Positions 1-64,000 of a DNA stretch of 64,000 bases are shown piece after piece (within the stretch, counting starts at the first letter, position 1; every line of letters starts with the position of its first letter). Source of the stretch: Paracoccus liaowanqingii (GTDB taxonomy: Bacteria > Pseudomonadota > Alphaproteobacteria > Rhodobacterales > Rhodobacteraceae); contig NZ_CP038439.1 in NCBI RefSeq assembly GCF_004683865.2, positions 908,501-972,500 of the forward strand, read 5' to 3'. The translations under genes and the position numbers were made by a program. The notes below the pieces were generated by a model. The model made no database searches. It worked only from the letters and a program-made list of their open reading frames with translations, and had not been told where the DNA came from.

Positions 1-1
1 A

Positions 2-403
2 CGCCTGCGCCTGCGCGCCGCCGAGTTGCTGGCCTCCGAGATGCCGGTGGTCCTGCTGGGTGATTTCAACATCATCCCCGAGCCCCGCGACGCCGCCACC
101 CCCGAGGCCTGGACCGAGGACGCGCTGTTCCGGCCCGAAAGCCGCGCGGCCTTCCGCGCCATCGTCAACCAGGGCTGGACGGATGCGGTGCGCATCCGCG
201 ATCCGTGGTCCACGCGCGGGCCCTTCACCTTCTGGGACTATCAGGCGGGGGCGTGGAACCGCGACAACGGCATCCGCATCGACCACCTGCTGCTGTCGCC
301 GCAGGCCGCCGACCTGATGATCGAGACCGGCGTGGACCGCGACGCCCGCGCGGGCGAGAAGCCGAGCGACCATGTCCCGGTCTGGGTGCGCCTGGCCGCC
401 TAG
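2..403 (+). CDS. xth: Exodeoxyribonuclease III, C-terminal part (5' end outside window)
   Basis: The reading frame is open from the left edge, so the start lies upstream and only about 133 C-terminal residues are visible. It carries exonuclease III-type endonuclease/exonuclease/phosphatase motifs: LLGDFNIIPE (metal/catalytic Asp-Asn), TFWDYQAGAWNRDNGIRIDH with the catalytic region, and the terminal SDHVPVWV with the catalytic Asp-His pair. The family cleaves DNA 5' of abasic sites and degrades duplex DNA 3' to 5' in base-excision repair. The stop codon overlaps the stop of the convergent cation transporter. Family assignment is firm; the exact paralogue within the family cannot be told from the fragment. 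Confidence 0.9.
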   Translation, partial: RLRLRAAELLASEMPVVLLGDFNIIPEPRDAATPEAWTEDALFRPESRAAFRAIVNQGWTDAVRIRDPWSTRGPFTFWDYQAGAWNRDNGIRIDHLLLSPQAADLMIETGVDRDARAGEKPSDHVPVWVRLAA

Positions 404-1287
404 ATCACCAGCACGCCGGAATGCTTTGCCTTGTGCTCGGGCTCGACATGGATGGTCACCTGCGCGTCGGGCAGGCGGGCCATGATGCTGGCCTCGACCC
501 GGTCGCAGATGTCATGGGCATCGGCCACGGTCGTCTGCCCGTCCACAACCAGATGGAAGTCGATGAAGGTCACCGCGCCCGCATGGCGGGTGCGCAGGTC
601 ATGCGCCTCCAGCGCGCCGCTGGCCTTGTCCGAGATGATCTCGCGGATCACCGCCAGCGTGGTTTCCGGCACCGCCTCGTCCATCAGCCCCGACAGCGAC
701 GAGGCCATGACCTTCCAGCCCGACCACAGGATGTTGACCCCCACCAGCATCGCCAGAAGCGGATCCAGCACCGCCCAGCCCGTGGCGACGGCCAGCCCCA
801 CGCCCAGCAGCACCCCCGCCGAGGAGATGACGTCCGACAGCAGGTGCTTGCCATCCGCCACCAGCGCGGGGGATCGCAGCCGGCGCCCCTGCCGCAAGAG
901 CACCCCGCACCAGACCGCGTTCAGCACGCCCGCGCTGGCATTGATCGCCATGCCCAGGCCCGCATCCGCGATCTCGCGCGGGTTCTGGAAGGCGTGCCAG
1001 GCCTCGCGCAGGATCAGAAGCGCGGCCGAGATGATCAGCACCCCCTCCAGCACGGCGCTGAAGAACTCGGCCTTGTGATGCCCGTAGGGATGGCCCGGAT
1101 CGGCGGGGCGCTGCGCGACCTTGATCGCCACCAGCGCCGCCATCGCCGTCGCGACGTTGACGATGCTTTCCAGCGCGTCCGACAGCAGCGCGACCGACCC
1201 GGTCAGGCGCCAGGCCAGCGTCTTGAGCGCCAGCACGACCAGACCGACCAGAATGCTGCCGGCGGCGATTTTCAGACTGGTTGACAC
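400..1287 (-). CDS. Cation diffusion facilitator (CDF) family transporter
   Basis: An inner-membrane proton/divalent-metal antiporter, probably exporting Zn, Fe, Mn or similar. The first 200 residues are hydrophobic segments holding the family signatures LLSDALESIVNV near the N-terminus, HPYGHHKAEFFSA in the loop, and DGKHLLSDVISS, whose His/Asp residues form the transport site. The last ~80 residues form the cytoplasmic CDF dimerisation domain (VTFIDFHLVVDG, VTIHVEPEHKAKH). I chose the GTG at 1287 (VSTSLKIAAG) because an AAGGGGA ribosome site lies about 9 nt upstream; an ATG at 1332 would add a non-conserved polar tail. About 295 aa, a normal family length. The metal specificity cannot be read with confidence. 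Confidence 0.88.
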   Translation of the reverse strand: MSTSLKIAAGSILVGLVVLALKTLAWRLTGSVALLSDALESIVNVATAMAALVAIKVAQRPADPGHPYGHHKAEFFSAVLEGVLIISAALLILREAWHAFQNPREIADAGLGMAINASAGVLNAVWCGVLLRQGRRLRSPALVADGKHLLSDVISSAGVLLGVGLAVATGWAVLDPLLAMLVGVNILWSGWKVMASSLSGLMDEAVPETTLAVIREIISDKASGALEAHDLRTRHAGAVTFIDFHLVVDGQTTVADAHDICDRVEASIMARLPDAQVTIHVEPEHKAKHSGVLVI

Positions 1288-1416
1288 AGGTTCGGTCCCC
1301 TTGTCGCTTCCACGATCCGGTCCGGCCAGCATCTGTCAGAAGCGGTGCCCCGTGCCAAGCGGGCATGGCGTGTTTCTGCCGGTCCCGGCCACCGACCGCT
1401 CCGGCACGGGTTTTTG

Positions 1417-1434
1417 ATTGACTGATCACTCAAT
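1417..1434. promoter_or_regulatory. BetI-like/TetR-type palindromic operator candidate
   Basis: The 18-base sequence ATTGACTGATCACTCAAT is a near-perfect palindrome: 16 of 18 positions are symmetric, with a TGATCA core and ATTGA/TCAAT arms. It sits in the 293-bp gap between the leftward metal exporter and the rightward BCCT-like transporter, about 150 bp before the latter. The arms resemble the choline-responsive BetI operator as I remember it, which would fit a transporter of the choline/betaine family. No other feature is evident in this intergenic stretch. Confidence 0.5.
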
Positions 1435-1580
1435 TCATATCAAGCTTAGGGCATCAAACAATGCTGCGGCGCGACAGGGCCGCGCCGGTGGCGATCCGGC
1501 AGCCCCGGCGCCGCGCGCGGGGCTGTGCCCCGGCGGGACATCGCGGCGCCCATCATTCGGACGACGAAGAAGGATCGCCC

Positions 1581-2726
1581 ATGACGCCCATCATCACCGT
1601 CGCCTATCTCAGCGTGCTGGCCTGCGCGCTGTTCGTCCTGATCCGCTGGCCCCGCCTGCGGCTGCAGGGTGAAGAGCCCGTCGGCCTGTTCACCCTGATC
1701 GCGCTGCTGTTCACCGCGGGCCTCGACATGGGGCTGGTCATGCTGCCCCTGGCCGAGTTTCCCATCTATGAAGGCGACCCGGCCTTCGGCTTCACCAATG
1801 CCCTGGCGGTCGAGTTCGGCATGTGGGGGCCCCTGGTCTGGCTGATGTATTTCGTCGCCACCTTCTATTTCATCGTGCTGGAGCCGCGCCTGTTGCTGTT
1901 CCAGATCCCGGCGGTCAAGTGGATCTACAACCTGACGATCATCGCGACCTGCTCCTTCACCTGCTACCTGTTCATGTCGAACCTGCCCACCTACGCGCCC
2001 GACCTGTCGCAGGGCGCGGTCTGGGCGCTGGTCGTGGGGGTGATCGCCACGGCGGTCATCTCCAGCGGGAACATGGTGGTGATGAAATGGCTGGCGATCG
2101 CGTCCAGCTATGGCTTCGGGATGCTGGCCTTCACCGCGCTGGCGATGATCGCCTTCGTCTACAGCCGGGTGGATCTTGGCGATTTCACCCGCAATATCGG
2201 GCTTCTGTCAGATTATTTCCTGCATCTGCCGCGCTTCGCGGTGCCCATCGCGGACTATCACGAGTTCTACCTGTTCTGGTGGTTCGCCTGGTCGATCATG
2301 ATCGGGCAGTTCGTCGCGCGATTCGTGGGCGGGATGCAGGTCTGGCAGCTGGCGCTGGCCATGGTGGCGCTGCCCGCGATTCTCCTGGGGCTGTGGTTTT
2401 CGGTCCTCTTCGTCTATCACCAGGGAGGCGTCACGATCCCCGGCTGGCTGAACTGGTTCATGATCTCGGTCGGCGTGGTCTTCGTCATCAACTCGCTGGA
2501 CAGCCTGATCCGGCTGTATTCCGCCAATCTGGGCTGGTCGCGCGAGAAGCTGGGCGACCGCGGCTATTACCCGCTGCATTTCGCCCTGCAACTGGCTCTG
2601 GTCGGGGCCTACGTCTTCACGCCCTTCCAGATCCAGTGGGTCGGGCTGATCGTCGCCGGGCTCTATGGGCTGGTCTATCTGCTGCTGGCCCGCAGGCTGG
2701 CGCGGCTGGACGGGATCGGCGCATAG
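1581..2726 (+). CDS. Divergent, short BCCT-like membrane transporter
   Basis: A polytopic membrane protein of about 381 aa with roughly 10 hydrophobic segments. Two stretches resemble betaine/choline/carnitine transporters (BCCT): an N-terminal block around GLDMGLVMLPLAEFPIYEGD, like the BCCT G-x-G-x-G / aEP region, and FYLFWWFAWSIMIGQFVARF, like the family WW.sW.pFvG.FiAR signature. Typical BCCT proteins exceed 500 aa, so this one lacks the usual first helices and C-terminal extension. The start at 1581 follows an AAGAAGGA ribosome site; an upstream ATG at 1461 has none and would add an Arg-rich tail. The palindrome at 1417-1434 supports a choline/betaine-type substrate, but this is inference. 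Confidence 0.55.
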   Translation: MTPIITVAYLSVLACALFVLIRWPRLRLQGEEPVGLFTLIALLFTAGLDMGLVMLPLAEFPIYEGDPAFGFTNALAVEFGMWGPLVWLMYFVATFYFIVLEPRLLLFQIPAVKWIYNLTIIATCSFTCYLFMSNLPTYAPDLSQGAVWALVVGVIATAVISSGNMVVMKWLAIASSYGFGMLAFTALAMIAFVYSRVDLGDFTRNIGLLSDYFLHLPRFAVPIADYHEFYLFWWFAWSIMIGQFVARFVGGMQVWQLALAMVALPAILLGLWFSVLFVYHQGGVTIPGWLNWFMISVGVVFVINSLDSLIRLYSANLGWSREKLGDRGYYPLHFALQLALVGAYVFTPFQIQWVGLIVAGLYGLVYLLLARRLARLDGIGA

Positions 2727-2740
2727 GCACCCGAACGCGA

Positions 2741-2769
2741 AAGGCGCTGCCCCGGTCCGGGACGGCGCC
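2741..2769. terminator. Imperfect hairpin between convergent genes
   Basis: GGCGC (2743-2747) pairs with GCGCC (2765-2769) around a GC-rich partly paired core, between the stops of the transporter and the CsbD-like gene. There is no T-tract, so it is only a weak bidirectional terminator candidate. Confidence 0.35.
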
Positions 2770-2798
2770 ATGCCACGGATCGCCCGGCGTCGCGGCGG

Positions 2799-3131
2799 TC
2801 AGCCGTCGTTGCGGTCGGAATCGTCGCCGAAGCGGGCATCGTCCGAGAACTCGTCCTCGCCCTCGCCCACGAACTTGGCCGACAGCGCGATCGAGTGGTT
2901 GTCATGGACCGGGTCCATCACGACATCCGACGGGATCTCGCCCACCAGCCATTCGCGCAGCTCCTCGCGGATCTCCTCGGGCTCCTGGCCGGTGGCCTCG
3001 GCCAGATAGGTCACGAAGGCGCGCTGGTCGCCGTCGACCTCGTCAAGATCGGCCTCGTCGGCCTCGGGCCACTTGTCGATGATCGCTTCGTAGAAGGCCG
3101 ACCAGTTTTCCTGCACATGGTGCCATTTCAT
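2799..3131 (-). CDS. CsbD-like small acidic protein
   Basis: A 110-residue acidic protein. The first ~70 residues follow the CsbD-like pattern: MKWHHVQENWSAFYEAIIDKW, then a DLDEVDGD turn and TGQEPEEIREEL helix, like the general-stress CsbD/YjbJ family whose biochemical role is unknown. The tail is very rich in Asp and Glu. The ATG at 3131 overlaps the stop of the preceding entericidin gene (TGATG) and is preceded by AGGAGG six bases upstream, inside that gene's last codons. A longer frame to 3251 only reads through the entericidin gene out of frame. Likely translationally coupled and stress-related. Confidence 0.72.
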   Translation of the reverse strand: MKWHHVQENWSAFYEAIIDKWPEADEADLDEVDGDQRAFVTYLAEATGQEPEEIREELREWLVGEIPSDVVMDPVHDNHSIALSAKFVGEGEDEFSDDARFGDDSDRNDG

Positions 3132-3262
3132 CAGTAACCTCCTGTCGGCAGGCCGCCCTGGAACCAGCGCGCTGCCCCTGTGATGTCCTCGCCGACGCCG
3201 GCGACGGTGTTGCATCCTGCCAAAACGGTGCAGGCCAGCATTGTAACCCAAAACATGCGCAT
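3131..3262 (-). CDS. Entericidin EcnA/B family lipoprotein
   Basis: A 43-residue gene. It encodes a hydrophobic signal with the lipobox LAGC (Cys-17), followed by NTVAGVGEDIT, the hallmark of entericidin lipoproteins, which in enterobacteria are small stress-induced antidote/toxin membrane peptides. The C-terminus GLPTGGY is short. Its ATG overlaps the stop of the solute-binding protein by one base (TGATG), and its own stop overlaps the start of the CsbD-like gene the same way, so all three are probably one coupled transcript. A second in-frame ATG at 3256 is also possible. Function here (toxin, envelope stress or neither) is not shown by sequence. Confidence 0.8.
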   Translation of the reverse strand: MRMFWVTMLACTVLAGCNTVAGVGEDITGAARWFQGGLPTGGY

Positions 3263-5118
3263 CAGTTCGTCTCCTGCCACCAGACTTCGGGCAGAAAGCC
3301 CGGCCAGTCTCCGTAAATGGGAATATTCTCGGGATATGTCAGATCGGCGGCATGCGCCAGCCGCGACACGGGCGAGAAGCTGACCGGGATGACATAGCGT
3401 CCCGCCGTCAGCACCCGGTCCAGCGCCTGCACGGCGGCGGTGAACGCTTCGGCGGTCTCGGAGGCCACCATCGCGTCGATCATCGCGTCGGCGGCGGGGC
3501 TGTCCATGCCCATCCAGTTGCGGCTGCCGGGCGTCGTCACCCCGTCGCGGCCCCAGTAGAGCCGCTGCTCGTTGCCCGGAGACAGCGACAGCCCGCGTTC
3601 GTACCAGGTCATGTCGAACTGGTAGTTGTTGGTGCGTTCCACATATTGCGCGGCATCGGTCAGTGTCACGCGCGGGGTGATGCCCAAGGGGCGCAGCGCC
3701 TCGACATAGATGTTCACGATCTGGCGCACCTCGGAGCCGCTGCGCATGGCGGTGCCGTTCTGGTTCAGCAGGATCTCGAAGGAAAAGGGCTGGCCCTGGT
3801 CGTCGCGCAGCTGGCCGTCCTGGATGGTCCAGCCCGCCTCGGCCATCAGCGCCATCGCGCGGCGGATGGCGGCGCGGTCCATGGCGCGGGCATCCCCCTC
3901 GGGCAGGGAATACCCCTCCAGCGCGCCGGGGGGCAGGCTTGCGGCATGCGGTTCCAGCAGGGCGGCCACCGGGCCCGTGGCGGGGCCGTGGTCCATGCCC
4001 AGCACCGAATTCGAGAAATACGAGGTGATGCGCGGATCGGCCCCGCCGTTCAGGGTCTGGTTGATGAAGCGGAAGTTGAACATCTCGATCATCGCTTGGC
4101 GCACGCGCCAGTCGGCGAAGATCGGGTTGCGGGTGTTCATCGCCAGCCCCACGATCCCCGAAGGACGTTCGTTCGGGATTTCCGAGGTGACGACCTCGCC
4201 GCGCGCGACCAAGGGAAAGTCGTACTCGGTCGCCCAGTTCTGCGCCGACAGCTCGCGCCAGACGGTGACCTCGCCGGCCTTGAACGCCTCGAACATGGCA
4301 TTGGCGTCGCCAAAATAGTCATAGCGGATCACGTCGAAATTGTTCACCCCGGCCATCAGCGGCAGGTCGCGGCCCCAATAGTCGGGATTGCGGCGAAAGC
4401 TGATCGCGCGGCCCGGATCGACCTGGTCAATGACATAGGCGCCGCTGCCGATCGGCGGCTCCAGCCCCGACTCGGCAAAGTCCTGCCCCTCCCATTGCGC
4501 CTTCTTCAGGATAGGGCGCAGGCCCATCAGCAGGGGCAGTTCGCGGTCCGGCTCGGTGAAGGTCAGCCGGATGCCGCGCGCGCCGGCGGGCTCGATCCGG
4601 GCGACCTTGGACCAGGCGCTGTGATAGCGGGGATGGCCTTGGGTCCCGAGCGTCTCGTAGGACCAGATCACGTCCTCGACGGTGACCGGGCTGCCGTCGG
4701 AAAAGCGCGCCTCGGGGCGCAGCACGAACTCGACCCAGGTCCGGTCGGGGGCGACCTCGACCGTTTCGGCCAGCAGGCCATACAGCGTGAAGGGCTCGTC
4801 GATGGACCGCATCATCAGCGATTCGGTCACATGCACGCCCACGCCCCATGCGGCGTTTCCCTTGAGAACCCAGGGTTTGAGGGAATCAAAACCGCCCGGT
4901 TCGGCCATCCGAATCGTGCCGCCCTGCGGCGCGTCGGGATTGGCATAGGGCAGATGCGCGAATCCCTGGGGAAGGGCAGGTTCTCCATAGATTGCAAGAC
5001 CATGGGCAGGTTCGGCAAGGCTTGCCAGAGGCATTGCTGCAACACCGGCTGCCACGACCCCCAGACCCGCGACAAGGCCTTTAAGCACGTGATTGTTCAG
5101 CTTTTCGAAGATTCGCAT
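3262..5118 (-). CDS. Extracellular solute-binding protein, family 5 (YejA-like)
   Basis: A 618-aa periplasmic substrate-binding protein for an oligopeptide/microcin C-type ABC importer. There is an N-terminal signal segment (VLKGLVAGLGVVAAGVAAM ... SLAEP). The mature start HGLAIYGEPALPQGF and YANPDAPQGGTIR are typical of the YejA subgroup, followed by SBP_bac_5 motifs (RFSDGSPVTVEDVIWSYE, ISFRRNPDYWG). No cognate permease or ATPase genes lie next to it, so the partner is elsewhere or it works with another Opp-like system. It heads a coupled run with the entericidin and CsbD-like genes. Confidence 0.88.
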   Translation of the reverse strand: MRIFEKLNNHVLKGLVAGLGVVAAGVAAMPLASLAEPAHGLAIYGEPALPQGFAHLPYANPDAPQGGTIRMAEPGGFDSLKPWVLKGNAAWGVGVHVTESLMMRSIDEPFTLYGLLAETVEVAPDRTWVEFVLRPEARFSDGSPVTVEDVIWSYETLGTQGHPRYHSAWSKVARIEPAGARGIRLTFTEPDRELPLLMGLRPILKKAQWEGQDFAESGLEPPIGSGAYVIDQVDPGRAISFRRNPDYWGRDLPLMAGVNNFDVIRYDYFGDANAMFEAFKAGEVTVWRELSAQNWATEYDFPLVARGEVVTSEIPNERPSGIVGLAMNTRNPIFADWRVRQAMIEMFNFRFINQTLNGGADPRITSYFSNSVLGMDHGPATGPVAALLEPHAASLPPGALEGYSLPEGDARAMDRAAIRRAMALMAEAGWTIQDGQLRDDQGQPFSFEILLNQNGTAMRSGSEVRQIVNIYVEALRPLGITPRVTLTDAAQYVERTNNYQFDMTWYERGLSLSPGNEQRLYWGRDGVTTPGSRNWMGMDSPAADAMIDAMVASETAEAFTAAVQALDRVLTAGRYVIPVSFSPVSRLAHAADLTYPENIPIYGDWPGFLPEVWWQETN

Positions 5119-5202
5119 CGCCCGCCGCCCCGCCGTTTCTTGTTTGGCCGCATTATCAACAGGCTTGACCGGCGGGCGTCAACCGACGCTGGAAGATCGC
5201 TG

Positions 5203-5231
5203 TTGGCCTCGCGCGGTTCCTCGCGTATAAA
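5203..5231 (+). promoter_or_regulatory. Sigma-70-type promoter for a candidate small RNA
   Basis: TTGGCC (5203-5208) and TATAAA (5226-5231) are separated by exactly 17 bases, in the gap between the leftward solute-binding gene and the rightward bdhA. The predicted start is near 5238, which places two hairpins and a terminator downstream. Confidence 0.55.
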
Positions 5232-5237
5232 CAGGAC

Positions 5238-5313
5238 ACTGCTCGATAGGTTTCTTGCCTGTATGAAACCTGCCTCATGACTTGCGCCCGCCTTGTGCGG
5301 GCGCCTTTTTTTT
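5238..5313 (+). ncRNA. Candidate small RNA (about 75 nt)
   Basis: A self-contained transcription unit without an open reading frame. After the promoter at 5203-5231 there is a perfect 7-bp hairpin, AGGTTTC (5248-5254) pairing with GAAACCT (5265-5271) around a 10-base loop. A short single-stranded linker follows, then a strong rho-independent terminator. Two hairpins with a U-tail is the usual shape of bacterial trans-acting sRNAs. I do not recognise the family. It could instead be an attenuated leader of bdhA, whose start is 75 bases further on. Confidence 0.5.
5284..5313 (+). terminator. Rho-independent terminator
   Basis: GCGCCCGC (5284-5291) and GCGGGCGC (5297-5304) form a perfect 8-bp stem with a 5-base loop, followed by C and a run of eight T. 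No protein gene ends upstream on this strand, so it most likely ends the candidate small RNA, or acts as an attenuator before bdhA. Confidence 0.85.
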
Positions 5314-5388
5314 CCGATGCTGCGGCTGCAAGACCGACCCGGGATGCGTCCCGCGGGCCCGGTCCAGAGGCAAGGCGAGGAGCAGCCG

Positions 5389-6171
5389 ATGTTCGAGACA
5401 TTCCTGAAGGGCAAGACGGCCGTCGTGACCGGATCCAATTCCGGCATCGGCCTGGGCGTGGCCGAGCGCTTGGCGCGGGCGGGGGCCGACGTGGTCCTGA
5501 ACAGCTTTTCCGACACCGACGAGGATCATGCGCTGGCCCGGAAGATGGCGGCGGACCATGGCGTCACCGTCCGCTACATCCAGGCCGACATGTCCAAGGG
5601 CGAACAGTGCCGCGCACTGATCGAAAAGGCGGGCGCCTGCGATATCCTGGTCAACAATGCGGGCATCCAGCATGTCGCCGCGATCCCGGATTTCCCGGCC
5701 GAGAAATGGGACGCGATCATCGCCATCAACCTGACCTCGGCCTTCCACACCACGGCGGCGGCGCTGCCGATGATGCGGGCGGCGGGATGGGGACGGGTGA
5801 TCAACATCGCCTCGGCCCACGGGCTGACGGCCAGCCCCTACAAATCCGCCTATGTCGCGGCCAAGCACGGCATCGTCGGCCTGACCAAGGTGACGGGCCT
5901 GGAGACCGCGCGCGAGGCGATCACCGCCAACGCGATCTGCCCGGGCTACGTGCTGACCCCGCTGGTGGAGGCGCAGATCCCCGACACGATGAAGAAATAC
6001 GACATGGATCGCGAGGAGGTGATCGAGAAGGTGCTGCTGGAGCGCCAGCCCTCCAAGGATTTCGCCACGACCGACCAGCTGGGCGACACCGCCGTCTTCC
6101 TGTGCAGCGGTGCCGCGGCGCAAATCACCGGCACCACGATCAGCGTCGACGGGGGCTGGACCGCACTCTGA
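5389..6171 (+). CDS. bdhA: 3-hydroxybutyrate dehydrogenase
   Basis: A 260-aa short-chain dehydrogenase that interconverts D-3-hydroxybutyrate and acetoacetate with NAD, in polyhydroxybutyrate turnover and ketone-body use. The Rossmann glycine motif GSNSGIGLG is near the N-terminus, then NNAGIQH, the catalytic Ser in NIASAHG, and YVAAKHG with the catalytic Tyr-Lys. The C-terminal RQPSKDF and GGWTAL are typical of this subfamily. The ATG at 5389 follows a GGCGAGGAG ribosome site. Possibly transcribed through or from the sRNA region upstream. Confidence 0.92.
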   Translation: MFETFLKGKTAVVTGSNSGIGLGVAERLARAGADVVLNSFSDTDEDHALARKMAADHGVTVRYIQADMSKGEQCRALIEKAGACDILVNNAGIQHVAAIPDFPAEKWDAIIAINLTSAFHTTAAALPMMRAAGWGRVINIASAHGLTASPYKSAYVAAKHGIVGLTKVTGLETAREAITANAICPGYVLTPLVEAQIPDTMKKYDMDREEVIEKVLLERQPSKDFATTDQLGDTAVFLCSGAAAQITGTTISVDGGWTAL

Positions 6172-6228
6172 CCGAAACCTGTCCGCAATTCAGCGGGTTA
6201 TGCCATCGATGGCAACAGGGAGACGGTC

Positions 6229-6306
6229 ATGAAGGGTATTGGCGCTTGGTTTCTGGGGGTCCCGGTCGTGGTGATCGTGATCCTCTACGTGCTCGGCATC
6301 TTCTGA
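6229..6306 (+). CDS. Small single-pass membrane protein (25 aa)
   Basis: A 25-residue open frame behind a GGGAG ribosome site. It encodes MKGIGAWFLG followed by an uninterrupted hydrophobic helix rich in Val and Ile, ending YVLGIF. The shape is that of a one-helix inner-membrane microprotein; I have an impression that very similar peptides recur in alphaproteobacteria but cannot verify it here. It lies 57 bp after bdhA on the same strand and is followed by a hairpin. Confidence 0.55.
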   Translation: MKGIGAWFLGVPVVVIVILYVLGIF

Positions 6307-6317
6307 TGCAGCAGGGG

Positions 6318-6337
6318 CGCCCCGCGATGGCGGGGCG
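6318..6337. terminator. Hairpin between convergent genes
   Basis: CGCCCCGC (6318-6325) pairs perfectly with GCGGGGCG (6330-6337) around a 4-base loop, between the small membrane protein gene and the convergent host-attachment-family gene. The downstream T content is poor, so it is a probable bidirectional terminator of moderate strength. Confidence 0.6.
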
Positions 6338-6352
6338 TCCTTCGGACCGGGA

Positions 6353-6733
6353 TCAGAGCAGGCTGTTCTGGATCGCCTGAATGTCCGCATTCGTCAGCGT
6401 CTTCGCGATCTCCTTGCGCAGCCGCAGCTGCAGCTCCTTGTGATAATGCTTGCGCATCACGCCAAGCGTCGAGGGATCGGCGATGATGGCGATGTCCTCC
6501 AACCGGTTCTTCAGGACCATCGCGTTTAGGTGGCGCGTCAGCTGCAGGGCGAACCCGGCCTCTTCCGCATCGCGGGGCGAGATCTCGTCCAGCTGGGCCG
6601 TCGGACCCGAGGTCAGGCTGTCCGGGGTGACCTTCTCGGTTTCCGTCAGTTCCAGCCCGTGCTTGGCGATGTTGCGGAAGATGGTGGCAGAGTGGCCGTC
6701 CGCGACGACCACCACAGCGTTGTGGGGCAGCAT
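6353..6733 (-). CDS. Host attachment family protein (baeRF/eRF1-like fold)
   Basis: A 126-aa soluble protein starting MLPHNAVVVVADGHSATIFR. It has the pattern of the host attachment protein family named after a plant-associated bacterium and later grouped with bacterial eRF1-like (baeRF) domains. A conserved central block, EEAGFALQLTRHLNAMV, is followed by a predicted alpha/beta segment (IAIIADPSTLGVMRKHYHK). The name is historical: no role in adhesion follows from the sequence, and an RNA- or ribosome-related role is equally possible. It stands alone between two minus-strand genes. Confidence 0.72.
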   Translation of the reverse strand: MLPHNAVVVVADGHSATIFRNIAKHGLELTETEKVTPDSLTSGPTAQLDEISPRDAEEAGFALQLTRHLNAMVLKNRLEDIAIIADPSTLGVMRKHYHKELQLRLRKEIAKTLTNADIQAIQNSLL

Positions 6734-6785
6734 TGTCAGCTCCTTCTATGTCTGCTCGGCGCTGCTCAACGCACGCTAGGGCAGG

Positions 6786-8410
<1,625 letters not shown>

Positions 8411-8418
<8 letters not shown>

Positions 8419-8719
8419 GACGATGGAAACCCCCGAGCACCGGCTGAAACGCCTGCACATGCGCAGCTGGCGGCGCGGCATGAAGGAGATGGACCTGATC
8501 CTGGGCCATTTCGCGGATGAGTGCCTGGCCGAGCTGAACGCCGCCGATCTGGACCTCTACGAGCGGATGCTGGGCGAGAACGATCAGGACCTGTACCTGT
8601 GGGTGACCGCGCAGATGGGCCAGGACGAGGCCCCCGACCGCGGCGCGCCCGACATCCTGGTGCCGATGCTGGACCGGGTCGCCGCGCATGCAGTCGCCCG
8701 CTTCTCGGAAAATCCGTAA
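8411..8719 (+). CDS. sdhE: Succinate dehydrogenase assembly factor SdhE (DUF339)
   Basis: A 102-aa SdhE/SDHAF2 homologue that promotes covalent FAD attachment to succinate dehydrogenase subunit A. The signature RSWRRGMKEMDLILGHF contains the conserved Arg-Gly (RG) surface needed for flavinylation. It is followed by a helical segment, DLYERMLGENDQDLYLWV, typical of the five-helix family. The length is normal, with a slightly extended C-terminus. It starts inside the last codons of the XRE gene. No sdh genes are in the window. Confidence 0.9.
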
Positions 8720-8833
8720 AATCCAAGCGAACGGCGCGGTGAAACGCGCTGTTTTCGATGCAAAATTAACCGGGTCTTGTGCTTTCCCCTGCAAAAGTCG
8801 GGTCAGACGAACAGGACAGGACGACCCGCCGCC

Positions 8834-9355
8834 ATGCTTGCCCCTGCACCCCGCGATCCGCGCCCGACCGTCCCGGCAGATGCCGAGGCGCTTCCCGACA
8901 TGACCCGGGCCTATCTGGAATCCCTGCAGCTGCTGGAACGGATGCACCGGCTGATGCTGGATCTGGTCAAGGACGAGTTCGAGCGGCTGCGACACGGCGA
9001 CCTGACCCCGGTGCAGGCGATGATCCTCTACAACATGGGCGAGGCCGAGGTCTCGGCCGGGGAATTGCGCTCGCGCGGCATGTATCAGGGCTCGAATGTC
9101 AGCTACAACCTGAAGAAGCTGGTGGCGATGGGCTATGTCCATCACGAGCGTTGCGACCTGGACCGCCGTTCGGTCAAGGTGCGGCTGACGCCCGAGGGGC
9201 AGGCCATGCGCGAGATGGTCCGCCAGCTGTTCATCCGCCATGCCGAGGGGCTGGCCATGTCCGGCGTGCTGGAGGATCCTCCCCTGCCGCAGGTCAACCT
9301 GCAATGCCGCCGGATCGAGCGGTTCTGGGGCGACCAGATCCGGTACATCTACTGA
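8834..9355 (+). CDS. ldtR: MarR-family regulator, LdtR-like
   Basis: A 173-aa winged-helix regulator. The order TRAYLESLQLLERMHRLMLD, TPVQAMILYNMGEAEVSAGE, then GSNVSYNLKKLVAMGYV with the recognition helix and DRRSVKVRLTPEG for the wing, and the C-terminal RIERFWGDQIRYIY closely match LdtR, the Liberibacter/rhizobial MarR regulator of L,D-transpeptidase and stress genes. The start at 8834 follows an AGGACAGGACGA purine stretch; an alternative ATG at 8900 would still give the full conserved domain. Targets in this organism are not evident. Confidence 0.82.
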   Translation: MLAPAPRDPRPTVPADAEALPDMTRAYLESLQLLERMHRLMLDLVKDEFERLRHGDLTPVQAMILYNMGEAEVSAGELRSRGMYQGSNVSYNLKKLVAMGYVHHERCDLDRRSVKVRLTPEGQAMREMVRQLFIRHAEGLAMSGVLEDPPLPQVNLQCRRIERFWGDQIRYIY

Positions 9356-9376
9356 GGCCCCGTCCGGTGTCCGCAG

Positions 9377-9398
9377 CCGTCGCGGGGGTCCGCGACGG
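9377..9398. terminator. Hairpin between convergent ldtR-like and gloA genes
   Basis: CCGTCGCGG (9377-9385) and CCGCGACGG (9390-9398) form a perfect 9-bp stem with a 4-base loop, between two convergent genes. Only short T stretches follow on either strand, so it is likely a bidirectional terminator. Confidence 0.65.
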
Positions 9399-9409
9399 CC
9401 GCAGCGATC

Positions 9410-9837
9410 TTACCAGTTTCCGGTATTCTCCATGCTGACCCAGGGCTCCTGCGGCTCCAGCGCGTCACCCTCCTGCAGCAGCTCGATCGAGACGTTGTCG
9501 GGGCTGCGCACGAAGGCCATGTGGCCATCGCGGGGGGGCGGTTGATCGTCACACCCGCATCCATCAAGGTCTGGCACATCTCGTAGATGTTGCCGACGCG
9601 GTAGGCCAGATGGCCGAAATGGCGGCTGTCCGAGGGCAGGCCCTCGTCGCCGTCCCAGTTGTGGGTCAATTCGACCGGGCATTCCGGCTGGCCCGGAGGC
9701 GCCATGAAGACCAGGCTGAAGCGGCCCTTGTCATTGTCGATCCGGCGCGTTTCCTCCAGCCCCAGCAGGCGGAAGAAGTCCATCGTCTTGTCGAGGTCCT
9801 GCACGCGGACCATGGTATGCAGATAGCGGATGTTCAT
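9410..9837 (-). pseudogene. gloA: Lactoylglutathione lyase (glyoxalase I), apparent -1 frameshift
   Basis: Glyoxalase I converts the methylglyoxal-glutathione hemithioacetal to lactoylglutathione. The first frame reads MNIRYLHTMVRVQDLDKTMD through [10 protein letters not shown] and [11 protein letters not shown] (metal His/Glu positions) to GVTINRPP. The family then continues in the next frame with [19 protein letters not shown] and ends ENTGNW. The break falls in a run of seven G on the plus strand (9532-9538); eight would restore a 142-aa enzyme of normal length. The start at 9837 has an AAAGGAGAC ribosome site. A homopolymer sequencing error is more likely than a genuine pseudogene, since both halves are well conserved. 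Confidence 0.85.
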
Positions 9838-10015
9838 GGAAGTCTCCTTTGACGTCTCGCCGGGGACGGTGCCACGGCGGTGCAGCCCCTGCAACAAATT
9901 GCCGGTCGCTCGGTTCCTCACCCCGATGCCGCAGCAGGGGGCGTGCCTGCGTGGTTGAACCTGTCGGCGCATTCATGGCAAGGGAAGCCAGACATTCGCC
10001 CATGAGGACTCCGCC

Positions 10016-10921
10016 ATGCCCCTGACCGCCGAACAGCAGGCCGAGATCGACCAGCAGCGCGCGACCCCGCGCCAGACCCTGCGCGCGGTCTCCGAGGGGA
10101 TGGAGGCGCATCTCTATGTCCCCCATCCGGTGCTGGATCACGGCCTGGTCCGGGTCGTCGACTACATGGGCGACGATGCGGCGATCTGCCAGGCGGCGCG
10201 GGTCAGCTATGGCACCGGCACCAAGTCGGTGCAGAACGACGAGGGGCTGATCCGCTATCTGATGCGGCACTGGCACTCGACGCCCTTCGAGATGTGCGAG
10301 GTCAAGTTCCACGTCAAGCTGCCGGTCTTCGTGGCCCGCCAGTGGATCCGCCACCGCACCGCCAACGTGAACGAATATTCCGCGCGCTACTCGATCCTCG
10401 ACCGCGAGTTCTACATTCCCGCCCCCGAGCAGCTGGCCGCGCAATCGGCGCAGAACAATCAGGGCCGGGGCGAAGTGCTGGCAGGCGACGAGGCGCAGCG
10501 CGTGCTGGACCTGCTGCGCGAGGATGCGATGCGCAGCTATGATCATTACGAGGCGATGCTGAGCCAGGACGGCCAGCAAGGCCTGGCGCGGGAACTGGCG
10601 CGGATGAACCTGCCCGCCAATATCTATACCCAGTGGTACTGGAAGGTGGACCTGCACAACCTGCTGCATTTCCTGCGCCTGCGCGCCGACGCCCATGCGC
10701 AATACGAGATCCGGGCCTATGCCGACCTGATGTGCGACATCACCCGTGATTGGGTGCCCGCCGCCTTCAACGCCTTCCGCGACTACCGGATGGATGCGGT
10801 CAGCCTGTCGGCGCAGGGCGCCGCGGCCCTGAAACGCCGCCTGGCGGGCGAGGCGATCACGCAGGAGACCTCGGGCATGGGCGCGCGCGAATGGCGCGAG
10901 TTCCAGGCCGTCTGGGGCTGA
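10016..10921 (+). CDS. thyX: Flavin-dependent thymidylate synthase
   Basis: A 301-aa ThyX that makes dTMP from dUMP using methylene-tetrahydrofolate, NADPH and FAD. The family signature is complete: RHRTANVNEYSARYSI (RHR-x7-S-type motif), preceded by MRHWHSTPFEMCEVKFHVKLP and followed by LARMNLPANIYTQWYWKVDL with the C-terminal active-site region. The Asn-Leu-Leu-His-Phe block (HNLLHFLRLRAD) is also typical. Monocistronic on the plus strand; its presence implies a ThyX-type rather than ThyA-type route, supported by a tmk and tdk elsewhere in the window. Confidence 0.95.
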   Translation: MPLTAEQQAEIDQQRATPRQTLRAVSEGMEAHLYVPHPVLDHGLVRVVDYMGDDAAICQAARVSYGTGTKSVQNDEGLIRYLMRHWHSTPFEMCEVKFHVKLPVFVARQWIRHRTANVNEYSARYSILDREFYIPAPEQLAAQSAQNNQGRGEVLAGDEAQRVLDLLREDAMRSYDHYEAMLSQDGQQGLARELARMNLPANIYTQWYWKVDLHNLLHFLRLRADAHAQYEIRAYADLMCDITRDWVPAAFNAFRDYRMDAVSLSAQGAAALKRRLAGEAITQETSGMGAREWREFQAVWG

Positions 10922-10925
10922 ATTC

Positions 10926-11606
10926 TCAGACCAGCCGGGTGCGGACGGGGGCCAGCCCCTCGATCCGCACCACGACCTCGTCGCCGGGCTGCAGGGCGCC
11001 CACGCCCGCGGGCGTGCCGGTGAAGATCAGATCGCCCGGCTCCAGCCGCACCAGCCGCGACAGATGCGCGATGATCTCGGTGACAGACCAGATCATCTGC
11101 GACAGCCGCCCGTCCTGGCGGACCTGGCCGTTCACCTCGACCACCAGCCGCGCCTCCTCAGCGGGCGCGTCGGGCTGCAGCGGCCCGCAGACCGCCGAGC
11201 CGTCGAAGCCCTTGGCCATGTCCCAGGGGCGGCCCATGCGCTTGGCCTCGGCCTGCAGGTCGCGGCGGGTCAGGTCGTTGCCCGCGCCATAGCCCCAGAT
11301 CAGCCCGCCTGCCTCGCCGGCCGGGATGTCGGCCCCGCCCGCGCCCAACGCCACGACCAGTTCGCCCTCGAAATGCAGGTCCCGCGTCGCCGGGGGCCAC
11401 CGCAGGTCGGCATCCCCGGTCAGCAGCGCATCGGCGGGCTTGGTGAAGAAGAAGGGCGGCTCGCGGTCGGGATCATGGCCCATCTCGCGCGCATGGTCGG
11501 CATAGTTGCGCCCCACGCAGAAGATGCGCCGGACGGCGAAGCGGTCGGTGGTGCCATGGACGGGGACCGAGGGCAGCGGGGCGGGGGGCAGCACGAACCC
11601 GGTCAT
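10926..11606 (-). CDS. Fumarylacetoacetate hydrolase (FAH) family protein
   Basis: A 226-aa metal-dependent hydrolase/decarboxylase of the FAH superfamily. It has the sequence IFCVGRNYADHAREMG, FFFTKPADAL, the metal-binding HFEGELVVALG (Glu-x-Glu-type site), GYGAGNDLTRRDLQ, DGSAVCGPL and the C-terminal GDLIFTGTPAGVG. Members include fumarylpyruvate hydrolase and acylpyruvases/oxaloacetate decarboxylases; the substrate cannot be told. Its start overlaps the stop of the upstream VOC-family gene by 4 bases, so both are one transcript and may act in a common aromatic or keto-acid degradation step. Confidence 0.85.
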   Translation of the reverse strand: MTGFVLPPAPLPSVPVHGTTDRFAVRRIFCVGRNYADHAREMGHDPDREPPFFFTKPADALLTGDADLRWPPATRDLHFEGELVVALGAGGADIPAGEAGGLIWGYGAGNDLTRRDLQAEAKRMGRPWDMAKGFDGSAVCGPLQPDAPAEEARLVVEVNGQVRQDGRLSQMIWSVTEIIAHLSRLVRLEPGDLIFTGTPAGVGALQPGDEVVVRIEGLAPVRTRLV

Positions 11607-12016
11607 GCCGCGAAGAGCCCGTCGAAATCCGCAAAACCCTTGACCTCGATCGGGTTTCCCGAGGGGTCGAAGAAGAACATCGTCCGCTGCTCGCCGGGCT
11701 CGCCCTGAAACCGGATCTGCGGGGGGATGTCGAAGCTTACGCCCTGCGTCTCCAGCCGGTCGGCCAGCGCCAACCAGTCGGGCAGCGGCAGCACCACGCC
11801 CAGATGCGGCATCATCACCATGTGATCGCCGACCCGGCCCGTGCGCGTGACGGGGAACGGCGTGCCCAGATGCAGCGACAGCTGATGGCCGAAGAAGTCG
11901 AAATCGACCCAGCTCTCGGTCGACCGCCCTTCGGCGCAGCCCAGCACGTCGCCATAGAAGCGACGGGCCGCGTCCAGGTCGGTGACGTGGATGGCAAGGT
12001 GGAACAGGGATCTCAT
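11603..12016 (-). CDS. VOC-family (glyoxalase/dioxygenase superfamily) protein
   Basis: A 137-aa protein with two beta-alpha-beta-beta-beta VOC modules. Metal-ligand positions are FHLAIHVTDLDAARRFYGDV, QLSLHLGTPF, MMPHLGVVL and the C-terminal FFFDPSGNPIEVKGF (Glu). It could be a dioxygenase-like or a non-catalytic binding protein; no specific reaction is implied. I used the ATG at 12016 because GGAGG precedes it and the conserved domain begins at once. It is translationally coupled to the FAH-family gene. Confidence 0.82.
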   Translation of the reverse strand: MRSLFHLAIHVTDLDAARRFYGDVLGCAEGRSTESWVDFDFFGHQLSLHLGTPFPVTRTGRVGDHMVMMPHLGVVLPLPDWLALADRLETQGVSFDIPPQIRFQGEPGEQRTMFFFDPSGNPIEVKGFADFDGLFAA

Positions 12017-12098
12017 GGCGGCCTCCGCAGGGTTGCAGGCGCAGTCATGCACATCGCGCAAAGCGCCCGCAAGGCGGTTGCGGTCCGGGATGAGTAAT

Positions 12099-12111
12099 GT
12101 AATATTATCAC
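12099..12111. promoter_or_regulatory. Zur-like operator candidate
   Basis: GTAATATTATCAC matches the alphaproteobacterial Zur pattern GTTATAnTATAAC, as I recall it, at 10 of 12 defined positions. It is nearly palindromic about its central T (GTAATA against GTGATA). It lies 23 bp before the start of the ABC-importer operon at 12134, a usual position for zinc repression. An AT-rich island in otherwise GC-rich sequence makes chance less likely, but this is a match by eye. Confidence 0.5.
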
Positions 12112-12133
12112 GTAAATTGACAGGAGACCCCCC

Positions 12134-13633
12134 ATGCGCCTGATCCTGCCCTTGGCCCTCGCCGCCCTGACCGCCGCCCCGGCCCTTGCGACCGAGGGGG
12201 TGCTGGACGTGGTCGCCCCCTTCGAGATCAAGGGCGCCGACCCTTCCACCTCGGGCAACGTCTTCATCAAGATGGAGCTGGCCGAGACGCTGGTGAATGC
12301 CGATGCCGACGGGCGGCTTGTGCCGGGGCTGGCCACGGACTGGCAGGTCTCAAGGGACGGACTGTCCTGGCTGTTCCGCCTGCGCCAAGGGGTCCTCTTT
12401 CACGACGGCACGCCCCTGACGGCCGAGGCGGTGGCCGGGGCCTTGACCCATGCCCGCGCCAAGCCCGGGCTGCTGGACACCGCCCCCATCACGGCGATCG
12501 CGGCTGAGGGTGCCGATCTGCGCATCACCCTGTCCGAACCCTTCGCGCCGCTGCCGGCCTTCCTGTCGGAATATCGCGCGCTGATCTATGCGCCCGCCGC
12601 CTATGACGCGGCCGGCACCGCCACGCAGGTGATCGGCACCGGCCCCTATCGCCTGACCGCCCTGCAGGAACCCCTGCGGCTGGAGGCGGCGCGATTCGAC
12701 GATTACTGGGGGGAGGCGGCCCGGATCGACCGCGTCACCTACCAGGCCGTGGGCCGGGCCGAGACGCGGGCGCTTCTGGCTGAAAGCGGCGATGCCGATT
12801 ACGTCTTCAACCTGGACCCGGCCTCGGTCCGGCGCCTGTCGGATGGGAAGGCGGTCGAGGTCCTGTCGGTTCCCGTGCCCCGGTCCCTGCTGATCAAGGT
12901 GAATGCCGGGCATCCGGCGCTGTCGGACCCCCGCGCGCGGCGGGCCCTGTCGCTGGCCATCGACCGGCAGGGGCTGGCGCAGGCGATCCTGCGCTATCCC
13001 TCGGGCGCGGACCAGCTGTTCCCGCCCTCGGTCCCGGACTGGCATGTGGCGGGGCTGGAGCCTCTGGCCCACGACCCCCAGGCCGCCCGCGCCATCCTGG
13101 CCGATCTGGGCTGGACCCCCGGTCCCGACGGCATCCTGACGCGCGACGGCGAGAGGTTCAGCCTGGTCCTGACCACCTATCCCGACCGCCCCGAACTGCC
13201 GCTGTCGGCGGCGGTCATCCAGCAGATGATGGCCGGGATCGGGGTCGAGGTGGCCATCAACTCCACCAATTCCAGCGAGATCCCGGCGGGCCACATGGAC
13301 GGCTCGCTGGATCTGGCGCTGCTGGCGCGCAACTTCGCGCTGGTGCCCGATCCGATCGGCACGATCCTGACCGACTATGCGCAGGACGGCGATTGGGGCG
13401 CGATGGGCTGGGGCAACGACGCCTTCGCCGCGCTGATCCGCGATCTGGCGGCGGGCCAGGGCGGCCAGCCGCAGCGCGACGCGGCGATGGCCATCCTGCA
13501 GGCCGAGCTGCCGGTGATTCCCGTGGCCTGGTACCAGCAGACCGCCGCCGTCAGCCAAGGCGTGACCGGCGCGGTGATCGACCCGTTCGAGCGGACGATC
13601 GGGCTGTCGCGGATGGAATGGGCGGGCCAATGA
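12134..13633 (+). CDS. ABC transporter substrate-binding protein, family 5 (nickel/peptide/opine-type)
   Basis: A 499-aa periplasmic binding protein with a clear signal peptide (LILPLALAALTAAPALA) and SBP_bac_5 features: VAPFEIKGADPST, WLFRLRQGVLFHDGTPLTAEAV, the GTGPYRL motif and FDDYWGEAARIDRVTYQ. First of four overlapping genes (4-bp overlaps) that encode a complete importer. Such systems carry di- and oligopeptides, nickel, or metal-opine complexes. The Zur-like box just upstream suggests zinc or a zinc-metallophore, by inference only. Start chosen by CAGGAGA upstream. Confidence 0.85.
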   Translation: MRLILPLALAALTAAPALATEGVLDVVAPFEIKGADPSTSGNVFIKMELAETLVNADADGRLVPGLATDWQVSRDGLSWLFRLRQGVLFHDGTPLTAEAVAGALTHARAKPGLLDTAPITAIAAEGADLRITLSEPFAPLPAFLSEYRALIYAPAAYDAAGTATQVIGTGPYRLTALQEPLRLEAARFDDYWGEAARIDRVTYQAVGRAETRALLAESGDADYVFNLDPASVRRLSDGKAVEVLSVPVPRSLLIKVNAGHPALSDPRARRALSLAIDRQGLAQAILRYPSGADQLFPPSVPDWHVAGLEPLAHDPQAARAILADLGWTPGPDGILTRDGERFSLVLTTYPDRPELPLSAAVIQQMMAGIGVEVAINSTNSSEIPAGHMDGSLDLALLARNFALVPDPIGTILTDYAQDGDWGAMGWGNDAFAALIRDLAAGQGGQPQRDAAMAILQAELPVIPVAWYQQTAAVSQGVTGAVIDPFERTIGLSRMEWAGQ

Positions 13634-14568
13634 TCTGGCGGGCTTTGGGATACCGGCTGGCGCAGGCGCTGGTCGTGGCGCTGCTGGTCGGCGTGCTGTC
13701 CTTTCTGATGATGCAGGCGCTGCCGGGCGACATGGCCTTCCGCATCGCGGCGGGACGCTATGGCTATGACATGGTCGACGCGGCGGCGGCCGCGGCGGTG
13801 CGCGCCGAGCTGGGCCTGGACCGGCCCGCCTGGCAGGGCTTCCTGATCTGGCTGGGCGATCTGGCGCGGCTGGACCTGGGCGTCTCGGTCATCTCGGGCC
13901 GCCCGGTCTGGGCCGAGATCCGCCACCAGCTGGGCGCCAGCCTGCATCTGGCGGGCGTGGCGGTGATCCTGTCGGCGCTGATCGGCCCGCCGCTCGGCAT
14001 CTGGGCCGGGCTGCGCGCCGGGGGCTGGCTGGACCGGGGGCTGCTGGTCGTGTCCGCGGCGCTGCGGGCGGTGCCGCAGTTCCTGATGGGGCTGATCCTG
14101 ATCGTGCTGGTCTCGATCCAGCTGGGCTGGCTGCCGGCGGCGGGGCACGGGCAGGCCCGGCACGTCGCGCTGCCCGCGCTGACGCTGGCGCTGGGCATGG
14201 CGGCGGTCTCGGCCCGGGTGGCGCGGGACGCGATGGCCGAGGTGGCGGCGCGGCCCTTCTACGCCTTCGGGCGCTGGAAGGGCCTGACCGAGGGCCAGAT
14301 GCTGCGCCGCCACGGGCTGCGCAATATCGGCGTGGCGATGGTCACCTTCCTCTCGCTGCAATTCGTGATGCTGGTGGAGGGGGTCGTCGTTGTCGAATCG
14401 ATCTTCGGCTGGCCCGGGATCGGCCATGCGCTGGTCCATGCGATCTTCGGGCGCGACGTGCCGATGGTGCAGGGCACCGCCCTGCTGCTGGGCTTGGGCT
14501 TCGTGGTGCTGAACGCGCTGACCGACCTTCTGGCCCGCCTGATCGACCCGAGGGGGATTTCTGCATGA
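13630..14568 (+). CDS. ABC transporter permease (DppB/NikB-type)
   Basis: A 312-aa inner-membrane permease with about six helices. The N-terminal pattern LVGVLSFLMMQALPGDMAF is typical of DppB/NikB permeases, and the ATPase-coupling EAA loop reads ASARV-type AVSARVARDAMAEV ... RHGLRNIG. The loop EGVVVVESIFGWPGIGHAL is a further hallmark. Its ATG overlaps the preceding stop by 4 bases (ATGA), so expression is coupled to the binding protein. Confidence 0.88.
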   Translation: MIWRALGYRLAQALVVALLVGVLSFLMMQALPGDMAFRIAAGRYGYDMVDAAAAAAVRAELGLDRPAWQGFLIWLGDLARLDLGVSVISGRPVWAEIRHQLGASLHLAGVAVILSALIGPPLGIWAGLRAGGWLDRGLLVVSAALRAVPQFLMGLILIVLVSIQLGWLPAAGHGQARHVALPALTLALGMAAVSARVARDAMAEVAARPFYAFGRWKGLTEGQMLRRHGLRNIGVAMVTFLSLQFVMLVEGVVVVESIFGWPGIGHALVHAIFGRDVPMVQGTALLLGLGFVVLNALTDLLARLIDPRGISA

Positions 14569-15389
14569 GCCTGTCCGACGCCACCCTGGCCCCCGCCGCC
14601 GCCCGGGGCCCGACCCGCGCCCAAGGGGCCGGGGCCGCGATCCTGCTGGCCGTGGCGGCCTTTGCCTGGGGCACGCCCCTGCTGGTGCCCACCGATCCCC
14701 TGGACCAGAGCCTTCTGGACGGGCTGGCCGGTCCCGATGCGGCGGCGCCCTTCGGCTATGACCATCTGGGGCGGTCGCTGATGGCGCGGCTGGCGGCGGC
14801 GCTGCGGCTGTCGCTGGTGATCGCGGCGGCCGCCGTGATCTCGGCCGGGCTGCTGGGCGTGGCCTTGGGCGTGTTGGCCGCCTGGCGCGGCGGCTGGACC
14901 GACCGGGTGCTGGCCCTGCTGTCGGACAGCGTGCTGGCGCTGCCGGGGCTGCTGATGGTGCTGATCGTCAGCGCGATCATCCCCGACACCGCACTGGCCT
15001 TCTGGGTCGGCCTGACGCTGGTCCTGTGGATCGAGTATTTCCGCCTGACCCGCGCCGCGACCGCGCGCCTGCTGGCGGCCCCCGGCGTGCAGGCCAGCCG
15101 CCTGCTGGGCTTTGGCGCGCTCTACGTGTTCCGCCGCCATCTGTGGCCCGAGCTGGCGCCGATGCTGCTGACCGTCGCGGCCTTCGGGGCGGCGACGGCG
15201 ATCATGCTGATCGCGGCCCTGGGCTTCGTCAGCGTGGGCATCCGCCCGCCGCGCCCCGAGCTGGGCCAGATGATGGTCGAGCTGCTGCCCTATTACCGCG
15301 AGGCGCCGCTGGCGCTGGTCCAGCCCGTGATCGCGATCTTCCTGACCATCCTGGCCCTGAACCTGCTTGCCCAAGGACGCCGCGCATGA
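14565..15389 (+). CDS. ABC transporter permease (DppC/NikC-type)
   Basis: A 274-aa second permease of the importer with five to six helices. Motifs include the early DHLGRSLMARL, which is standard for DppC/NikC proteins, the EAA loop RLTRAATARLLAAPGVQASR, and AALGFVSVGIRPPRPELGQM near the end. It overlaps both neighbours by 4 bases and forms the heterodimeric channel with the previous gene product. Confidence 0.88.
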   Translation: MSLSDATLAPAAARGPTRAQGAGAAILLAVAAFAWGTPLLVPTDPLDQSLLDGLAGPDAAAPFGYDHLGRSLMARLAAALRLSLVIAAAAVISAGLLGVALGVLAAWRGGWTDRVLALLSDSVLALPGLLMVLIVSAIIPDTALAFWVGLTLVLWIEYFRLTRAATARLLAAPGVQASRLLGFGALYVFRRHLWPELAPMLLTVAAFGAATAIMLIAALGFVSVGIRPPRPELGQMMVELLPYYREAPLALVQPVIAIFLTILALNLLAQGRRA

Positions 15390-16804
15390 CCCTGCTGCTG
15401 AGTGCCACCGACATCTCGGTCCATGCCGGGGACACGCTGCTGGTCCACCCGGCCGCGCTGTCCCTGCGGGCGGGCCGCCCGCTGACCATCCTGGGCGAGA
15501 CCGGATCGGGAAAGAGCCTGCTGGCGCAGGCGCTGATCGGCACGCTGCCGGACGGGCTGACGGCGCGCGGCCGGGTCGCTTTGGGCGGGCAGGTGCTGGA
15601 TGCGGCGCGGCCCGCGGGGTTCCGCCCGCTCTGGGGGCGCCTGCTGGGCGTGCTGCCGCAGGAACCCTGGCTGTCGCTGGACCCCCTGATGCCCGCGGCG
15701 GCGCAGGTGGCCGAGGGGCATGCCTTCCTGCGCGGCCTGTCCTGGGCCCGGGCCCGCCGGGCGGCCGCCGCCGACCTGGACGAGCTGGGCCTGACCGGGG
15801 CGGGCGGGCAGCGTCCCGACCAGCTGTCGGGCGGCATGGCGCAGCGCGCGGCCTTCGCCGCCGCCCGCGCGGGCGGGGCGCGCATCATCATCGCCGACGA
15901 GCCGACCAAGGGCCTGGACGCCGACCGCCGCGACGAGATCTGCGCCCTGCTGCTGGCGGGCGTGGCGCAGGGCGGCGGGCTGCTGACCATCACCCATGAC
16001 CTGGCGCTGGCCCGCCAGCTGGGCGGCGATCTGATGGTCGTCCTGAAGGGCCGGGTGATCGAGCAGGGCCCGGCGGCGCGGATCCTCGCGGCGCCCGCCC
16101 ACGCCTATACCCGCGCGCTGATCGCCGCCGACCCGGCCGGCTGGCCGCAGGGCGCGACCCGCGCGGCAGAGGGCGCCCCCGTCCTGCGGGCCGAGGGACT
16201 GGCGGTCAGCCGGGATGGGCGGATGCTGGTCCAAGGTCTGGACCTGGCGGTCCATCCGGGCCAGATCCTGGGCGTCACCGGGCCGAGCGGCTGCGGCAAG
16301 TCGACCTTGGGCGACACGCTGCTGGGACTGGCGCCCGCCGATGCGGGCCGTGTCGCCAAGGCCCCGGGCATCGCGGCCGTGCGCTATCAGAAGCTGTACC
16401 AGGACCCGCCAAGCGCCTTCCCCCGCGCGGTCACCCTGGGCCGGGCGCTGGCCGATCTGGTGGGCCTGCACCGGCTGGACGGCGCCCGCATCGCGCCGCT
16501 GCTGGACCGGCTGCGCCTGTCGCCCGCCCTGCTGGCCCGCCGACCCACCGAGGTCTCGGGCGGCGAGCTGCAGCGGCTGGCACTGCTGCGGGTGCTGCTG
16601 CTGGACCCGGTCTTCCTGTTCGCCGACGAGCCGACCTCGCGCCTCGATCTGATCACGCAGGCCGAGGTGACGGCCCTGATGGTCGAGGTCGCGCGCGAGA
16701 CGGGGATGGGGCTGATGATCGTCAGCCATGACGTGCAGCTGGTCGCGCGGACCTGCGACCGGGTGGTGGCGCTGGCGGGCGCGGACCGGGCCCGCGCGGC
16801 CTAG
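15386..16804 (+). CDS. ABC transporter ATP-binding protein, two fused ATPase domains (DppD-DppF type)
   Basis: A 472-aa protein with two nucleotide-binding domains in one chain. The first (residues ~1-235) has Walker A GETGSGKS, signature LSGGMAQR and Walker B IIIADEPTKG. The second (~265-470) has Walker A GPSGCGKS, signature VSGGELQR and Walker B FLFADEPTSR. It drives the importer formed by the two preceding permeases. In most peptide systems these are separate DppD and DppF proteins, so the fusion is typical of compact nickel/opine-type operons. Its stop overlaps the stop of the convergent glycosyltransferase gene. Confidence 0.9.
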   Translation: MTLLLSATDISVHAGDTLLVHPAALSLRAGRPLTILGETGSGKSLLAQALIGTLPDGLTARGRVALGGQVLDAARPAGFRPLWGRLLGVLPQEPWLSLDPLMPAAAQVAEGHAFLRGLSWARARRAAAADLDELGLTGAGGQRPDQLSGGMAQRAAFAAARAGGARIIIADEPTKGLDADRRDEICALLLAGVAQGGGLLTITHDLALARQLGGDLMVVLKGRVIEQGPAARILAAPAHAYTRALIAADPAGWPQGATRAAEGAPVLRAEGLAVSRDGRMLVQGLDLAVHPGQILGVTGPSGCGKSTLGDTLLGLAPADAGRVAKAPGIAAVRYQKLYQDPPSAFPRAVTLGRALADLVGLHRLDGARIAPLLDRLRLSPALLARRPTEVSGGELQRLALLRVLLLDPVFLFADEPTSRLDLITQAEVTALMVEVARETGMGLMIVSHDVQLVARTCDRVVALAGADRARAA

Positions 16805-17856
16805 GCCAGCGCGTCCAGGACCTGCCCCGCCAGCCGCGCCGTGTCCGGCCAGCCGGGCAGGGCCGCGCCCGCGCGGGCGGCGGCGGCGGCGCGGGCGCTG
16901 CGCTCCGACGGGTCCTCCAGCAGGCGGCGCAGAGCCTGGGCCAGGGCGGGCACGTCGTCGGGGGCGACCAGCAGGCCCGCATCTTGTGGCACCGTGTCGG
17001 GCACGGCGCCAGTGCGGGTGCTGACGATGGGCAACCCGTGGGACAGCGCCTCGTCGAAGACGATGCCATAGCCCTCGTAACGGGTGGCCAGCGCGAAGAT
17101 CGAGGCCTGGGCGTAAAGCTGCGCCAGACGCTCGGGCGCGACCCGGCCCGCCAGCTCCAGCCGCGCACCAAGGCCGCTGTCGCGGATCTGGTCCTCGAGG
17201 GCCAGCACATGCGCCGCGTCCCAGGGGTTGCCCGCGATCACCGCCTGCCAGTCCAGATCGGCCAGCTGCGCCAGTGCCGCGATCAGCACGTCATGGCCCT
17301 TGCGCGGATGCAGGATCCCCACCGACAGGATCAGCGGCGGCGCGACGGGCGCCGGGGCGAGTGCGGTCGCGGGACGGTCCGTGCCGGGGCGGACAACGGT
17401 GATGCGCTCGGGGGCGACACCGTAGCGCTCGACCAGCATGGCGCGGGTATGGGGGCTGGGGACCAGCACATGGCGGGCATGGGCCAGATTGGCGCGCTCG
17501 GTCCGCCACAGGTGGTCGGCCAGATCGGCGGGCAGGGCGCTTTCCTGCGCCAGCGGATGGTGGATCATCGCCACGATGGGCGCCCTGATCGCGGCGACCC
17601 CTGCCGGGTCCAGCGCGCCGAAGGCCAGCCCGTCGACGATCACCGGGCGATCCTCCGGCAGCGCCTGCAGATCGGCCAGCGCCTGCGCCATCTGCGAGGG
17701 CGAGGGCGTGGGGAAGCTGTCGGGCAGGGCCAGCACCTCGACCCGGCGCCCTTGGGCGCGCAGCCCCTCGACCAGGCGGCGGTCATAGATGTAGCCGCCG
17801 GTCAGCGTGGTGATGTCGCCCGGCAGGGCGAAGGTCAGATGTCGAGGGTCGGTCAC
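16801..17856 (-). CDS. Glycosyltransferase family 4
   Basis: A 351-aa GT-B glycosyltransferase. The N-terminal half has FALPGDITTLTGGYIYDRR, a donor-side glycine-rich entry. The C-terminal half has LSVGILHPRKGHDVLIAAL, FALATRYEGYGIVFDEALSHGLP (the E-x7-E catalytic/nucleotide-sugar motif) and GLLVAPDD. It is the last gene of a four-gene overlapping operon. I chose the GTG at 17856, which overlaps the upstream stop (GTGA); a longer frame to 18753 only reads the neighbour out of frame. Likely glycosylates a membrane lipid or a polymer built by its neighbours; acceptor unknown. Confidence 0.85.
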   Translation of the reverse strand: MTDPRHLTFALPGDITTLTGGYIYDRRLVEGLRAQGRRVEVLALPDSFPTPSPSQMAQALADLQALPEDRPVIVDGLAFGALDPAGVAAIRAPIVAMIHHPLAQESALPADLADHLWRTERANLAHARHVLVPSPHTRAMLVERYGVAPERITVVRPGTDRPATALAPAPVAPPLILSVGILHPRKGHDVLIAALAQLADLDWQAVIAGNPWDAAHVLALEDQIRDSGLGARLELAGRVAPERLAQLYAQASIFALATRYEGYGIVFDEALSHGLPIVSTRTGAVPDTVPQDAGLLVAPDDVPALAQALRRLLEDPSERSARAAAAARAGAALPGWPDTARLAGQVLDALA

Positions 17857-18809
17857 GGATCGGCCTGTGCGATGGAGGAGGGAGTGGAGATCGCCGCCGC
17901 ATCCCGGCGCCGCTGTGTCAGAAGGACCAAGAGCCCCGGCAGGGTGCTGGCCAGAAACACCAGCCCGAAGGCAAGGCTGGCCGCGAAGCCCGCCTGTGCC
18001 GTGGCGCCGACCAAGGGGAAAAGGCCCGCCGCGGCGCCCTCGCGCAGGCCCCATCCGCTGACGGTGACGGGCAGGATCATCGTCAGCAGGATCAGCGGCA
18101 CCAGGACGGCGGTCTCGGAGGGCGACAGCACGGTGCCGGTCGCGCGGGCGCAGAAGGCGAAGGCTGCCAGGTTGGCGCCGGTGATGGCCAGGTTCAACGC
18201 GATCTGGCGGGGCAGGGCGTCGCGGGTCAGCAGGGTCGCCCGCAGGGCGGCGCGCAGGTCGCGGGCGGCCGCATCGGCGCGGCGCGACAGGCGCCCGGCG
18301 CCGGCGATGGCCAGCACTAGCCCCAGGGCCGCGACCAGCAGCATGCCGATCAGCCCCATGACCCATGCGGGCAGGGCCAGCCCGTCGGGATGCAGCGTGA
18401 CGGCCAGCGCGCCCACGGCCAGCACCAGGAATAGGGTGACCTGTCCGGCCAGCCGCTCGATCGCGACGGCGGCGCCCGCGCGCTTCAGCCCCGCCTGATG
18501 CCGGGCGCGGACGGCGCGGCCCGCATCGCCCATGACGCCGCCGGGCAGGGACTGGTTGACCACCTGCGCCAGATAGTATTCGCCCACCGCGCGGCTCATC
18601 GGGATGGTCTGGCCCAGCTGCCGCGCGGTGATCCGCCAGCGCAGCGCCGACAGCACCGTCTGCGCCGTCAGCGCCAGCATGGCGGCGGCCAGCCAGCGCG
18701 GGTCGGCCTGGGCCAGCAGGCGCAGGGCCTGCCGCCCGTCCAGCCCGAACCACAACAGGGACATGACCACCAAGGCCACCAGGATCTGCAGACCGCGTGT
18801 CACATTCAT
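17853..18809 (-). CDS. Lysylphosphatidylglycerol synthase/flippase-like membrane protein (YbhN/UPF0104 family)
   Basis: A 318-aa integral membrane protein with about eight helices. Family features are ALRWRITARQLG, YYLAQVVNQSLPGGVMGDAGRA (the conserved N-x4-P-G-G-x-G-D-x-x-R block) and VSGWGLREGAAAGLF. The fold is the N-terminal flippase-like domain of MprF without its aminoacyl-transferase half, so it probably moves or binds a lipid rather than lysylating one. It overlaps both neighbours by 4 bases. Confidence 0.82.
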   Translation of the reverse strand: MNVTRGLQILVALVVMSLLWFGLDGRQALRLLAQADPRWLAAAMLALTAQTVLSALRWRITARQLGQTIPMSRAVGEYYLAQVVNQSLPGGVMGDAGRAVRARHQAGLKRAGAAVAIERLAGQVTLFLVLAVGALAVTLHPDGLALPAWVMGLIGMLLVAALGLVLAIAGAGRLSRRADAAARDLRAALRATLLTRDALPRQIALNLAITGANLAAFAFCARATGTVLSPSETAVLVPLILLTMILPVTVSGWGLREGAAAGLFPLVGATAQAGFAASLAFGLVFLASTLPGLLVLLTQRRRDAAAISTPSSIAQADP

Positions 18810-20419
18810 GAAGGAGGTACGTCGCCCGCGCCGGAAAAGTTGCGCAGGAAAAGATCGCGAAGATCCTCCATCGGCCGCGTGGGGCTGCCGGGGGCCGGGA
18901 TCAGCCCCTCGGTCAGCCCCCAGGCGGCGGTGCGCGCGACCAGATGGGGCGGGCCGATCACGTGCAGCGGCACCTCGCGCCGCTCGTCCAGCCCGATCGA
19001 GGTCGCGGCCTGGTGATCGCCGACCAGCAGGATCAGCGGCGGCTCCTCGCCCTGCCGCAGGGCATAGTCCAGGGCCGCCTGCAGGGTATAGTCGACGCTG
19101 TCGCGATACTGCGCGCGCACCCGGTCGCGGTCGCGCCAGACGACATTGGGGGGATCGCCCTCCTGCGACATCGCGTTGAATTTGGTGCCGTCGCCCAGAT
19201 CCTCCCATGGCAGCATGCGCGGCACGGGGGTCCAGGGCGCGTGGGACGAGATCAGCGCGATCTGCGCAAACAGGCGGCGCGGATCGTCGCCCTGGCGCAG
19301 CAGCCGGTCGGTCGCGGCCAGGGTGAACTGGTCGGGCATGGTGACCCAGTTGAAGGGCAGCCCTTCATAGCCCAGATCGGGGAAGGCCAGGATGCGCTGG
19401 AAGCCCATCGTCAGCGCCTCGGGCCAGGGGCGCACGATGGCGGGCATCACGGCGGCGGTGCGGAAGCCCGCATCGGCGGCATGGTGGTAGAGGGTCTTGC
19501 GCCCGCTGACGATGGCCGCCTGATAGCGGGTCTGGTCGTCGATCCGCAGCCCGTTGGCCAAGGTCGCATGCGCCAGCCAGCTTTGCCCGCCATGCGTGGG
19601 CGAGGTCAGAAAGCCCGAGGCCGTGGCCACGCCCTGCGCGGTCAGCTGATCCTCGGCCCGGGCCAGGGTCTGCAGGTGCAGGTCCGCGAAGAAGTCCGTG
19701 TCAAAACTGGTGCGGCCATAGCTTTCCAGAAAGATCACCAGCACGTCGCGGTCGATCAGGCCCAGAGGATCGTCCAGCGCCGCCAGCGCCTCGTGGCCCA
19801 CATCGGCGCGAAAGCGGCGCAGTTCGGTCAGGGTGCGGGCGGCCAGCTGCGCGCGCTGGATGGCATAGGTCGAGGTGGCGGGGGTCAGCGCCTCGACCCC
19901 GCGCGGCGGGGCGGCGATCATCGCCACGACAAGGGCCACGGCTCCCGCCAGGGCCGACCGCCGCCGCCACAGGCTGTGCGGGGCCTGCCACAGGACGCGG
20001 CCCATCGCCCACCACAGGCCGACGAAGATCAGGACGATCAGCACGATGGCCCCCAGCACCGCCGCGACCGCGGCGGGCTTGCCCAGGCTGCCCGCGATCA
20101 GCCGGACCGAGGCGTCCAGCAGCGGCAGGTCCCCGACGGGGTTGAAGCGGCGGCCCAGGCTTTCCATCATCGCCAGATCGGCCACCTTGAGGACCGTGAC
20201 CGCCCCCAGCACCACGGTGACCAGCACGCGCAGCGCCGTGCCCGCGACCGACCGCCCGACGGCCAGTGCCGCCAGCAGCAAGGCCAGCAGCTCGGGCGCG
20301 GGCAGGGCCCAGGCCCGCCAGGTCATCCGCGCCATCTCGGTCGGCAGCGCGGTCAGGGCGTGCAGCAGCAGGATCGCGGCCAGCAGGGACCACAGGGCAG
20401 GCGGCCGGCGTTGGATCAC
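18806..20419 (-). CDS. Sulfatase-fold membrane enzyme (LtaS/phosphoglycerol or phosphoethanolamine transferase-like)
   Basis: A 537-aa protein with about four to five N-terminal helices (residues ~1-170) and a periplasmic alkaline-phosphatase-superfamily domain. DVLVIFLESYGRTSFD gives the metal/nucleophile region (Glu and Ser/Thr), SPTHGGQSWLAHATL resembles the substrate loop of LtaS-type enzymes, and LILLVGDHQAATSI gives the metal-binding Asp-His. Such enzymes move a phospho-alcohol head group (glycerol-phosphate, phosphoethanolamine) onto a lipid or glycan. The GTG at 20419 overlaps the upstream stop; the ORF extension to 20761 has no supporting composition. Confidence 0.8.
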   Translation of the reverse strand: MIQRRPPALWSLLAAILLLHALTALPTEMARMTWRAWALPAPELLALLLAALAVGRSVAGTALRVLVTVVLGAVTVLKVADLAMMESLGRRFNPVGDLPLLDASVRLIAGSLGKPAAVAAVLGAIVLIVLIFVGLWWAMGRVLWQAPHSLWRRRSALAGAVALVVAMIAAPPRGVEALTPATSTYAIQRAQLAARTLTELRRFRADVGHEALAALDDPLGLIDRDVLVIFLESYGRTSFDTDFFADLHLQTLARAEDQLTAQGVATASGFLTSPTHGGQSWLAHATLANGLRIDDQTRYQAAIVSGRKTLYHHAADAGFRTAAVMPAIVRPWPEALTMGFQRILAFPDLGYEGLPFNWVTMPDQFTLAATDRLLRQGDDPRRLFAQIALISSHAPWTPVPRMLPWEDLGDGTKFNAMSQEGDPPNVVWRDRDRVRAQYRDSVDYTLQAALDYALRQGEEPPLILLVGDHQAATSIGLDERREVPLHVIGPPHLVARTAAWGLTEGLIPAPGSPTRPMEDLRDLFLRNFSGAGDVPPS

Positions 20420-21150
20420 CGGGTTCTCCGCAGCCACAGCATGTCGCTGCCGAAGGACCAGAGCAGCGCGGCCGAGACCAGCCGGGTCAGCCAGATGGCC
20501 AGGTCCGGCGGCATCTGCGGCAGCTGCAGCGCGATCAGCGTCGCCAGCTGCAGCACGCAGACGGTCTTGCGCACGTAGCTGACCGGCAGGGGCGCCGTCA
20601 TCCACGGAAAGATCCAGCCCAAGGCCACGAAGACATAGCGCATGATGCCCAAGATCAGCACCTCGGCGCCCACCGGGCTGCCGACATAGGCGTGCAGCGC
20701 CAGGATCAGGGCCAGGCCGGCGTCGACCTCCATGTCGAAGCGCGCGCCGAAGGCCGAGCACAGCCCGCTGCGGCGGGCCAGGTACCCGTCGACGCCGTCC
20801 AGCGTCAGGGACAGGGTGGCGATGCCGGCCACGATCCCGCCCGCCGCGCCCACGCCCACCAAGGGCGCCAGCAGCGCGATGGTCAGGGCCATGCGCATCA
20901 GCGTCACCGCGTTGCAGGCGCCAAGCCGGTCATGCGGGTAATGGCGCAGCATCATCACGCCGACCAGCGCCGCGGCCGCCAGATAAGCCCCGCCTGCCAG
21001 CAGCGCGCCGCTGCCCTGGTTCAGGACCAGCACCCCCACGGCCAAGGTCAGGGCCAGCCCGGCGGGCAGCGCCAGCGCCAGCCCCTCGGGCAGGTGGCGG
21101 CGCGCGGCGGCGGGCGGAATCGAGGCGGTGCGGGGCGGGGAAATCTGCAT
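20416..21150 (-). CDS. CDP-alcohol phosphatidyltransferase family protein
   Basis: A 244-aa membrane enzyme with about six helices. The complete CDP-alcohol motif is present: LDGVDGYLARRSGLCSAFG followed by ARFDMEVD, i.e. D-x2-D-G-x2-A-R-x8-G-x3-D-x3-D, which binds metal and CDP. It transfers a phosphatidyl or phospho-alcohol group to an alcohol acceptor; which one is unknown. First gene of the four-gene operon. An ATG at 21174 lies inside a promoter-like element (21157-21184), so the ATG at 21150 is preferred. Confidence 0.82.
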   Translation of the reverse strand: MQISPPRTASIPPAAARRHLPEGLALALPAGLALTLAVGVLVLNQGSGALLAGGAYLAAAALVGVMMLRHYPHDRLGACNAVTLMRMALTIALLAPLVGVGAAGGIVAGIATLSLTLDGVDGYLARRSGLCSAFGARFDMEVDAGLALILALHAYVGSPVGAEVLILGIMRYVFVALGWIFPWMTAPLPVSYVRKTVCVLQLATLIALQLPQMPPDLAIWLTRLVSAALLWSFGSDMLWLRRTR

Positions 21151-21156
21151 CGCCAG

Positions 21157-21184
21157 ACAATATGACCGAAACATGACGCGTCAA
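21157..21184 (-). promoter_or_regulatory. Promoter of the lipid-operon, possibly giving a leaderless transcript
   Basis: Read on the minus strand, TTGACG (21184-21179) and TATTGT (21162-21157) are 16 bases apart. The first base of the ATG at 21150 is only 7 bases past the -10 element, so transcription may begin at or next to the start codon, with no Shine-Dalgarno sequence. Confidence 0.5.
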
Positions 21185-21254
21185 GCGCCCCGGCAAAGAC
21201 GCTTGCGTGATCGCCCCGGACCGCTATCGTGGTCCCGATGGGGGAGGGGACGCC

Positions 21255-21806
21255 ATGGCCCTGGGCGCGAACGGCTACGGAACGACGGCGCGCGTGCTGC
21301 ACTGGCTGGTCGCGGCGCTGATCCTGGCGATGATCCCGGTGGGCGTGATCATGGTCCGCGAAGGGCTGGATCGCGGGTTTCAGGACGCCTTGTTCATCTT
21401 TCACAAGAACGTGGGCAGCCTGCTGATCGCCCTCGTGGCGCTGCGGCTGGTCTGGCGGCTGACCCATCCGCCCGCGCCCTTGCCCGCCCATCTGCCGGGC
21501 TGGCAGCGCCGGGCGGCGGGCCTGTCGCATCTGGCGCTGTATGTCCTGATGGTCGCGATGCCGCTGTCGGGCTATGTCCGCGTCCGCGCCGGGGGCTTCC
21601 CGATCGAGGCGCTGGACGCGATCGGCCTGCCCACGCTGGTGCCCCGGTCCGAGGCGCTGGCCGACGCCGCCTCGGCCCTGCATCAGGGGGCCGCCTGGGC
21701 GCTGCTCGCGGTGCTGGCGCTGCATGTCGGCGCGGGGCTGCACCATGCGCTGATCCTGCGCGACGGCGTCTGGCAGCGAATCTGGCCGCCCCGTGCCCGG
21801 CCCTGA
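21255..21806 (+). CDS. Cytochrome b561-type membrane protein
   Basis: A 183-aa four-helix di-haem b protein of the bacterial cytochrome b561 family, passing electrons between quinol and periplasmic partners. It starts GYGTTARVLHWLVAALI (haem His), continues FHKNVGSLLIALVALRLVWR (second His and conserved Arg), LSHLALYVLMVAMPLSGYV, and LHQGAAWALLAVLALHVGAGLHH with further His ligands. The ATG at 21255 follows a GGGAGGGGA ribosome site. Transcribed away from the lipid operon. Confidence 0.85.
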   Translation: MALGANGYGTTARVLHWLVAALILAMIPVGVIMVREGLDRGFQDALFIFHKNVGSLLIALVALRLVWRLTHPPAPLPAHLPGWQRRAAGLSHLALYVLMVAMPLSGYVRVRAGGFPIEALDAIGLPTLVPRSEALADAASALHQGAAWALLAVLALHVGAGLHHALILRDGVWQRIWPPRARP

Positions 21807-22028
21807 CGGCGCCTTGGTGCCCGGGGCCATGCGCCGCAGCGTCCGCCGCGCCCGGGACTCGACACGTGGCGCCGCGTTCGGCTAGGAACAACAAGGCGCT
21901 GCGTGACCGGCCGGTCCGCGAGGCCCGTTATCATTTATCGATCTTGGCCCGGTGAACGAAATCCCCATTTCGGACGTTCGACGGTGCCGTCGAAACATTC
22001 GGCCATGACCGGCGCTGCAGGAGACTTC

Positions 22029-25000
22029 GTGATCAAGACCCCCGACCTGGCGATCGTCGTCGTCATCCTAGCCGCCCTTGCCGGCGTCTTCGCGCTGGAC
22101 CTGCAGTTTCCCCTAGGGACGGCGGTCTGGCTGATCTACATCCTGCCTCTGGCGCTGGCCTTCCGGTCCACCTGGCCGCTGCTGCCCCTGGGCGTGGCGA
22201 TCGCGGCCTGCGCGGCCATGACGATCGCCTTCGGGCCCGACCGGGCGGGGATCGACCCCGACGTGGCCGCGATGAACCGAACGATGGCGGGGCTGGTCTA
22301 CCTGACCCTGGGCTGGATCGGGCGGAACCTGATCCTGAACCGCGAACGGCTGATGCGTGGCGAATGGATCAACCAGGCGCAGATCGACCTGTCGCGCGCC
22401 CTGCAGGGCGAACTGAGCAGCGACCGCCTGGCCGATCAGGTGCTGCGCGTGCTGGCCGACCGGATCGGCGCCCGCGCCGCCATAGCCTATGCGCGCGACG
22501 GGAACGGCCATCGCCGCCTTGCCCATTGGGGCGTGGATGCGGCGGGTCTGGCCGAGCGCGTGACCGAGGGCGAGGGCCATCTGGGCCGCGCCATCAGCGA
22601 GGCGCGCCCCCTGCATCTGGCCCTGCCGCCGGATCAGGCGCTGAGCTGGGCCTCGGGGCTGGCCCGGGGACGGGCGGCGCATGTGCTGATCGTGCCGCTG
22701 CGCGACGGGCAGCTGGTCAACGGCGTGCTGGAATTCGGGCTGGACGGCCCGCCCTCGGGGCGCATGCTGGGCCTGTTCGACCGTCTCGACGACAGGCTGG
22801 GCATCGCCCTGCGATCCGCCCAGTATCGCGAGCAGCTGCGCGAGCTGCTGGAGGAGACCCGCCGCCAGGCCGAGGAGCTGCGCAGCCATGGCGAGGAGCT
22901 GTCCGCCTCGAACGAGGAGCTGGAGGAGCAGACCCGCGCCCTGCAGGACAGCCAGCGCCGGCTGGAGATCCAGCAGGCCGAGCTGGAGGGCCAGAACGCC
23001 CGGCTGGAAAGCCAGACGCAGGAGCTGGAGGAACAGCGCGACGCATTGGCCCGCTCGCGCCGCATGCTGGAGGACCAGTCCGAGGCGCTGACCCGCGAAA
23101 GCCGCTACAAGTCCGAGTTCGTGGCGAACATGTCGCACGAGCTGCGCACGCCGCTGAACGCGCTTCTGATCATGTCGCGCCTGCTGTCGGACAACCGCGC
23201 CCGCACCCTGACGGCCGAGCAGGTCCGGTGGGCCGAGACCATCGAGGCCTCGGGCAAGGACCTTCTGGCGCTGATCAACGACATCCTGGACCTGGCCAAG
23301 ATCGAATCGGGCAAGCTGGATCTGGCCCGCGACGCGGTCGATCCGCAGGACGTGGCGCAAAAGCTGCAGCGCGGCTTCGAGGCGCAGGCCCGCCAGAAGG
23401 GCCTGACCCTGACCACGCGCGTGGCCCCGGGCCTGCCCGCCTTCGAAACCGACCGCCAGCGGCTGGAGCAGGTGCTGCGCAACTTCGTCTCGAACGCGCT
23501 GAAATTCACCGATGCGGGGCAGGTGGTGCTGCACATCGCCCCGGTGCCGCAGGGCATCGCCTTCTCGGTCGAGGACAGCGGCATCGGCATCGACCCCGAC
23601 CAGCAGGAAACCGTCTTCGAGGCGTTCCGGCAGGCCGACGGCACGATCTCGCGCCGCTTCGGGGGCACCGGGCTGGGGCTGTCGATCTCGCGCGAGCTGG
23701 CCGACCTGCTGGGCGGGCGCATCACGCTGAGCAGCGAGAAGGGCCGGGGCAGCACCTTCACGCTGATCCTGCCCGCGACCCCGCCGAACCGCCAGCCCGC
23801 CGCCGCGCCGCAGCGCCTGGCCGCGCAGCCGGCGCCCATGTCCGTGCCCGCCACGACCGAGCCGATGATGCTGGACGCGCTGCCCGGCGTCAGCGACGAC
23901 CGCGCCGAGATCTCGCCCGGCGACCGGGTCATGCTGATGGTCGAGGATGATCCGGCCTTCGCCCGCATCCTTTACGATCTGGGGCGCGAGCTGGGGTTCC
24001 GCTGCGTCTGCGTGGGCCGCGCCGACGATGCGGTGCGCGCCGCGCGCCATTACCTGCCGCAGGCCATCGTCATGGATGTGGGCCTGCCCGACCATTCGGG
24101 CCTGTCCGCGCTGGACCGGCTCAAGCGCGACACCACGACCCGGCACATCCCGGTGCACATGGTCTCGGCCAACGATCACGTGAAGGATGCCTTGGCGCAG
24201 GGCGCCATCAGCTACATGATGAAGCCGGTCGACCGGGGACAGTTGTCGGACGCGCTGCGCCATCTGGAGGACCGGATGGAACAGCGCCTGCGCCGTGTGC
24301 TGATCGTCGAGGACGATCCCGCGCAGATGGAGGGGCTCAAGGCCCTTCTGGCCAGCGACGAGGTCGAGACCGTGGGCGCGGGCACCGCCGCCGATGCGCT
24401 GCAGGTCTGCCGCAGCCAGACGGTCGACTGCATCGTGCTGGACATGACGCTGCCCGACGCCTCGGGCTTCGACGTGCTGGAACAGCTGGACGGCGACGGC
24501 ACCGCGTCCTTCCCGCCGGTCATCGTCTACACCGCCCGCGCCCTGTCCCCCGACGAGGAGCAGCGCCTGCGCCGCTATTCCAAGTCGATCATCATCAAGG
24601 GCGCGAAATCGCCCGAGCGGCTGATCAACGAGGTGACGCTGTTCCTGCACCAGGTGGTCAGCGACCTGCCCGACAAGCAGCGCGAGATGCTGGCCGCCTC
24701 GCTGAACCGCGACGCCCAGCTGGAAGGGCGCCGCATCCTGGTGGTCGAGGACGACATCCGCAACGTCTATGCCCTGACCGGCGTCTTCGAGCCCCACGGC
24801 GCCACCGTGCAGATCGCGAGGAACGGCCGCGAGGCGCTGGAGGCCTTGGGCCGCGTCAACGACGGCGCGGCGCCCAAGGTCGATCTGGTGCTGATGGACG
24901 TGATGATGCCCGAGATGGACGGCCTGACCGCCACGCGCGAGATCCGCAAGATCGACCGCTGGAAGACCCTACCCATCATCATGCTGACCGCCAAGGCCAT

Positions 25001-25109
25001 GGCCGAGGATCAGAACCAGTGTCTGGCCGCCGGGGCCAACGACTATCTGTCCAAGCCGCTGGACGTCGACAAGCTGCTGTCGCTGACCCGCGTCTGGATG
25101 CCCCGATGA
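22029..25109 (+). CDS. Hybrid sensor histidine kinase with three receiver domains
   Basis: A 1026-aa membrane sensor. Residues ~5-110 hold several helices. A GAF-like domain (~130-260) and a long coiled coil rich in Glu, Gln and Leu (~265-355) follow. The HisKA phospho-acceptor is in FVANMSHELRTPLNALL (His ~370), with an HATPase domain (NFVSNALKFTDAG, DSGIGIDP, GTGLGLSI). Three receivers come next, with phospho-Asp near residues 682 (IVMDVGLPD), 802 (IVLDMTLPD) and 956 (LVLMDVMMPEMDG). I use GTG 22029 because GCAGGAGA precedes it; ATG 22005 is the alternative. It is followed without gap by a CheR and an HWE kinase, which suggests one pathway. Confidence 0.85.
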   Translation: MIKTPDLAIVVVILAALAGVFALDLQFPLGTAVWLIYILPLALAFRSTWPLLPLGVAIAACAAMTIAFGPDRAGIDPDVAAMNRTMAGLVYLTLGWIGRNLILNRERLMRGEWINQAQIDLSRALQGELSSDRLADQVLRVLADRIGARAAIAYARDGNGHRRLAHWGVDAAGLAERVTEGEGHLGRAISEARPLHLALPPDQALSWASGLARGRAAHVLIVPLRDGQLVNGVLEFGLDGPPSGRMLGLFDRLDDRLGIALRSAQYREQLRELLEETRRQAEELRSHGEELSASNEELEEQTRALQDSQRRLEIQQAELEGQNARLESQTQELEEQRDALARSRRMLEDQSEALTRESRYKSEFVANMSHELRTPLNALLIMSRLLSDNRARTLTAEQVRWAETIEASGKDLLALINDILDLAKIESGKLDLARDAVDPQDVAQKLQRGFEAQARQKGLTLTTRVAPGLPAFETDRQRLEQVLRNFVSNALKFTDAGQVVLHIAPVPQGIAFSVEDSGIGIDPDQQETVFEAFRQADGTISRRFGGTGLGLSISRELADLLGGRITLSSEKGRGSTFTLILPATPPNRQPAAAPQRLAAQPAPMSVPATTEPMMLDALPGVSDDRAEISPGDRVMLMVEDDPAFARILYDLGRELGFRCVCVGRADDAVRAARHYLPQAIVMDVGLPDHSGLSALDRLKRDTTTRHIPVHMVSANDHVKDALAQGAISYMMKPVDRGQLSDALRHLEDRMEQRLRRVLIVEDDPAQMEGLKALLASDEVETVGAGTAADALQVCRSQTVDCIVLDMTLPDASGFDVLEQLDGDGTASFPPVIVYTARALSPDEEQRLRRYSKSIIIKGAKSPERLINEVTLFLHQVVSDLPDKQREMLAASLNRDAQLEGRRILVVEDDIRNVYALTGVFEPHGATVQIARNGREALEALGRVNDGAAPKVDLVLMDVMMPEMDGLTATREIRKIDRWKTLPIIMLTAKAMAEDQNQCLAAGANDYLSKPLDVDKLLSLTRVWMPR

Positions 25110-25969
25110 GCCCCGATCCCGTGCCCGCGCGTCCGGGCGACGCGATCGAGCTGGACCTGTTCCTCGAGGCGCTGAACCGGCGCTATCACTACGATTTCCG
25201 GTCCTATTCGCGCAGCTCGCTGGCGCGGCGGGCCGATCTGGCGCGCGAGCGGCTTGGCTGCGCGACCCTCTCCGAGGTGCAGGGCCGCCTGCTGCACGAT
25301 CCCGCCGTCCTGCCCGACATCATCGACGCGATGACCGTGCAGGTCAGCGAGATGTTCCGCGATCCCGGCTATTACCTGGCGCTGCGGCGCGAGGTGATCC
25401 CGCATCTGCGGACCTTCCCCTCGCTCAAGGTCTGGGTGGCGGGCTGCGCGGATGGCGAGGAGCTGTATTCGCTGGCCATCCTCTTCCGCGAGGAGGGGCT
25501 GTTCGACCGCACGCTGTTCTACGCGACCGAGATCAACCACCGCGCGCTGGCCCGGGCGGAAAGCGGTATCTACGACATCGACCGCCTGCCGGTCTTCACC
25601 CGCAACTATCAGCAGGCAGGCGGGCTGGGATCGCTGGCGGACTACTATTTCGCGGGCTACCAGCGCGCCGCCTTCGACCGCAGCCTGCGGGCGCGGACCG
25701 TCTTCAGCGAACACAATCTGGCCACCGACCAGGTGTTTTCCGAGGTGCACCTGATTTCCTGCCGCAACGTCTTGATCTACTTTGACAACACGTTACAGGA
25801 TCGGGCCCTGGGCCTCTTCGCCGAGTCGCTGACCCGCGGCGGGTTCCTGGGCCTCGGCTCGCACGAGACGCTGCGCTTTTCCACCCATGCCGCCTCCTTC
25901 GCGGCCTTTGCCGAACCCGACCGGATCTGGCGCCGGACTGCCGCCCAGGAGACAGCCCATGCCTCATAG
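25106..25969 (+). CDS. CheR-type protein-glutamate methyltransferase
   Basis: A 287-aa SAM-dependent methyltransferase. The N-terminal helical domain (LEALNRRYHYDFRSYSRSSL) precedes the catalytic core with VAGCADGEELYSLAI (SAM-binding), YATEINHRALARAESGIYD and the CheR signature LISCRNVLIYFD. Chemotaxis CheR methylates receptors, but no chemoreceptor, CheB or CheA is near. It overlaps the hybrid kinase by 4 bases and the HWE kinase by 11 bases, so it may instead methylate a signalling partner in this module. Confidence 0.88.
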   Translation: MSPDPVPARPGDAIELDLFLEALNRRYHYDFRSYSRSSLARRADLARERLGCATLSEVQGRLLHDPAVLPDIIDAMTVQVSEMFRDPGYYLALRREVIPHLRTFPSLKVWVAGCADGEELYSLAILFREEGLFDRTLFYATEINHRALARAESGIYDIDRLPVFTRNYQQAGGLGSLADYYFAGYQRAAFDRSLRARTVFSEHNLATDQVFSEVHLISCRNVLIYFDNTLQDRALGLFAESLTRGGFLGLGSHETLRFSTHAASFAAFAEPDRIWRRTAAQETAHAS

Positions 25970-27788
25970 ACCCATCCGTTTCCTGATCGTCGACGACATC
26001 GACCAGAACATCATGGCGCTGGAGGCGCTTCTGCGCCGCGACGGGCTGGTGGTGGACAGCGCCCGTACCGCCAGCGAGGCGCTGGAGCTGATGCTGCAGC
26101 ACGACTATGCGCTGGCCTTCCTCGACGTGCAGATGCCCGGCACCGACGGCTACGAGCTGGCCGAGCTGATGCGGTCGACCGAACGCACCCGGGGCGTGCC
26201 GATCATCTTCGTCACCGCCGCCGAGATGGACGAGGCGCGGCGCTTTCGCGGCTACGAGGCGGGGGCGGTCGACTACATCTTCAAGCCCATCGACCCGGTG
26301 GTGCTGCGCTCCAAGGCCGAGGTGTTCTTCCGCATCGGGCGGCAGGCCAAGGATCTGGAACGCCAGCGCGACGAGATGCAGGACATCGCGCGCCACCGCG
26401 ACCGCGCCATGGCGCAGCTGAAGGCGCATGCCGACAACTCGCCCCTGGCCTTCGTGACGCTGGACCGCGATCTGTGCATCCGCAGCTGGTCCAAGGGCGC
26501 CGAGCGCATGTTCGGGCGCGCGGCGGGCGACATGCTGGGCATGACCGCCACGCTGTCGGGCTGGCTGGACGATCAGGGCGCGGACCTGCTGACTGGCTGG
26601 CTGGACAGCCGCCAGGACGGCGCCCCGCGCTTTTCGGCCGAGATCAGCCTGGATCACGCCGATATCGGGCCGATCAGCTGCGAGGTCTATGGCTCGGTCC
26701 TGTCCGAGGGGCCGGGGCGGCAGTCCCTGTCGCTGCAGGTTCTGGACATCACCGAGCGGAAGCAGGCCGAGGAGATCCGGTCCCTGCTGATCGGAGAGCT
26801 GAACCATCGCATCAAGAACACGCTGGCCAATGTGCAGGCCATCGCGCGCCAGAGCCTGCGCCAGTCGGCCAGCCTGACCGATTTCGAGGCCAGCTTCGGC
26901 GGGCGCCTGCAGGCGCTGGCCCGGGCCCATTCGATCCTGTCGGACGCGACCTGGGCCAGCGCGCCGCTGGACCAGCTGATCGACGACCAGATCAGCTCGG
27001 GCACGCTGGACGGCGACCGGCTGCTGCGCGACGGCCCGCCGGTGGAGCTGTCCCCCGACACCATGCTGCGGCTGGCCCTGACCCTGCACGAGCTGGGCAC
27101 CAACGCGGCCAAGTATGGCGCGCTGTCGGTCCCGCAGGGGCGGATCAGCCTGTCCTGGCGGCTGGAATCGGGCCATCTGGTGCTGGTCTGGCGCGAGACC
27201 GGCGGCCCGGCGGTGACCCCGCCCGAGGGCAGCGGCTTCGGCACCACGCTGATCGGGGCGGCCGGGGGCGGCGATTCGGGCGCGGTCGAGGTCGACTGGC
27301 GCCCCGAGGGCGTCGTCTGGACCATCCGCCTGGCCGATGGCGTCACGCGGCTGTCGGGCGTGCCGGGCGCCGTCGAGGCGCCGCCCGTGGCCGCGGCCGG
27401 GCGCCCCTCGTCGCTGAAGGGCTGCCGGGTGCTGCTGGTCGAGGACGAGCCGCTGGTGGCCCTGGACCTGCGCTACGAGCTGGAGGATGCCGGCGCCATC
27501 GTCATTGGAGTCGCGCGCAGCGTGGCCGAGGCGCTGGAGGCGGGCGGCAAGGGTCAGGTCGATCTGGCTTTGCTGGACGGCAACCTCAAGGGCGAGCCGG
27601 TGGACGAGGTCGCCCGCATGTTCGACGCGCATTCGGTGCCCTTCTGCTTCGTCTCGGGCTATGGGCGCGAGCATCTGCCGCAGGGCTTCGACCATGCGCC
27701 GCTGATCGAGAAGCCCTTCCGCCCCGACACGCTGCGTGCCATCCTGACCGCGCTGCTGGCCCGCGACCTGCGCCCGGCGGCGGAATAA
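25959..27788 (+). CDS. REC-PAS-HWE histidine kinase with C-terminal receiver
   Basis: A 609-aa soluble protein. Residues ~1-125 form a receiver (FLIVDDIDQN, Asp ~55 in FLDVQMPG). A PAS-like sensor (~150-265) with FVTLDRDLCIRSWSKGAERM follows. The HWE kinase core has phospho-His ~280 in IGELNHRIKNTLANVQAIAR, an N-box HELGTNAAKYGAL and the diagnostic W-x-E in WRETGG. The C-terminal receiver (from ~488) has LLVEDEP and Asp ~537 in LALLDGNLKG. HWE kinases often regulate general stress in alphaproteobacteria; here it is fed by CheR and a hybrid kinase. Start 25959 follows AGGAGAC. Confidence 0.87.
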   Translation: MPHRPIRFLIVDDIDQNIMALEALLRRDGLVVDSARTASEALELMLQHDYALAFLDVQMPGTDGYELAELMRSTERTRGVPIIFVTAAEMDEARRFRGYEAGAVDYIFKPIDPVVLRSKAEVFFRIGRQAKDLERQRDEMQDIARHRDRAMAQLKAHADNSPLAFVTLDRDLCIRSWSKGAERMFGRAAGDMLGMTATLSGWLDDQGADLLTGWLDSRQDGAPRFSAEISLDHADIGPISCEVYGSVLSEGPGRQSLSLQVLDITERKQAEEIRSLLIGELNHRIKNTLANVQAIARQSLRQSASLTDFEASFGGRLQALARAHSILSDATWASAPLDQLIDDQISSGTLDGDRLLRDGPPVELSPDTMLRLALTLHELGTNAAKYGALSVPQGRISLSWRLESGHLVLVWRETGGPAVTPPEGSGFGTTLIGAAGGGDSGAVEVDWRPEGVVWTIRLADGVTRLSGVPGAVEAPPVAAAGRPSSLKGCRVLLVEDEPLVALDLRYELEDAGAIVIGVARSVAEALEAGGKGQVDLALLDGNLKGEPVDEVARMFDAHSVPFCFVSGYGREHLPQGFDHAPLIEKPFRPDTLRAILTALLARDLRPAAE

Positions 27789-27985
27789 GAACGCCCATCC
27801 CTGGGCCCCGCCCGGCCCGCCGCCCGCGTTTCGCGGCGGCTGCTGCGCGCCCCGCCACCGTTCCGCGCTTGGGCGAGGGCGGCGAATGGACGTTCCGGTC
27901 CGGCGCGGCTGGCGGGTCCTGATCCGCTTGCGCCCGTCCGCGCTTTCGGGCAGGACCGCGCCCTGACTTTCGGCAGGCGGGCGAC

Positions 27986-29032
27986 ATGACGGGCAGGGCA
28001 GAGGACGCGGCGATCATCTTCGAGGGCCTGGGAAAGAGCTTTCCCAAGGCCGGCGGCCGCGTCATGGCGCTGGAGGGGATCGACCTGACCGTGCCTGCGG
28101 GCAGCATCACCGGCATCATCGGCCGGTCCGGTGCCGGCAAATCCACCCTGCTGCGCATGGTCAACGGGCTGGAGCGCCCGACCGAGGGCCGCGTCACCGT
28201 CACCGGCCAGGATGTCGGTCAGGCCCGCGGCCCCGCGCTGCGCGCGATCCGGCGCAATGTCGGGATGATCTTCCAGCACTTCAACCTGCTCTCCTCGCGC
28301 ACGGTGCGCGGCAACATCGCCCTGCCGCTGCAGATCGCGGGCACGCCCGGCGGCCGGATCCGCGCCCGGGTGGACCAGCTGATCGACCAGGTGGGCCTCG
28401 GCCCGCTGGCCGACCGCTATCCGGCCGAGCTGTCGGGCGGCCAGAAGCAGCGCGTGGGCATCGCCCGCGCGCTGGCGACCGGCCCGCAGGTCCTGCTGTC
28501 GGACGAGGCCACCAGCGCGCTGGACCCCGAGACGACCCAGACCGTGCTGGAGCTGCTGGGCCGGATCAACCGCGATCTGGGCCTGACCATCCTGCTGATC
28601 ACCCATGAGATGGCCGTGCTGCGCGACATCGCCACCCATATGGCGGTGATCGAGGCGGGCCGCATTGTGGAATCCGGGCCGACCTATGACATCTTCACCA
28701 AGCCCGTGCATCCGACCACCCGCAGTTTCCTGTCGGGGGTGACCGGCGCCACGCTGCCCGCCTTCGTGGCCGGGCGCCTGCAGGACGGCCCGCCCGGCGA
28801 CCAGGTGATCCGCGTGACCTTCGCGGGGACGCACGCCACCGACCCGATGCTGGCCCGGCTGGCAACGGAACTGGGCATCAGCGCCAACATCCTCGGCGGC
28901 GCCATCGAGGAGATCGGGCCGCGCCCCTTCGGCAACCTGCTGATCTCGGTGCCCGCGGATCAGGGCGACCGCGCCCGGGCCTTCCTGGACACCCACGGGC
29001 TGACGACGGAGGTGCTGGGCCATGTCCGCTAA
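27986..29032 (+). CDS. metN: Methionine ABC transporter ATP-binding protein
   Basis: A 348-aa ATPase with Walker [10 protein letters not shown], signature LSGGQKQR, Walker [13 protein letters not shown] and the switch His in LLITHEM. A C-terminal NIL ligand-binding domain (~275-348, [29 protein letters not shown]) allows feedback inhibition by methionine. It overlaps metI by 11 bases. The 197-bp gap before it holds no gene and no SAM riboswitch that I recognise. Confidence 0.92.
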
Positions 29033-29696
29033 CCTGATCCCCCTGCTGTGGGAGGCGACGCTGCAGACCCTGTGGATGGTCGCCGTCTCCTCGGTGCTGG
29101 GCGCGCTTGGCGGGCTGCCCCTGGGGGTCTTCCTGGCGACCTCGCAGCGCGGCGAGTTGCTGGGCGCGCCATGGATCAACAATATCCTGGGGCTGGTGGT
29201 CAATGCCACGCGCTCGGTTCCCTTCATCATTCTGGTCGTGGCGATCATCCCCTTCACGCGCCTGATCGCCGGCACCTCGATCGGCACGAATGCGGCCATG
29301 GTGCCGCTGACGCTGGCCGCGATCCCCTTCATCGCCCGGCTGGTGGAAAATGCCATCCGCGAGGTCGATCAGGGCCTGATCGAGGCAGCCCGCGCCATGG
29401 GCGCCACACCCTTGCAGATCATCGCCCGGGTGCTGATCCCCGAGGCGCTGCCCAGCATCACCCTGGGCCTGACGCTGGCCGTGGTCAGCCTGATCGGCTA
29501 TTCCGCGATGGTCGGCGCCGTCGGCGGGCAGGGCCTGGGCGATCTGGGCATCCGCTATGGATACCAGCGCTTCATGCCCGAGGTGATGGCGGCGGTCGTC
29601 GTCATCCTGATCGTGCTGGTGCAACTGGTCCAGTCGCTTGGCGAATGGATCGCCGCCCGCGTCGACCGCCGCGCGCCGCGCAACCGCGGCCTCTGA
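29022..29696 (+). CDS. metI: Methionine ABC transporter permease
   Basis: A 224-aa inner-membrane permease with five helices. Family features are [42 protein letters not shown], the EAA coupling loop [21 protein letters not shown] and [26 protein letters not shown]. It starts inside metN and is followed 32 bp later by metQ, completing the D/L-methionine importer. Confidence 0.92.
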
Positions 29697-29728
29697 CTTT
29701 TTCCCGCAGACAAGAAAGGACCAATCCC

Positions 29729-30517
29729 ATGCTGCGTCTGACAACCTTCGTCTCCGCCCTTGCCCTGTCCACCGCCGCCATGGCCTCCACCGCCTTGGCC
29801 CAGGACATCACCGTCGGCGTCTCGCCCGGCGAACATGGCGAGATCATGGAGAAGGTGGCCGAAGTGGCCGCCCCCTTGGGCCTGAACATCGAGGTCATCG
29901 AGTTCTCGGATTACGTCGTGCCGAACCAGGCGCTGGCGGATGGCGATCTGGATGCCAACAGCTTCCAGCACCGCCCCTATCTGGAAAACCAGATCAGCGA
30001 TCGCGGCTTCGGTCTGGTCGAGGTCGGCACCACCATCACCACGCCGATGGGCATCTATTCCGACCGGATCGAGGATCTGGCCGACCTGCCCGAGGGCGCG
30101 CAGGTGGCGATCCCCAACGATCCCACCAATGGCGGCCGCGCGCTGCTGATCCTGCAGGATCTGGGGATCATCACCCTGGCCGAGGGCACGGGCCTGGTCC
30201 CGAGCCCCTTGGACGTGGCCGAGAACCCCAAGGGGCTGCAGTTCCTGGAACTGGACGCCGCGCAGTTGCCCCGCACGCTGGCCGATGCCGATATCGCGAT
30301 CATCAACACCAACTATGCGCTGGCCTCGGGCCTGTCGCCCAAGGGCGACGCGATCGCCATGGAAAAGGCCGACAGCCCCTATGTGAACATCATCGTGGTG
30401 CAGGAAGGCCGCGAGGCCGAGCCCTGGGTCCAGACCCTGGTCGAGGCCTATCACAGCCCCGAGGTGAAGGCCTTCATCGACGAGACCTACGAGGGCGCCG
30501 TCCTGACCTCCTGGTAA
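29729..30517 (+). CDS. metQ: Methionine-binding protein MetQ
   Basis: A 262-aa periplasmic receptor for methionine. It has a cleavable signal peptide (FVSALALSTAAMASTALAQ) without a lipobox Cys, unlike the lipoprotein MetQ of E. coli. Core motifs are ITVGVSPGEHGEIME, DYVVPNQALADGDLDANSFQ, and AQVAIPNDPTNGGRALL, which are NlpA/MetQ signatures. The ATG at 29729 follows AAGAAAGGA. Last gene of metNIQ. Confidence 0.92.
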   Translation: MLRLTTFVSALALSTAAMASTALAQDITVGVSPGEHGEIMEKVAEVAAPLGLNIEVIEFSDYVVPNQALADGDLDANSFQHRPYLENQISDRGFGLVEVGTTITTPMGIYSDRIEDLADLPEGAQVAIPNDPTNGGRALLILQDLGIITLAEGTGLVPSPLDVAENPKGLQFLELDAAQLPRTLADADIAIINTNYALASGLSPKGDAIAMEKADSPYVNIIVVQEGREAEPWVQTLVEAYHSPEVKAFIDETYEGAVLTSW

Positions 30518-30525
30518 GACCCCTT

Positions 30526-30549
30526 GGGGCCGCCGTCAGGGGCGGCCCC
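30526..30549. terminator. Bidirectional hairpin between metQ and thiX
   Basis: GGGGCCGCC (30526-30534) and GGCGGCCCC (30541-30549) form a perfect 9-bp stem with a 6-base loop. It overlaps the last codons of thiX and sits 9 bp after metQ, so it probably ends both convergent transcripts. Confidence 0.7.
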
Positions 30550-31300
30550 GCTCCAGGGCGCGCTGGACCAGCCCGGCGCCCGCGAACAGCCCGACCCCCA
30601 TCGCCGCCAGCACCGTCAGGGCGGCGAACATCAGGTCGGTCTGCCCGCGCCCATTGGCCATCAGCATCAGGTGCCCCAGCCCCCGGCTGGAGCCGACCCA
30701 TTCCCCGATGATCACCGCGAAGGGCGCCTGCACGGCGGCCAGCCGCAGCCCCGATCCAAGCGCGGGCAGCGCATGGGGCAGGCGGATCAGCATCAGCTCG
30801 GGCAGGGGCCGCGCCCGCATCATCCGCGCCAGATCCTCCAGCGCGGGCGGCGGGCGCATCAGCGCATCGAAGAGGACCGAGGTGACGGGGAAATAGACGA
30901 CCAGCGCCACCATCACCACCTTGGACGGCGCCCCATAGCCCAGCCACAGCGTCACCACCGGCGCCAAGGCAAAGATGGGCACCGCCTGCGCCGCCACCAG
31001 CAGGGGCCGCATCAGCCGCCGCGCCACGGGCGACAGCGCCAGGTTCAGCGCCGTGACCACCCCAAACGCGACCCCTGCCGCCAGCCCCATCGCCAGATTG
31101 GCCAGCGTGAAGCCCGCATGCTCGGCCAGCATCGGCGCATGGGCCAGCAGCGCCGCCCCGACGCGCCCGGGCCCGGGCAGGATGAAGGGCGGCACCCCGG
31201 TCGCCCAGACCACCGCCTGCCACAGGGCCAGCACGACCAGCGGCAGCACGGCAAGCCCCGCCCCCCGCCGCGCAAGCGCCGGAAACCGCCCCCCCGTCAT
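30536..31300 (-). CDS. thiX: Thiamine-precursor ABC transporter permease
   Basis: A 254-aa permease of the SsuC/TauC type with six helices. It has [32 protein letters not shown], the EAA loop region with [28 protein letters not shown], and the terminal GLVQRAL. In context (ThiY binding protein, ThiZ ATPase, TenA and thiamine genes) it imports aminomethyl- or formylamino-pyrimidine precursors of HMP. Last gene of the TPP-controlled operon; it overlaps thiZ by 4 bases. Confidence 0.85.
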
Positions 31301-32016
31301 GGCGCAAATGACCGCGACAGTGCCCCGAACAGCGCCGCCTGCGCCGCCAGCACCTCGGGCGCCGCCAGCGGGCGCGGGACGGGACCGGGCGGCAGGGGCA
31401 AGGCCCGGCTGCCCGCTGCCCCGATCAGATAGGCCCGGTCGGCCAGCCGCGCCGCCTCCAGCGGATCATGGGTGATCAGGATCACCGTCCGCCCGGCCAG
31501 CGCCCGCGCCGCCAGATCCTGCATCGCCGCCCGCGTCGCCGCATCCAGGGCCGAGAAGGGCTCGTCCAGGACCACCACCGGGCAATCCTCGATCAGCGTG
31601 CGGGCCAGCGCGACGCGCTGCCGCTGCCCGCCCGACAGCGCGGCGGGCCGTCGGTCCTCCATCCCCGCCAGCCCCAGATCCGCCAGCAGCGCCCGCGCCC
31701 GCGCCAGATCGGGCCGCGCCCCCCGCAGCCGCGCCCCGAGGGTGACATTCGCCAGCGCCGAGGCCCAAGGCAGCAGCTGATCCGACTGCCCCATCAGCGC
31801 CACCCGCCCCCCCGGCACCTGCAACCGGCCCTCCAGCCGCGCCGCCACCGGCAGTCCCGCCACCATCCGCCCCAAGGTCGACTTCCCCACGCCCGAGGCC
31901 CCCATCAGGCAGGTCCACCCCCCGGCCACCGCCGCGATCTCCACCCCCCGCGCCAGCACCGCCCCGTTCAGCCACAGATCCCCCCGGATCCCCACCGCCC
32001 CCTCGCCCCTCTTCAT
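31297..32016 (-). CDS. thiZ: Thiamine-precursor ABC transporter ATP-binding protein
   Basis: A 239-aa ATPase with Walker [10 protein letters not shown], signature LSGGQRQR, Walker [13 protein letters not shown] and switch His in [15 protein letters not shown]. Couples to ThiX and the ThiY receptor. The ATG at 32016 lies in the shared motif AAGATGAA of an intergenic repeat, 67 bp after tenA; a GTG at 31995 with a GAGGGGG run upstream is an equally likely start, so the N-terminus is uncertain. Confidence 0.85.
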
Positions 32017-32085
32017 CTTGGCTCAAATATCCCGGGGGGAGTCCGCAGGACGGGGGGCAGCGCCCCCCTGCCAGCCGTCCCCGTC
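32012..32085 (-). repeat. Dispersed intergenic repeat element (copy in thiamine operon)
   Basis: Read on the minus strand: a GC hairpin (GGGGGGC ... GCCCCCC) followed by CCCCCCGGGATATTTGAGC and AAGATGAA. The GGATATTT-n-AAGA(T)GAA ending recurs at 48846-48868, 55060-55083 and 61672-61690. It fills the only sizable gap in the thiamine operon. Confidence 0.6.
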
Positions 32086-32761
32086 ATGTCCGATCCAGCC
32101 CCATCTGCCAGAACCCGACCTCCAGCTGCGTGGCCTGCGTGAAATGCCGCGCCAGCGTCGCCGCGCGGGGCAGGGCGGGCCAGTCGGGTCCAAGCCGCGC
32201 CTCCAGCGCCGCATCGGTCAGGGCGCCGACCTCGTGGCAGACGCGCTGATAATCCGGCCCGCCATAGGTTGCGGTCCAGTCGCCATAGGGCCCGCCGCTG
32301 GCCGCATGCACCCGTCCGATCTCGCCATAGCCGAAGACGCAGGGCGCCAGCGCCGCCAGCAGGTCCAGGATGTCGCCCGAATAGCCGGTCGCCTGCACAT
32401 AGCGGGTATAGGCCATGTTGGCGGGGGATTCCGGGGTCCGTTCCAGCATCGCCTCGGTGATCCCTTCCCGCCCGCAGATCTCGACATGCAGGGGCATCTC
32501 GCCATTCAGCAGCCCATGCGCGATGGACGAGGCCGCGCGCATCTCGGACAGGCGGTCGGACTTGGCGAAGACCAGCGACCAGCTGCGCGCGAAATGCAAA
32601 AGGAACACGTAATCCTGCTGCAGGTAATGCAGGAAGCTGTCCCGGGGCAGGCTGCCCGCCGCCAGCTGGCGTACGAAGTGATGGTCCACATAGCGGTTCC
32701 ACTCCGCCCCCGCCGCCTGCCGCCACAGGGCGAAGGCGCGGCCATAGTCCGGGGCGCTCAT
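32084..32761 (-). CDS. tenA: Aminopyrimidine aminohydrolase TenA (thiaminase II family)
   Basis: A 225-aa all-helical protein that salvages thiamine breakdown products by hydrolysing aminomethyl-pyrimidine to HMP. Visible are FLHYLQQDYVFLLHFARSW with Asp and Tyr of the site, the catalytic cysteine in LAALAPCVFGYGEIG, GPYGDWTATYGGPDY, and a C-terminal Glu near TQLEVGFW. The Cys makes this the TenA_C type. It overlaps thiY by 4 bases. Confidence 0.9.
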   Translation of the reverse strand: MSAPDYGRAFALWRQAAGAEWNRYVDHHFVRQLAAGSLPRDSFLHYLQQDYVFLLHFARSWSLVFAKSDRLSEMRAASSIAHGLLNGEMPLHVEICGREGITEAMLERTPESPANMAYTRYVQATGYSGDILDLLAALAPCVFGYGEIGRVHAASGGPYGDWTATYGGPDYQRVCHEVGALTDAALEARLGPDWPALPRAATLARHFTQATQLEVGFWQMGLDRT

Positions 32762-33690
32762 GGCGCGTTCACGTCGATGGCCAGATCGGACAAGGGCAGC
32801 CCGCCCGGCGTCGCGCCCTGGTTCTGCAGAAACGCCTCGAAGCGCAGATAGCGGCCTGCATCCAGGGCTGCGGGGCGGGCGGCAAAGCGCGGCCAGGTGT
32901 CGTGCCACGCGGCCTCGTTCAGCGGCGTCTGCAGTTCCGATGCGGTGGCCGCGAACATCTCCCACGCCGCCCCGGGGTCGTTCTGGATGAAGGCCGTGGC
33001 GCGTTCGGTGGCGTCCAGGAACCCGGCCACCGCGGCTGTGTCCATGCGGGCGGGATCGGCCAGATAGATCAACTCGTCATAGGCGGGGATGCCATGCGCC
33101 TCGGGGTAGAGGCAGCGCCCCTCGAATCCCTCCAGCCGCAGCTGGTTCAGCTCGAAATTGCGGAAGGCGCCGATGACGCCGTCCACCTGTCCCGACATCA
33201 GCGCCGGAGAGATCGACCAGCCGATATTGATCTGCTCGACCGCGTCGGGGGCCAGCCCGCCATCGGCCAGCATGGCGTTCAGCATCACCTCCTGCACGCC
33301 CGCGACGGCAAAGCCCACCTTGCGGCCCTCCAGATCGGCGGGGGTCTCGATGCCGCTGTCGGCCAGGACCACAAGGCAGGTCAGCGGGGTCTCGACCAGC
33401 GTGCCCACGCGGGTGACGGGCAGGTCCTGATGGCGCGACAGATGCAGCTGCGGCTGATAGCTGACGGCGATGTCCACCCGCCCGGCGGCCACCATGCGCG
33501 GCGGATCATTGGGGTCCGAGGGGGTCACCAGCGCGACCGCCAGCCCGGCCTCGGAGAAATATCCCAGCTCCTCGGCCAGCACGATGGGGGCGTGGTCAGG
33601 ATTGACGAACCAGTCCAGCATGACGGTCAGGTCCGTCTGCGCATGGGCGGGCAGGGCCAGCGTGGCAAAGGCAAATGTCAGCGCTTTCAA
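32758..33690 (-). CDS. thiY: Thiamine-precursor (HMP/FAMP) binding protein
   Basis: A 310-aa periplasmic receptor of the NMT1/ThiY family. It has a signal peptide (LTFAFATLALPAHAQ), then LDWFVNPDHAPIVLAEELGYF, DIAVSYQPQLHLSRHQDLPV, GRKVGFAVAGVQEVMLNAML and GVIGAFRNFELNQL. ThiY binds formylamino-pyrimidine in related bacteria. Its genes for permease, ATPase and TenA follow directly, which fits import followed by conversion to HMP. Confidence 0.88.
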   Translation of the reverse strand: MKALTFAFATLALPAHAQTDLTVMLDWFVNPDHAPIVLAEELGYFSEAGLAVALVTPSDPNDPPRMVAAGRVDIAVSYQPQLHLSRHQDLPVTRVGTLVETPLTCLVVLADSGIETPADLEGRKVGFAVAGVQEVMLNAMLADGGLAPDAVEQINIGWSISPALMSGQVDGVIGAFRNFELNQLRLEGFEGRCLYPEAHGIPAYDELIYLADPARMDTAAVAGFLDATERATAFIQNDPGAAWEMFAATASELQTPLNEAAWHDTWPRFAARPAALDAGRYLRFEAFLQNQGATPGGLPLSDLAIDVNAP

Positions 33691-34652
33691 GGGGTCTCTC
33701 CTAGGTCGAATTCGGTCAGGGCCAGCAGGGCGATCTGCCCCGGCCAGCGCGATTGCAGCACCTGGCCCGCATTCTGCGCGCGCAGGCCCGTGCGGCAGGC
33801 CAGCACGACGCGCGGGGCCGAGCCGGGGTCCAGGTCGGCGATGCGCTCGGGCGGGACATGGGTCGCCCCGGCAAAGGGCGGGCTTTCGGTCCGCAGGTCG
33901 ATCAGCAGATCGCCGGGGCGGATCTGGCTGGCGGCGATGAAGGGCAAGGGGGCCGCAGGCTCGGGCGCGGCATCAAAACGGAAGCCGCCCATCCGCCAGC
34001 TGGCCGCATCGAAGCTGATCAGGCGCCCGAGCGGCGAGGGGTCCAGCCCGGCCAGCACCGCCAGCGCCATCTGCGCCTGCAGCGCGCCAATCATCCCCAC
34101 GATCGGCCCCAGCACGCCCGCCGTGGCGCAGCTGGCGCCTTGCCGGGGCAGGTCGGGGAACACCGCCCGCAGGCTGGGCGCCCCCGCCCCGCAGGCCAGC
34201 GCATAGCCCGACAGGGCCAGCGCGGATCCCGAGATCAGCGGCCTGCCCGCCGTCCTGCAGGCATCCGACAGGGTCAGGCTGACGGCGAAGCTGTCGGCGC
34301 AATCCAGCACCGCATCGGCATCCCCGACCAGCGCGGGCGCATTGGCGGGGGTCAGCCATTCCACGCGGGGGATGACCTGAACGTCAGGGTTCAGCGCGGC
34401 CATCACGGCGGCGGCGGCGCTGGCTTTGGGCTGGCCGATCTGGTCGCTGCGATAGAGCGGCTGGCGGTGCAGGTTGGTGACCTCGATCCGGTCGGGATCG
34501 ACCAGCGTGATCCGCCCCAGCCCCGCCGCCACCAGATATTGCAGCGCCGGGCACCCCAGGCCCCCCGCGCCCACGATCAGGACATGGGCGGCAGCCAGCC
34601 GGGCCTGCCCCTCCGGGCCGATCTGGGGCATCTGGCGGGCATAGCGGTTCAT
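33687..34652 (-). CDS. thiF: ThiF/MoeB-type adenylyltransferase fused to a rhodanese-like domain
   Basis: A 321-aa protein. Residues 1-~235 are an E1-like adenylation domain: VLIVGAGGLGCPALQYL (ATP-binding), DPDRIEVTNLHRQPLY, ADAVLDCADSFAVSLTL and GASCATAGVLGPIVG. The last ~75 residues resemble rhodanese, with active-site Cys in VVLACRTGLRAQ. It should adenylate the ThiS C-terminus and help form its thiocarboxylate. The usual zinc cysteine pair (CxxC near the middle) is replaced by GAPSLRAVFP, an oddity. It overlaps thiE by 4 bases; start 34652 chosen for that reason. Confidence 0.85.
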   Translation of the reverse strand: MNRYARQMPQIGPEGQARLAAAHVLIVGAGGLGCPALQYLVAAGLGRITLVDPDRIEVTNLHRQPLYRSDQIGQPKASAAAAVMAALNPDVQVIPRVEWLTPANAPALVGDADAVLDCADSFAVSLTLSDACRTAGRPLISGSALALSGYALACGAGAPSLRAVFPDLPRQGASCATAGVLGPIVGMIGALQAQMALAVLAGLDPSPLGRLISFDAASWRMGGFRFDAAPEPAAPLPFIAASQIRPGDLLIDLRTESPPFAGATHVPPERIADLDPGSAPRVVLACRTGLRAQNAGQVLQSRWPGQIALLALTEFDLGETP

Positions 34653-35245
34653 GCCGTCACCGCCAGCCAGTCGCGCAGACGGCCTTCGGGGTCGGGATGC
34701 AGGGTGATGTCGGTGACGGCAGAGACCACATCCGCGCCCGCCGCGAAGGCGCCGGGCGCGCGGTCGACCGACATGCCGCCGATGGCGATCAGGGGGATGT
34801 CTCCGATCAGGGACTTCCACTCGGTGACCCGCTCCAGCCCCTGTTGATGCCATTTCATCTGCTTGAGGATCGTCGGATAGACCGGCCCGAGCGCCACGTA
34901 ATCGGGCGCCAGCGCCAAGGCCCGGTCCAGTTCTGCATGGTCGTGCGTCGAGACGCCAAGCCGCAGCCCGGCGCGGCGGATGGCGGGCAGGTCGGCGCTG
35001 TCCAGATCCTCCTGCCCCAGATGCAGCCAGTCGGCGCCCTCGTCGATGGCGATCTGCCAGTGGTCGTTCACGACCAGCGTGGCGCCATGCTGCCGCGCCA
35101 AGACCAGCCCACGGCGGATCTGGCCCTGCAGATCAGGGGACGTGCGGTCCTTCAGGCGCAGCTGCACCAGACGGACGCCCAGGGGCAGGGCGCGGTCCAG
35201 CCAGGCGGCATCGTCGAAGATCGGATAGAATCGCGGCAGCATCAC
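34649..35245 (-). CDS. thiE: Thiamine phosphate synthase
   Basis: A 198-aa TIM barrel that couples HMP pyrophosphate with thiazole phosphate to thiamine phosphate. Motifs are [18 protein letters not shown], the phosphate-binding [48 protein letters not shown] and [11 protein letters not shown]. The start is a GTG at 35245 overlapping the thiG stop (GTGA), or the ATG three bases on. Confidence 0.92.
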
Positions 35246-36003
35246 AGCCAGGCCTTTCCCAGAAGAGGGGTCGAGGGCACGCCCATCTCGCGCACCCCCA
35301 TCGGATCGGCGCCGCGCGCCAGTGCGCCCGCCTGCACGGCCAGCCCGAAGGCGCGGGCCATGGCGACCGGATCGCCCGCCTGCGCGACGGCGCTGTTCAG
35401 AAGGACGGCGTCAAAGCCCATCTCCATCGCCTCGGCCGCGTGGCTGGGCAGGCCCAGACCGGCGTCGATGACCATGGGAATGTCGGGGAAGGCGGCGCGC
35501 AGGCTGCGCAGCCCGTGGCGATTGTTCAGGCCCATGCCCGACCCGATCGGCGCGCCCCAAGGCATCAGCACCCGGCAGCCCGCATCGACCAGCCGCTGCG
35601 CCAGCACCTGATCCTCGGTCGTGTAGGGGAAGACCTGGAACCCCTCGGCACACAGGGTTTCCGCCGCCTCCAGCAGGCCGAAGGGGTCGGGCTGCAGCGT
35701 GTCGGCATGCCCGATCACCTCCAGCTTGATCCAGTCGGTCTGGAAGACCTCGCGGGCCATGCGGGCGGTGGTGACGGCCTCGCGTGCGGTGTGGCATCCG
35801 GCGGTGTTGGGCAACACGCGCAGGCCCATCCCCCGGATCAGATCCCAGAAGGCCTGGCCCCCTCCGGCCTCGCGCCGCAGCGACACGGTGGCGACCGAGG
35901 CGCCGCTGGCCCGGAACGCCGCCTCCATGATGGTGGGCGAGGGGTATTGCGCCGTCCCGAGCATCATCGCGCCGGGCAGGGTCACGCCATAGAAATCGCG
36001 CAT
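35242..36003 (-). CDS. thiG: Thiazole synthase
   Basis: A 253-aa (beta/alpha)8 enzyme that forms thiazole phosphate from DXP, dehydroglycine and ThiS thiocarboxylate. Key motifs are [40 protein letters not shown], the Schiff-base lysine in [38 protein letters not shown] and [20 protein letters not shown]. The ATG at 36003 comes 4 bp after the thiS stop. Confidence 0.94.
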
Positions 36004-36007
36004 CCGC

Positions 36008-36205
36008 TCAGCCCCCCTGCATGGGGGCCAGCACTTCCAGCCGGTCGCCATCGCGCAGCGGCTGCTCCGCGCGGGCGGCCGAGGGCAGGAACTCGCCGTT
36101 CAACGCGGTGGCGACGCGGGCCTCCCCCCAGCCCAGTTCCGACAGCGCGCCCGCGACGGTGGTGGCGGCGATGTCGCGGGGGTCTCCGTTGACCTCAATC
36201 CTCAT
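36008..36205 (-). CDS. thiS: Sulfur carrier protein ThiS
   Basis: A 65-aa ubiquitin-like protein beginning [12 protein letters not shown] and ending in the diagnostic Gly-Gly (PMQGG), the residue adenylated and thiocarboxylated by ThiF. It supplies sulfur to ThiG. It overlaps thiO by 11 bases and lies directly before thiG. Confidence 0.93.
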
Positions 36206-37154
36206 GGATCAGCTCTCCCTTGGTTCCGGTGGTCAGGTAATCGGCGGCCTGAGCGGCCAGCGCGGGCGCCATCAGATAGCCGTGGCGAAAAAGGCCGTTC
36301 AGATGGATCACCCGGCCCCGCAGGGTCACGCGGGGGATGTTGTCGGGGAAGGCCGGGCGCAGGTCGGTCCCCAGCTCGATCACCGAGCTTTCGGCAAAAC
36401 GCGGATCCAGCGCATAGGCCGCCGACAGCAATTCCAGAACGGATCGCGCGGTGACGGGCGCGCGCGAGGCGCTTTCGATCTGCGTGGCGCCCAGCATGAA
36501 CAGGCCGCCCGCGCGCGGCACGATATACAGCGGATGGCGCGGGTGCAGCAGGCGGACGGGCCGTGTCAGGGTGATCTCGGGCGCGTGCAGGACGATCATC
36601 TCGCCCCGCACGCCGCGCAGGCCGGGCAGGGCGGCTGTCAGCCCGCGCGCGTCGATCACCGGGCCGGGAATGTCGGCGGGATCGGCCTCGGCGCGTTCGA
36701 CGGTGACGCCCCGGGCGGCCAGTGCGGCCAGCAGGTCGGCCAGCGCGCGTCGGGGGTCCAGATGCGCCTCGTCGGGGAAATGCAGGCCCTGCCGGGGGGG
36801 CAGGTCGGGTTCCAGCGCGGCGCTGTCGCAGGTCCGGTGGCCGGTGGCGCGGCGGGCAAAGCGCGCCAGCTCGGACCGGTCGCGGTCCAGCGCCAGGACC
36901 AGCGTGCCGAGGCGGGTGACCGGGGTGACCGCCGCCCATGCGTTGGCGGCGTCCGCGCCGAGGCGCGTGATGACGGGCTCCGCCGTTACCCCCTCGCACC
37001 AGGGCGCCAGCATGCCGCCCGCCCACCAGGAACAGCCATGCGGCCCCGGCGGGCCGTTGCGGTCCAGGATGCGCGGCGTGACACCGCGCCCCAGCAGCTC
37101 GTGTGCGGCAAAGAGGCCCGCCACCCCGGCGCCGATGATGGTGACGTCAGACAT
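36195..37154 (-). CDS. thiO: Glycine oxidase ThiO
   Basis: A 319-aa FAD-dependent oxidase that makes dehydroglycine from glycine for thiazole formation in place of ThiH. The dinucleotide-binding VTIIGAGVAGLFAAHELL is at the N-terminus, followed by CSWWAGGMLAPWCEG, typical of ThiO, and the C-terminal HLNGLFRHGYLMAPALA. The ATG at 37154 overlaps the thiD stop by 8 bases. Oxygen-dependent chemistry fits an aerobic organism. Confidence 0.9.
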   Translation of the reverse strand: MSDVTIIGAGVAGLFAAHELLGRGVTPRILDRNGPPGPHGCSWWAGGMLAPWCEGVTAEPVITRLGADAANAWAAVTPVTRLGTLVLALDRDRSELARFARRATGHRTCDSAALEPDLPPRQGLHFPDEAHLDPRRALADLLAALAARGVTVERAEADPADIPGPVIDARGLTAALPGLRGVRGEMIVLHAPEITLTRPVRLLHPRHPLYIVPRAGGLFMLGATQIESASRAPVTARSVLELLSAAYALDPRFAESSVIELGTDLRPAFPDNIPRVTLRGRVIHLNGLFRHGYLMAPALAAQAADYLTTGTKGELIHED

Positions 37155-37953
37155 GGGCCCAGACCGCATGGAAATGATGCACCGGCCCGTGGCCCGAGCC
37201 AACGCGCAGCCCGTCCGCCGCCGCGATGGCGCGCTGCAGATAGCCATGCGCAAGGGCGACCGCCTCGGGCAGGTCCAGCCCTCGGGCCAGCCCCGTGGCG
37301 ATGGCCGCCGACAGGGTGCAGCCGGTGCCGTGGGTGTTGCGGGTGGCCTGCCGGGGGGCGGTCAGGCGGGTGATCCCTTGCGCCGTGATCAGAAGATCGG
37401 TGCAGACCGGCCCCGCCGCATGGCCGCCCTTCATCAGCACCGCCCGCGCGCCCAGGGCCCGCAGCGCCGCGCCCTGTTCGGCCATCTGCGCCTCGGTCGT
37501 GGCGGGGGAGGTGTCCAGCAGGCGCGCGGCCTCGGGCAGGTTCGGGGTCAGCAGGGTGGCGCGGGGCAGCAGCAGGTCGCGCAGCGTGGCGATGGCATCG
37601 TCGGGCAGCAGCGTGTCGCCGGACTTGGCGACCATCACCGGGTCCAGCACCAGCGGCAGATCGCGGCCCCGCAGCCCCTCGGCCACGGTCGCGATGGCGC
37701 GGGCGTCGCCCAGCATGCCCAGCTTGACCGCGCGGATGTCCAGATCGTCGAAGACCGCGGCCATCTGCGCCGCGATCATCGCGGGGCTGGCGGGTTCGAT
37801 CAACGTGACAGTGCGGGTGTTCTGGGCGGTCAGCGCGGTGATCACGCTGGCGCCGTAGCAGCCGAGCGCCGAGAAGGTTTTGAGATCCGCCTGGATCCCC
37901 GCGCCGCCCCCGGAATCAGAGCCTGCGATGGTCAGGGCAATGGCTGTGGTCAC
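37147..37953 (-). CDS. thiD: Hydroxymethylpyrimidine/phosphomethylpyrimidine kinase
   Basis: A 268-aa ribokinase-fold enzyme that phosphorylates HMP twice to HMP-PP. Motifs are [20 protein letters not shown] at the N-terminus, VIDP-type [32 protein letters not shown] and the C-terminal anion hole [13 protein letters not shown] with catalytic Asp/Cys region. The GTG at 37953 follows AAGGGGACGAC; the riboswitch ends about 90 bp upstream. First gene of the operon. Confidence 0.92.
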
Positions 37954-38043
37954 GTCGTCCCCTTCGGTTGGCCCGACGGGTCGTGAGCGGACAAAGGGGG
38001 GCGAGGACGACAGGCCGACCCCGGGGGGCCGCACGCATCTGCA

Positions 38044-38127
<84 letters not shown>

Positions 38128-38175
38128 TTTGCACGAATCAGGCTAGCCGCGCCCGGCCCGCCGCGCAAGGGGTGT

Positions 38176-39480
38176 TCAGGCCGCGGTCAGCCCGGCCAGA
38201 TGCAGGGCCATCCCGGCCAGGGCCGCGCCCGCCAGCAAAGCGCCCATGCCCGCGCGGAAGCGCAGCGCGGCCAGCAGCGCCAGCGCCGACAGCCCCGCCG
38301 CCGCCGGGTCCAGCGAGGACCAGACCGGCAGCTCGACCTGCACGGGACCGGCCTGCAGCGGCCGGGTCTGGCGCCAGATCAGGTGGAGGGCGAACCACAG
38401 GCCCAGGTTCAGGATCACCCCCACCACTGCCGCCGTCACCGCCCGCAGCGCGCCCGCCAGACGGGCATTGGCGCGCAGACGCTCCATGTAGGGGGCGCCG
38501 AGGAAGATCCAGGCAAAGCAGGGCGCGAAGGTCACCCAGGTGGCCAGCAGCCCGCCAAGCGTCGCCGCCCCCAGGGGATTGGCCCAGCCCGCCTCGCGCA
38601 GGGCCGCCAGGAAGCCCACGAACTGCAGCACCATGATCAGCGGGCCCGGGGTCGTCTCGGCCATGCCCAGCCCGTCGAGCATCTCGGCCGGGGTCAGCCA
38701 GGCCAGGGGGCCTGCGGCCTCCTGCGCGACCCAGGCCAGAACCGCATAGGCGCCGCCGAAGGTCAGGACGGCCAGCTTCGAGAAGAAGACCGCGATCTCG
38801 GTGAAGACGCTGCCGGGGGCCAGGACCAGCAGGGCCGCCACGGGTGCCAGCCACAGCGCCAGCGCCCAGACCGCCGCGATGCGGGCGGCGCGGGCATCGG
38901 TCCGGTCATCGGGGCGGGGCAGGGCGGCCGGGTCCGGAGGCGCCGTGCGCAGCGCCACGGCGCCGATCAGCGCCGCCCCCGCGATGACCAGCGGAAAGGG
39001 CGCGTCCAGCGCGAACAGCGCCAGGAACGCCACCAGCGCCAGCCCGCGCAGGCCCGGCCCGGGCAGGGCGCGGCCCGCCAGCCGGATCACCGCCTGCACC
39101 ACCAGCGCCAGCACAGCGGCCTTGAGGCCGAAGAACAGCCCCTCGATCGCGGGCACGTCGCCCAGGGTTATATAGATCCAGGACAGCGCCATGATCGACA
39201 GCGCGCCGGGCAGGATGAACAGCACGCCTGCGATCAGCGCGCCGCGCACGCCTCCTGTCAGCCAGCCGACATAGGTGGCCAGCTGCTGCGCCTCGGGGCC
39301 GGGCAGCAGCATGCAGAAGTTCAGCGCGTGCAGGAAGCGGGGCTCGTCGATCCAGCGCTGCTCGTCGACCAGGATGCGGTGCATGACCGCGATCTGGCCC
39401 GCAGGCCCGCCGAAGGACAGGGCGGCGATGCGGGCCCAGACCCAAAAGGACTGGTGCAGCGTGGGCATGGCGGTCGGCAT
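38176..39480 (-). CDS. chrA: Chromate efflux transporter ChrA (long-chain, two-domain)
   Basis: A 434-aa membrane protein with two homologous CHR domains. The first has FWVWARIAALSFGGPAGQIA and MLLPGPEAQQLATYVGWLTGG; the second has VFFSKLAVLTFGGAYAVLAWVAQEA and TTPGPLIMVLQFVGF. Both carry the G-G-P/A and P-G-P motifs of the family. It exports chromate, or possibly sulfate-like anions, from the cytoplasm. The ATG at 39480 follows GGGGA; a short form could begin at a second ATG 12 bp later. Encoded alone. Confidence 0.9.
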   Translation of the reverse strand: MPTAMPTLHQSFWVWARIAALSFGGPAGQIAVMHRILVDEQRWIDEPRFLHALNFCMLLPGPEAQQLATYVGWLTGGVRGALIAGVLFILPGALSIMALSWIYITLGDVPAIEGLFFGLKAAVLALVVQAVIRLAGRALPGPGLRGLALVAFLALFALDAPFPLVIAGAALIGAVALRTAPPDPAALPRPDDRTDARAARIAAVWALALWLAPVAALLVLAPGSVFTEIAVFFSKLAVLTFGGAYAVLAWVAQEAAGPLAWLTPAEMLDGLGMAETTPGPLIMVLQFVGFLAALREAGWANPLGAATLGGLLATWVTFAPCFAWIFLGAPYMERLRANARLAGALRAVTAAVVGVILNLGLWFALHLIWRQTRPLQAGPVQVELPVWSSLDPAAAGLSALALLAALRFRAGMGALLAGAALAGMALHLAGLTAA

Positions 39481-39613
39481 GGCGGTCCCCTGTCACTGGC
39501 GGCCTTGGTGGCGGGCGGGGCGCGGCGCGTCAAGCGCGCGGGGGCGATTTTGGTGGCGATGTCATGGGGCTGTCACTACACCCGGACCCAGGAAGAGTGG
39601 CAGGGGACGGCCG

Positions 39614-40090
39614 ATGGACAAGCGCGGGTTGGAGATGACGGTGCTGATGACGCCCGACATGGCGAATTTCAGCGGCAAGGTGCATGGCGGGGCGCTGCTG
39701 GCGCTTCTGGACCGGGTGGCCTATGCCTGCGCCTCGCGCTGGTCGGGGGAATATGCGGTGACCCTTTCCGTCGATCAGGTGACCTTCAAGGAGCCGATCC
39801 ACGTGGGCGAGCTGGTCACCTTCCGCGCCAGCGTGAACCACACCGGCCGCACCTCGATGGAGATCGGCATCCGCGTCGAGGCCGAGAACATCCGCAACGG
39901 CACCCGCCGCCACACCAACTCGTGCTATTTCACCATGGTGGCCGTGAACGCGGACGGCCATCCCGTCCCCGTGCCGCGCCCCGAGCCGCGCGACGACGTG
40001 GACACCCGCCGCTGGCGGGCCGCCGAGATCCGCCGCACGATGCGCCGCGAGATCGCCGCCCGGCAGGAGGCCGCGCGCACCGCCTCCTGA
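39614..40090 (+). CDS. Acyl-CoA thioesterase (hotdog fold)
   Basis: A 158-aa protein of the BACH/YciA group that hydrolyses acyl-CoA to free acid and CoA. Family motifs are MTPDMANFSGKVHGGALLAL with the catalytic Asn/Asp-containing loop and HGG helix, VTLSVDQVTFKEPIHVGELV and NSCYFTMVAVNADG. The terminal ~35 residues are a basic helix. The ATG at 39614 is preceded by a GGGGACGG run; upstream codons in this frame are an antisense shadow of chrA. Confidence 0.85.
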   Translation: MDKRGLEMTVLMTPDMANFSGKVHGGALLALLDRVAYACASRWSGEYAVTLSVDQVTFKEPIHVGELVTFRASVNHTGRTSMEIGIRVEAENIRNGTRRHTNSCYFTMVAVNADGHPVPVPRPEPRDDVDTRRWRAAEIRRTMRREIAARQEAARTAS

Positions 40091-40261
40091 CCCCGGACAG
40101 GTGATTGGCTGTGGACTTTCCCCGGCCAAGGGTTTAGGGCACCGCCTTTGGCCCCAGACTGTCCGGGGCGGCGGGTGCAGGGTGGGCCGGTCGCAGCGAC
40201 GAGAGGTGCCACTCATCGGGTGTCGGCAACCGCTTTGGCACCCCCGCATTTGGCGAATCAC

Positions 40262-42181
40262 ATGACCGAACTGAATATCCCCGCACCGTTGCAGGCGGCG
40301 TTGGCCGACAAGGGCTACGAGTCCCTGACCAGCGTGCAATCCGCCGTCTTGGCGCCCGAGGCGCAGGGCCGCGACGTGCTGGTCTCGGCCCAGACCGGGT
40401 CGGGCAAGACCGTGGCCTTCGGCCTGGCCATCGGCGCGGACCTTCTGGACGACGCGGGCCAGATGCTGCAGGGCATGCAGCCCCTGGCGCTGGCCATCGC
40501 GCCGACCCGCGAGCTGGCCCTGCAGGTCGCACGCGAGCTGGAGTGGCTCTATGCCGGGACCGGCGCGCAGATCGCCACCTGCGTCGGCGGCATGGATTAT
40601 CGCAACGAGAAGCGCGCCCTGCAGCGCGGCGCGCAGATCGTCGTCGGCACGCCGGGCCGCCTGCGCGACCATATCGACCGCGGCAGCCTGGATCTGACCG
40701 ACCTGCGGGCCGCGATCCTGGACGAGGCCGACGAGATGCTGGACCTGGGCTTCCGCGAGGACCTGGAGTTCATCCTGGGCGCCGCGCCGGTCGAGCGCCG
40801 CACGCTGATGTTCTCGGCCACCGTGCCGCAGGCGATCGAGAAGCTGGCCCGCGACTTCCAGCGCGACGCGCTGCGCATCGCCGCCATGGGCGAGGCGCGC
40901 CAGCACGGCGACATCGCCTATCGCGCCTACACCGTGACCGCCCGCGACCGCGAGCCCGCGATCTTCAACCTGCTGCGCATCCACGAGGCGCCCAATGCCA
41001 TCGTCTTCTGCAAGACGCGGGCCAACGTGAACCACCTGCTGGCGCGCATGTCGAACCGGGGCTTCAAATGCGTGGCCCTGTCGGGCGAGCTGTCCCAGCA
41101 GGAACGCACCCATGCGCTGCAGGCGCTGCGCGACGGGCGCGCCCGCGTCTGCATCGCGACCGACGTGGCGGCGCGCGGCATCGACCTTCCGGGGCTGGAA
41201 CTGGTGATCCATGCCGATCTGCCGACCAATCCCGACACGCTGCTGCACCGCTCGGGCCGCACGGGCCGCGCGGGGTCCAAGGGGATCTCGGCGCTGATCG
41301 TGCCGTCCGCCGACTATCGCCGCGCGCAGCGGCTGATGCAGAACGCCAAGGTGACCGCCGAATGGCTGGACGCCCCCACCGCCGACGAGGTCCGCGCCCG
41401 TGACGACCAGCGCATGCTGGATCATCCCGGGCTGACCGAGCCCGCGGGCGACGACGCCCCGCTGGCTGCGCAGCTCTTGGAGCAGTTCAGCGCCGAGCAG
41501 GTCGCCGTGGCGTTCCTCAAGATGTGGCGCGAAGGCCGCCCCGCCGCCGAGGAACTGTCCGAGGCGCATGCCCCGCCGGCGCCGATGGCGCCGCGCCCGC
41601 AGCGCGAGTTCGGCCCCTCGGTCTGGTTCACGCTGTCGGTCGGCCATTCGGGCCGCGCCGAGGCGCGCTGGCTGCTGCCCAAGGTCTGCGATGCGGGCGG
41701 GATCACCCGCGACGGCATCGGCGCGATCCGCGTCAAGCAGGACCTGTCCTATATCCAGATCGCCGCCGAGCAGGCCGACCGCTTCGGCGACTTCATGGAG
41801 ATCACCCCCGAGGTGACCATGCGCCGGATGGAGGGCGAGCCCGATCTGGACGCGCAGCCCGAACGCGCGCCCCGCGCGCCGCGCGGCGAGACCCGGACGG
41901 ACAACCGGTCGGAAGGGCGCAAGCCCGCGCCCCGTGCCAAGCCCGCAGCGGCGGATGGCGACCACCAGAGCCGCGTGAAGGCCGCCCGCGGCGGATGGGT
42001 GCCCGATGACGCCGCCGCCGCAGAGCCGCGCGAGACCGGCCCGCACCCGGCGGTGAAGGCGTGGAAGAAGAAATCCTCGGCCGACGCGGGCAAGCCCGCT
42101 TGGGCCAAGGGCAAGCCGCGCAGCACCGACAAGCCCTCGGCGCCCAAGGCCCATCGCAAGGGGCCGCGTCAGCCCGGCTGA
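40262..42181 (+). CDS. DEAD-box RNA helicase with DbpA-like RNA-binding domain (DeaD/CsdA type)
   Basis: A 639-aa ATP-dependent RNA helicase. Motif order: Q-motif with LTSVQSAVL, motif I SAQTGSGKT, APTRELALQ, TPGRLRDH, DEAD (ILDEADEMLDLGF), SAT, and C-terminal ATDVAARGID and HRSGRTGR. Residues ~470-555 form a DbpA-type RNA-binding domain (WFTLSVGHSGRAEARWLLP). The last ~75 residues are a basic, Lys- and Pro-rich tail for RNA binding. Such helicases aid ribosome assembly and cold adaptation. The ATG at 40262 follows a long upstream gap. Confidence 0.9.
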   Translation: MTELNIPAPLQAALADKGYESLTSVQSAVLAPEAQGRDVLVSAQTGSGKTVAFGLAIGADLLDDAGQMLQGMQPLALAIAPTRELALQVARELEWLYAGTGAQIATCVGGMDYRNEKRALQRGAQIVVGTPGRLRDHIDRGSLDLTDLRAAILDEADEMLDLGFREDLEFILGAAPVERRTLMFSATVPQAIEKLARDFQRDALRIAAMGEARQHGDIAYRAYTVTARDREPAIFNLLRIHEAPNAIVFCKTRANVNHLLARMSNRGFKCVALSGELSQQERTHALQALRDGRARVCIATDVAARGIDLPGLELVIHADLPTNPDTLLHRSGRTGRAGSKGISALIVPSADYRRAQRLMQNAKVTAEWLDAPTADEVRARDDQRMLDHPGLTEPAGDDAPLAAQLLEQFSAEQVAVAFLKMWREGRPAAEELSEAHAPPAPMAPRPQREFGPSVWFTLSVGHSGRAEARWLLPKVCDAGGITRDGIGAIRVKQDLSYIQIAAEQADRFGDFMEITPEVTMRRMEGEPDLDAQPERAPRAPRGETRTDNRSEGRKPAPRAKPAAADGDHQSRVKAARGGWVPDDAAAAEPRETGPHPAVKAWKKKSSADAGKPAWAKGKPRSTDKPSAPKAHRKGPRQPG

Positions 42182-42400
42182 TCGCGGCCTGCCTGCCGGA
42201 CCGGAGATCTGCCTGAAATACAGGCAGGCGTCCGGGCCGGCCCCTCGTTGTCACAGGTGATCGCGCCCGAAGCCCCGACAGGGGTTTCGGGCGCGGCGCG
42301 TTGGGGACATGAAATGTCGCAATTGATGTTGCCAGCCGGGCAGGGCGCCGCTTAACCTGATCCTGCGCTGAACAACCAACGACAACAGGGAGAGCGCCCT

Positions 42401-43504
42401 TTGCTGGACGACCGCCACGGCGACGCCTTCGTCGCCTTCGAGCATGTGCAAAAAAGCTATGACGGCCAGACGCTTGTCGTGAAGGACCTGAACCTGTCCA
42501 TCGGCAAGGGAGAGTTCCTGACCATGCTGGGGCCGTCGGGATCGGGCAAGACCACCTGCCTGATGATGCTGGCCGGCTTCGAGACCGCCACCCACGGAGA
42601 GATCCGCCTGGACGGCCGCCCGATCAACCAGGTGCCCCCCCACAAGCGCGGCATCGGCATGGTGTTCCAGAATTATGCGCTGTTCCCGCACATGACCGTG
42701 GGCGAGAACCTGGCCTTTCCGCTGGAGGTGCGGGGCATGTCCTCGGCCGAACGCAACACCCGCATCGCCCGGGCGCTGGACATGGTGCAGATGGGCAAGT
42801 TCACCAACCGCCGCCCCGCGCAGCTGTCGGGTGGCCAGCAGCAGCGCATCGCGCTGGCCCGCGCGCTGGTCTTCGATCCGGAACTGGTGCTGATGGACGA
42901 ACCCCTGGGCGCGCTGGACAAGCAGCTGCGCGAGCATATGCAGTTCGAGATCAAGCACCTGCACGAACAACTTGGAATCACCGTCGTCTATGTGACCCAC
43001 GACCAGGGCGAGGCGCTGACCATGTCGGACCGCATCGCCGTCTTCAACGACGGGCGCATCCAGCAACTGGCCCCGCCCGCGTCGCTCTACGAGGCGCCCG
43101 AGAACAGCTTCGTCGCGGGCTTCATCGGCGAGAACAACGCCCTTCCCGGCACCATCGAGCGGCTGGAGGGCGACAAGGCGCTGGTGCGGCTGGACGGCGG
43201 CGGGGTGATCGACGCCACCGCGGTCAACATCCGCGAGACGGGCCAGCGCACCACCGTCTCGATCCGCCCCGAGCGGGTCGAGTTCAAGCCCGAGATGATG
43301 TCCGAGGGCGCCCACACGATCGAGGCCCAGGTGCTGCAGGTCGTCTACATGGGCGACATCCTGCGCGCCCGGCTGAAGGTCGCGGGCAGCGACAACTTCG
43401 TCATGAAGATGCGCAACACGATCGGCCAGACGCGGCTGGAGCCGGGTCAGGCGATCCGCATCGGCTGGCACCCGCAGGATGCCCGCGCGCTCGATCCCGT
43501 CTGA
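42401..43504 (+). CDS. Spermidine/putrescine-type ABC transporter ATP-binding protein (PotA-like)
   Basis: A 367-aa ATPase: Walker A GPSGSGKT, signature LSGGQQQR, Walker B LVLMDEPLGALD, switch His YVTHDQGEA. The C-terminal TOBE-type domain is from ~residue 285. It starts with TTG, preceded by GGGAGAG about 9 nt upstream; the first plus-strand ATG in frame would lose conserved residues. First gene of a five-gene polyamine-type uptake operon whose substrate (spermidine, putrescine or another amine/opine) is not clear. Confidence 0.85.
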   Translation: MLDDRHGDAFVAFEHVQKSYDGQTLVVKDLNLSIGKGEFLTMLGPSGSGKTTCLMMLAGFETATHGEIRLDGRPINQVPPHKRGIGMVFQNYALFPHMTVGENLAFPLEVRGMSSAERNTRIARALDMVQMGKFTNRRPAQLSGGQQQRIALARALVFDPELVLMDEPLGALDKQLREHMQFEIKHLHEQLGITVVYVTHDQGEALTMSDRIAVFNDGRIQQLAPPASLYEAPENSFVAGFIGENNALPGTIERLEGDKALVRLDGGGVIDATAVNIRETGQRTTVSIRPERVEFKPEMMSEGAHTIEAQVLQVVYMGDILRARLKVAGSDNFVMKMRNTIGQTRLEPGQAIRIGWHPQDARALDPV

Positions 43505-43601
43505 TCGCGGCCCGCCGCCCCAAGGCTCGGCCCCCGGGGCCGGGCCGTCGTCCGAAACCCTGCCCGGCCCCCGTGCCGCACCCGATTTCCAGCTGGAGTA
43601 C

Positions 43602-44675
43602 ATGATGAAACGACTTCTGACCCTCGGCACGGCCCTCGGCCTCGTCTCCGGCCCGGCCCTGGCCGATGTGAACCTGCTGTCCTGGGGCGGTGCCTATGGC
43701 AACAGCCACCTGGAGGCCTATGCCAAGCCCTTCACCGCCGAGACCGGCATCGCCGTGGTCATGTCGGATGCCGACAACCCCGCCACGCCCATCAAGGCGC
43801 AGGTCGAGGCCGGCAATGTCAGCATCGATGTGGCCTCGGTCGAATATGCCGATGCGGTGCGGCTGTGCGACGAGGGCGCGCTGGAGGTGATCGACCCCGC
43901 CATCCTGCTGCCCGCCGAGGACGGCACCGCGGCGATGGACGATTTCATCGAGGGCGCGGTGACCGAATGCTTCGTGGGCACCGACGTCTATTCGATGGTG
44001 CTGGCCTTCAACGACGAGCAGTTCCCCGATGCCAAGCCCGCCAGCCCGGCGGATTTCTTCGACATCGAGGGCTTTCCCGGCAAGCGCACGATGCGCAACG
44101 GCGCCAAGTTCAATTTGGAACTGGCGCTGATGGCCGATGGCGTGCCCGCGGCCGAGGTCTATGAGGTGCTGGCCACCCCCGAGGGCGTGGATCGCGCCTT
44201 CGCGAAACTGGACACGATCAAGGACGAGGTCATCTGGTGGGAGGCGGGCGCCCAGCCCCCGCAGCTGCTGGCGGATGGCGAGGTCAGCATGGCCTATGCC
44301 TTCAACGGCCGCATCTTCAACGCGGCGCAGGCCGACGGCCAGCCCTTCGAGATCATCTGGGACGGCCAGATCTACGAGATGGAAGGCTGGGTGATCCCCG
44401 CAGGCGCCCCGAACCTGGAGGAGGCGCTGGAATTCGTGGCCTGGTCCACCGCCCCCGCGCCGCAGGCCCGGGCCGCCGAGTTCATCAGCTATGGCCCGCC
44501 GCGCCGGTCCGCCGCCGCGATGGTCGGCAATATCGAAGGCACCGAGGAGCCGATGGGCCCGAACCTGCCCACATCGGAGGCGAACATGGGCGCCGCGCTG
44601 GCCTCGGACCTGGAGTTCTGGGTCGACCGCGATGCCGAGCTGAACGAGCGCTTCAACAGCTGGCTGGCCAGCTGA
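43602..44675 (+). CDS. ABC transporter substrate-binding protein (PotD-like), paralogue 1
   Basis: A 357-aa periplasmic receptor with signal peptide (LLTLGTALGLVSGPALA). It contains VNLLSWGGAYGNSHLEAY, CDEGALEVIDPAIL, GVDRAFAKLDTIKD, WWEAGAQPPQLLADGEV and ends ERFNSWLAS. A neighbouring ATG at 43605 has better spacing from GGAG (6 nt) and could be the real start. It is a close paralogue of the next gene; several codon-level identities show a recent duplication. Hairpins separate it from both neighbours. Confidence 0.86.
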   Translation: MMKRLLTLGTALGLVSGPALADVNLLSWGGAYGNSHLEAYAKPFTAETGIAVVMSDADNPATPIKAQVEAGNVSIDVASVEYADAVRLCDEGALEVIDPAILLPAEDGTAAMDDFIEGAVTECFVGTDVYSMVLAFNDEQFPDAKPASPADFFDIEGFPGKRTMRNGAKFNLELALMADGVPAAEVYEVLATPEGVDRAFAKLDTIKDEVIWWEAGAQPPQLLADGEVSMAYAFNGRIFNAAQADGQPFEIIWDGQIYEMEGWVIPAGAPNLEEALEFVAWSTAPAPQARAAEFISYGPPRRSAAAMVGNIEGTEEPMGPNLPTSEANMGAALASDLEFWVDRDAELNERFNSWLAS

Positions 44676-44689
44676 TCCCCTTGGGGTTC

Positions 44690-44728
44690 GGGCGATCCGT
44701 CGCCCGGCCCCCGCCCCCTCTGGGGGCC
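44690..44728 (+). promoter_or_regulatory. Two intercistronic hairpins between the tandem binding-protein genes
   Basis: GGGCGA (44690-44695) pairs with TCGCCC (44700-44705), and GGCCCCC (44706-44712) pairs with GGGGGCC (44722-44728). They may stabilise the upstream mRNA or partly stop transcription, to give binding protein in excess of permease. No T-tract follows. Confidence 0.55.
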
Positions 44729-44777
44729 AATCACAACGGGCGCAAATGCCCGATCCAACCAACCGGGAGTTCTGTTC

Positions 44778-45854
44778 ATGAAAACCACCCTGATCCTGTC
44801 GACCGCGCTCAGTGGCCTTGCCTTCGGCGCCACCGCGCAGGAGCTGAACGTTGTCTCGTGGGGCGGCGCCTACGAGGTGAGCCAGGTCGAGGCCTATAAC
44901 AAGCCCTTCACCGCCGAGACGGGCATCACCGTCAACATGATCGCCGCCGACAACCCCGCCACGCCGCTGCGCGCGCAGGTCGAGGCGGGGAATGTCACCG
45001 GCGACGTCTTCGACATCGAGGTCTCGGACGCGATCCGCCTGTGCGACGAGGGCGCGCTGGTCGAGATCGACCCCGCGATGCTGCCCGCCGCCCCCGACGG
45101 CACGCCCGCCGCCGACGACTTCGTGCCCGGCGCGCTGCAGGACTGCGCGGTGGCCAACATCGTCTGGGGCACGGTCATCGCCTACAATACCACCAAGTTC
45201 GAGGGCGAGGCGCCGACCACGGCCGCCGACTTCTTCGACACCGAGACCTATCCCGGCCAGCGCGGCCTGCCGCGCAACCCCAAGCGCACGCTGTACCTGG
45301 CGCTGATCGCCGACGGGGCCGCCGCCGACGAGGTCTATGACCTGTTGGCCACCGACGAGGGCGTCGACCGCGCCTTTGCGAAACTGGACACGATCAAGGA
45401 CCAGACCGTCTGGTGGGAGGCCGGCGCCCAGCCCGTGCAGCTGCTGGCGGATGGCGAGGTCACCATGACCACCGCCTACAATGGCCGCGTCTTTGACGCG
45501 ATGGTGGCCGAGGACCAGCCCTTCGAGATCATCTGGGACGGGCAGTACATGGACATGGACATGTTCGTGATCCCGGTCGATGCCCCGAATCCGGAAGCGG
45601 CGATGGAATACCTGAAGTTCGCCACCGACACGCAGCGGCTGGCCGATCAGGCGCGCTACATCGCCTATGGTCCGGCGCGGATGTCCTCGGCCTCGCTGGT
45701 CGGGCTGTATCAGGACGACGAGACCGAGATGGCGCCGCACATGCCCACCAGCCCCGCGGCGCTGGAGAACGCCGTGCTGGACGACCCGGAATTCTGGGCC
45801 GACCATGCCGCCGAGCTGACCGAGCGGTTCAACAGCTGGCTCGCCTCCTCCTGA
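44778..45854 (+). CDS. ABC transporter substrate-binding protein (PotD-like), paralogue 2
   Basis: A 358-aa periplasmic receptor with signal peptide (ILSTALSGLAFGATAQ). It keeps the paralogue's NVVSWGGAYEVSQVEAYNKPF, CDEGALVEIDPAML, GVDRAFAKLDTIKD, WWEAGAQPVQLLADGEV and ERFNSWLASS. Differences concentrate in the middle (MTTAYNGRVFDAMVAEDQPF against the MAYAFNGRIF version), where a ligand would be contacted, so the pair may serve different substrates with one permease. Preceded by hairpins and followed by another. Confidence 0.86.
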   Translation: MKTTLILSTALSGLAFGATAQELNVVSWGGAYEVSQVEAYNKPFTAETGITVNMIAADNPATPLRAQVEAGNVTGDVFDIEVSDAIRLCDEGALVEIDPAMLPAAPDGTPAADDFVPGALQDCAVANIVWGTVIAYNTTKFEGEAPTTAADFFDTETYPGQRGLPRNPKRTLYLALIADGAAADEVYDLLATDEGVDRAFAKLDTIKDQTVWWEAGAQPVQLLADGEVTMTTAYNGRVFDAMVAEDQPFEIIWDGQYMDMDMFVIPVDAPNPEAAMEYLKFATDTQRLADQARYIAYGPARMSSASLVGLYQDDETEMAPHMPTSPAALENAVLDDPEFWADHAAELTERFNSWLASS

Positions 45855-45862
45855 TCCGAAAC

Positions 45863-45901
45863 GCCGCCGCCCCGTCCGTCGATCGGATCCGGGGTGGCGG
45901 C
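45863..45901 (+). promoter_or_regulatory. Intercistronic hairpin before the permease genes
   Basis: GCCGCCGCCCCG (45863-45874) pairs with CGGGGTGGCGGC (45890-45901) with one mismatch, and an inner TCCG/CGGA stem extends it. It lies between the second binding protein and the permeases, where partial termination is common. Confidence 0.55.
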
Positions 45902-45920
45902 CCTGACTGCCGGGGACGAC

Positions 45921-47222
45921 ATGGCGAACGCCGCACTTGATCCACATGCCGCCATCGCCACCACCGCATCCGGGGTGGGGTCGGGGCTCTTGACCACCGA
46001 GGACGGCAAGCCGCTGGCGCGCGCGCTGGTGCGCAGCCAGCGCCGCGCCCGCAAGCGGGCCTTCCTGCTGGTGCTGCCGCTGCTGGTCTTCATCCTGGTC
46101 ACCTTCGTGGTGCCGATCGGGCAGATGCTGACGCGGTCCTTCCACAATGACGGCTTCTCGGCCAACATGCCGCAGGTCTCGGCGTGGTTCGCCGAAACGG
46201 AGCGCGGCACGCCCCCGGACGAGGCCGCCTGGACGGCCTTGGCCACCGACTTGGTCGCCAGCGCGGATGCGCGCAGCATCGGCGTGGTGGGCACGCGGAT
46301 CAACTATGACATGCCGGGCACGCGGTCGCTGTTCACCTCGACCGGCCGCCAGGTGCGCGGCGGGATGGAGCCGCCCTATCAGGCCAACCTGCTGGAGATC
46401 AACGAGGACTGGGGCGACCCGCGCCTGTGGTCGGTCATGCGCGAGGCCTCGACCCCGCTGACCGCGAACTTCTACCTGGCCTCGATGGACCGCACCCGCG
46501 ACGAGACCGGCGCGATCCAGCAGGTCGAGGAACAGCAGCGCATCTATGCGACGCTGTTCTGGCGCACCTTCTGGCTGTCGGCGGTGATCACCGCCCTGAC
46601 CTTCATCCTGGGCTTTCCCATCGCGCATCTGCTGGCGACGCTGCCGATGCGCCGCTCGAACCTGCTGATGATCCTGGTGCTGCTGCCCTTCTGGACCTCG
46701 CTTCTGGTGCGCACGACCAGCTGGATGGTGCTTCTGCAGCAGCAGGGCGTGGTCAACGACATCCTGGTCTGGCTGGGCGTGATCGGCGGCAGCCAGCGGC
46801 TGCAGATGATCTACAACCAGACCGGCACGATTATCGCGATGACGCATATCCTGCTGCCCTTCATGATCCTGCCGCTGTACTCGGTGATGCGGACGATCAA
46901 CCCGACCTATGTGCGCGCCGCGCGCAGCCTGGGAGCGACCAGCTGGACGGCGTTCCGCCGGGTCTATTTCCCGCAGACCCTGCCGGGACTGGGGGCGGGC
47001 GCGATGCTGGTCTTCATCCTGGCGGTCGGATACTACATCACCCCCGCGCTGGTCGGCGGATCCTCGGGGATGCTGATCTCCAACATGATCGCCCAGCATA
47101 TGACCGGCACGCTGAACTGGTCGATGGCCGCGGCGCTGGCCGCCCTGCTCTTGGGCGCGGTGCTGGTCCTCTACTGGGTCTATGACCGCCTCGTCGGCGT
47201 CGACAACCTGAAACTGGGATAG
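45921..47222 (+). CDS. ABC transporter permease (PotB-like)
   Basis: A 433-aa permease with a long first periplasmic loop (~residues 70-215) that is unusual in size for PotB, and six helices. Conserved regions are WRTFWLSAVITALTFILGFP, LLPFWTSLLVRTTSWMVLL, and the EAA loop in YVRAARSLGATSWTAFRRVYFPQ. The ATG at 45921 follows a GGGGAC site; a GTG at 45894 lies within the hairpin. Works with the following permease and the ATPase. Confidence 0.88.
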   Translation: MANAALDPHAAIATTASGVGSGLLTTEDGKPLARALVRSQRRARKRAFLLVLPLLVFILVTFVVPIGQMLTRSFHNDGFSANMPQVSAWFAETERGTPPDEAAWTALATDLVASADARSIGVVGTRINYDMPGTRSLFTSTGRQVRGGMEPPYQANLLEINEDWGDPRLWSVMREASTPLTANFYLASMDRTRDETGAIQQVEEQQRIYATLFWRTFWLSAVITALTFILGFPIAHLLATLPMRRSNLLMILVLLPFWTSLLVRTTSWMVLLQQQGVVNDILVWLGVIGGSQRLQMIYNQTGTIIAMTHILLPFMILPLYSVMRTINPTYVRAARSLGATSWTAFRRVYFPQTLPGLGAGAMLVFILAVGYYITPALVGGSSGMLISNMIAQHMTGTLNWSMAAALAALLLGAVLVLYWVYDRLVGVDNLKLG

Positions 47223-47226
47223 GCGA

Positions 47227-48177
47227 ATGGCACTTCCAAGCTATGCATCACCGCTGGAGCGCGTCTGGCATTACGCCTATCTGGCCGGCTGCGCGGCGAT
47301 CTTCTTCTTCCTCATCGCGCCCATCGTGGTCATCATCCCGCTGAGCTTCAACGCCGAGCCCTATTTCACCTTCACCGACCGGATGCTGGAGTTCGACCCC
47401 GAGGGCTACAGCACCCGCTGGTATTCCAGCCTGCTGACCTTCGGCATGCAGGACCCCGAGGCCACGGGCTGGGCCTTCTGGTCGGATGCCTGGGCCAATG
47501 CGAACTGGGTCAAGGCAGCCAAGAACTCGATCATCATCGGGGTCTGCTCGACCATCGTGGCGACCGGGCTGGGGACGCTGGCGGCGCTTGGCCTGTCGCG
47601 CCCCGAGATGCCCTATCGCCGGGCGATCATGGCGATCCTGATCTCTCCGATGATCGTGCCGCTGATCATCACCGCGACGGGGATGTTCTTCTTCTATTCG
47701 AACCCCTGCGAGCTGCTGACCCTGGTGGGTCTGGATCCGCAATGCGGGCGGCTGGCGGGCAGCTATCTGGGGGTGATCCTGGCCCATGCGACCTTGGGCA
47801 TCCCCTTCGTCATCATCACCGTGACCGCGACGCTGGTGGGGTTCGACCAGTCGCTGAACCGCGCGGCGGCCAGCCTGGGGGCCAATCCGCGCACGACCTT
47901 CTTCAAGGTGACCATGCCCCTGATCCTGCCGGGCGTGGTGTCGGGGGCGCTGTTCGCCTTCGTCACCTCGTTCGACGAGGTGGTGGCGGTGCTGTTCATC
48001 GCCGGCCCCGATCAGCAGACCATCCCCCGCCAGATGTGGAACGGCATCCGCGAGCAGATCAGCCCGGCCATCCTTGCGGTGGCCACGCTGCTGGTGATCT
48101 TCTCGATCGCGCTTCTGACCACGGTCGAGCTGCTGCGCCGCCGGTCCGAGCGCATCCGGGGCGTCACGCCGCGATGA
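47227..48177 (+). CDS. ABC transporter permease (PotC-like)
   Basis: A 316-aa permease with six helices. Shows FFFLIAPIVVIIPLSFNAEPYF, GTLAALGLSRPEMPYRRAIM, and the coupling loop SLNRAAASLGANPRTTFFKVTMP. It begins 4 bp after the PotB-like gene and overlaps the hemerythrin-like gene by 4 bases. Completes the polyamine-type importer. Confidence 0.88.
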   Translation: MALPSYASPLERVWHYAYLAGCAAIFFFLIAPIVVIIPLSFNAEPYFTFTDRMLEFDPEGYSTRWYSSLLTFGMQDPEATGWAFWSDAWANANWVKAAKNSIIIGVCSTIVATGLGTLAALGLSRPEMPYRRAIMAILISPMIVPLIITATGMFFFYSNPCELLTLVGLDPQCGRLAGSYLGVILAHATLGIPFVIITVTATLVGFDQSLNRAAASLGANPRTTFFKVTMPLILPGVVSGALFAFVTSFDEVVAVLFIAGPDQQTIPRQMWNGIREQISPAILAVATLLVIFSIALLTTVELLRRRSERIRGVTPR

Positions 48178-48758
48178 CCGAGGCGACGCGCGGGCCGATG
48201 ACCTTGGACGAGCTGGAGGACGCGGCGGCGCGTCCTGCCCCGCCCGCCTATCCGGCGATCACCCGGGCCGAGCGCGCGCATGGCCGCCGCCTGGCCGCCA
48301 TCCACGACATGTACCGGGCCGAATTGGACGGGGTTGCGCGCCTTCTGTCCCAGATCCGGGCGCGCGTGGCCCAGCCCGGGGAACTGGCGCCCGCGCTGGC
48401 GGGCACGCAGCTGGCGCGCAATATGGCGATGTTCGGCACCGCCTGCGGGCGCGATTGCGCGCTGCTGCAGAACCATCACGACATCGAGGAGCAGTGGATG
48501 TTCCCCGCGCTGTCCTCGGCCGGGGGGGCGGCGCTGGCCCCGGTGATCGCGCGGCTGATGGCCGAGCATCGGCTGATCCACGCGCTGATCGGCGATCTGC
48601 ACCAAGCCGCCGAGGCGCTGGTCGCGGATCCCGGCGCGGCGGCCTTTGCCCGCTGCGCCGAGGGCTTTGCGGCGCTGGACCGGGCCATCCGGTCGCATTT
48701 CGGATATGAGGAGACGGTGCTGGAGGAGCCCCTGGGGGCGTTGCGGGTGCCGATCTGA
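48174..48758 (+). CDS. Hemerythrin-like domain protein
   Basis: A 194-aa helical protein. Metal-ligand pattern: NHHDIEEQWMFPAL (H-HD-x2-E), LMAEHRLIHALI (E-H-x3-H) and IRSHFGYEETVLEEPL (H-x3-E). Such proteins bind a di-iron centre and sense or carry oxygen or NO. It overlaps the PotC-like gene by 4 bases, so it is co-transcribed with the ABC operon; any functional link is unclear. A repeat element follows its stop. Confidence 0.78.
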   Translation: MTEATRGPMTLDELEDAAARPAPPAYPAITRAERAHGRRLAAIHDMYRAELDGVARLLSQIRARVAQPGELAPALAGTQLARNMAMFGTACGRDCALLQNHHDIEEQWMFPALSSAGGAALAPVIARLMAEHRLIHALIGDLHQAAEALVADPGAAAFARCAEGFAALDRAIRSHFGYEETVLEEPLGALRVPI

Positions 48759-48872
48759 GGGGGTCCTTGCGTCCCGCGACGGCGGGGGGCCAGCCCCGTC
48801 GCCGGCTGGTCCTCGGACCAGTGGCGCACCAGCCGGCGACCCCCCGGGATATTTTCGCCAAGATGAAAGGCG
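48759..48872 (+). repeat. Dispersed intergenic repeat element with large palindrome
   Basis: A perfect 13-bp inverted repeat GTCGCCGGCTGGT (48798-48810) / ACCAGCCGGCGAC (48828-48840) with a 17-base loop holding GTCCTCGGACCAG. It is followed at once by CCCCCGGGATATTTTCGCC and AAGATGAAAG. The same ending recurs at 32012-32040, 55060-55083 and 61672-61690, and the 61.6-kb copy also shares the TCCTCGGACCAGG/GCCGGCGACC segment. Confidence 0.75.
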
Positions 48873-48879
48873 TTTCGGG

Positions 48880-49824
48880 TCAGGGCAGGATCGCGAGCCA
48901 CATCCAGATCGTCAGGGTCGAGAGGGCGGTGGCGATCAGGACGCTGGAGGCGGCGACGCGGCGGGCGGCGCCGTAGATGTTGGCGAAGAGATAGGCGTTC
49001 ACGCCCGGCGCCATCGACGCGGTCAGCACCGCCGAGCGCATCCCGTCGCGGTCGAGGCCCAGGAGGTGGCCGGTGGCGAAGGTGATGGCGGGATGGAGGA
49101 CCAGCGCGCAGGCGCAGCAGAGCGCGATGGCCCCCATGTCGCCCTCGGGACGGTAGCGGAAGAGGACGCCCCCCAGCCCGAAGAGCGCCGCCGGCAGGGC
49201 CGAGCGCGCGATCATGTCGGCCGCGTCCCAGACCCCCTGCGGCAGCACCAGCCCCGCCTGCGTCAGCAGGTTGATGGTCAGGCCCGACAGGATGCCGATG
49301 ACCAGCGCGGTGCGCAGCACGCCGGACAGGGCGCGCAGCGAGATGCGCCCGACCGACAGGCCCGAGCCGCGGGCGCGGGTGAACTCCATCACCGTGATCC
49401 CGAAAGTGTAGAGCAGCGGCGAATGCAGGGCGATGATCGCCCAGTTGCCGTCCAGCGCCTCGGGCCCGTAGGCGCGTTCGGTGATCGGGATGCCCAAGAG
49501 CAGGCTGTTCGAGAAGAGGCAGACGAAGCCGATCGCCACGCAATCCATCGGCGGCCGGTGGAACAGGTAGCGCGCCCCCGCCCAGCCCAGCCCGAAGCCC
49601 GCGAAGGCGCCCAGATAGAAGGGGATCAGCAGCTGCGCGCGGAACTCGGTCCCCAGGTCCAGACGGGACATCGACACGCAGAGCAGCATCGGCACGGCGA
49701 AGTTCTGGGCATAGCTCATCAGCCCGTCCACGGCGGTCGGGCCGAACCAGCCGCGCCACGCGACCAGATAGCCGAACCCCACCACCAGGAAGATCGGCAG
49801 GATGATCGTGAAGAGCGCGCTCAT
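48880..49824 (-). CDS. AEC-family transporter (auxin efflux carrier superfamily)
   Basis: A 314-aa polytopic protein with ten predicted helices, starting LFTIILPIFLVVGFGYLVAW. Family features include GLMSYAQNFAVPMLLCVSMS, CLFSNSLLLGIPITERAYGPEA, and IARSALPAALFGLGGVL, with the C-terminal half ending in TASMAPGVNAYLFANIYG. Bacterial members export malate, malonate or similar anions; substrate unknown. It overlaps the MBL-fold gene by 4 bases. Confidence 0.85.
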   Translation of the reverse strand: MSALFTIILPIFLVVGFGYLVAWRGWFGPTAVDGLMSYAQNFAVPMLLCVSMSRLDLGTEFRAQLLIPFYLGAFAGFGLGWAGARYLFHRPPMDCVAIGFVCLFSNSLLLGIPITERAYGPEALDGNWAIIALHSPLLYTFGITVMEFTRARGSGLSVGRISLRALSGVLRTALVIGILSGLTINLLTQAGLVLPQGVWDAADMIARSALPAALFGLGGVLFRYRPEGDMGAIALCCACALVLHPAITFATGHLLGLDRDGMRSAVLTASMAPGVNAYLFANIYGAARRVAASSVLIATALSTLTIWMWLAILP

Positions 49825-50651
49825 GCGGCGGGGGGAAGGTCGGGGGTCAGGGCGGTGGTGACGATCTGCAGCCCGTCATGGGCGGGGGTGACATGGGCGG
49901 GCGTCGTGGCAGCGATGGTGGCGTAGTCCATCTCGATATGCATGTTGGTCAGGATGGCCCGCGGGCTGCGCGAGCGGGCGATCCAGTCCAGGGCCAGCGC
50001 CAGATGGGCGTGGCTGGGATGGGGCTGGGGGCGCAGCGCGTCGCAGATGAAGACCGGCGCATCCTGGATCAGCGGCCAGGCGGCCTCGGGGATGGCCGAG
50101 ACGTCGGGCAGGTAGACGAGGCCGCCGATGCGGAAGCCCAGGGCCGTGATCTCTCCGTGCTGGACGCGGAAGGGGATCAGGGCGACGGGGCCGCCGGGGC
50201 CGTCGACGGTGATGCGCCCGGTGATCGGGTGCAGCGCGCAGATGGGGGGGTACTGGCTGCCCTCGGGCGTCTCGAAGACATAGCCGAAGCGGGTGGTCAG
50301 CGCATGGGCCGTGGGCGCGTCGGCATGGATCGGCAGGATGCGGCGGGCATTGAAGACCATCTGGCGCAGGTCGTCGATGCCGTGGACATGATCGGCATGG
50401 GCATGGGTGTAGACGACCGCGTCCAGCACCGCCACGTCGGCATCCAGCATCTGCGGCACCAGGTCGGGGCCGGTGTCGATCAGCACCCGCGTGGTGCCGC
50501 CGGGGCCGTCGCGCTCAACCAGCAGCGAACAGCGGCGGCGGCGGTTGCGGGGGTTGGCGGGGTCGCACTCGCCCCACCGGTTGCCAAGGCGGGGCACGCC
50601 GCCCGAGGATCCGCAGCCCAGGATGGTGGCGCGCAGCGTCGGGCCGCTCAC
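49821..50651 (-). CDS. MBL-fold metallohydrolase (PhnP-like)
   Basis: A 276-aa metallo-beta-lactamase fold phosphodiesterase-like enzyme. It starts ATILGCGSSGGVPRLGN, has RVLIDTGPDLVPQML, the metal site THAHADHVHGIDDLR (H-x-H-x-D-H), further His in VQHGEITALGFRIG, D in LPDVSAIPE and a late NMHIEMDY. PhnP hydrolyses cyclic ribose phosphates; in this position, after tatD, its role is often unknown. It overlaps tatD by 4 bases. Confidence 0.87.
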   Translation of the reverse strand: MSGPTLRATILGCGSSGGVPRLGNRWGECDPANPRNRRRRCSLLVERDGPGGTTRVLIDTGPDLVPQMLDADVAVLDAVVYTHAHADHVHGIDDLRQMVFNARRILPIHADAPTAHALTTRFGYVFETPEGSQYPPICALHPITGRITVDGPGGPVALIPFRVQHGEITALGFRIGGLVYLPDVSAIPEAAWPLIQDAPVFICDALRPQPHPSHAHLALALDWIARSRSPRAILTNMHIEMDYATIAATTPAHVTPAHDGLQIVTTALTPDLPPAA

Positions 50652-51445
50652 CGGGCGGCCTTGGCAAAGAGGCGGTCGAAATTCGCCTCGGTCCGGGCCG
50701 CGAAGTCGGGCAGGTCCAGCCCGAAGACCTGCGCGCCGACGGCGGCGGTATGGGCGACATAGGCGGGTTCGTTGCGGCGCCCGCGATGGGGGGGCGGGGC
50801 CAGGTAGGGGCTGTCGGTTTCGACCAGGATCCGGTCCAGCGGCGCGGCCTTGAAGATGTCGCGCAGGTCGGACGACCGCGGGAAGGCCGCGATGCCCGAC
50901 ATGGACAGGTAGAAGCCCAGATCCAGCGCCGCCTCGGCCAAAGCGGGCGACGAGCTGAAGCAGTGCATCACGCAGCCGAAGGCGCCCGCGCGGTGCTCCT
51001 CGGTCAGGATGCGGGCCATGTCTTCATCCGCGTCGCGGGCATGGATGATCAGCGGCAGGCCGGTCACGCGCGCGGCCTCGATATGGATGTGCAGGCTGTC
51101 CTGCTGCAGGGCGGCCGTCTCGGCGGTGTAGTGATAGTCGAGGCCCGTCTCGCCGATGGCCACGAACTTGGGATGATCAGCCAGGGCCACCAGCTGGTCC
51201 AGCGTCGCCATCGGCTCGTCGGCCACGCTCATCGGGTGGGTGCCGGCGGCGTAGAAGACGCCCGCATGCGCCTCGGCCAGCGCGCGGACCTGCGGTTCCT
51301 GGCGCAGCCTGGTGCAGATGGTGACCATGCGGGTCACGCCCGCCGCATGGGCACGGGCGATCAGCGCGTCATGCTCGCCCTCGAAATCGGGGAAATCCAG
51401 ATGGCAATGGCTGTCGGTCAGCGACAGGGGGGTCGCGTCGTGCAT
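50648..51445 (-). CDS. tatD: TatD family DNase
   Basis: A 265-aa metal-dependent TIM-barrel hydrolase with 3'-5' exonuclease activity in the family. Metal ligands: DSHCHLDFPDFEGEHD at the N-terminus, FVAIGETGLDYHY (Glu), LIIHARDADED (His), CVMHCFSSSPALAE (His) and VETDSPYLAP (Asp). Part of the conserved alphaproteobacterial tmk-holB-tatD-MBL run. Confidence 0.93.
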   Translation of the reverse strand: MHDATPLSLTDSHCHLDFPDFEGEHDALIARAHAAGVTRMVTICTRLRQEPQVRALAEAHAGVFYAAGTHPMSVADEPMATLDQLVALADHPKFVAIGETGLDYHYTAETAALQQDSLHIHIEAARVTGLPLIIHARDADEDMARILTEEHRAGAFGCVMHCFSSSPALAEAALDLGFYLSMSGIAAFPRSSDLRDIFKAAPLDRILVETDSPYLAPPPHRGRRNEPAYVAHTAAVGAQVFGLDLPDFAARTEANFDRLFAKAAR

Positions 51446-51448
51446 CGT

Positions 51449-52560
51449 TCATCCCTTGTGCGGCAGCGCGGCCTGGGCTGGCGGCAGCTGCGCCAGATCC
51501 AGGACCATATCCATCACCAGCGCGGCAGGGTCAAGGTTGACCGCCCGCCCCGTGCGGGCGCGCGCCGACAGGCGGGCCTGCGCCTCGGCCCAGATGCGGG
51601 CGGCGCGGTCGTCGGGGGACAGCCGCGCCATCAGCGCGCCCTCGCCCTTCGCGGCCTGCGGCAGGGGGGCGCCCATCAGCCCGGCGCGCGCCATGCGCGT
51701 GAGGAAGCGGTCCAGCACGGTGATGGTCAGATCGAAGGGGTCGCCCTCGGCGCCCGCCCGCCCCGCCGCCGCGTCGGCAAAGCGCACGGCGGCCAGCCGG
51801 TCCATCCGGGGCAGGGTGGCGAACAGGTCGACCAGATCCTGATAGCGGTCCAGCCCCCCTGGCCCGCCAGCCGCAGCGCCTCTCCGACCGAGCCCCCCGA
51901 CAGCGCGGCCAGAGCCTCTGCATCCTCGTCGATGCCCATGTCCGACAGGATCCCCGCCATCTGGCGCGGGGCCAGCGGCGACAGGCGCAGCGTCCGGCAG
52001 CGCGAGCGGATGGTGGGCAGAAGGCCCGCGGGCTGATGCGCGATCATCAGGATCAGCGCGTCTTTGGGCGGTTCCTCCAGCACCTTCAGCAGGGCATTGG
52101 CGGCGGCGGTGTTCATGTCGTCGGCGGCATCGATGATGGCCACGCGGCGGCCGCCCTCCGCCGCCGAGAGGTGGAAGAAGGACAGCAGGCGCCGGATCTC
52201 GTCCACGGTGATCTCGGCCCGCAGGCGCCCGGCCTTGTCGTCCCAAGGGCGGCGGATCAGCTGCAGGCGCGGCTCGGACAGGGCCTTGATGCGCCGCGCC
52301 TCGGGCCCCTCGCGTTCGACCGACAGATGGGCGCTGTCGGCCCCGGCCAGAAGCCAGCGCGCGATGGCCCAGGCCAGGGTCGCCTTGCCCACGCCGCGCG
52401 GCCCGGTCAAGAGCCAGGCGTGGTGCAGCCGACCGCCGCGCGCGGCCTCGGTGAAGGCGGCGATGGCCGCGTCCTGGCCGATGACGCGGGAGGCGTGGCG
52501 CGGATGAGGCGCGCCGGGCACGCGGTCGGGTTCGGGAATGTCGGGGGCGTCTGTCTTCAT
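51449..52560 (-). pseudogene. holB: DNA polymerase III subunit delta', apparent -1 frameshift
   Basis: Clamp-loader subunit of the replicase, normally essential. First frame: VIGQDAAIAAFTEAARGGRLHHAW, Walker-like GPRGVGKATLAWAIARWLL, SFFHLSAAEGGRRVAIIDAADDMN, NALLKVLEEPPKDALILMI and SRCRTLRLSPL, up to GEALRLAGQGG. The family then continues in a second frame with LDRYQDLVDLFATLPRMD to the end. The break falls at six C in a row on the plus strand (51854-51859); seven restores a single ~370-aa protein. A sequencing homopolymer error is far more likely than true loss of an essential gene. Confidence 0.85.
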
Positions 52561-52571
52561 GGGAACGGGCG

Positions 52572-53168
52572 TCACAGGGCCAGGCGGATGCGGGCGGCGA
52601 CCTGCGCGGGCGTCCCCGTGCCGTCGATCAGGCGGACCCGGTCGGGATATTCCCGGGCCAGCGCGCGAAACCCGGTGGCGAGGCGTTCCTGAAACCCCAA
52701 CCCCAGGCTTTCGAAGCGGTCCTCGGCCCCGCCGCGTGCCGCGCCGCGCTGCAACCCGGTGGCGGGGTCGATGTCGATGACGAAGCTGCGGTCGGGCTCG
52801 ATCCCGATCATCAGCCCGTGCAGCCGGTCGACCAGATCCCGCAGGTCGCCGCGCGCGGCGCCCTGATAGACGCGGGTGCTGTCGGCGAAGCGGTCGGTGA
52901 CGACCGTGTGGCCCGCCGCCAGCGCGGGGCGGATGGTGCGCTCCAGATGATCGCGGCGGGCGGCGGTGAAGAGCAGGCATTCCGTCTCGGGCGACCAGCG
53001 TTCGCCCGCGCCCTCGACCAGCAGGCGGCGGATCTCCTCGGCGCCGGGGCTGCCGCCGGGCTCGCGGGTCAGCACGACCTCGCGGCCCTCGGCGCGCAAG
53101 GCCTCGGCCAGAAGCCGGGCCTGGGTGGACTTGCCGCAGCCGTCGATGCCTTCGAAGCTGATCAGCAT
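52572..53168 (-). CDS. tmk: Thymidylate kinase
   Basis: A 198-aa P-loop kinase that makes dTDP from dTMP. It has FEGIDGCGKSTQARLLAEAL, REPGGSPGAEEIRRLLVEG, the DRFADSTRVYQGAARG segment and a short lid (QRGAARGGAEDRFESLG) rich in Arg. Its ATG overlaps the carboxypeptidase stop by one base (TGATG). Functions with ThyX upstream in dTTP synthesis. Confidence 0.95.
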   Translation of the reverse strand: MLISFEGIDGCGKSTQARLLAEALRAEGREVVLTREPGGSPGAEEIRRLLVEGAGERWSPETECLLFTAARRDHLERTIRPALAAGHTVVTDRFADSTRVYQGAARGDLRDLVDRLHGLMIGIEPDRSFVIDIDPATGLQRGAARGGAEDRFESLGLGFQERLATGFRALAREYPDRVRLIDGTGTPAQVAARIRLAL

Positions 53169-54322
53169 CAGCCGGTGACGGCGCTGATCGCGCGCTGGCC
53201 CAGCTGCATCACGGCGCCGCGCAGTCGGCCGACGAAGCCCGCCTCGGGCACGGCCGAGGCGGCCAGCAGCGGGGTGACGGTGTCGGGCCGGCCGGGCACG
53301 GTCACCACCAGCCGCGCGATCTCGGCGCCCTCTGCGATCGGGGCGGGGATCGGGCCGTCATAGACGACCTCGACCCGGACCTGGTCGCGCACGGCGATCG
53401 GCACCAGCACGTTGACGCCGTTCCGGGTCGTCAGGCCCACCCGCGTCTCGGTGCCCAGCCAGACGGGCGCCTCCAGCACCGTCTCGCCCGCGGGGACCAG
53501 CCGGTTCATGGCGAAGTCGCGAAAGGCCCAGTTGACGATGCGCTCGGATTCCTCGGCGCGGGCGCGGTCGCTGTCCAGCCCCGAGATGACGAAGATGACC
53601 CGCCGCCCGTCCTGGATCGCCGATCCGACCAAGCCATAGCCCGCCTCCTGCGTGTGGCCGGTCTTGAGCCCGTCGGCGGTCCATTCGCCGGTGCCAAGCC
53701 GCAGCAGCGGGTTGCGGTTGTTCGCGTTCGAGGGCACGCGGCCCTTGTAGGTGTATTCGGTCATCGCGAACTTCTCGTAGAGTTCGGGAAACTCGCGGAT
53801 CATGTAGGCGGCCAGCACGCCCAGATCGTGCATCGACATGCGGTGTTCGGGGTCGGGCCATCCGGACGAATTGGTCAGGTTCGTATGGGTCATCCCCAGC
53901 TCGGCGGCGCGCGCGGTCATCTGCCGGGCAAAGGCCGCCTCGGTCCCGGCCATGCCCTCGGCCACCACCACGCAGGCATCGTTGCCCGAATTGACGATGA
54001 TGCCGTGGATCAGCTCCTCGACCGTTGGGCGGTCGGCGGGCTCGACGAACATCTTCGATCCGCCCATCCGCCAGGCCTCGACCGACACGGGGAAGGTGCT
54101 CTCCATCGTGTAGCGCCCGTCATGGAGCGCCTCGAAGAGCATGGTCAGGGTCATCAGCTTGGACATCGAGGCCGGGGGCAGCGGCACGTCGGCGTTCTTT
54201 TCCATCAGCACCGTGCCCGTCGCCACGTCATAGACCCAGGCCGAGGTGGCCGTGGTCTCGAAGGCCCGGGCGGGGGCGGCCAAGGCCAGCGCGGCGGCGA
54301 GCCAGATCAGGAATGCGCGCAT
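53168..54322 (-). CDS. dacC: D-alanyl-D-alanine carboxypeptidase (PBP5/DacC type)
   Basis: A 384-aa serine peptidase trimming peptidoglycan stem peptides. Signal peptide (LIWLAAALALAAPARA), active-site SxxK in PPASMSKLMTL, SGN in IIVNSGNDACVVV, and KTG in DGLKTGHTQEAGYG. A C-terminal PBP5-associated beta domain (VGLTTRNGVNVLVPIAVRD) follows, with a short amphipathic tail as membrane anchor. First gene of the dac-tmk-holB-tatD-MBL-AEC run. Confidence 0.93.
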   Translation of the reverse strand: MRAFLIWLAAALALAAPARAFETTATSAWVYDVATGTVLMEKNADVPLPPASMSKLMTLTMLFEALHDGRYTMESTFPVSVEAWRMGGSKMFVEPADRPTVEELIHGIIVNSGNDACVVVAEGMAGTEAAFARQMTARAAELGMTHTNLTNSSGWPDPEHRMSMHDLGVLAAYMIREFPELYEKFAMTEYTYKGRVPSNANNRNPLLRLGTGEWTADGLKTGHTQEAGYGLVGSAIQDGRRVIFVISGLDSDRARAEESERIVNWAFRDFAMNRLVPAGETVLEAPVWLGTETRVGLTTRNGVNVLVPIAVRDQVRVEVVYDGPIPAPIAEGAEIARLVVTVPGRPDTVTPLLAASAVPEAGFVGRLRGAVMQLGQRAISAVTG

Positions 54323-54420
54323 GAGATGTCCCCTTGCCTGTGTGGCGGCCTGTTTCGTCGATGGTTACATCAAGCCCCGCGCTCCCGCAACGCGTGCAGA
54401 CCGGGCGCGCCCAGAATTGA

Positions 54421-54993
54421 TCAGCCCCCCACGGCCTCGCGCCAATGCCTGCGGCAGAGCGAGACATAGGTCTCATTGCCGCCGACCTGCACCTGCGCGC
54501 CACGGGTGACGGCCTCGCCCGCGGCGTCGCGGCGGATGACCATGGTGGCCTTGCGCCCGCAATGGCAGATGGTGCGCACCTCGCGCAGCGTGTCGGCCAG
54601 CGACAGCAGCGCGGTGGATCCGGGGAACAGCGCGCCCCGGAAATCGACGCGCAGGCCATAGCACATGACGGGAATGCCCCGGTCGTCGACCACGCGGGCC
54701 AGCTGCCAGACCTGCTCGGGGGTCAGGAACTGCGCCTCGTCCACGAAGACGCAGGCGGGCTGCGGCGAGGCGGCGGCGATCAGCGTGTCCAGATCCGAGG
54801 CGCTGTCGAAGGTCATCGCCGCCTCGGCGATGCCGATCCGGCTGGCGATGCGGCCCATGCCGGCCCGGTCGTCCAGGGCCGCGGTCATCAGCAGCACCTC
54901 CATCCCGCGCTCGCGATAGTTGTAGGCCGCCTGCAGCAGCAGGGTGCTCTTGCCCGCGTTCATTGTCGAATAATGGAAATACAGCTTGGCCAT
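54421..54993 (-). CDS. tdk: Thymidine kinase
   Basis: A 190-aa type II thymidine kinase salvaging thymidine. P-loop STMNAGKSTLLLQAAYNYRE, FVDEAQFLTPEQVWQL with catalytic Glu region, CYGLRVDFRGALFPGS, and the zinc site TICHCGRKATMVIRRD plus LCRRHW. The ATG at 54993 begins MAKLYFHYSTMNAGK, as in the family; the longer frame to 55071 is not supported. Confidence 0.95.
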   Translation of the reverse strand: MAKLYFHYSTMNAGKSTLLLQAAYNYRERGMEVLLMTAALDDRAGMGRIASRIGIAEAAMTFDSASDLDTLIAAASPQPACVFVDEAQFLTPEQVWQLARVVDDRGIPVMCYGLRVDFRGALFPGSTALLSLADTLREVRTICHCGRKATMVIRRDAAGEAVTRGAQVQVGGNETYVSLCRRHWREAVGG

Positions 54994-55036
54994 GACGCCG
55001 CCGCTTACCCGCATGGGACAGGCCCCACAAGCCAAA

Positions 55037-55060
55037 GCCGCGGGATCTGCATCCCGCGGC
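55037..55060 (-). terminator. Strong hairpin after the RhlE-type helicase gene
   Basis: GCCGCGGGAT (55037-55046) and ATCCCGCGGC (55051-55060) form a perfect 10-bp stem with a 4-base loop. Read on the minus strand it is followed by TTTGGCTTGT. The adjoining plus-strand sequence TTCTTCTTC and CAAATATCC on the right belong to a truncated copy of the dispersed repeat (55060-55083). Confidence 0.7.
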
Positions 55061-55124
55061 TTCTTCTTCACTCAAATATCCACGACGCGGCAGCGCCGCC
55101 GGACCAAGGCCGGGGCGACGTACC

Positions 55125-56519
55125 TCAGGCCATGCGGCTTTTCGGCGCGCGCGAGGGGCGACGCGCCGGGCGCTTGCCGGCACCCGCATCCATGGGCTTG
55201 CCGCCCATCGGCTTGCCGCGTCCGCGCTGCGGCCCGCCGGGCGACCCGGCGGCGGCTGCGGCGGCTGCCGAAGGGACCTCTCCACCGATCACGGGGATGG
55301 TGTTCTTCATCGCCTTCTCGATGGCGCGCAGCTCTCCCAGCTCGGCGGGCGAGCAGAAGGCCACGGCGCGCCCGTCACGGCCCGCCCGCGCGGTCCGGCC
55401 GATGCGGTGGACATAGTTCTCGGGCACGTTCGGCAGGTCATAGTTGTAGATGTGGGCCACGTCCGGGATGTCCAGGCCGCGCGCCGCCACGTCGGTCGCG
55501 ACCAGCACCTTGGTCTCGCCCTTGCGGAACGCCTCCAGGGCGCGCTCGCGCTGGCCTTGGCTCTTGTTGCCGTGGATCGCGGCGACCGCGAAACCCCAGC
55601 TGTCCAAGAGCTTGGCCAGCTTGTCGCAGCCATGCTTGGTGCGGCCGAAGACCATCGCCATCTCGGTCGTATGCTTGGACATGTAGTCGGCCAGCAGCTT
55701 GGCCTTGTCGCCCTGAGTGACGAAATGCACGCCCTGCTCGATCTTCTTGGCAGCCTGACCCGGAGGGTTCACGGCGACCTTCAGCGGGTTCGTCAGATAA
55801 GTATCCGACAGTTCCGACATCAGTTTCGGCATGGTGGCCGAGAACATCAGCGTCTGACGCTCGCGCGGCAGCATCCGGGCGATCTTGCGCAGCGTGTGGA
55901 TGAAGCCGATGTCCAGCATCTGGTCGGCCTCGTCCAGCACCAGATAGGTGGTGGCCTCCAGGCTGATCGCGCGACGCTCGATCAGGTCCATCAGGCGGCC
56001 CGGCGTCGCGATCAGCACGTCGACGCCGCGCGACAGGCGCTCGGTCTGGGTGTTGATGGACGCGCCGCCCACGACGCGGAACGACCGGATCGGCGTGCCC
56101 TCGGCATAGGCGTCGATGTTCGTCGCGATCTGGGTGGCCAGTTCGCGGGTCGGCGCCAGGATCAGCGCGCGGCAGGTCTTGGGGTCGGGCTTCTTGCCGT
56201 AGTTGATCAGGCGGGTCAGCATCGGCAGGCCGAAGGCCGCCGTCTTGCCGGTGCCGGTCTGGGCCAGGCCCAGCACGTCACGCCCGTTCACGATGGCCGG
56301 AATGCCCTGTTCCTGGATCGGCGTGGGCGTGGTCAGGCCCATCGCGATGATGTTGGCGTTGATGCGGTGATCGATGCCCATGTCGGCGAAGGGGCCGACG
56401 GTGATCGGTTCGCGCGCCGGGGCGTTGCGGCCCTCGTTGGAAAAGCCTGCATGCGGGGCACGGCTGGGGGTCGACTTGCCGCCACGGTTCGGGCGGCGAC
56501 GGGTGGTGTTCTGGTCCAT
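55125..56519 (-). CDS. rhlE: DEAD-box RNA helicase (RhlE type)
   Basis: A 464-aa RNA helicase. Q-motif PTPIQEQGIPAI, motif I AQTGTGKT, APTRELATQ, TPGRLMDL, DEAD (LVLDEADQMLDIGF), SAT, ATDVAARGLDIPDV and HRIGRTARAGRDG. The N-terminal ~45 residues are basic and Pro/Asn-rich, and the tail is Gly/Lys/Arg-rich, for RNA binding. RhlE helicases act in ribosome assembly and mRNA decay. Start 56519 (MDQNTTRRRP) chosen; its leader is long and contains an inverted repeat. Confidence 0.87.
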   Translation of the reverse strand: MDQNTTRRRPNRGGKSTPSRAPHAGFSNEGRNAPAREPITVGPFADMGIDHRINANIIAMGLTTPTPIQEQGIPAIVNGRDVLGLAQTGTGKTAAFGLPMLTRLINYGKKPDPKTCRALILAPTRELATQIATNIDAYAEGTPIRSFRVVGGASINTQTERLSRGVDVLIATPGRLMDLIERRAISLEATTYLVLDEADQMLDIGFIHTLRKIARMLPRERQTLMFSATMPKLMSELSDTYLTNPLKVAVNPPGQAAKKIEQGVHFVTQGDKAKLLADYMSKHTTEMAMVFGRTKHGCDKLAKLLDSWGFAVAAIHGNKSQGQRERALEAFRKGETKVLVATDVAARGLDIPDVAHIYNYDLPNVPENYVHRIGRTARAGRDGRAVAFCSPAELGELRAIEKAMKNTIPVIGGEVPSAAAAAAAGSPGGPQRGRGKPMGGKPMDAGAGKRPARRPSRAPKSRMA

Positions 56520-56538
56520 GAAAAAACTTTCGTCCCCC

Positions 56539-56621
56539 GCATCCCTCGTATCGGATGCAAAGGCAGGGGCCACGCTGTCAGCGCGCGGCTCGTGAGGGGT
56601 GCAGGCGTGATACGAGGATGC
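56539..56621 (-). promoter_or_regulatory. Inverted repeat in the helicase leader
   Basis: GCATCCCTCGTATC (56539-56552) and GATACGAGGATGC (56609-56621) are complementary apart from one bulged base, enclosing a 56-base segment just upstream of the helicase start. It could fold the 5' leader into a long hairpin, as expected for autoregulated or cold-responsive helicase mRNAs. Confidence 0.5.
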
Positions 56622-56760
56622 CTGCTGCCTCCCCGCGTGAATGGGAAACTTGAATGAATGTCGGCGTCGGTCGGGCAGGGCCCGTGGCTGCTCACGCGGC
56701 AGTGGACGGCGATGGGGGACAGATGGGGCAGGGGACCGCGAAAGTCAAGCGCCAAGCGCC

Positions 56761-56780
56761 GGGCCCCCTTGGCGGGGCCC
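56761..56780 (-). terminator. Hairpin after the small membrane protein gene
   Basis: GGGCCCC (56761-56767) and GGGGCCC (56774-56780) form a perfect 7-bp stem 7 bases beyond the stop at 56787. No T-tract, so a moderate terminator or a rho-dependent pause site. Confidence 0.5.
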
Positions 56781-56786
56781 AAGGCG

Positions 56787-57014
56787 TCAGCGCGACAGGA
56801 TGATGCCGATCACCACCATCATCAGCCCGATGGTCGAGGCCGCCAGCGCCGCCATGTTCACCGCCAGCACGCCGCGCATCTTCACGCGCAGCGCGGCGTC
56901 GTCGATCCCGCGGCGTCGGGCGCGGGTGACGGTCAGGATGCACCAGACCAGGCCCGCAAGCCCGGCCAGGGTCAGGGCCGCTCCGACCCAGATGATCAAG
57001 TCGTAGGTCGTCAT
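56787..57014 (-). CDS. Small two-helix membrane protein, unknown function
   Basis: A 75-aa protein with helices LIIWVGAALTLAGLAGLVWCIL and VLAVNMAALAASTIGLMMVVIGIIL separated by a basic cytoplasmic loop (TRARRRGID). The ATG at 57014 follows AAGGAG 7 bases upstream; the extended frame to 57071 has no such site. It is divergent from gapR. I do not recognise a named family. Confidence 0.72.
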   Translation of the reverse strand: MTTYDLIIWVGAALTLAGLAGLVWCILTVTRARRRGIDDAALRVKMRGVLAVNMAALAASTIGLMMVVIGIILSR

Positions 57015-57126
57015 GGCAGGCTCCTTGCACAGGGCGGATGTCGCGCGCGTGTCACCTAGCGGCGATTGCACCGCGCAACAAGACCGCCTAACAGGCAGGC
57101 CGAACTGACAGGAAGGGATTTCTTTG

Positions 57127-57378
57127 ATGCAGGACGATCAGGCTTACGGAGTCGCAGCCGACGAGCTGCGCCAGTTCATCGAGCAGTTCGAGCAGCTGGA
57201 GGCCGAGAAGAAGGACATCGCCGAGCGCCAGAAAGAGGTCATGGCCGAGGCCAAGGCCCGCGGCTACGACACCAAGGTGATGAAGCAGATCATCGCCCTG
57301 CGCCGCCGCGACAAGGACGACATCGCCGAGGAAGAGGCGATCCTGGACATGTACAAGGCCGCCTTGGGCATGGTCTGA
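57127..57378 (+). CDS. gapR: GapR family DNA-binding protein (DUF2312)
   Basis: An 83-aa nucleoid-associated protein that, in Caulobacter, binds AT-rich overtwisted DNA ahead of forks and RNA polymerase. The coiled-coil LRQFIEQFEQLEAEKKDIAE and the family motif KEVMAEAKARGYDTKVMKQI followed by ALRRRDKDDIAEEEAILDMY are complete. ATG 57127 follows AGGAAGGGA. Confidence 0.95.
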   Translation: MQDDQAYGVAADELRQFIEQFEQLEAEKKDIAERQKEVMAEAKARGYDTKVMKQIIALRRRDKDDIAEEEAILDMYKAALGMV

Positions 57379-57390
57379 GCCCCGGCCCCT

Positions 57391-57413
57391 CGGGCGGGCA
57401 TCGGTCCCGCCCG
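57391..57413. terminator. GC hairpin between convergent gapR and a hypothetical gene
   Basis: CGGGCGGG (57391-57398) pairs with CCCGCCCG (57406-57413) around a 7-base loop. No T-tract; weak to moderate bidirectional terminator candidate. Confidence 0.45.
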
Positions 57414-57429
57414 GGGGGCCTGTCGCCCC

Positions 57430-58305
57430 TCAGGGCAGGATGAACTCGACCCCCGGCAGGACCGCGATCTCGGCCACGTCCGAGCGATAGGTGTCGGTCA
57501 CCTGGTCGACCAGGTCCTGCGTCCAGCCGGGCAGGTCGATCTCCTGATCCAGCGCGTCGGGCAGGGCGTGGTCGCGCAGGATGTCGGCATGGATCCGGCG
57601 GCGCTGGAAGATGTCCATCTGGTCGCGGTCGGTCATCGCCTCGGTCAGCGCGGCCATCCCCCGGTCGTCCAGCAGGTCCTGAAGGAAGCCCGTGCCGCCG
57701 GTCAGCGGCGCGTCATGGGGCAGGTCGCCCGTCAGGCGCACGACCTCGGGCCAGATCAGCGGCACGTCCTCGTGGCACCACAGCACCACCCGCCGCCCCT
57801 GCGCGGCCCGCAGCAGCCGGTGGATGGCGTCGCGCCAGCGCAGCTCCAGCGGGTGGCAGCCCTGCATCAGATCCTCGTAGCCGTTGCCGCTGAACTGCGG
57901 CAGCACCTCGGCCAGCAGCGTGGCGGGGTTGCGGATCGCCAGGAAGAACTCGGTCTGCGCCGAGGGGAACAGCTGCGCCAGCGCCGCCGTGCGCGCGCCG
58001 ATCTTGGGATAGAGCCCGGTGCGCCCCACCGCCCGGCCCGGCGCCCCCTGGAAGGTCCAGGTGGACATCACCACCCGCGACGGATGGTCGCTTTCCAGGA
58101 TCGCGTCCAGCATGATCTCCTCCATCTCGGGGGTCGCGGTGCCGCCGTTGAGGGATCGCAGCGCGTCGTCGAAGACGCTCTTGTGGCGCTCGGGGGGGAC
58201 GACCTCGGTGCCGACCTTCTGCAGCCCGGCCTTGTTGTCCAGCAGGGTCTTCAGCAGCCGGTCGCCGTCGGTGCCATGCACCCCCATGTGGAATACCATC
58301 TGCAT
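57430..58305 (-). CDS. Conserved hypothetical protein, weakly sulfotransferase-like
   Basis: A 291-aa soluble protein beginning MVFHMGVHGTDGDRLLKTLL, a P-loop-like start reminiscent of sulfotransferase-type folds in alphaproteobacteria. The middle has TEFFLAIRNPATLLAEVLPQ, similar to the PAPS/phosphate-binding R-NP motif of sulfotransferases, and HPLELRWRDAIHRLL. No signal peptide or helices. I recognise the family by pattern only and assign no reaction. Confidence 0.6.
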   Translation of the reverse strand: MQMVFHMGVHGTDGDRLLKTLLDNKAGLQKVGTEVVPPERHKSVFDDALRSLNGGTATPEMEEIMLDAILESDHPSRVVMSTWTFQGAPGRAVGRTGLYPKIGARTAALAQLFPSAQTEFFLAIRNPATLLAEVLPQFSGNGYEDLMQGCHPLELRWRDAIHRLLRAAQGRRVVLWCHEDVPLIWPEVVRLTGDLPHDAPLTGGTGFLQDLLDDRGMAALTEAMTDRDQMDIFQRRRIHADILRDHALPDALDQEIDLPGWTQDLVDQVTDTYRSDVAEIAVLPGVEFILP

Positions 58306-58424
58306 CGCTGTCCCCGTTTCTTCTTCTTGGCTGTCATCTTCGGTCGCCGGCCCTGCCGGTCGCTCGCGCGCAGATTACGCGTCCGGCGTGGACAGTCAAA
58401 CCGCTTTGGCATATCGCCAGCCGG

Positions 58425-60128
58425 ATGACCCGGACCGCGCCAGACCCGTCCCGCAGCGCCCATGCCGATCACGCCCTGCGCCAGGGCGGCGGGCGCGGGT
58501 GGTCGATCGCCGCGGTGCTGGTCGCGGGGCTGGTCCTGCTGCCGGTGCTGTCGGTGGCCTGGATCGCCGCCAACCCGACCGACAACATCTGGCCGCATCT
58601 GCTGTCGACCGTCATGCCGCGCTATTTCGGCAACACGGTCGCGCTGGCCCTGGGGACCGGGCTTCTGGCCGCCGCGATGGGCACCGGATCGGCCTGGCTG
58701 GTCAGCATGTACGATTTCCCGGGCCGCGGCGCGCTGCAATGGCTGCTGCTGCTGCCCCTGGCCGTGCCCGCCTATATCGGCGCCTATGCGCTGGCCGATT
58801 TCCTGGACTATTCCGGACCCGTCCAGATCGCCCTGCGCGGCTGGTTCGGATGGGAGACGGCACGCGACTACTGGTTCCCCCGCATCCGCTCGATCGAGGC
58901 GGCGATCGTGGTGCTGGCGGCGGCGCTTTACCCCTATGTCTACCTGCTGACCCGCGCGGCGCTGCACGAACAGTCCGGCAGCGCCTACGAGGTCGCCCGC
59001 GCGCTTGGCACCGGCCCCTGGGGGCTGTTCGCCCGCGTGGGCCTGCCGCTGGCGCGCCCGGCCATCGTCGCGGGCTCGGCCATCGCGATGATGGAGGCGG
59101 TCGCGGATTACGGCGTCGTCAGCTATTTCGGCGTGCAGACGCTGAACACCGGCATCTTCACCACCTGGCTGGAGCGTCGCAATGCCGGGGGCGCGGCCCA
59201 GATCGCCTGCGCCATGCTGGCCCTGATCATGGTGCTGGCCCTGTGGGAGCGATTCGCCCGCAGGCGGGCCCGCTATCACCAGAGCGCCCGCCAGCCGCGC
59301 CCGATCCAGCGCCAGCGGCTGCGCGCCCTGCCGGGGCTGGCGGCGATGCTGGCCTGCGCGCTGCCCTTCGCCATCGGATTCGTGCTGCCGGTCGCGGTGA
59401 TCGCGACCTATGCGGCCTCCTATCCGCAGGGCTGGCTGTCGCCGGGGCTGGTTCGGGCGGCGTGGCACACCGTGTCGCTTGGCGGGGTGGCGGCGGTGCT
59501 GACCGTCGCGCTGGCGCTGGTCATGGTCTATGGCGCGCGGCTGTCGGGCAGCGCGCTGCCGCGCCTGCTGATGCCGGTGACGACCATCGGCTATGCCGCG
59601 CCCGGCGCGGTGCTGGCGGTGGGGCTGCTGATCCCGCTGGCGGCGCTGGACCACAAGGTCGCGGATGGCTGGCTGGCGCTGACCGGCACCGATCCCGGGC
59701 TGATCGTGACGGGCACGGGCGCGGCCATCGTTCTGGCCTATCTGGTGCGGTTCTTCGCCATCGGGCAGGGGGCGATCGACGCGGCCTTCACCCGCGTGCC
59801 GCCCTCGCTGCCCATGGCGGCGCGGTCCTTGGGCCGGGCCAATGCGGGCGTGCTGCGCGCCGTCTACCTGCCGATGATGCGCGGCTCGGTCGGGGCGGCG
59901 CTGCTCTTGGTCTTCGTCGACTGCGTCAAGGAACTGCCCGCCACGCTGCTGCTGCGTCCCTTCAACTTCGAGACCTTGGCCACCCGCACCCATGAACGCG
60001 CCAGCCTGGAGGATCTGGGCAATGCCGCCCCGGCCGCCCTTCTGGTCATGGCGGTGGGCCTGCTGGCGGTGGCGCTGCTGGCACGCACCAACCTGGGCGG
60101 GGGACGCACGGGGCAGGGCCACGCGTGA
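58425..60128 (+). CDS. Iron(III)-type ABC transporter permease (FbpB/AfuB-like)
   Basis: A 567-aa permease with two fused permease domains and about twelve helices. Domain 1 ends with LTRAALHEQSGSAYEVARAL (EAA loop) and GLFARVGLPLARPAIVAGSA; domain 2 has AAFTRVPPSLPMAARSLG and VLRAVYLPMMRGSVGAALLLVFVDCVKELPATLLLRPF, the hallmark C-terminal segment of ferric permeases. The binding protein and ATPase are not adjacent, so it is an orphan in this window. Confidence 0.88.
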   Translation: MTRTAPDPSRSAHADHALRQGGGRGWSIAAVLVAGLVLLPVLSVAWIAANPTDNIWPHLLSTVMPRYFGNTVALALGTGLLAAAMGTGSAWLVSMYDFPGRGALQWLLLLPLAVPAYIGAYALADFLDYSGPVQIALRGWFGWETARDYWFPRIRSIEAAIVVLAAALYPYVYLLTRAALHEQSGSAYEVARALGTGPWGLFARVGLPLARPAIVAGSAIAMMEAVADYGVVSYFGVQTLNTGIFTTWLERRNAGGAAQIACAMLALIMVLALWERFARRRARYHQSARQPRPIQRQRLRALPGLAAMLACALPFAIGFVLPVAVIATYAASYPQGWLSPGLVRAAWHTVSLGGVAAVLTVALALVMVYGARLSGSALPRLLMPVTTIGYAAPGAVLAVGLLIPLAALDHKVADGWLALTGTDPGLIVTGTGAAIVLAYLVRFFAIGQGAIDAAFTRVPPSLPMAARSLGRANAGVLRAVYLPMMRGSVGAALLLVFVDCVKELPATLLLRPFNFETLATRTHERASLEDLGNAAPAALLVMAVGLLAVALLARTNLGGGRTGQGHA

Positions 60129-60166
60129 CTTGCGCAAACGCGCCTCTCGCGGTAACGGATCGGCAT

Positions 60167-60241
60167 GCCGGCTTAGCTCAGTGGTAGAGCGTCTGATTTG
60201 TAATCAGGGGGTCGGGGGTTCAAATCCCTCAGCCGGCACCA
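60167..60241 (+). tRNA. tRNA-Thr (anticodon TGT)
   Basis: A complete cloverleaf of 75 bases including an encoded CCA. Acceptor GCCGGCT pairs with AGCCGGC; D-arm GCTC-AGTGGTAGA-GAGC; anticodon loop TTTGTAA with TGT; T-arm GGGGG-TTCAAAT-CCCTC. Discriminator A followed by CCA at 60239-60241. Confidence 0.95.
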
Positions 60242-60249
60242 GATTTCTC

Positions 60250-60278
60250 TTGCATGATGAGTCGCGCGGCGTTACTAA
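60250..60278 (+). promoter_or_regulatory. Promoter of the cold-shock gene
   Basis: TTGCAT (60250-60255) and TACTAA (60273-60278) are exactly 17 bases apart, giving a start near 60285 and an untranslated leader of about 110 nt, typical for cspA-type mRNAs. GGCTTGGC (60279-60286) and GCCAAGCC (60347-60354) are inverted copies flanking the leader start. Confidence 0.55.
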
Positions 60279-60395
60279 GGCTTGGCTACGTTAAATTCTC
60301 TGCATCCTGTCTGGTTCTGCCTTCAGTCTGCTTTGTTAATCTGACGGCCAAGCCACTGCATTCTGCGGGTGGTAACTTAGACAGGAGATCTCACG

Positions 60396-60602
60396 ATGGC
60401 CAACGGCACCGTGAAATGGTTCAACAGCACCAAAGGCTTCGGCTTCATTCAACCGGAAGGCGGCCGTCAGGACGTTTTCCTGCACATTTCGGCTCTTGAG
60501 CGCGCGGGCCTGTCGGCTCCCGCCGATGGCCAGAAAGTGACGTTCGAGCTGGAGCGTGGCCGTGACGGTCGCGAATCGGCGACCAACGTGCAGTTCGTCT
60601 GA
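60396..60602 (+). CDS. Cold-shock domain protein (CspA family)
   Basis: A 68-aa single cold-shock domain that binds single-stranded RNA and melts structure. RNP1 in STKGFGFIQPEGG, RNP2 in DVFLHISALE, and the C-terminal TFELERGRDGRESATNVQFV. The length is normal. Preceded by a GGAGATCTC ribosome site, a ~110-nt leader and followed by a terminator. Confidence 0.95.
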   Translation: MANGTVKWFNSTKGFGFIQPEGGRQDVFLHISALERAGLSAPADGQKVTFELERGRDGRESATNVQFV

Positions 60603-60629
60603 ACCGACGCTGATTGCGAGCTAACGGAA

Positions 60630-60655
60630 AGGGCTGCCCTCGGGCGGCCCTTTTT
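60630..60655 (+). terminator. Rho-independent terminator of the cold-shock gene
   Basis: AGGGCTGCCC (60630-60639) and GGGCGGCCCT (60642-60651) can form a stem with one G-T pair, followed by TTTTT. 27 bases after the csp stop. Confidence 0.8.
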
Positions 60656-60748
60656 GCTGTCTGCCTGCCGGTTGGGCAGACGATGGCCGATGTTTGAACC
60701 CGTCCATGTGGGCTTGAGTTGCCCCGGGCTTTCGCCTAGCAGGGCGGC

Positions 60749-61573
60749 ATGAAAATCCTCTTCCTTGGCGATGTGATGGGCCGCGCGGGCCGTCGGGCGA
60801 TCACCGAACGGCTGGCGGGCCTGCGGGCACGGCTGAAGGCCGACCTTGTGATCGTGAATGCGGAAAACGCCAGCGGCGGGCGCGGCGTCACCGCCGGTCA
60901 CGCGCAGCTGCTGCTGCAGGCCGGGGCCGATGCCCTGACCCTGGGCGACCATGCCTTCGATCAGAAGGACATGCTGACCTTCATCGAGCGCGAGCCGCGC
61001 ATCATCCGCCCCCTGAACTTCGCGCGCGAGGCGCCGGGCCGGGGCCATGCGGTGATCAGCGATGCGCGCGGGCGCAAGGCGCTGATCGTGCAGGCCCTGG
61101 GGCAGGTGTTCATGTCGCGGCCCTATGATGATCCCTTCTCGGCGCTGGACGCGGTGCTGCGGGCGCATCCGCCCGGCGGCATGGTGCAGGCGGCGCTGGT
61201 CGACATCCATGCCGAAGCGACCAGCGAGAAGATGGCCGTGGGCCATTTCTGCGACGGCCGCGCCAGCCTGGTCGTCGGCACCCACACCCATGTGCCCACG
61301 GCCGATGCGCAGATCCTGCCGCGCGGCACGGCGTTCCAGAGCGATGCGGGCATGTGCGGCGACTATGACAGCGTCATCGGCATGGACAAGACCGAGCCGC
61401 TGCGCCGCTTCATCACCGGCATGGCGCGGGACCGCTTTACCCCGGCCGAGGGCGAGGCGACCCTGTCGGGCGTGCTGGTCGAGACCGATGACCGCACCGG
61501 GCTGGCGCGCAGCGTCGTGCCCCTGCGCGACGGCGGGCGGCTGGCGGCGACGCATCCGGTTCCCGACCTCTGA
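60749..61573 (+). CDS. YmdB/TIGR00282-type metallophosphoesterase
   Basis: A 274-aa phosphodiesterase of the calcineurin-like superfamily, with 2',3'-cAMP activity known in Bacillus YmdB. Metal motifs: FLGDVMGRAGR, IVNAENASGGRG, DALTLGDHAFDQ and VGTHTHVPTADAQIL with GMCGDYDSVIGMD after it. The usual G-N-H motif reads G-D-H here, a substitution of a metal ligand region that may be lineage-typical. Normal length. Single gene. Confidence 0.88.
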   Translation: MKILFLGDVMGRAGRRAITERLAGLRARLKADLVIVNAENASGGRGVTAGHAQLLLQAGADALTLGDHAFDQKDMLTFIEREPRIIRPLNFAREAPGRGHAVISDARGRKALIVQALGQVFMSRPYDDPFSALDAVLRAHPPGGMVQAALVDIHAEATSEKMAVGHFCDGRASLVVGTHTHVPTADAQILPRGTAFQSDAGMCGDYDSVIGMDKTEPLRRFITGMARDRFTPAEGEATLSGVLVETDDRTGLARSVVPLRDGGRLAATHPVPDL

Positions 61574-61601
61574 GGGCCGCGCGGCGGCGTGCGCCGGGCC
61601 C

Positions 61602-61693
61602 GGGGGGACCTTGCGTCGCTCCTCCTCAGCTAGTCCTCGGACCAGGGACGCACCCGCCGGCGACCCCCTGCAGGATATTTAATGAAGAAGATA
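61602..61693 (+). repeat. Dispersed intergenic repeat element
   Basis: GGGGGACCTTGCGTC, TCCTCGGACCAGGG, GCCGGCGACCCCC and then CAGGATATTTAATGAAGAAG. The same pieces, in the same order, are at 48759-48872; the GGATATTT ending also at 32 kb and 55 kb. It lies between two plus-strand genes; the stem is degenerate here. Confidence 0.65.
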
Positions 61694-61804
61694 GGGGCGC
61701 CGCCGCGGGGTCTTGCCGCACCCGCGAAGACGGGTTGCGGCGCCTCGGGGTTCCGGCGCAGAGTGCCCGAATGCGGCACGGCCCGCGGCAGGATAGAGTT
61801 GTGA

Positions 61805-63589
61805 ATGTTCGGATTTGAATTGACCGGGACGACCAGTGCGGTCGTCACCATCTTCATCATCATCGCGATGCTGACCCTGTTCATCCGCGAAACCTATCCC
61901 CCCGAGGTCACCGCCATCATCGGCGCGGTCACGCTTCTGTCCCTGGGCATCCTGGATACCAGCGCCATCGCGGGGGTGCTGTCGAACTCGGCGCCCTGGA
62001 CGATCGCCTTCATGTTCATCATCGTGGGCGGGCTGGTGCGGACCGGCGCGCTGGACTGGATCGGCCAGAGGGCCGCGCGCCATGCCGGGGCGCATCCGAT
62101 GCTGACGCTGGCCTCGGTCTCGATCCTGGTCTGCATCATGTCGGCCTTCGTCAACAACACGCCGCTGGTCGTGGTGATGATGCCGATCTTCATGCAGCTG
62201 GCCAAGGAGATGGGCAAGTCCCCCTCCAAGCTGCTGATCCCGCTGTCCTATCTGTCGATCCTGGGCGGCACGATGACGCTGATCGGCACCTCGACCAACC
62301 TGCTGGTCGACGGCGTGGCGCAGGCCTCGGGGATGGAGCATTTCACCATCTTCGAGATCACCTGGGTGGGCCTGCCCATGGCGATCGTTGGGGTGACCTA
62401 TCTGCTGATCTTCGCCCCGCGCCTGCTGCCCGACCGCGATTCCATGTCGCAGCTGCTGTCGGGGCGCAGCAAGATGAAGTTCTTCACCGAGGTGGCGATC
62501 CCCGAGGGCTCGGGCCTGGTGGGCCGGCGGCTGGACGACATCGACATCTTTGCCCGCGACAATGCCCGCGTGATCGACGTGCTGCGCGGCGACGCCTCGC
62601 TGCGCCGCGACCTGGCCGCCGTCGCGCTGGAGGAGGGCGACCGGGTCGTGCTGCGCACGCCGATGTCCGAGGTGCTGGGCCTGCAGACCCACAAGGACCT
62701 GCGCATGGTCGACAAGCTGTCCTCGGTCGAGACCTCGACGGTCGAGGTGCTGATCACGCCGGGCTGCCACATGGTCGGGCGCAGCCTGGGATCCATGCGC
62801 CTGCGGCGCCGCTATGGCGTCTATGTGCTGGCGGCGCATCGCAAGAACCAGAACATCGGGCGGCAGCTGGACGATTTGGTCGTGCGCGTGGGCGACACGC
62901 TGCTGCTGGAGGGGGCCCCGGCCGACATCCAGCGCCTGGCCAGCGACATGGACATGGTCGAGGTCAACGCGCCCTCGGACCGCGCCTATCGCCGCCGCCA
63001 TGCGCCCATCGTCGTGGCGGTGCTGCTGGGCGTGGTGATCCTGTCGGCCTTCGAGGTCGCGCCGATCCTGCTGCTGGCCTTCATCGGCGTGGCGGTCGTG
63101 CTGGGCACCCGCTGCATCGATGCCGACGAGGCGCTGTCCTTCGTGGACGGGCGCCTGATGGCGCTGATCTTCGCCATGCTGGCCGTGGGCGCCGGGCTGG
63201 AGAACAGCGGCGCCGTGCAGCTGGTCGTGGACCGGGTCGCCCCCTGGATGGTCACGCTGCCCCCCTGGGCGCTGGTGCTGGCCGTCTACATGCTGGCCAC
63301 CACGCTGACCGAGACGGTGACGAACAATGCGGTCGCGGTCATCGTGACGCCTGTGGCGATCAGCCTGGGCCTGACCCTGGGCGTCGATCCGCGCCCGCTG
63401 GTCGTCGCGGTGATGATGGGGGCCAGCGCCAGCTTTGCCACGCCCATCGGCTATCAGACGAACACCCTGGTCTACGGGCCGGGCGGCTATCGCTTTGCCG
63501 ACTTCATCAAGGTCGGCCTGCCCCTGAACCTGCTGATGGCGGTGGTGGCGGCGATCGTGATCCCGCTGGTCTGGCCGCTGCACGGATAG
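61805..63589 (+). CDS. SLC13-type permease with paired TrkA-C domains
   Basis: A 594-aa anion/sodium symporter-type protein. N-terminal helices hold SAFVNNTPLVVVMMPIF and GGTMTLIGTSTNLLVDG; the C-terminal half repeats these as TETVTNNAVAVIVTPVAI and ASFATPIGYQTNTLVYGPGGYRF, the Asn/Thr substrate motifs of the divalent-anion symporter family. Residues ~210-390 are two RCK/TrkA-C domains (EVAIPEGSGLVGRRLDDI, GVYVLAAHRKNQNIGRQ) that regulate transport. Sulfate, tungstate or dicarboxylate are possible. Alone on its strand. Confidence 0.88.
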   Translation: MFGFELTGTTSAVVTIFIIIAMLTLFIRETYPPEVTAIIGAVTLLSLGILDTSAIAGVLSNSAPWTIAFMFIIVGGLVRTGALDWIGQRAARHAGAHPMLTLASVSILVCIMSAFVNNTPLVVVMMPIFMQLAKEMGKSPSKLLIPLSYLSILGGTMTLIGTSTNLLVDGVAQASGMEHFTIFEITWVGLPMAIVGVTYLLIFAPRLLPDRDSMSQLLSGRSKMKFFTEVAIPEGSGLVGRRLDDIDIFARDNARVIDVLRGDASLRRDLAAVALEEGDRVVLRTPMSEVLGLQTHKDLRMVDKLSSVETSTVEVLITPGCHMVGRSLGSMRLRRRYGVYVLAAHRKNQNIGRQLDDLVVRVGDTLLLEGAPADIQRLASDMDMVEVNAPSDRAYRRRHAPIVVAVLLGVVILSAFEVAPILLLAFIGVAVVLGTRCIDADEALSFVDGRLMALIFAMLAVGAGLENSGAVQLVVDRVAPWMVTLPPWALVLAVYMLATTLTETVTNNAVAVIVTPVAISLGLTLGVDPRPLVVAVMMGASASFATPIGYQTNTLVYGPGGYRFADFIKVGLPLNLLMAVVAAIVIPLVWPLHG

Positions 63590-63716
63590 TTCCATGCGTC
63601 TTGCTTGACTCAGCCGCAATGCTGCCATGCAGCATCGTCGGTTGTGAAATTCGCCCCGAAGCCCGATCTAGGGTGCAGGGGAGGAAACGGCCTTTCTCGT
63701 GCAAGGAGTTTCCGCA

Positions 63717-63944
63717 ATGGCTACCATCGCTTCTGTCGACCGCCCGTCCAATGGCTTTTCGGGCGCAGCCCTGCTGGCGCCGTTCCGCGCCGTGGGACGT
63801 TTCATGATCATGCTGGCCGAAGCCAGCCCGCAGATGAAGGCGCTGAACCGCCTGAGCCAGCTGTCCGACCAGGAACTGGCGGCCAAGGGCCTGACGCGCG
63901 ACGGCGAAGTCCGTCGCATCCTGGGCGGCTCGGCCGCCCTCTAA
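63717..63944 (+). CDS. DUF1127-like small protein
   Basis: A 75-aa protein. The C-terminal half LNRLSQLSDQELAAKGLTRD with EVRRIL matches the DUF1127 pattern, an Arg/Leu-rich helix pair found in many alphaproteobacterial proteins linked to phosphate and RNA metabolism. The N-terminal part is unique. ATG 63717 follows AAGGAG by 8 bases. Confidence 0.8.
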   Translation: MATIASVDRPSNGFSGAALLAPFRAVGRFMIMLAEASPQMKALNRLSQLSDQELAAKGLTRDGEVRRILGGSAAL

Positions 63945-63975
63945 AGACCGGACGACATCCTGTCGACCTGCTGAT

Positions 63976-63999
63976 CGCGGCCCCCTCGGGCCGCGTTTT
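63976..63999 (+). terminator. Rho-independent terminator
   Basis: CGCGGCCC (63976-63983) and GGGCCGCG (63988-63995) form a perfect 8-bp stem with a 4-base loop, followed by TTTT at the window end. It ends the DUF1127-like gene. Confidence 0.85.
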
Positions 64000-64000
64000 G

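What the first reader, a model, noticed from the sequence alone, without database searches (positions are those of the whole stretch)
16801..21184. Uncharacterised four-gene lipid or polymer operon
A CDP-alcohol phosphatidyltransferase with complete motif, an LtaS/phosphoethanolamine-transferase-like enzyme, an MprF-type flippase-like protein and a GT4 glycosyltransferase overlap one another by 4 bases each. The set contains a head-group-forming enzyme, a periplasmic head-group transferase, a possible lipid mover and a sugar transferase. That would suit a glycerophosphate- or ethanolamine-phosphate-decorated glycolipid or polymer. I cannot name a characterised pathway with this layout.
Basis: partly seen in the sequence, partly recalled or inferred. 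Interest (0 to 1): 0.75.

Follow-up and report, generated by a model that had tools for sequence, protein, structure and literature searches.

The report
Membrane half of unknown pterin-glycoside pathway
Four overlapping genes in a Paracoccus bacterium look like the membrane end of an undescribed pathway that attaches a GTP-derived, sugar-bearing molecule to a lipid and probably passes it on to sugars between the cell's two membranes; related bacteria seem either to make or to import the starting molecule.

Summary
Four minus-strand genes at 16801-21174 (CDP-alcohol phosphotransferase, LtaS/EptA-fold enzyme, PF03706 flippase-like protein, GT4 glycosyltransferase) overlap by 4 bp each. They are not a self-contained lipid operon but the membrane half of a split, modular pathway.

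In relatives the core goes with one of three supply modules: (A) RibA, Zn-ADH, SCO6650-type PTPS, methyltransferase and RibD reductase, implying a GTP-derived pyrimidine/pterin; (B) an NMT1/THI5-type importer, GT4 kept; (D) a sugar-type importer, GT4 absent. The window's genome carries module A 0.9 Mb away. Of 244 Rhodobacterales genomes, 51 have the LtaS-like gene: 47 have the A or B marker, the other 4 carry D beside it. The one genome with both A and B has a broken importer. All 51 carry an OpgG gene (periplasmic glucan synthesis), against 105 of 193 genomes without the LtaS-like gene.

Best reading: a glycosylated GTP-derived head group is joined to phosphatidate, flipped, and transferred as a phosphodiester to periplasmic glucan. 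Linkage, alternative modules and fold are shown; head-group chemistry, transfer and acceptor are inferred. Nine literature searches of an open-access library found no description.

The parts
20416..21174 (-). CDP-alcohol phosphotransferase; proposed to join the head group to phosphatidate (CDP-diacylglycerol as donor is inferred)
18806..20419 (-). LtaS/EptA-fold membrane phosphotransferase; E232, S280, H393, D468, H469 invariant; proposed transfer of phospho-head group to a periplasmic acceptor
17853..18809 (-). Flippase-like LPG_synthase_TM protein (family of the MprF flippase domain); proposed lipid flip
   Evidence: PF03706 130 bits; a match in 66 of 80 loci
16801..17856 (-). GT4 glycosyltransferase; proposed to glycosylate the aglycone before lipid attachment
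   Evidence: PF00534 105 bits; found with module A or B, not with module D
21207..21806 (+). Divergent cytochrome b561 (PF01292), probable member of the system; start may be the ATG at 21255
   Evidence: Pfam 103.5 bits; a match in 69 of 80 loci; a cytochrome b gene also lies in the cluster in gammaproteobacterial Thiodictyon and Rhizobiaceae

Best explanation
The four genes are the membrane/periplasmic back end of a modular pathway. Step 1 (encoded elsewhere in this genome, L143): GTP is opened by a RibA paralogue, reduced by a RibD-type reductase and processed by an IMPase-family phosphatase, a PTPS homologue that lacks the HGH zinc motif, a Zn-ADH and a methyltransferase to a pyrimidine/pterin-like aglycone; relatives import this aglycone instead. 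Step 2: GT4 adds sugar. Step 3: the CDP-alcohol phosphotransferase joins the glycoside (or its phosphate) to phosphatidate from CDP-diacylglycerol. Step 4: the PF03706 protein helps flip the lipid. Step 5: the LtaS/EptA-fold enzyme moves the phospho-head group via a Ser280 phospho-enzyme onto a periplasmic acceptor, most likely OpgG/OpgH-type glucan, much as OpgB and OpgE do with phosphoglycerol and phosphoethanolamine. A b561 cytochrome belongs to the set, perhaps because the product is redox active. SHOWN: gene order, alternative supply modules, co-occurrence, fold and conserved residues. INFERRED: every substrate, the direction of transfer, the acceptor and the redox role.
For: Loci: among 80, module A in 19, B in 40, none with both, 21 with neither; D in 4 of those 21. 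Swaps recur: 6 changes of A/B/D on the protein tree as drawn; well-supported branches alone force at least 4 gains or losses of B and 3 of A. Genomes: 47 of 51 LtaS-like-positive Rhodobacterales genomes have the PTPS or the NMT1-type SBP versus 7 of 193 others; the other 4 all carry D. Class sample: 20 of 22 positives have the PTPS versus 16 of 267 others; in those 20 the two genes are within 20 kb in 5, on one contig but 77 kb to 3.4 Mb apart in 4, on different contigs in 11. The single genome with both A and B (G234) has an SBP with an internal stop and a permease with a stop, a missing stretch and a frame change, while GT4 is open. Own genome has complete module A. Order of steps: GT4 with B in 39 of 39 loci, with D in 0 of 8 loci, one of them on a cut contig, and in 0 of 4 D genomes searched whole versus 4 of 4 controls, one control read with an internal TGA; the D binding protein is MalE-like, the B one nearest, though weakly, to a pyrimidine-binding protein (E 3.7e-8; an unnamed SBP follows at 8e-8). 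Acceptor: OpgG in 51 of 51 positives versus 105 of 193; opgG or opgH in the flanks of 22 of 80 loci. Enzyme.
Against: No substrate is tested. Fisher values ignore phylogeny; over all 244 genomes PTPS and SBP are not significantly exclusive (1 with both, 22 and 31 with one, p 0.33), only among LtaS-like-positive genomes (p 3e-9). Module D was looked for only in the 80 loci and in the exceptional genomes, not genome-wide in A or B genomes. No flippase-like match is in 14 of 80 loci, some of them cut. On a Microbacterium plasmid the cluster has CDP-AP and flippase-like gene but no LtaS-like match, and on a Streptomyces plasmid the LtaS-like gene lies far from the cluster, so glucan transfer cannot be universal. 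Six of seven Rhodobacterales genomes with the PTPS or SBP but no LtaS-like gene have an OpgH-like gene of another group beside the module, so the end product may differ there. No flavin or other riboswitch was found in 7 loci. No OPG gene is in the window, though the genome has one OpgG. The NMT1 family also binds non-pyrimidines (recalled).
Confidence: 0.45

Rival explanations
1. The lipid-linked product itself is the end product: a phosphatidyl head group carrying a glycosylated pterin-like molecule, displayed on the outer leaflet, with the LtaS-like enzyme tailoring that lipid (adding phosphoethanolamine or phosphoglycerol, or releasing the head group).
For: CDP-AP and a flippase-like gene accompany the PTPS module on a Microbacterium plasmid without an LtaS-like match; on a Streptomyces plasmid the LtaS-like gene is far from the cluster.
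Against: OpgG in 51 of 51 LtaS-like-positive genomes versus 105 of 193 others, and opgG or opgH near 22 of 80 loci, point to a periplasmic glucan in Rhodobacterales.
Confidence: 0.25
2. An OpgB/CgmB-like system: the CDP-AP makes an ordinary glycerophospholipid and the LtaS-like enzyme puts plain phosphoglycerol on OPGs, while GT4 and modules A/B/D serve an unrelated pathway that happens to be linked.
For: Nearest CDP-AP structure is PGP synthase; LtaS and GacH are phosphoglycerol transferases; OpgG co-occurrence.
Against: The supply modules go with the LtaS-like gene genome-wide (47 of 51, and D in the other 4), and in the class sample the PTPS and LtaS-like genes are mostly not close together; an ordinary head group would need no GTP-derived supply module.
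Confidence: 0.15
3. A secreted or cell-surface small molecule (riboflavin- or pterin-like, for redox, signalling or metal binding) whose export uses lipid attachment and release; OPG co-occurrence only reflects habitat or lineage.
For: Cytochrome b561 in 69 of 80 loci and in distant clusters; importers in relatives suggest that the compound or its precursor is available outside cells.
Against: An OpgH-like gene sits beside the module where the LtaS-like gene is missing (6 of 7 genomes), which again points to a glucan.
Confidence: 0.12

Closest known systems
OpgB / OpgE of E. coli (phosphoglycerol and phosphoethanolamine transfer from phospholipids to osmoregulated periplasmic glucans; abstract of PMC3818809)
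   Same: Proposed logic: an inner-membrane enzyme hands a phospho-head group from lipid to OPG; here the LtaS-like gene co-occurs with OpgG
   Different: Own CDP-AP, flippase-like gene, GT4 and GTP-derived supply module; no Pfam or NCBIfam match for the enzyme; transfer untested
LtaS / LtaP, GacH, BcsG, EptA/MCR-1 (alkaline phosphatase superfamily phosphotransferases)
   Different: 8-15% identity; no profile match among PDB sequences; different gene context
SCO6650 (PDB 3d7j) of Streptomyces coelicolor
   Same: Module A PTPS matches it at E 2.5e-37; module A rows have HGA in place of HGH, 23 of 23
   Different: The PDB listing calls it only an uncharacterized protein; here its relatives go with a membrane operon, importers and glucan genes
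RibA/RibD steps of riboflavin synthesis
   Same: GCH II and RibD C-terminal reductase domains
   Different: One of three GCH II-domain genes in the genome, in an operon with PTPS, ADH and methyltransferase; no deaminase domain matched in the RibD-type protein (Pfam)

Membership tests
LtaS/EptA-type phosphotransferases (alkaline phosphatase superfamily) | Membrane helices plus periplasmic alkaline-phosphatase-like domain | tested here: met
LtaS/EptA-type phosphotransferases (alkaline phosphatase superfamily) | Metal-binding E/D/H/H set and Ser/Thr nucleophile | tested here: inconclusive
   E232, S280, H393, D468, H469 in 52 of 52 rows; equivalence to LtaS residues is recalled, from order and spacing, and was not superposed residue by residue
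Formylglycine sulfatases | C/S-x-P-x-R motif at the nucleophile | tested here: not met
   Invariant GGQSWLxH around the presumed nucleophile; motif definition recalled
OpgB/OpgE periplasmic glucan transferases | Transfers a phospho-head group to OPG | not testable with these tools
   Only indirect: OpgG in 51 of 51 positives
CDP-alcohol phosphotransferase (PF01066) | DGxxAR...GxxxDxxxD motif and fold | tested here: met
PTPS-I/II/III (QueD, biopterin, folate) | HGH motif with Cys or Glu upstream (PMC5041015, passages) | tested here: not met
   HGA in 23 of 23 module A rows; applies to the linked module, not to the window
MprF lysyl-phosphatidylglycerol flippase/synthase | Flippase domain plus synthase domain | tested here: not met
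   Only PF03706 in 318 aa; bifunc_MprF 15.8 bits against a cut-off of 600
Lipoteichoic acid synthesis | Glycerophosphate polymer on a glycolipid anchor | not testable with these tools
   No product data

The most novel reading that the evidence does not exclude
Many Alphaproteobacteria decorate their periplasmic glucans with a GTP-derived, pterin-like glycoside through a dedicated lipid carrier. The decorated glucan is a diffusible or tethered redox cofactor outside the cytoplasm, wired to the quinone pool by the linked b561 cytochrome; some species scavenge the aglycone or the glycoside from neighbours.
Probability: 0.15. Interest if true: 0.92.

Novelty: new variant of a known kind. Interest (0 to 1): 0.7.

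Why it matters
It gives a pathway context to an orphan: the SCO6650-type PTPS homologue, solved but listed as an uncharacterized protein, with its linked RibA paralogue. It predicts an unrecognised kind of substituent on periplasmic glucans or of phospholipid head group, and a make-or-import split of a shared compound among relatives. The alternative modules order the steps and name a candidate compound class, so one deletion-and-mass-spectrometry experiment per gene would test it.

Tried and rejected
Plain glycerophosphate or phosphoethanolamine operon: not excluded but demoted, because the supply modules go with the LtaS-like gene. True sulfatase: no C/S-x-P-x-R-like motif. Riboswitch control: 7 loci scanned, only a group II intron found (L102 and L059 were left out for size). 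Phage origin: no match among 50,697 phage records. Sequence search of the PDB set with the LtaS-like protein gave only chance-level hits and its profile none. Of the NMT1 matches in the own genome, the best are only 25-28% identical to the module B protein, and the module B profile's best own hit is E 7.2e-16 against 1e-160 or better for true members, so the window's genome does not hold module B elsewhere. Not checked: whether the flippase-like gene is supplied elsewhere for the 14 loci without it; whether genomes without OpgG have other glucan synthases; whether the two class-sample positives without PTPS (G333, G404) have an importer; GT4 elsewhere in the genomes of L089, L100, L107 and L108; a tree for the OpgH-like group.

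Papers: ten searches. Nine asked about the pathway or its parts: seven listed no paper, one unrelated paper, six partial matches, none listed as describing this gene set. One search asked about OPG substituents. The library lacks most subscription journals; work of the Bandarian laboratory on the Streptomyces proteins is recalled, not read. What I saw: PMC5041015, PMC9478397 and PMC2853524 passages; PMC3818809 abstract and outline; of the others the listings only.

Module A was scored by any of its five genes; PTPS, methyltransferase and RibD are in 19 of 19, ADH in 18, RibA in 16. Cut-offs for PTPS (E<1e-40; 7 weaker hits dropped) and SBP (E<1e-160; next best 5.9e-66) were set after seeing the score gap. 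Fisher p values treat genomes as independent: 7e-38, 9e-13, 1e-18, 0.33 and 3e-9 for the five genome tables and 2e-7 for its locus table; 7e-12, 5e-14, 4e-5 and 2e-7; 4e-19.
Full report

CONSERVED CONTEXT. In 80 loci around the best relatives there is a CDP-AP match in 79, GT4 in 66, flippase-like in 66, cytochrome b561 in 69. Annotated records show the same core in Dinoroseobacter shibae and Alloyangia, and in Rhizobiaceae a cluster of cytochrome b, RibD, methyltransferase, GT4, PTPS, Zn-ADH, RibA, CDP-AP, flippase-like gene and sulfatase. A gammaproteobacterial plasmid (Thiodictyon) has Zn-ADH, PTPS, GT4, methyltransferase, cytochrome b, RibD and CDP-AP with a weak LtaS-like match just beyond (33% over 58%, H28). 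Actinobacterial plasmids have CDP-AP, Zn-ADH, PTPS, GT4 and methyltransferase; the Streptomyces one adds a creatininase-family gene and RibA. A creatininase-family protein of Sinorhizobium is reported to deformylate the RibA-type intermediate (PMC9478397, passages), which suits a GTP-derived pyrimidine.

THREE SUPPLY MODULES. In the locus lies module A (RibA, ADH, PTPS, methyltransferase, RibD; 19 of 80) or module B (NMT1-type SBP, ATPase, fused permease; 40 of 80), never both; 21 have neither. A third module, D (MalE-like SBP and permeases), is in 4 of those 21, one of them a cut contig with part of one permease, and in the 4 exceptional genomes below. An IMPase-family gene is in 16 of 80 loci, all of module A. 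On the tree of the LtaS-like protein (79 rows, quick method) the labels A, B and D need 6 changes; starred branches alone force at least 4 for B and 3 for A. So swaps recur. The window clade has none of the modules at the locus, but the window's own genome holds module A in one stretch with an IMPase and a FkbM methyltransferase (L143, 4945-10797); its RibA is one of three GCH II-domain genes.

GENOME-LEVEL TEST. In 244 Rhodobacterales genomes: LtaS-like 51, PTPS 23, module B SBP 32. Of the 51, 19 have PTPS only, 27 SBP only, 1 both, 4 neither; of 193 without it, 7 have either. Over all 244 the two supplies are not significantly exclusive (p 0.33); among the 51 they are (p 3e-9). In this sample's Paracoccus, 12 of 12 positives split 7 PTPS and 5 SBP; 3 of 3 negatives have neither. 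The one genome with both (G234) has an SBP with an internal stop and a permease with a stop, a missing stretch and a frame change, while the ATPase match and GT4 are open; three intact controls show no stops. All 4 with neither carry module D; D was not searched genome-wide in the rest. In a class-wide sample of 289 genomes, 20 of 22 LtaS-like-positive genomes have the PTPS versus 16 of 267 others; the two genes are within 20 kb in 5 of the 20, far apart on one contig in 4 and on different contigs in 11, where assembly breaks may hide some linkage. These tests ignore phylogeny, but three genera hold members with different supplies.

ORDER OF STEPS. GT4 is with module B in 39 of 39 loci, with module A in 17 of 19 (the two misses are short contigs) and with module D in 0 of 4, plus 0 of 4 in the exceptional genomes' loci. 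Searched whole, 4 of 4 D genomes lack it and 4 of 4 controls have it, one control match carrying an internal TGA. The B binding protein is nearest to a pyrimidine-binding protein among solved structures (3ix1, E 3.7e-8), nearly tied with an unnamed SBP; the D protein is nearest to sugar-binding proteins. The simplest reading is that B imports the aglycone, GT4 glycosylates it, and D imports the finished glycoside. This is inference.

ACCEPTOR. opgG or opgH is in the flank of 22 of 80 loci. OpgG (PF04349) is in 51 of 51 LtaS-like-positive genomes versus 105 of 193 others, and in 58 of 58 genomes with any of the three markers versus 98 of 186. The own genome has one OpgG, not in the window. Of 7 genomes with PTPS or SBP but no LtaS-like gene, 6 have an OpgH-like gene of another group (by best match; no tree built) beside the module, as does Methylosinus. 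So the product is tied to periplasmic glucan genes in two ways. The abstract of PMC3818809 says that E. coli OPGs get phosphoglycerol and phosphoethanolamine from membrane phospholipids, the closest known mechanism.

CHEMISTRY. RibA and a RibD reductase domain imply a GTP-derived pyrimidine. The PTPS homologue is of the SCO6650 type, with HGA for HGH in 23 of 23 rows, while the described PTPS subfamilies I-III carry HGH motifs (PMC5041015, passages). It may bind a pterin-like substrate without the usual reaction. The head group's structure is unknown.

VERDICT. Linkage, alternatives and fold are shown; substrates, flip, transfer direction, acceptor and redox role are inferred. In the searched library no paper was found to describe the set. 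The parts belong to known families; the system as a whole is a new variant of lipid-to-glycan head-group transfer, possibly with a new head group.

Noticed in passing
window 30536-37953 (-): Thiamine set: an NMT1-family binding protein (PF09084), its ABC partners and, by the look of the translations only, TenA- and thiamine-synthesis-like genes.
   Followed up: no
window 12134-16804 (+): Peptide/nickel-type ABC operon (by the look of the translations) converging on GT4; its last gene and GT4 overlap by 4 bp at their stop codons on opposite strands (16801-16804).
   Followed up: no
L136, L137, L138, L139, L140, L141, L126: OpgH-like glucosyltransferases of a group apart by best match (45-100% to the two queries) sit beside the PTPS or importer module where the LtaS-like gene is missing: a possible alternative end of the pathway.
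   Followed up: partly
27 of 80 loci, e.g. L047 near 7396-8112: An endonuclease/exonuclease/phosphatase-family gene (PF03372) recurs near the core; role unknown.
   Followed up: partly
L130 9446-12278 (G234): Decayed module B importer in a genome that has module A: importer lost beside synthesis.
   Followed up: yes
L053 and L055: Identical LtaS-like proteins in Marinibacterium profundimaris and in a MAG named Fulvimarina: transfer, or a misbinned contig.
   Followed up: no
L078: Module B type locus in Mesorhizobium microcysteis, paired with a Marivita row in the tree (support 93): likely horizontal transfer.
   Followed up: no
G300:C4 and G300:C10: One Paracoccus genome holds two copies of the LtaS-like gene, each with a module B SBP nearby.
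   Followed up: no
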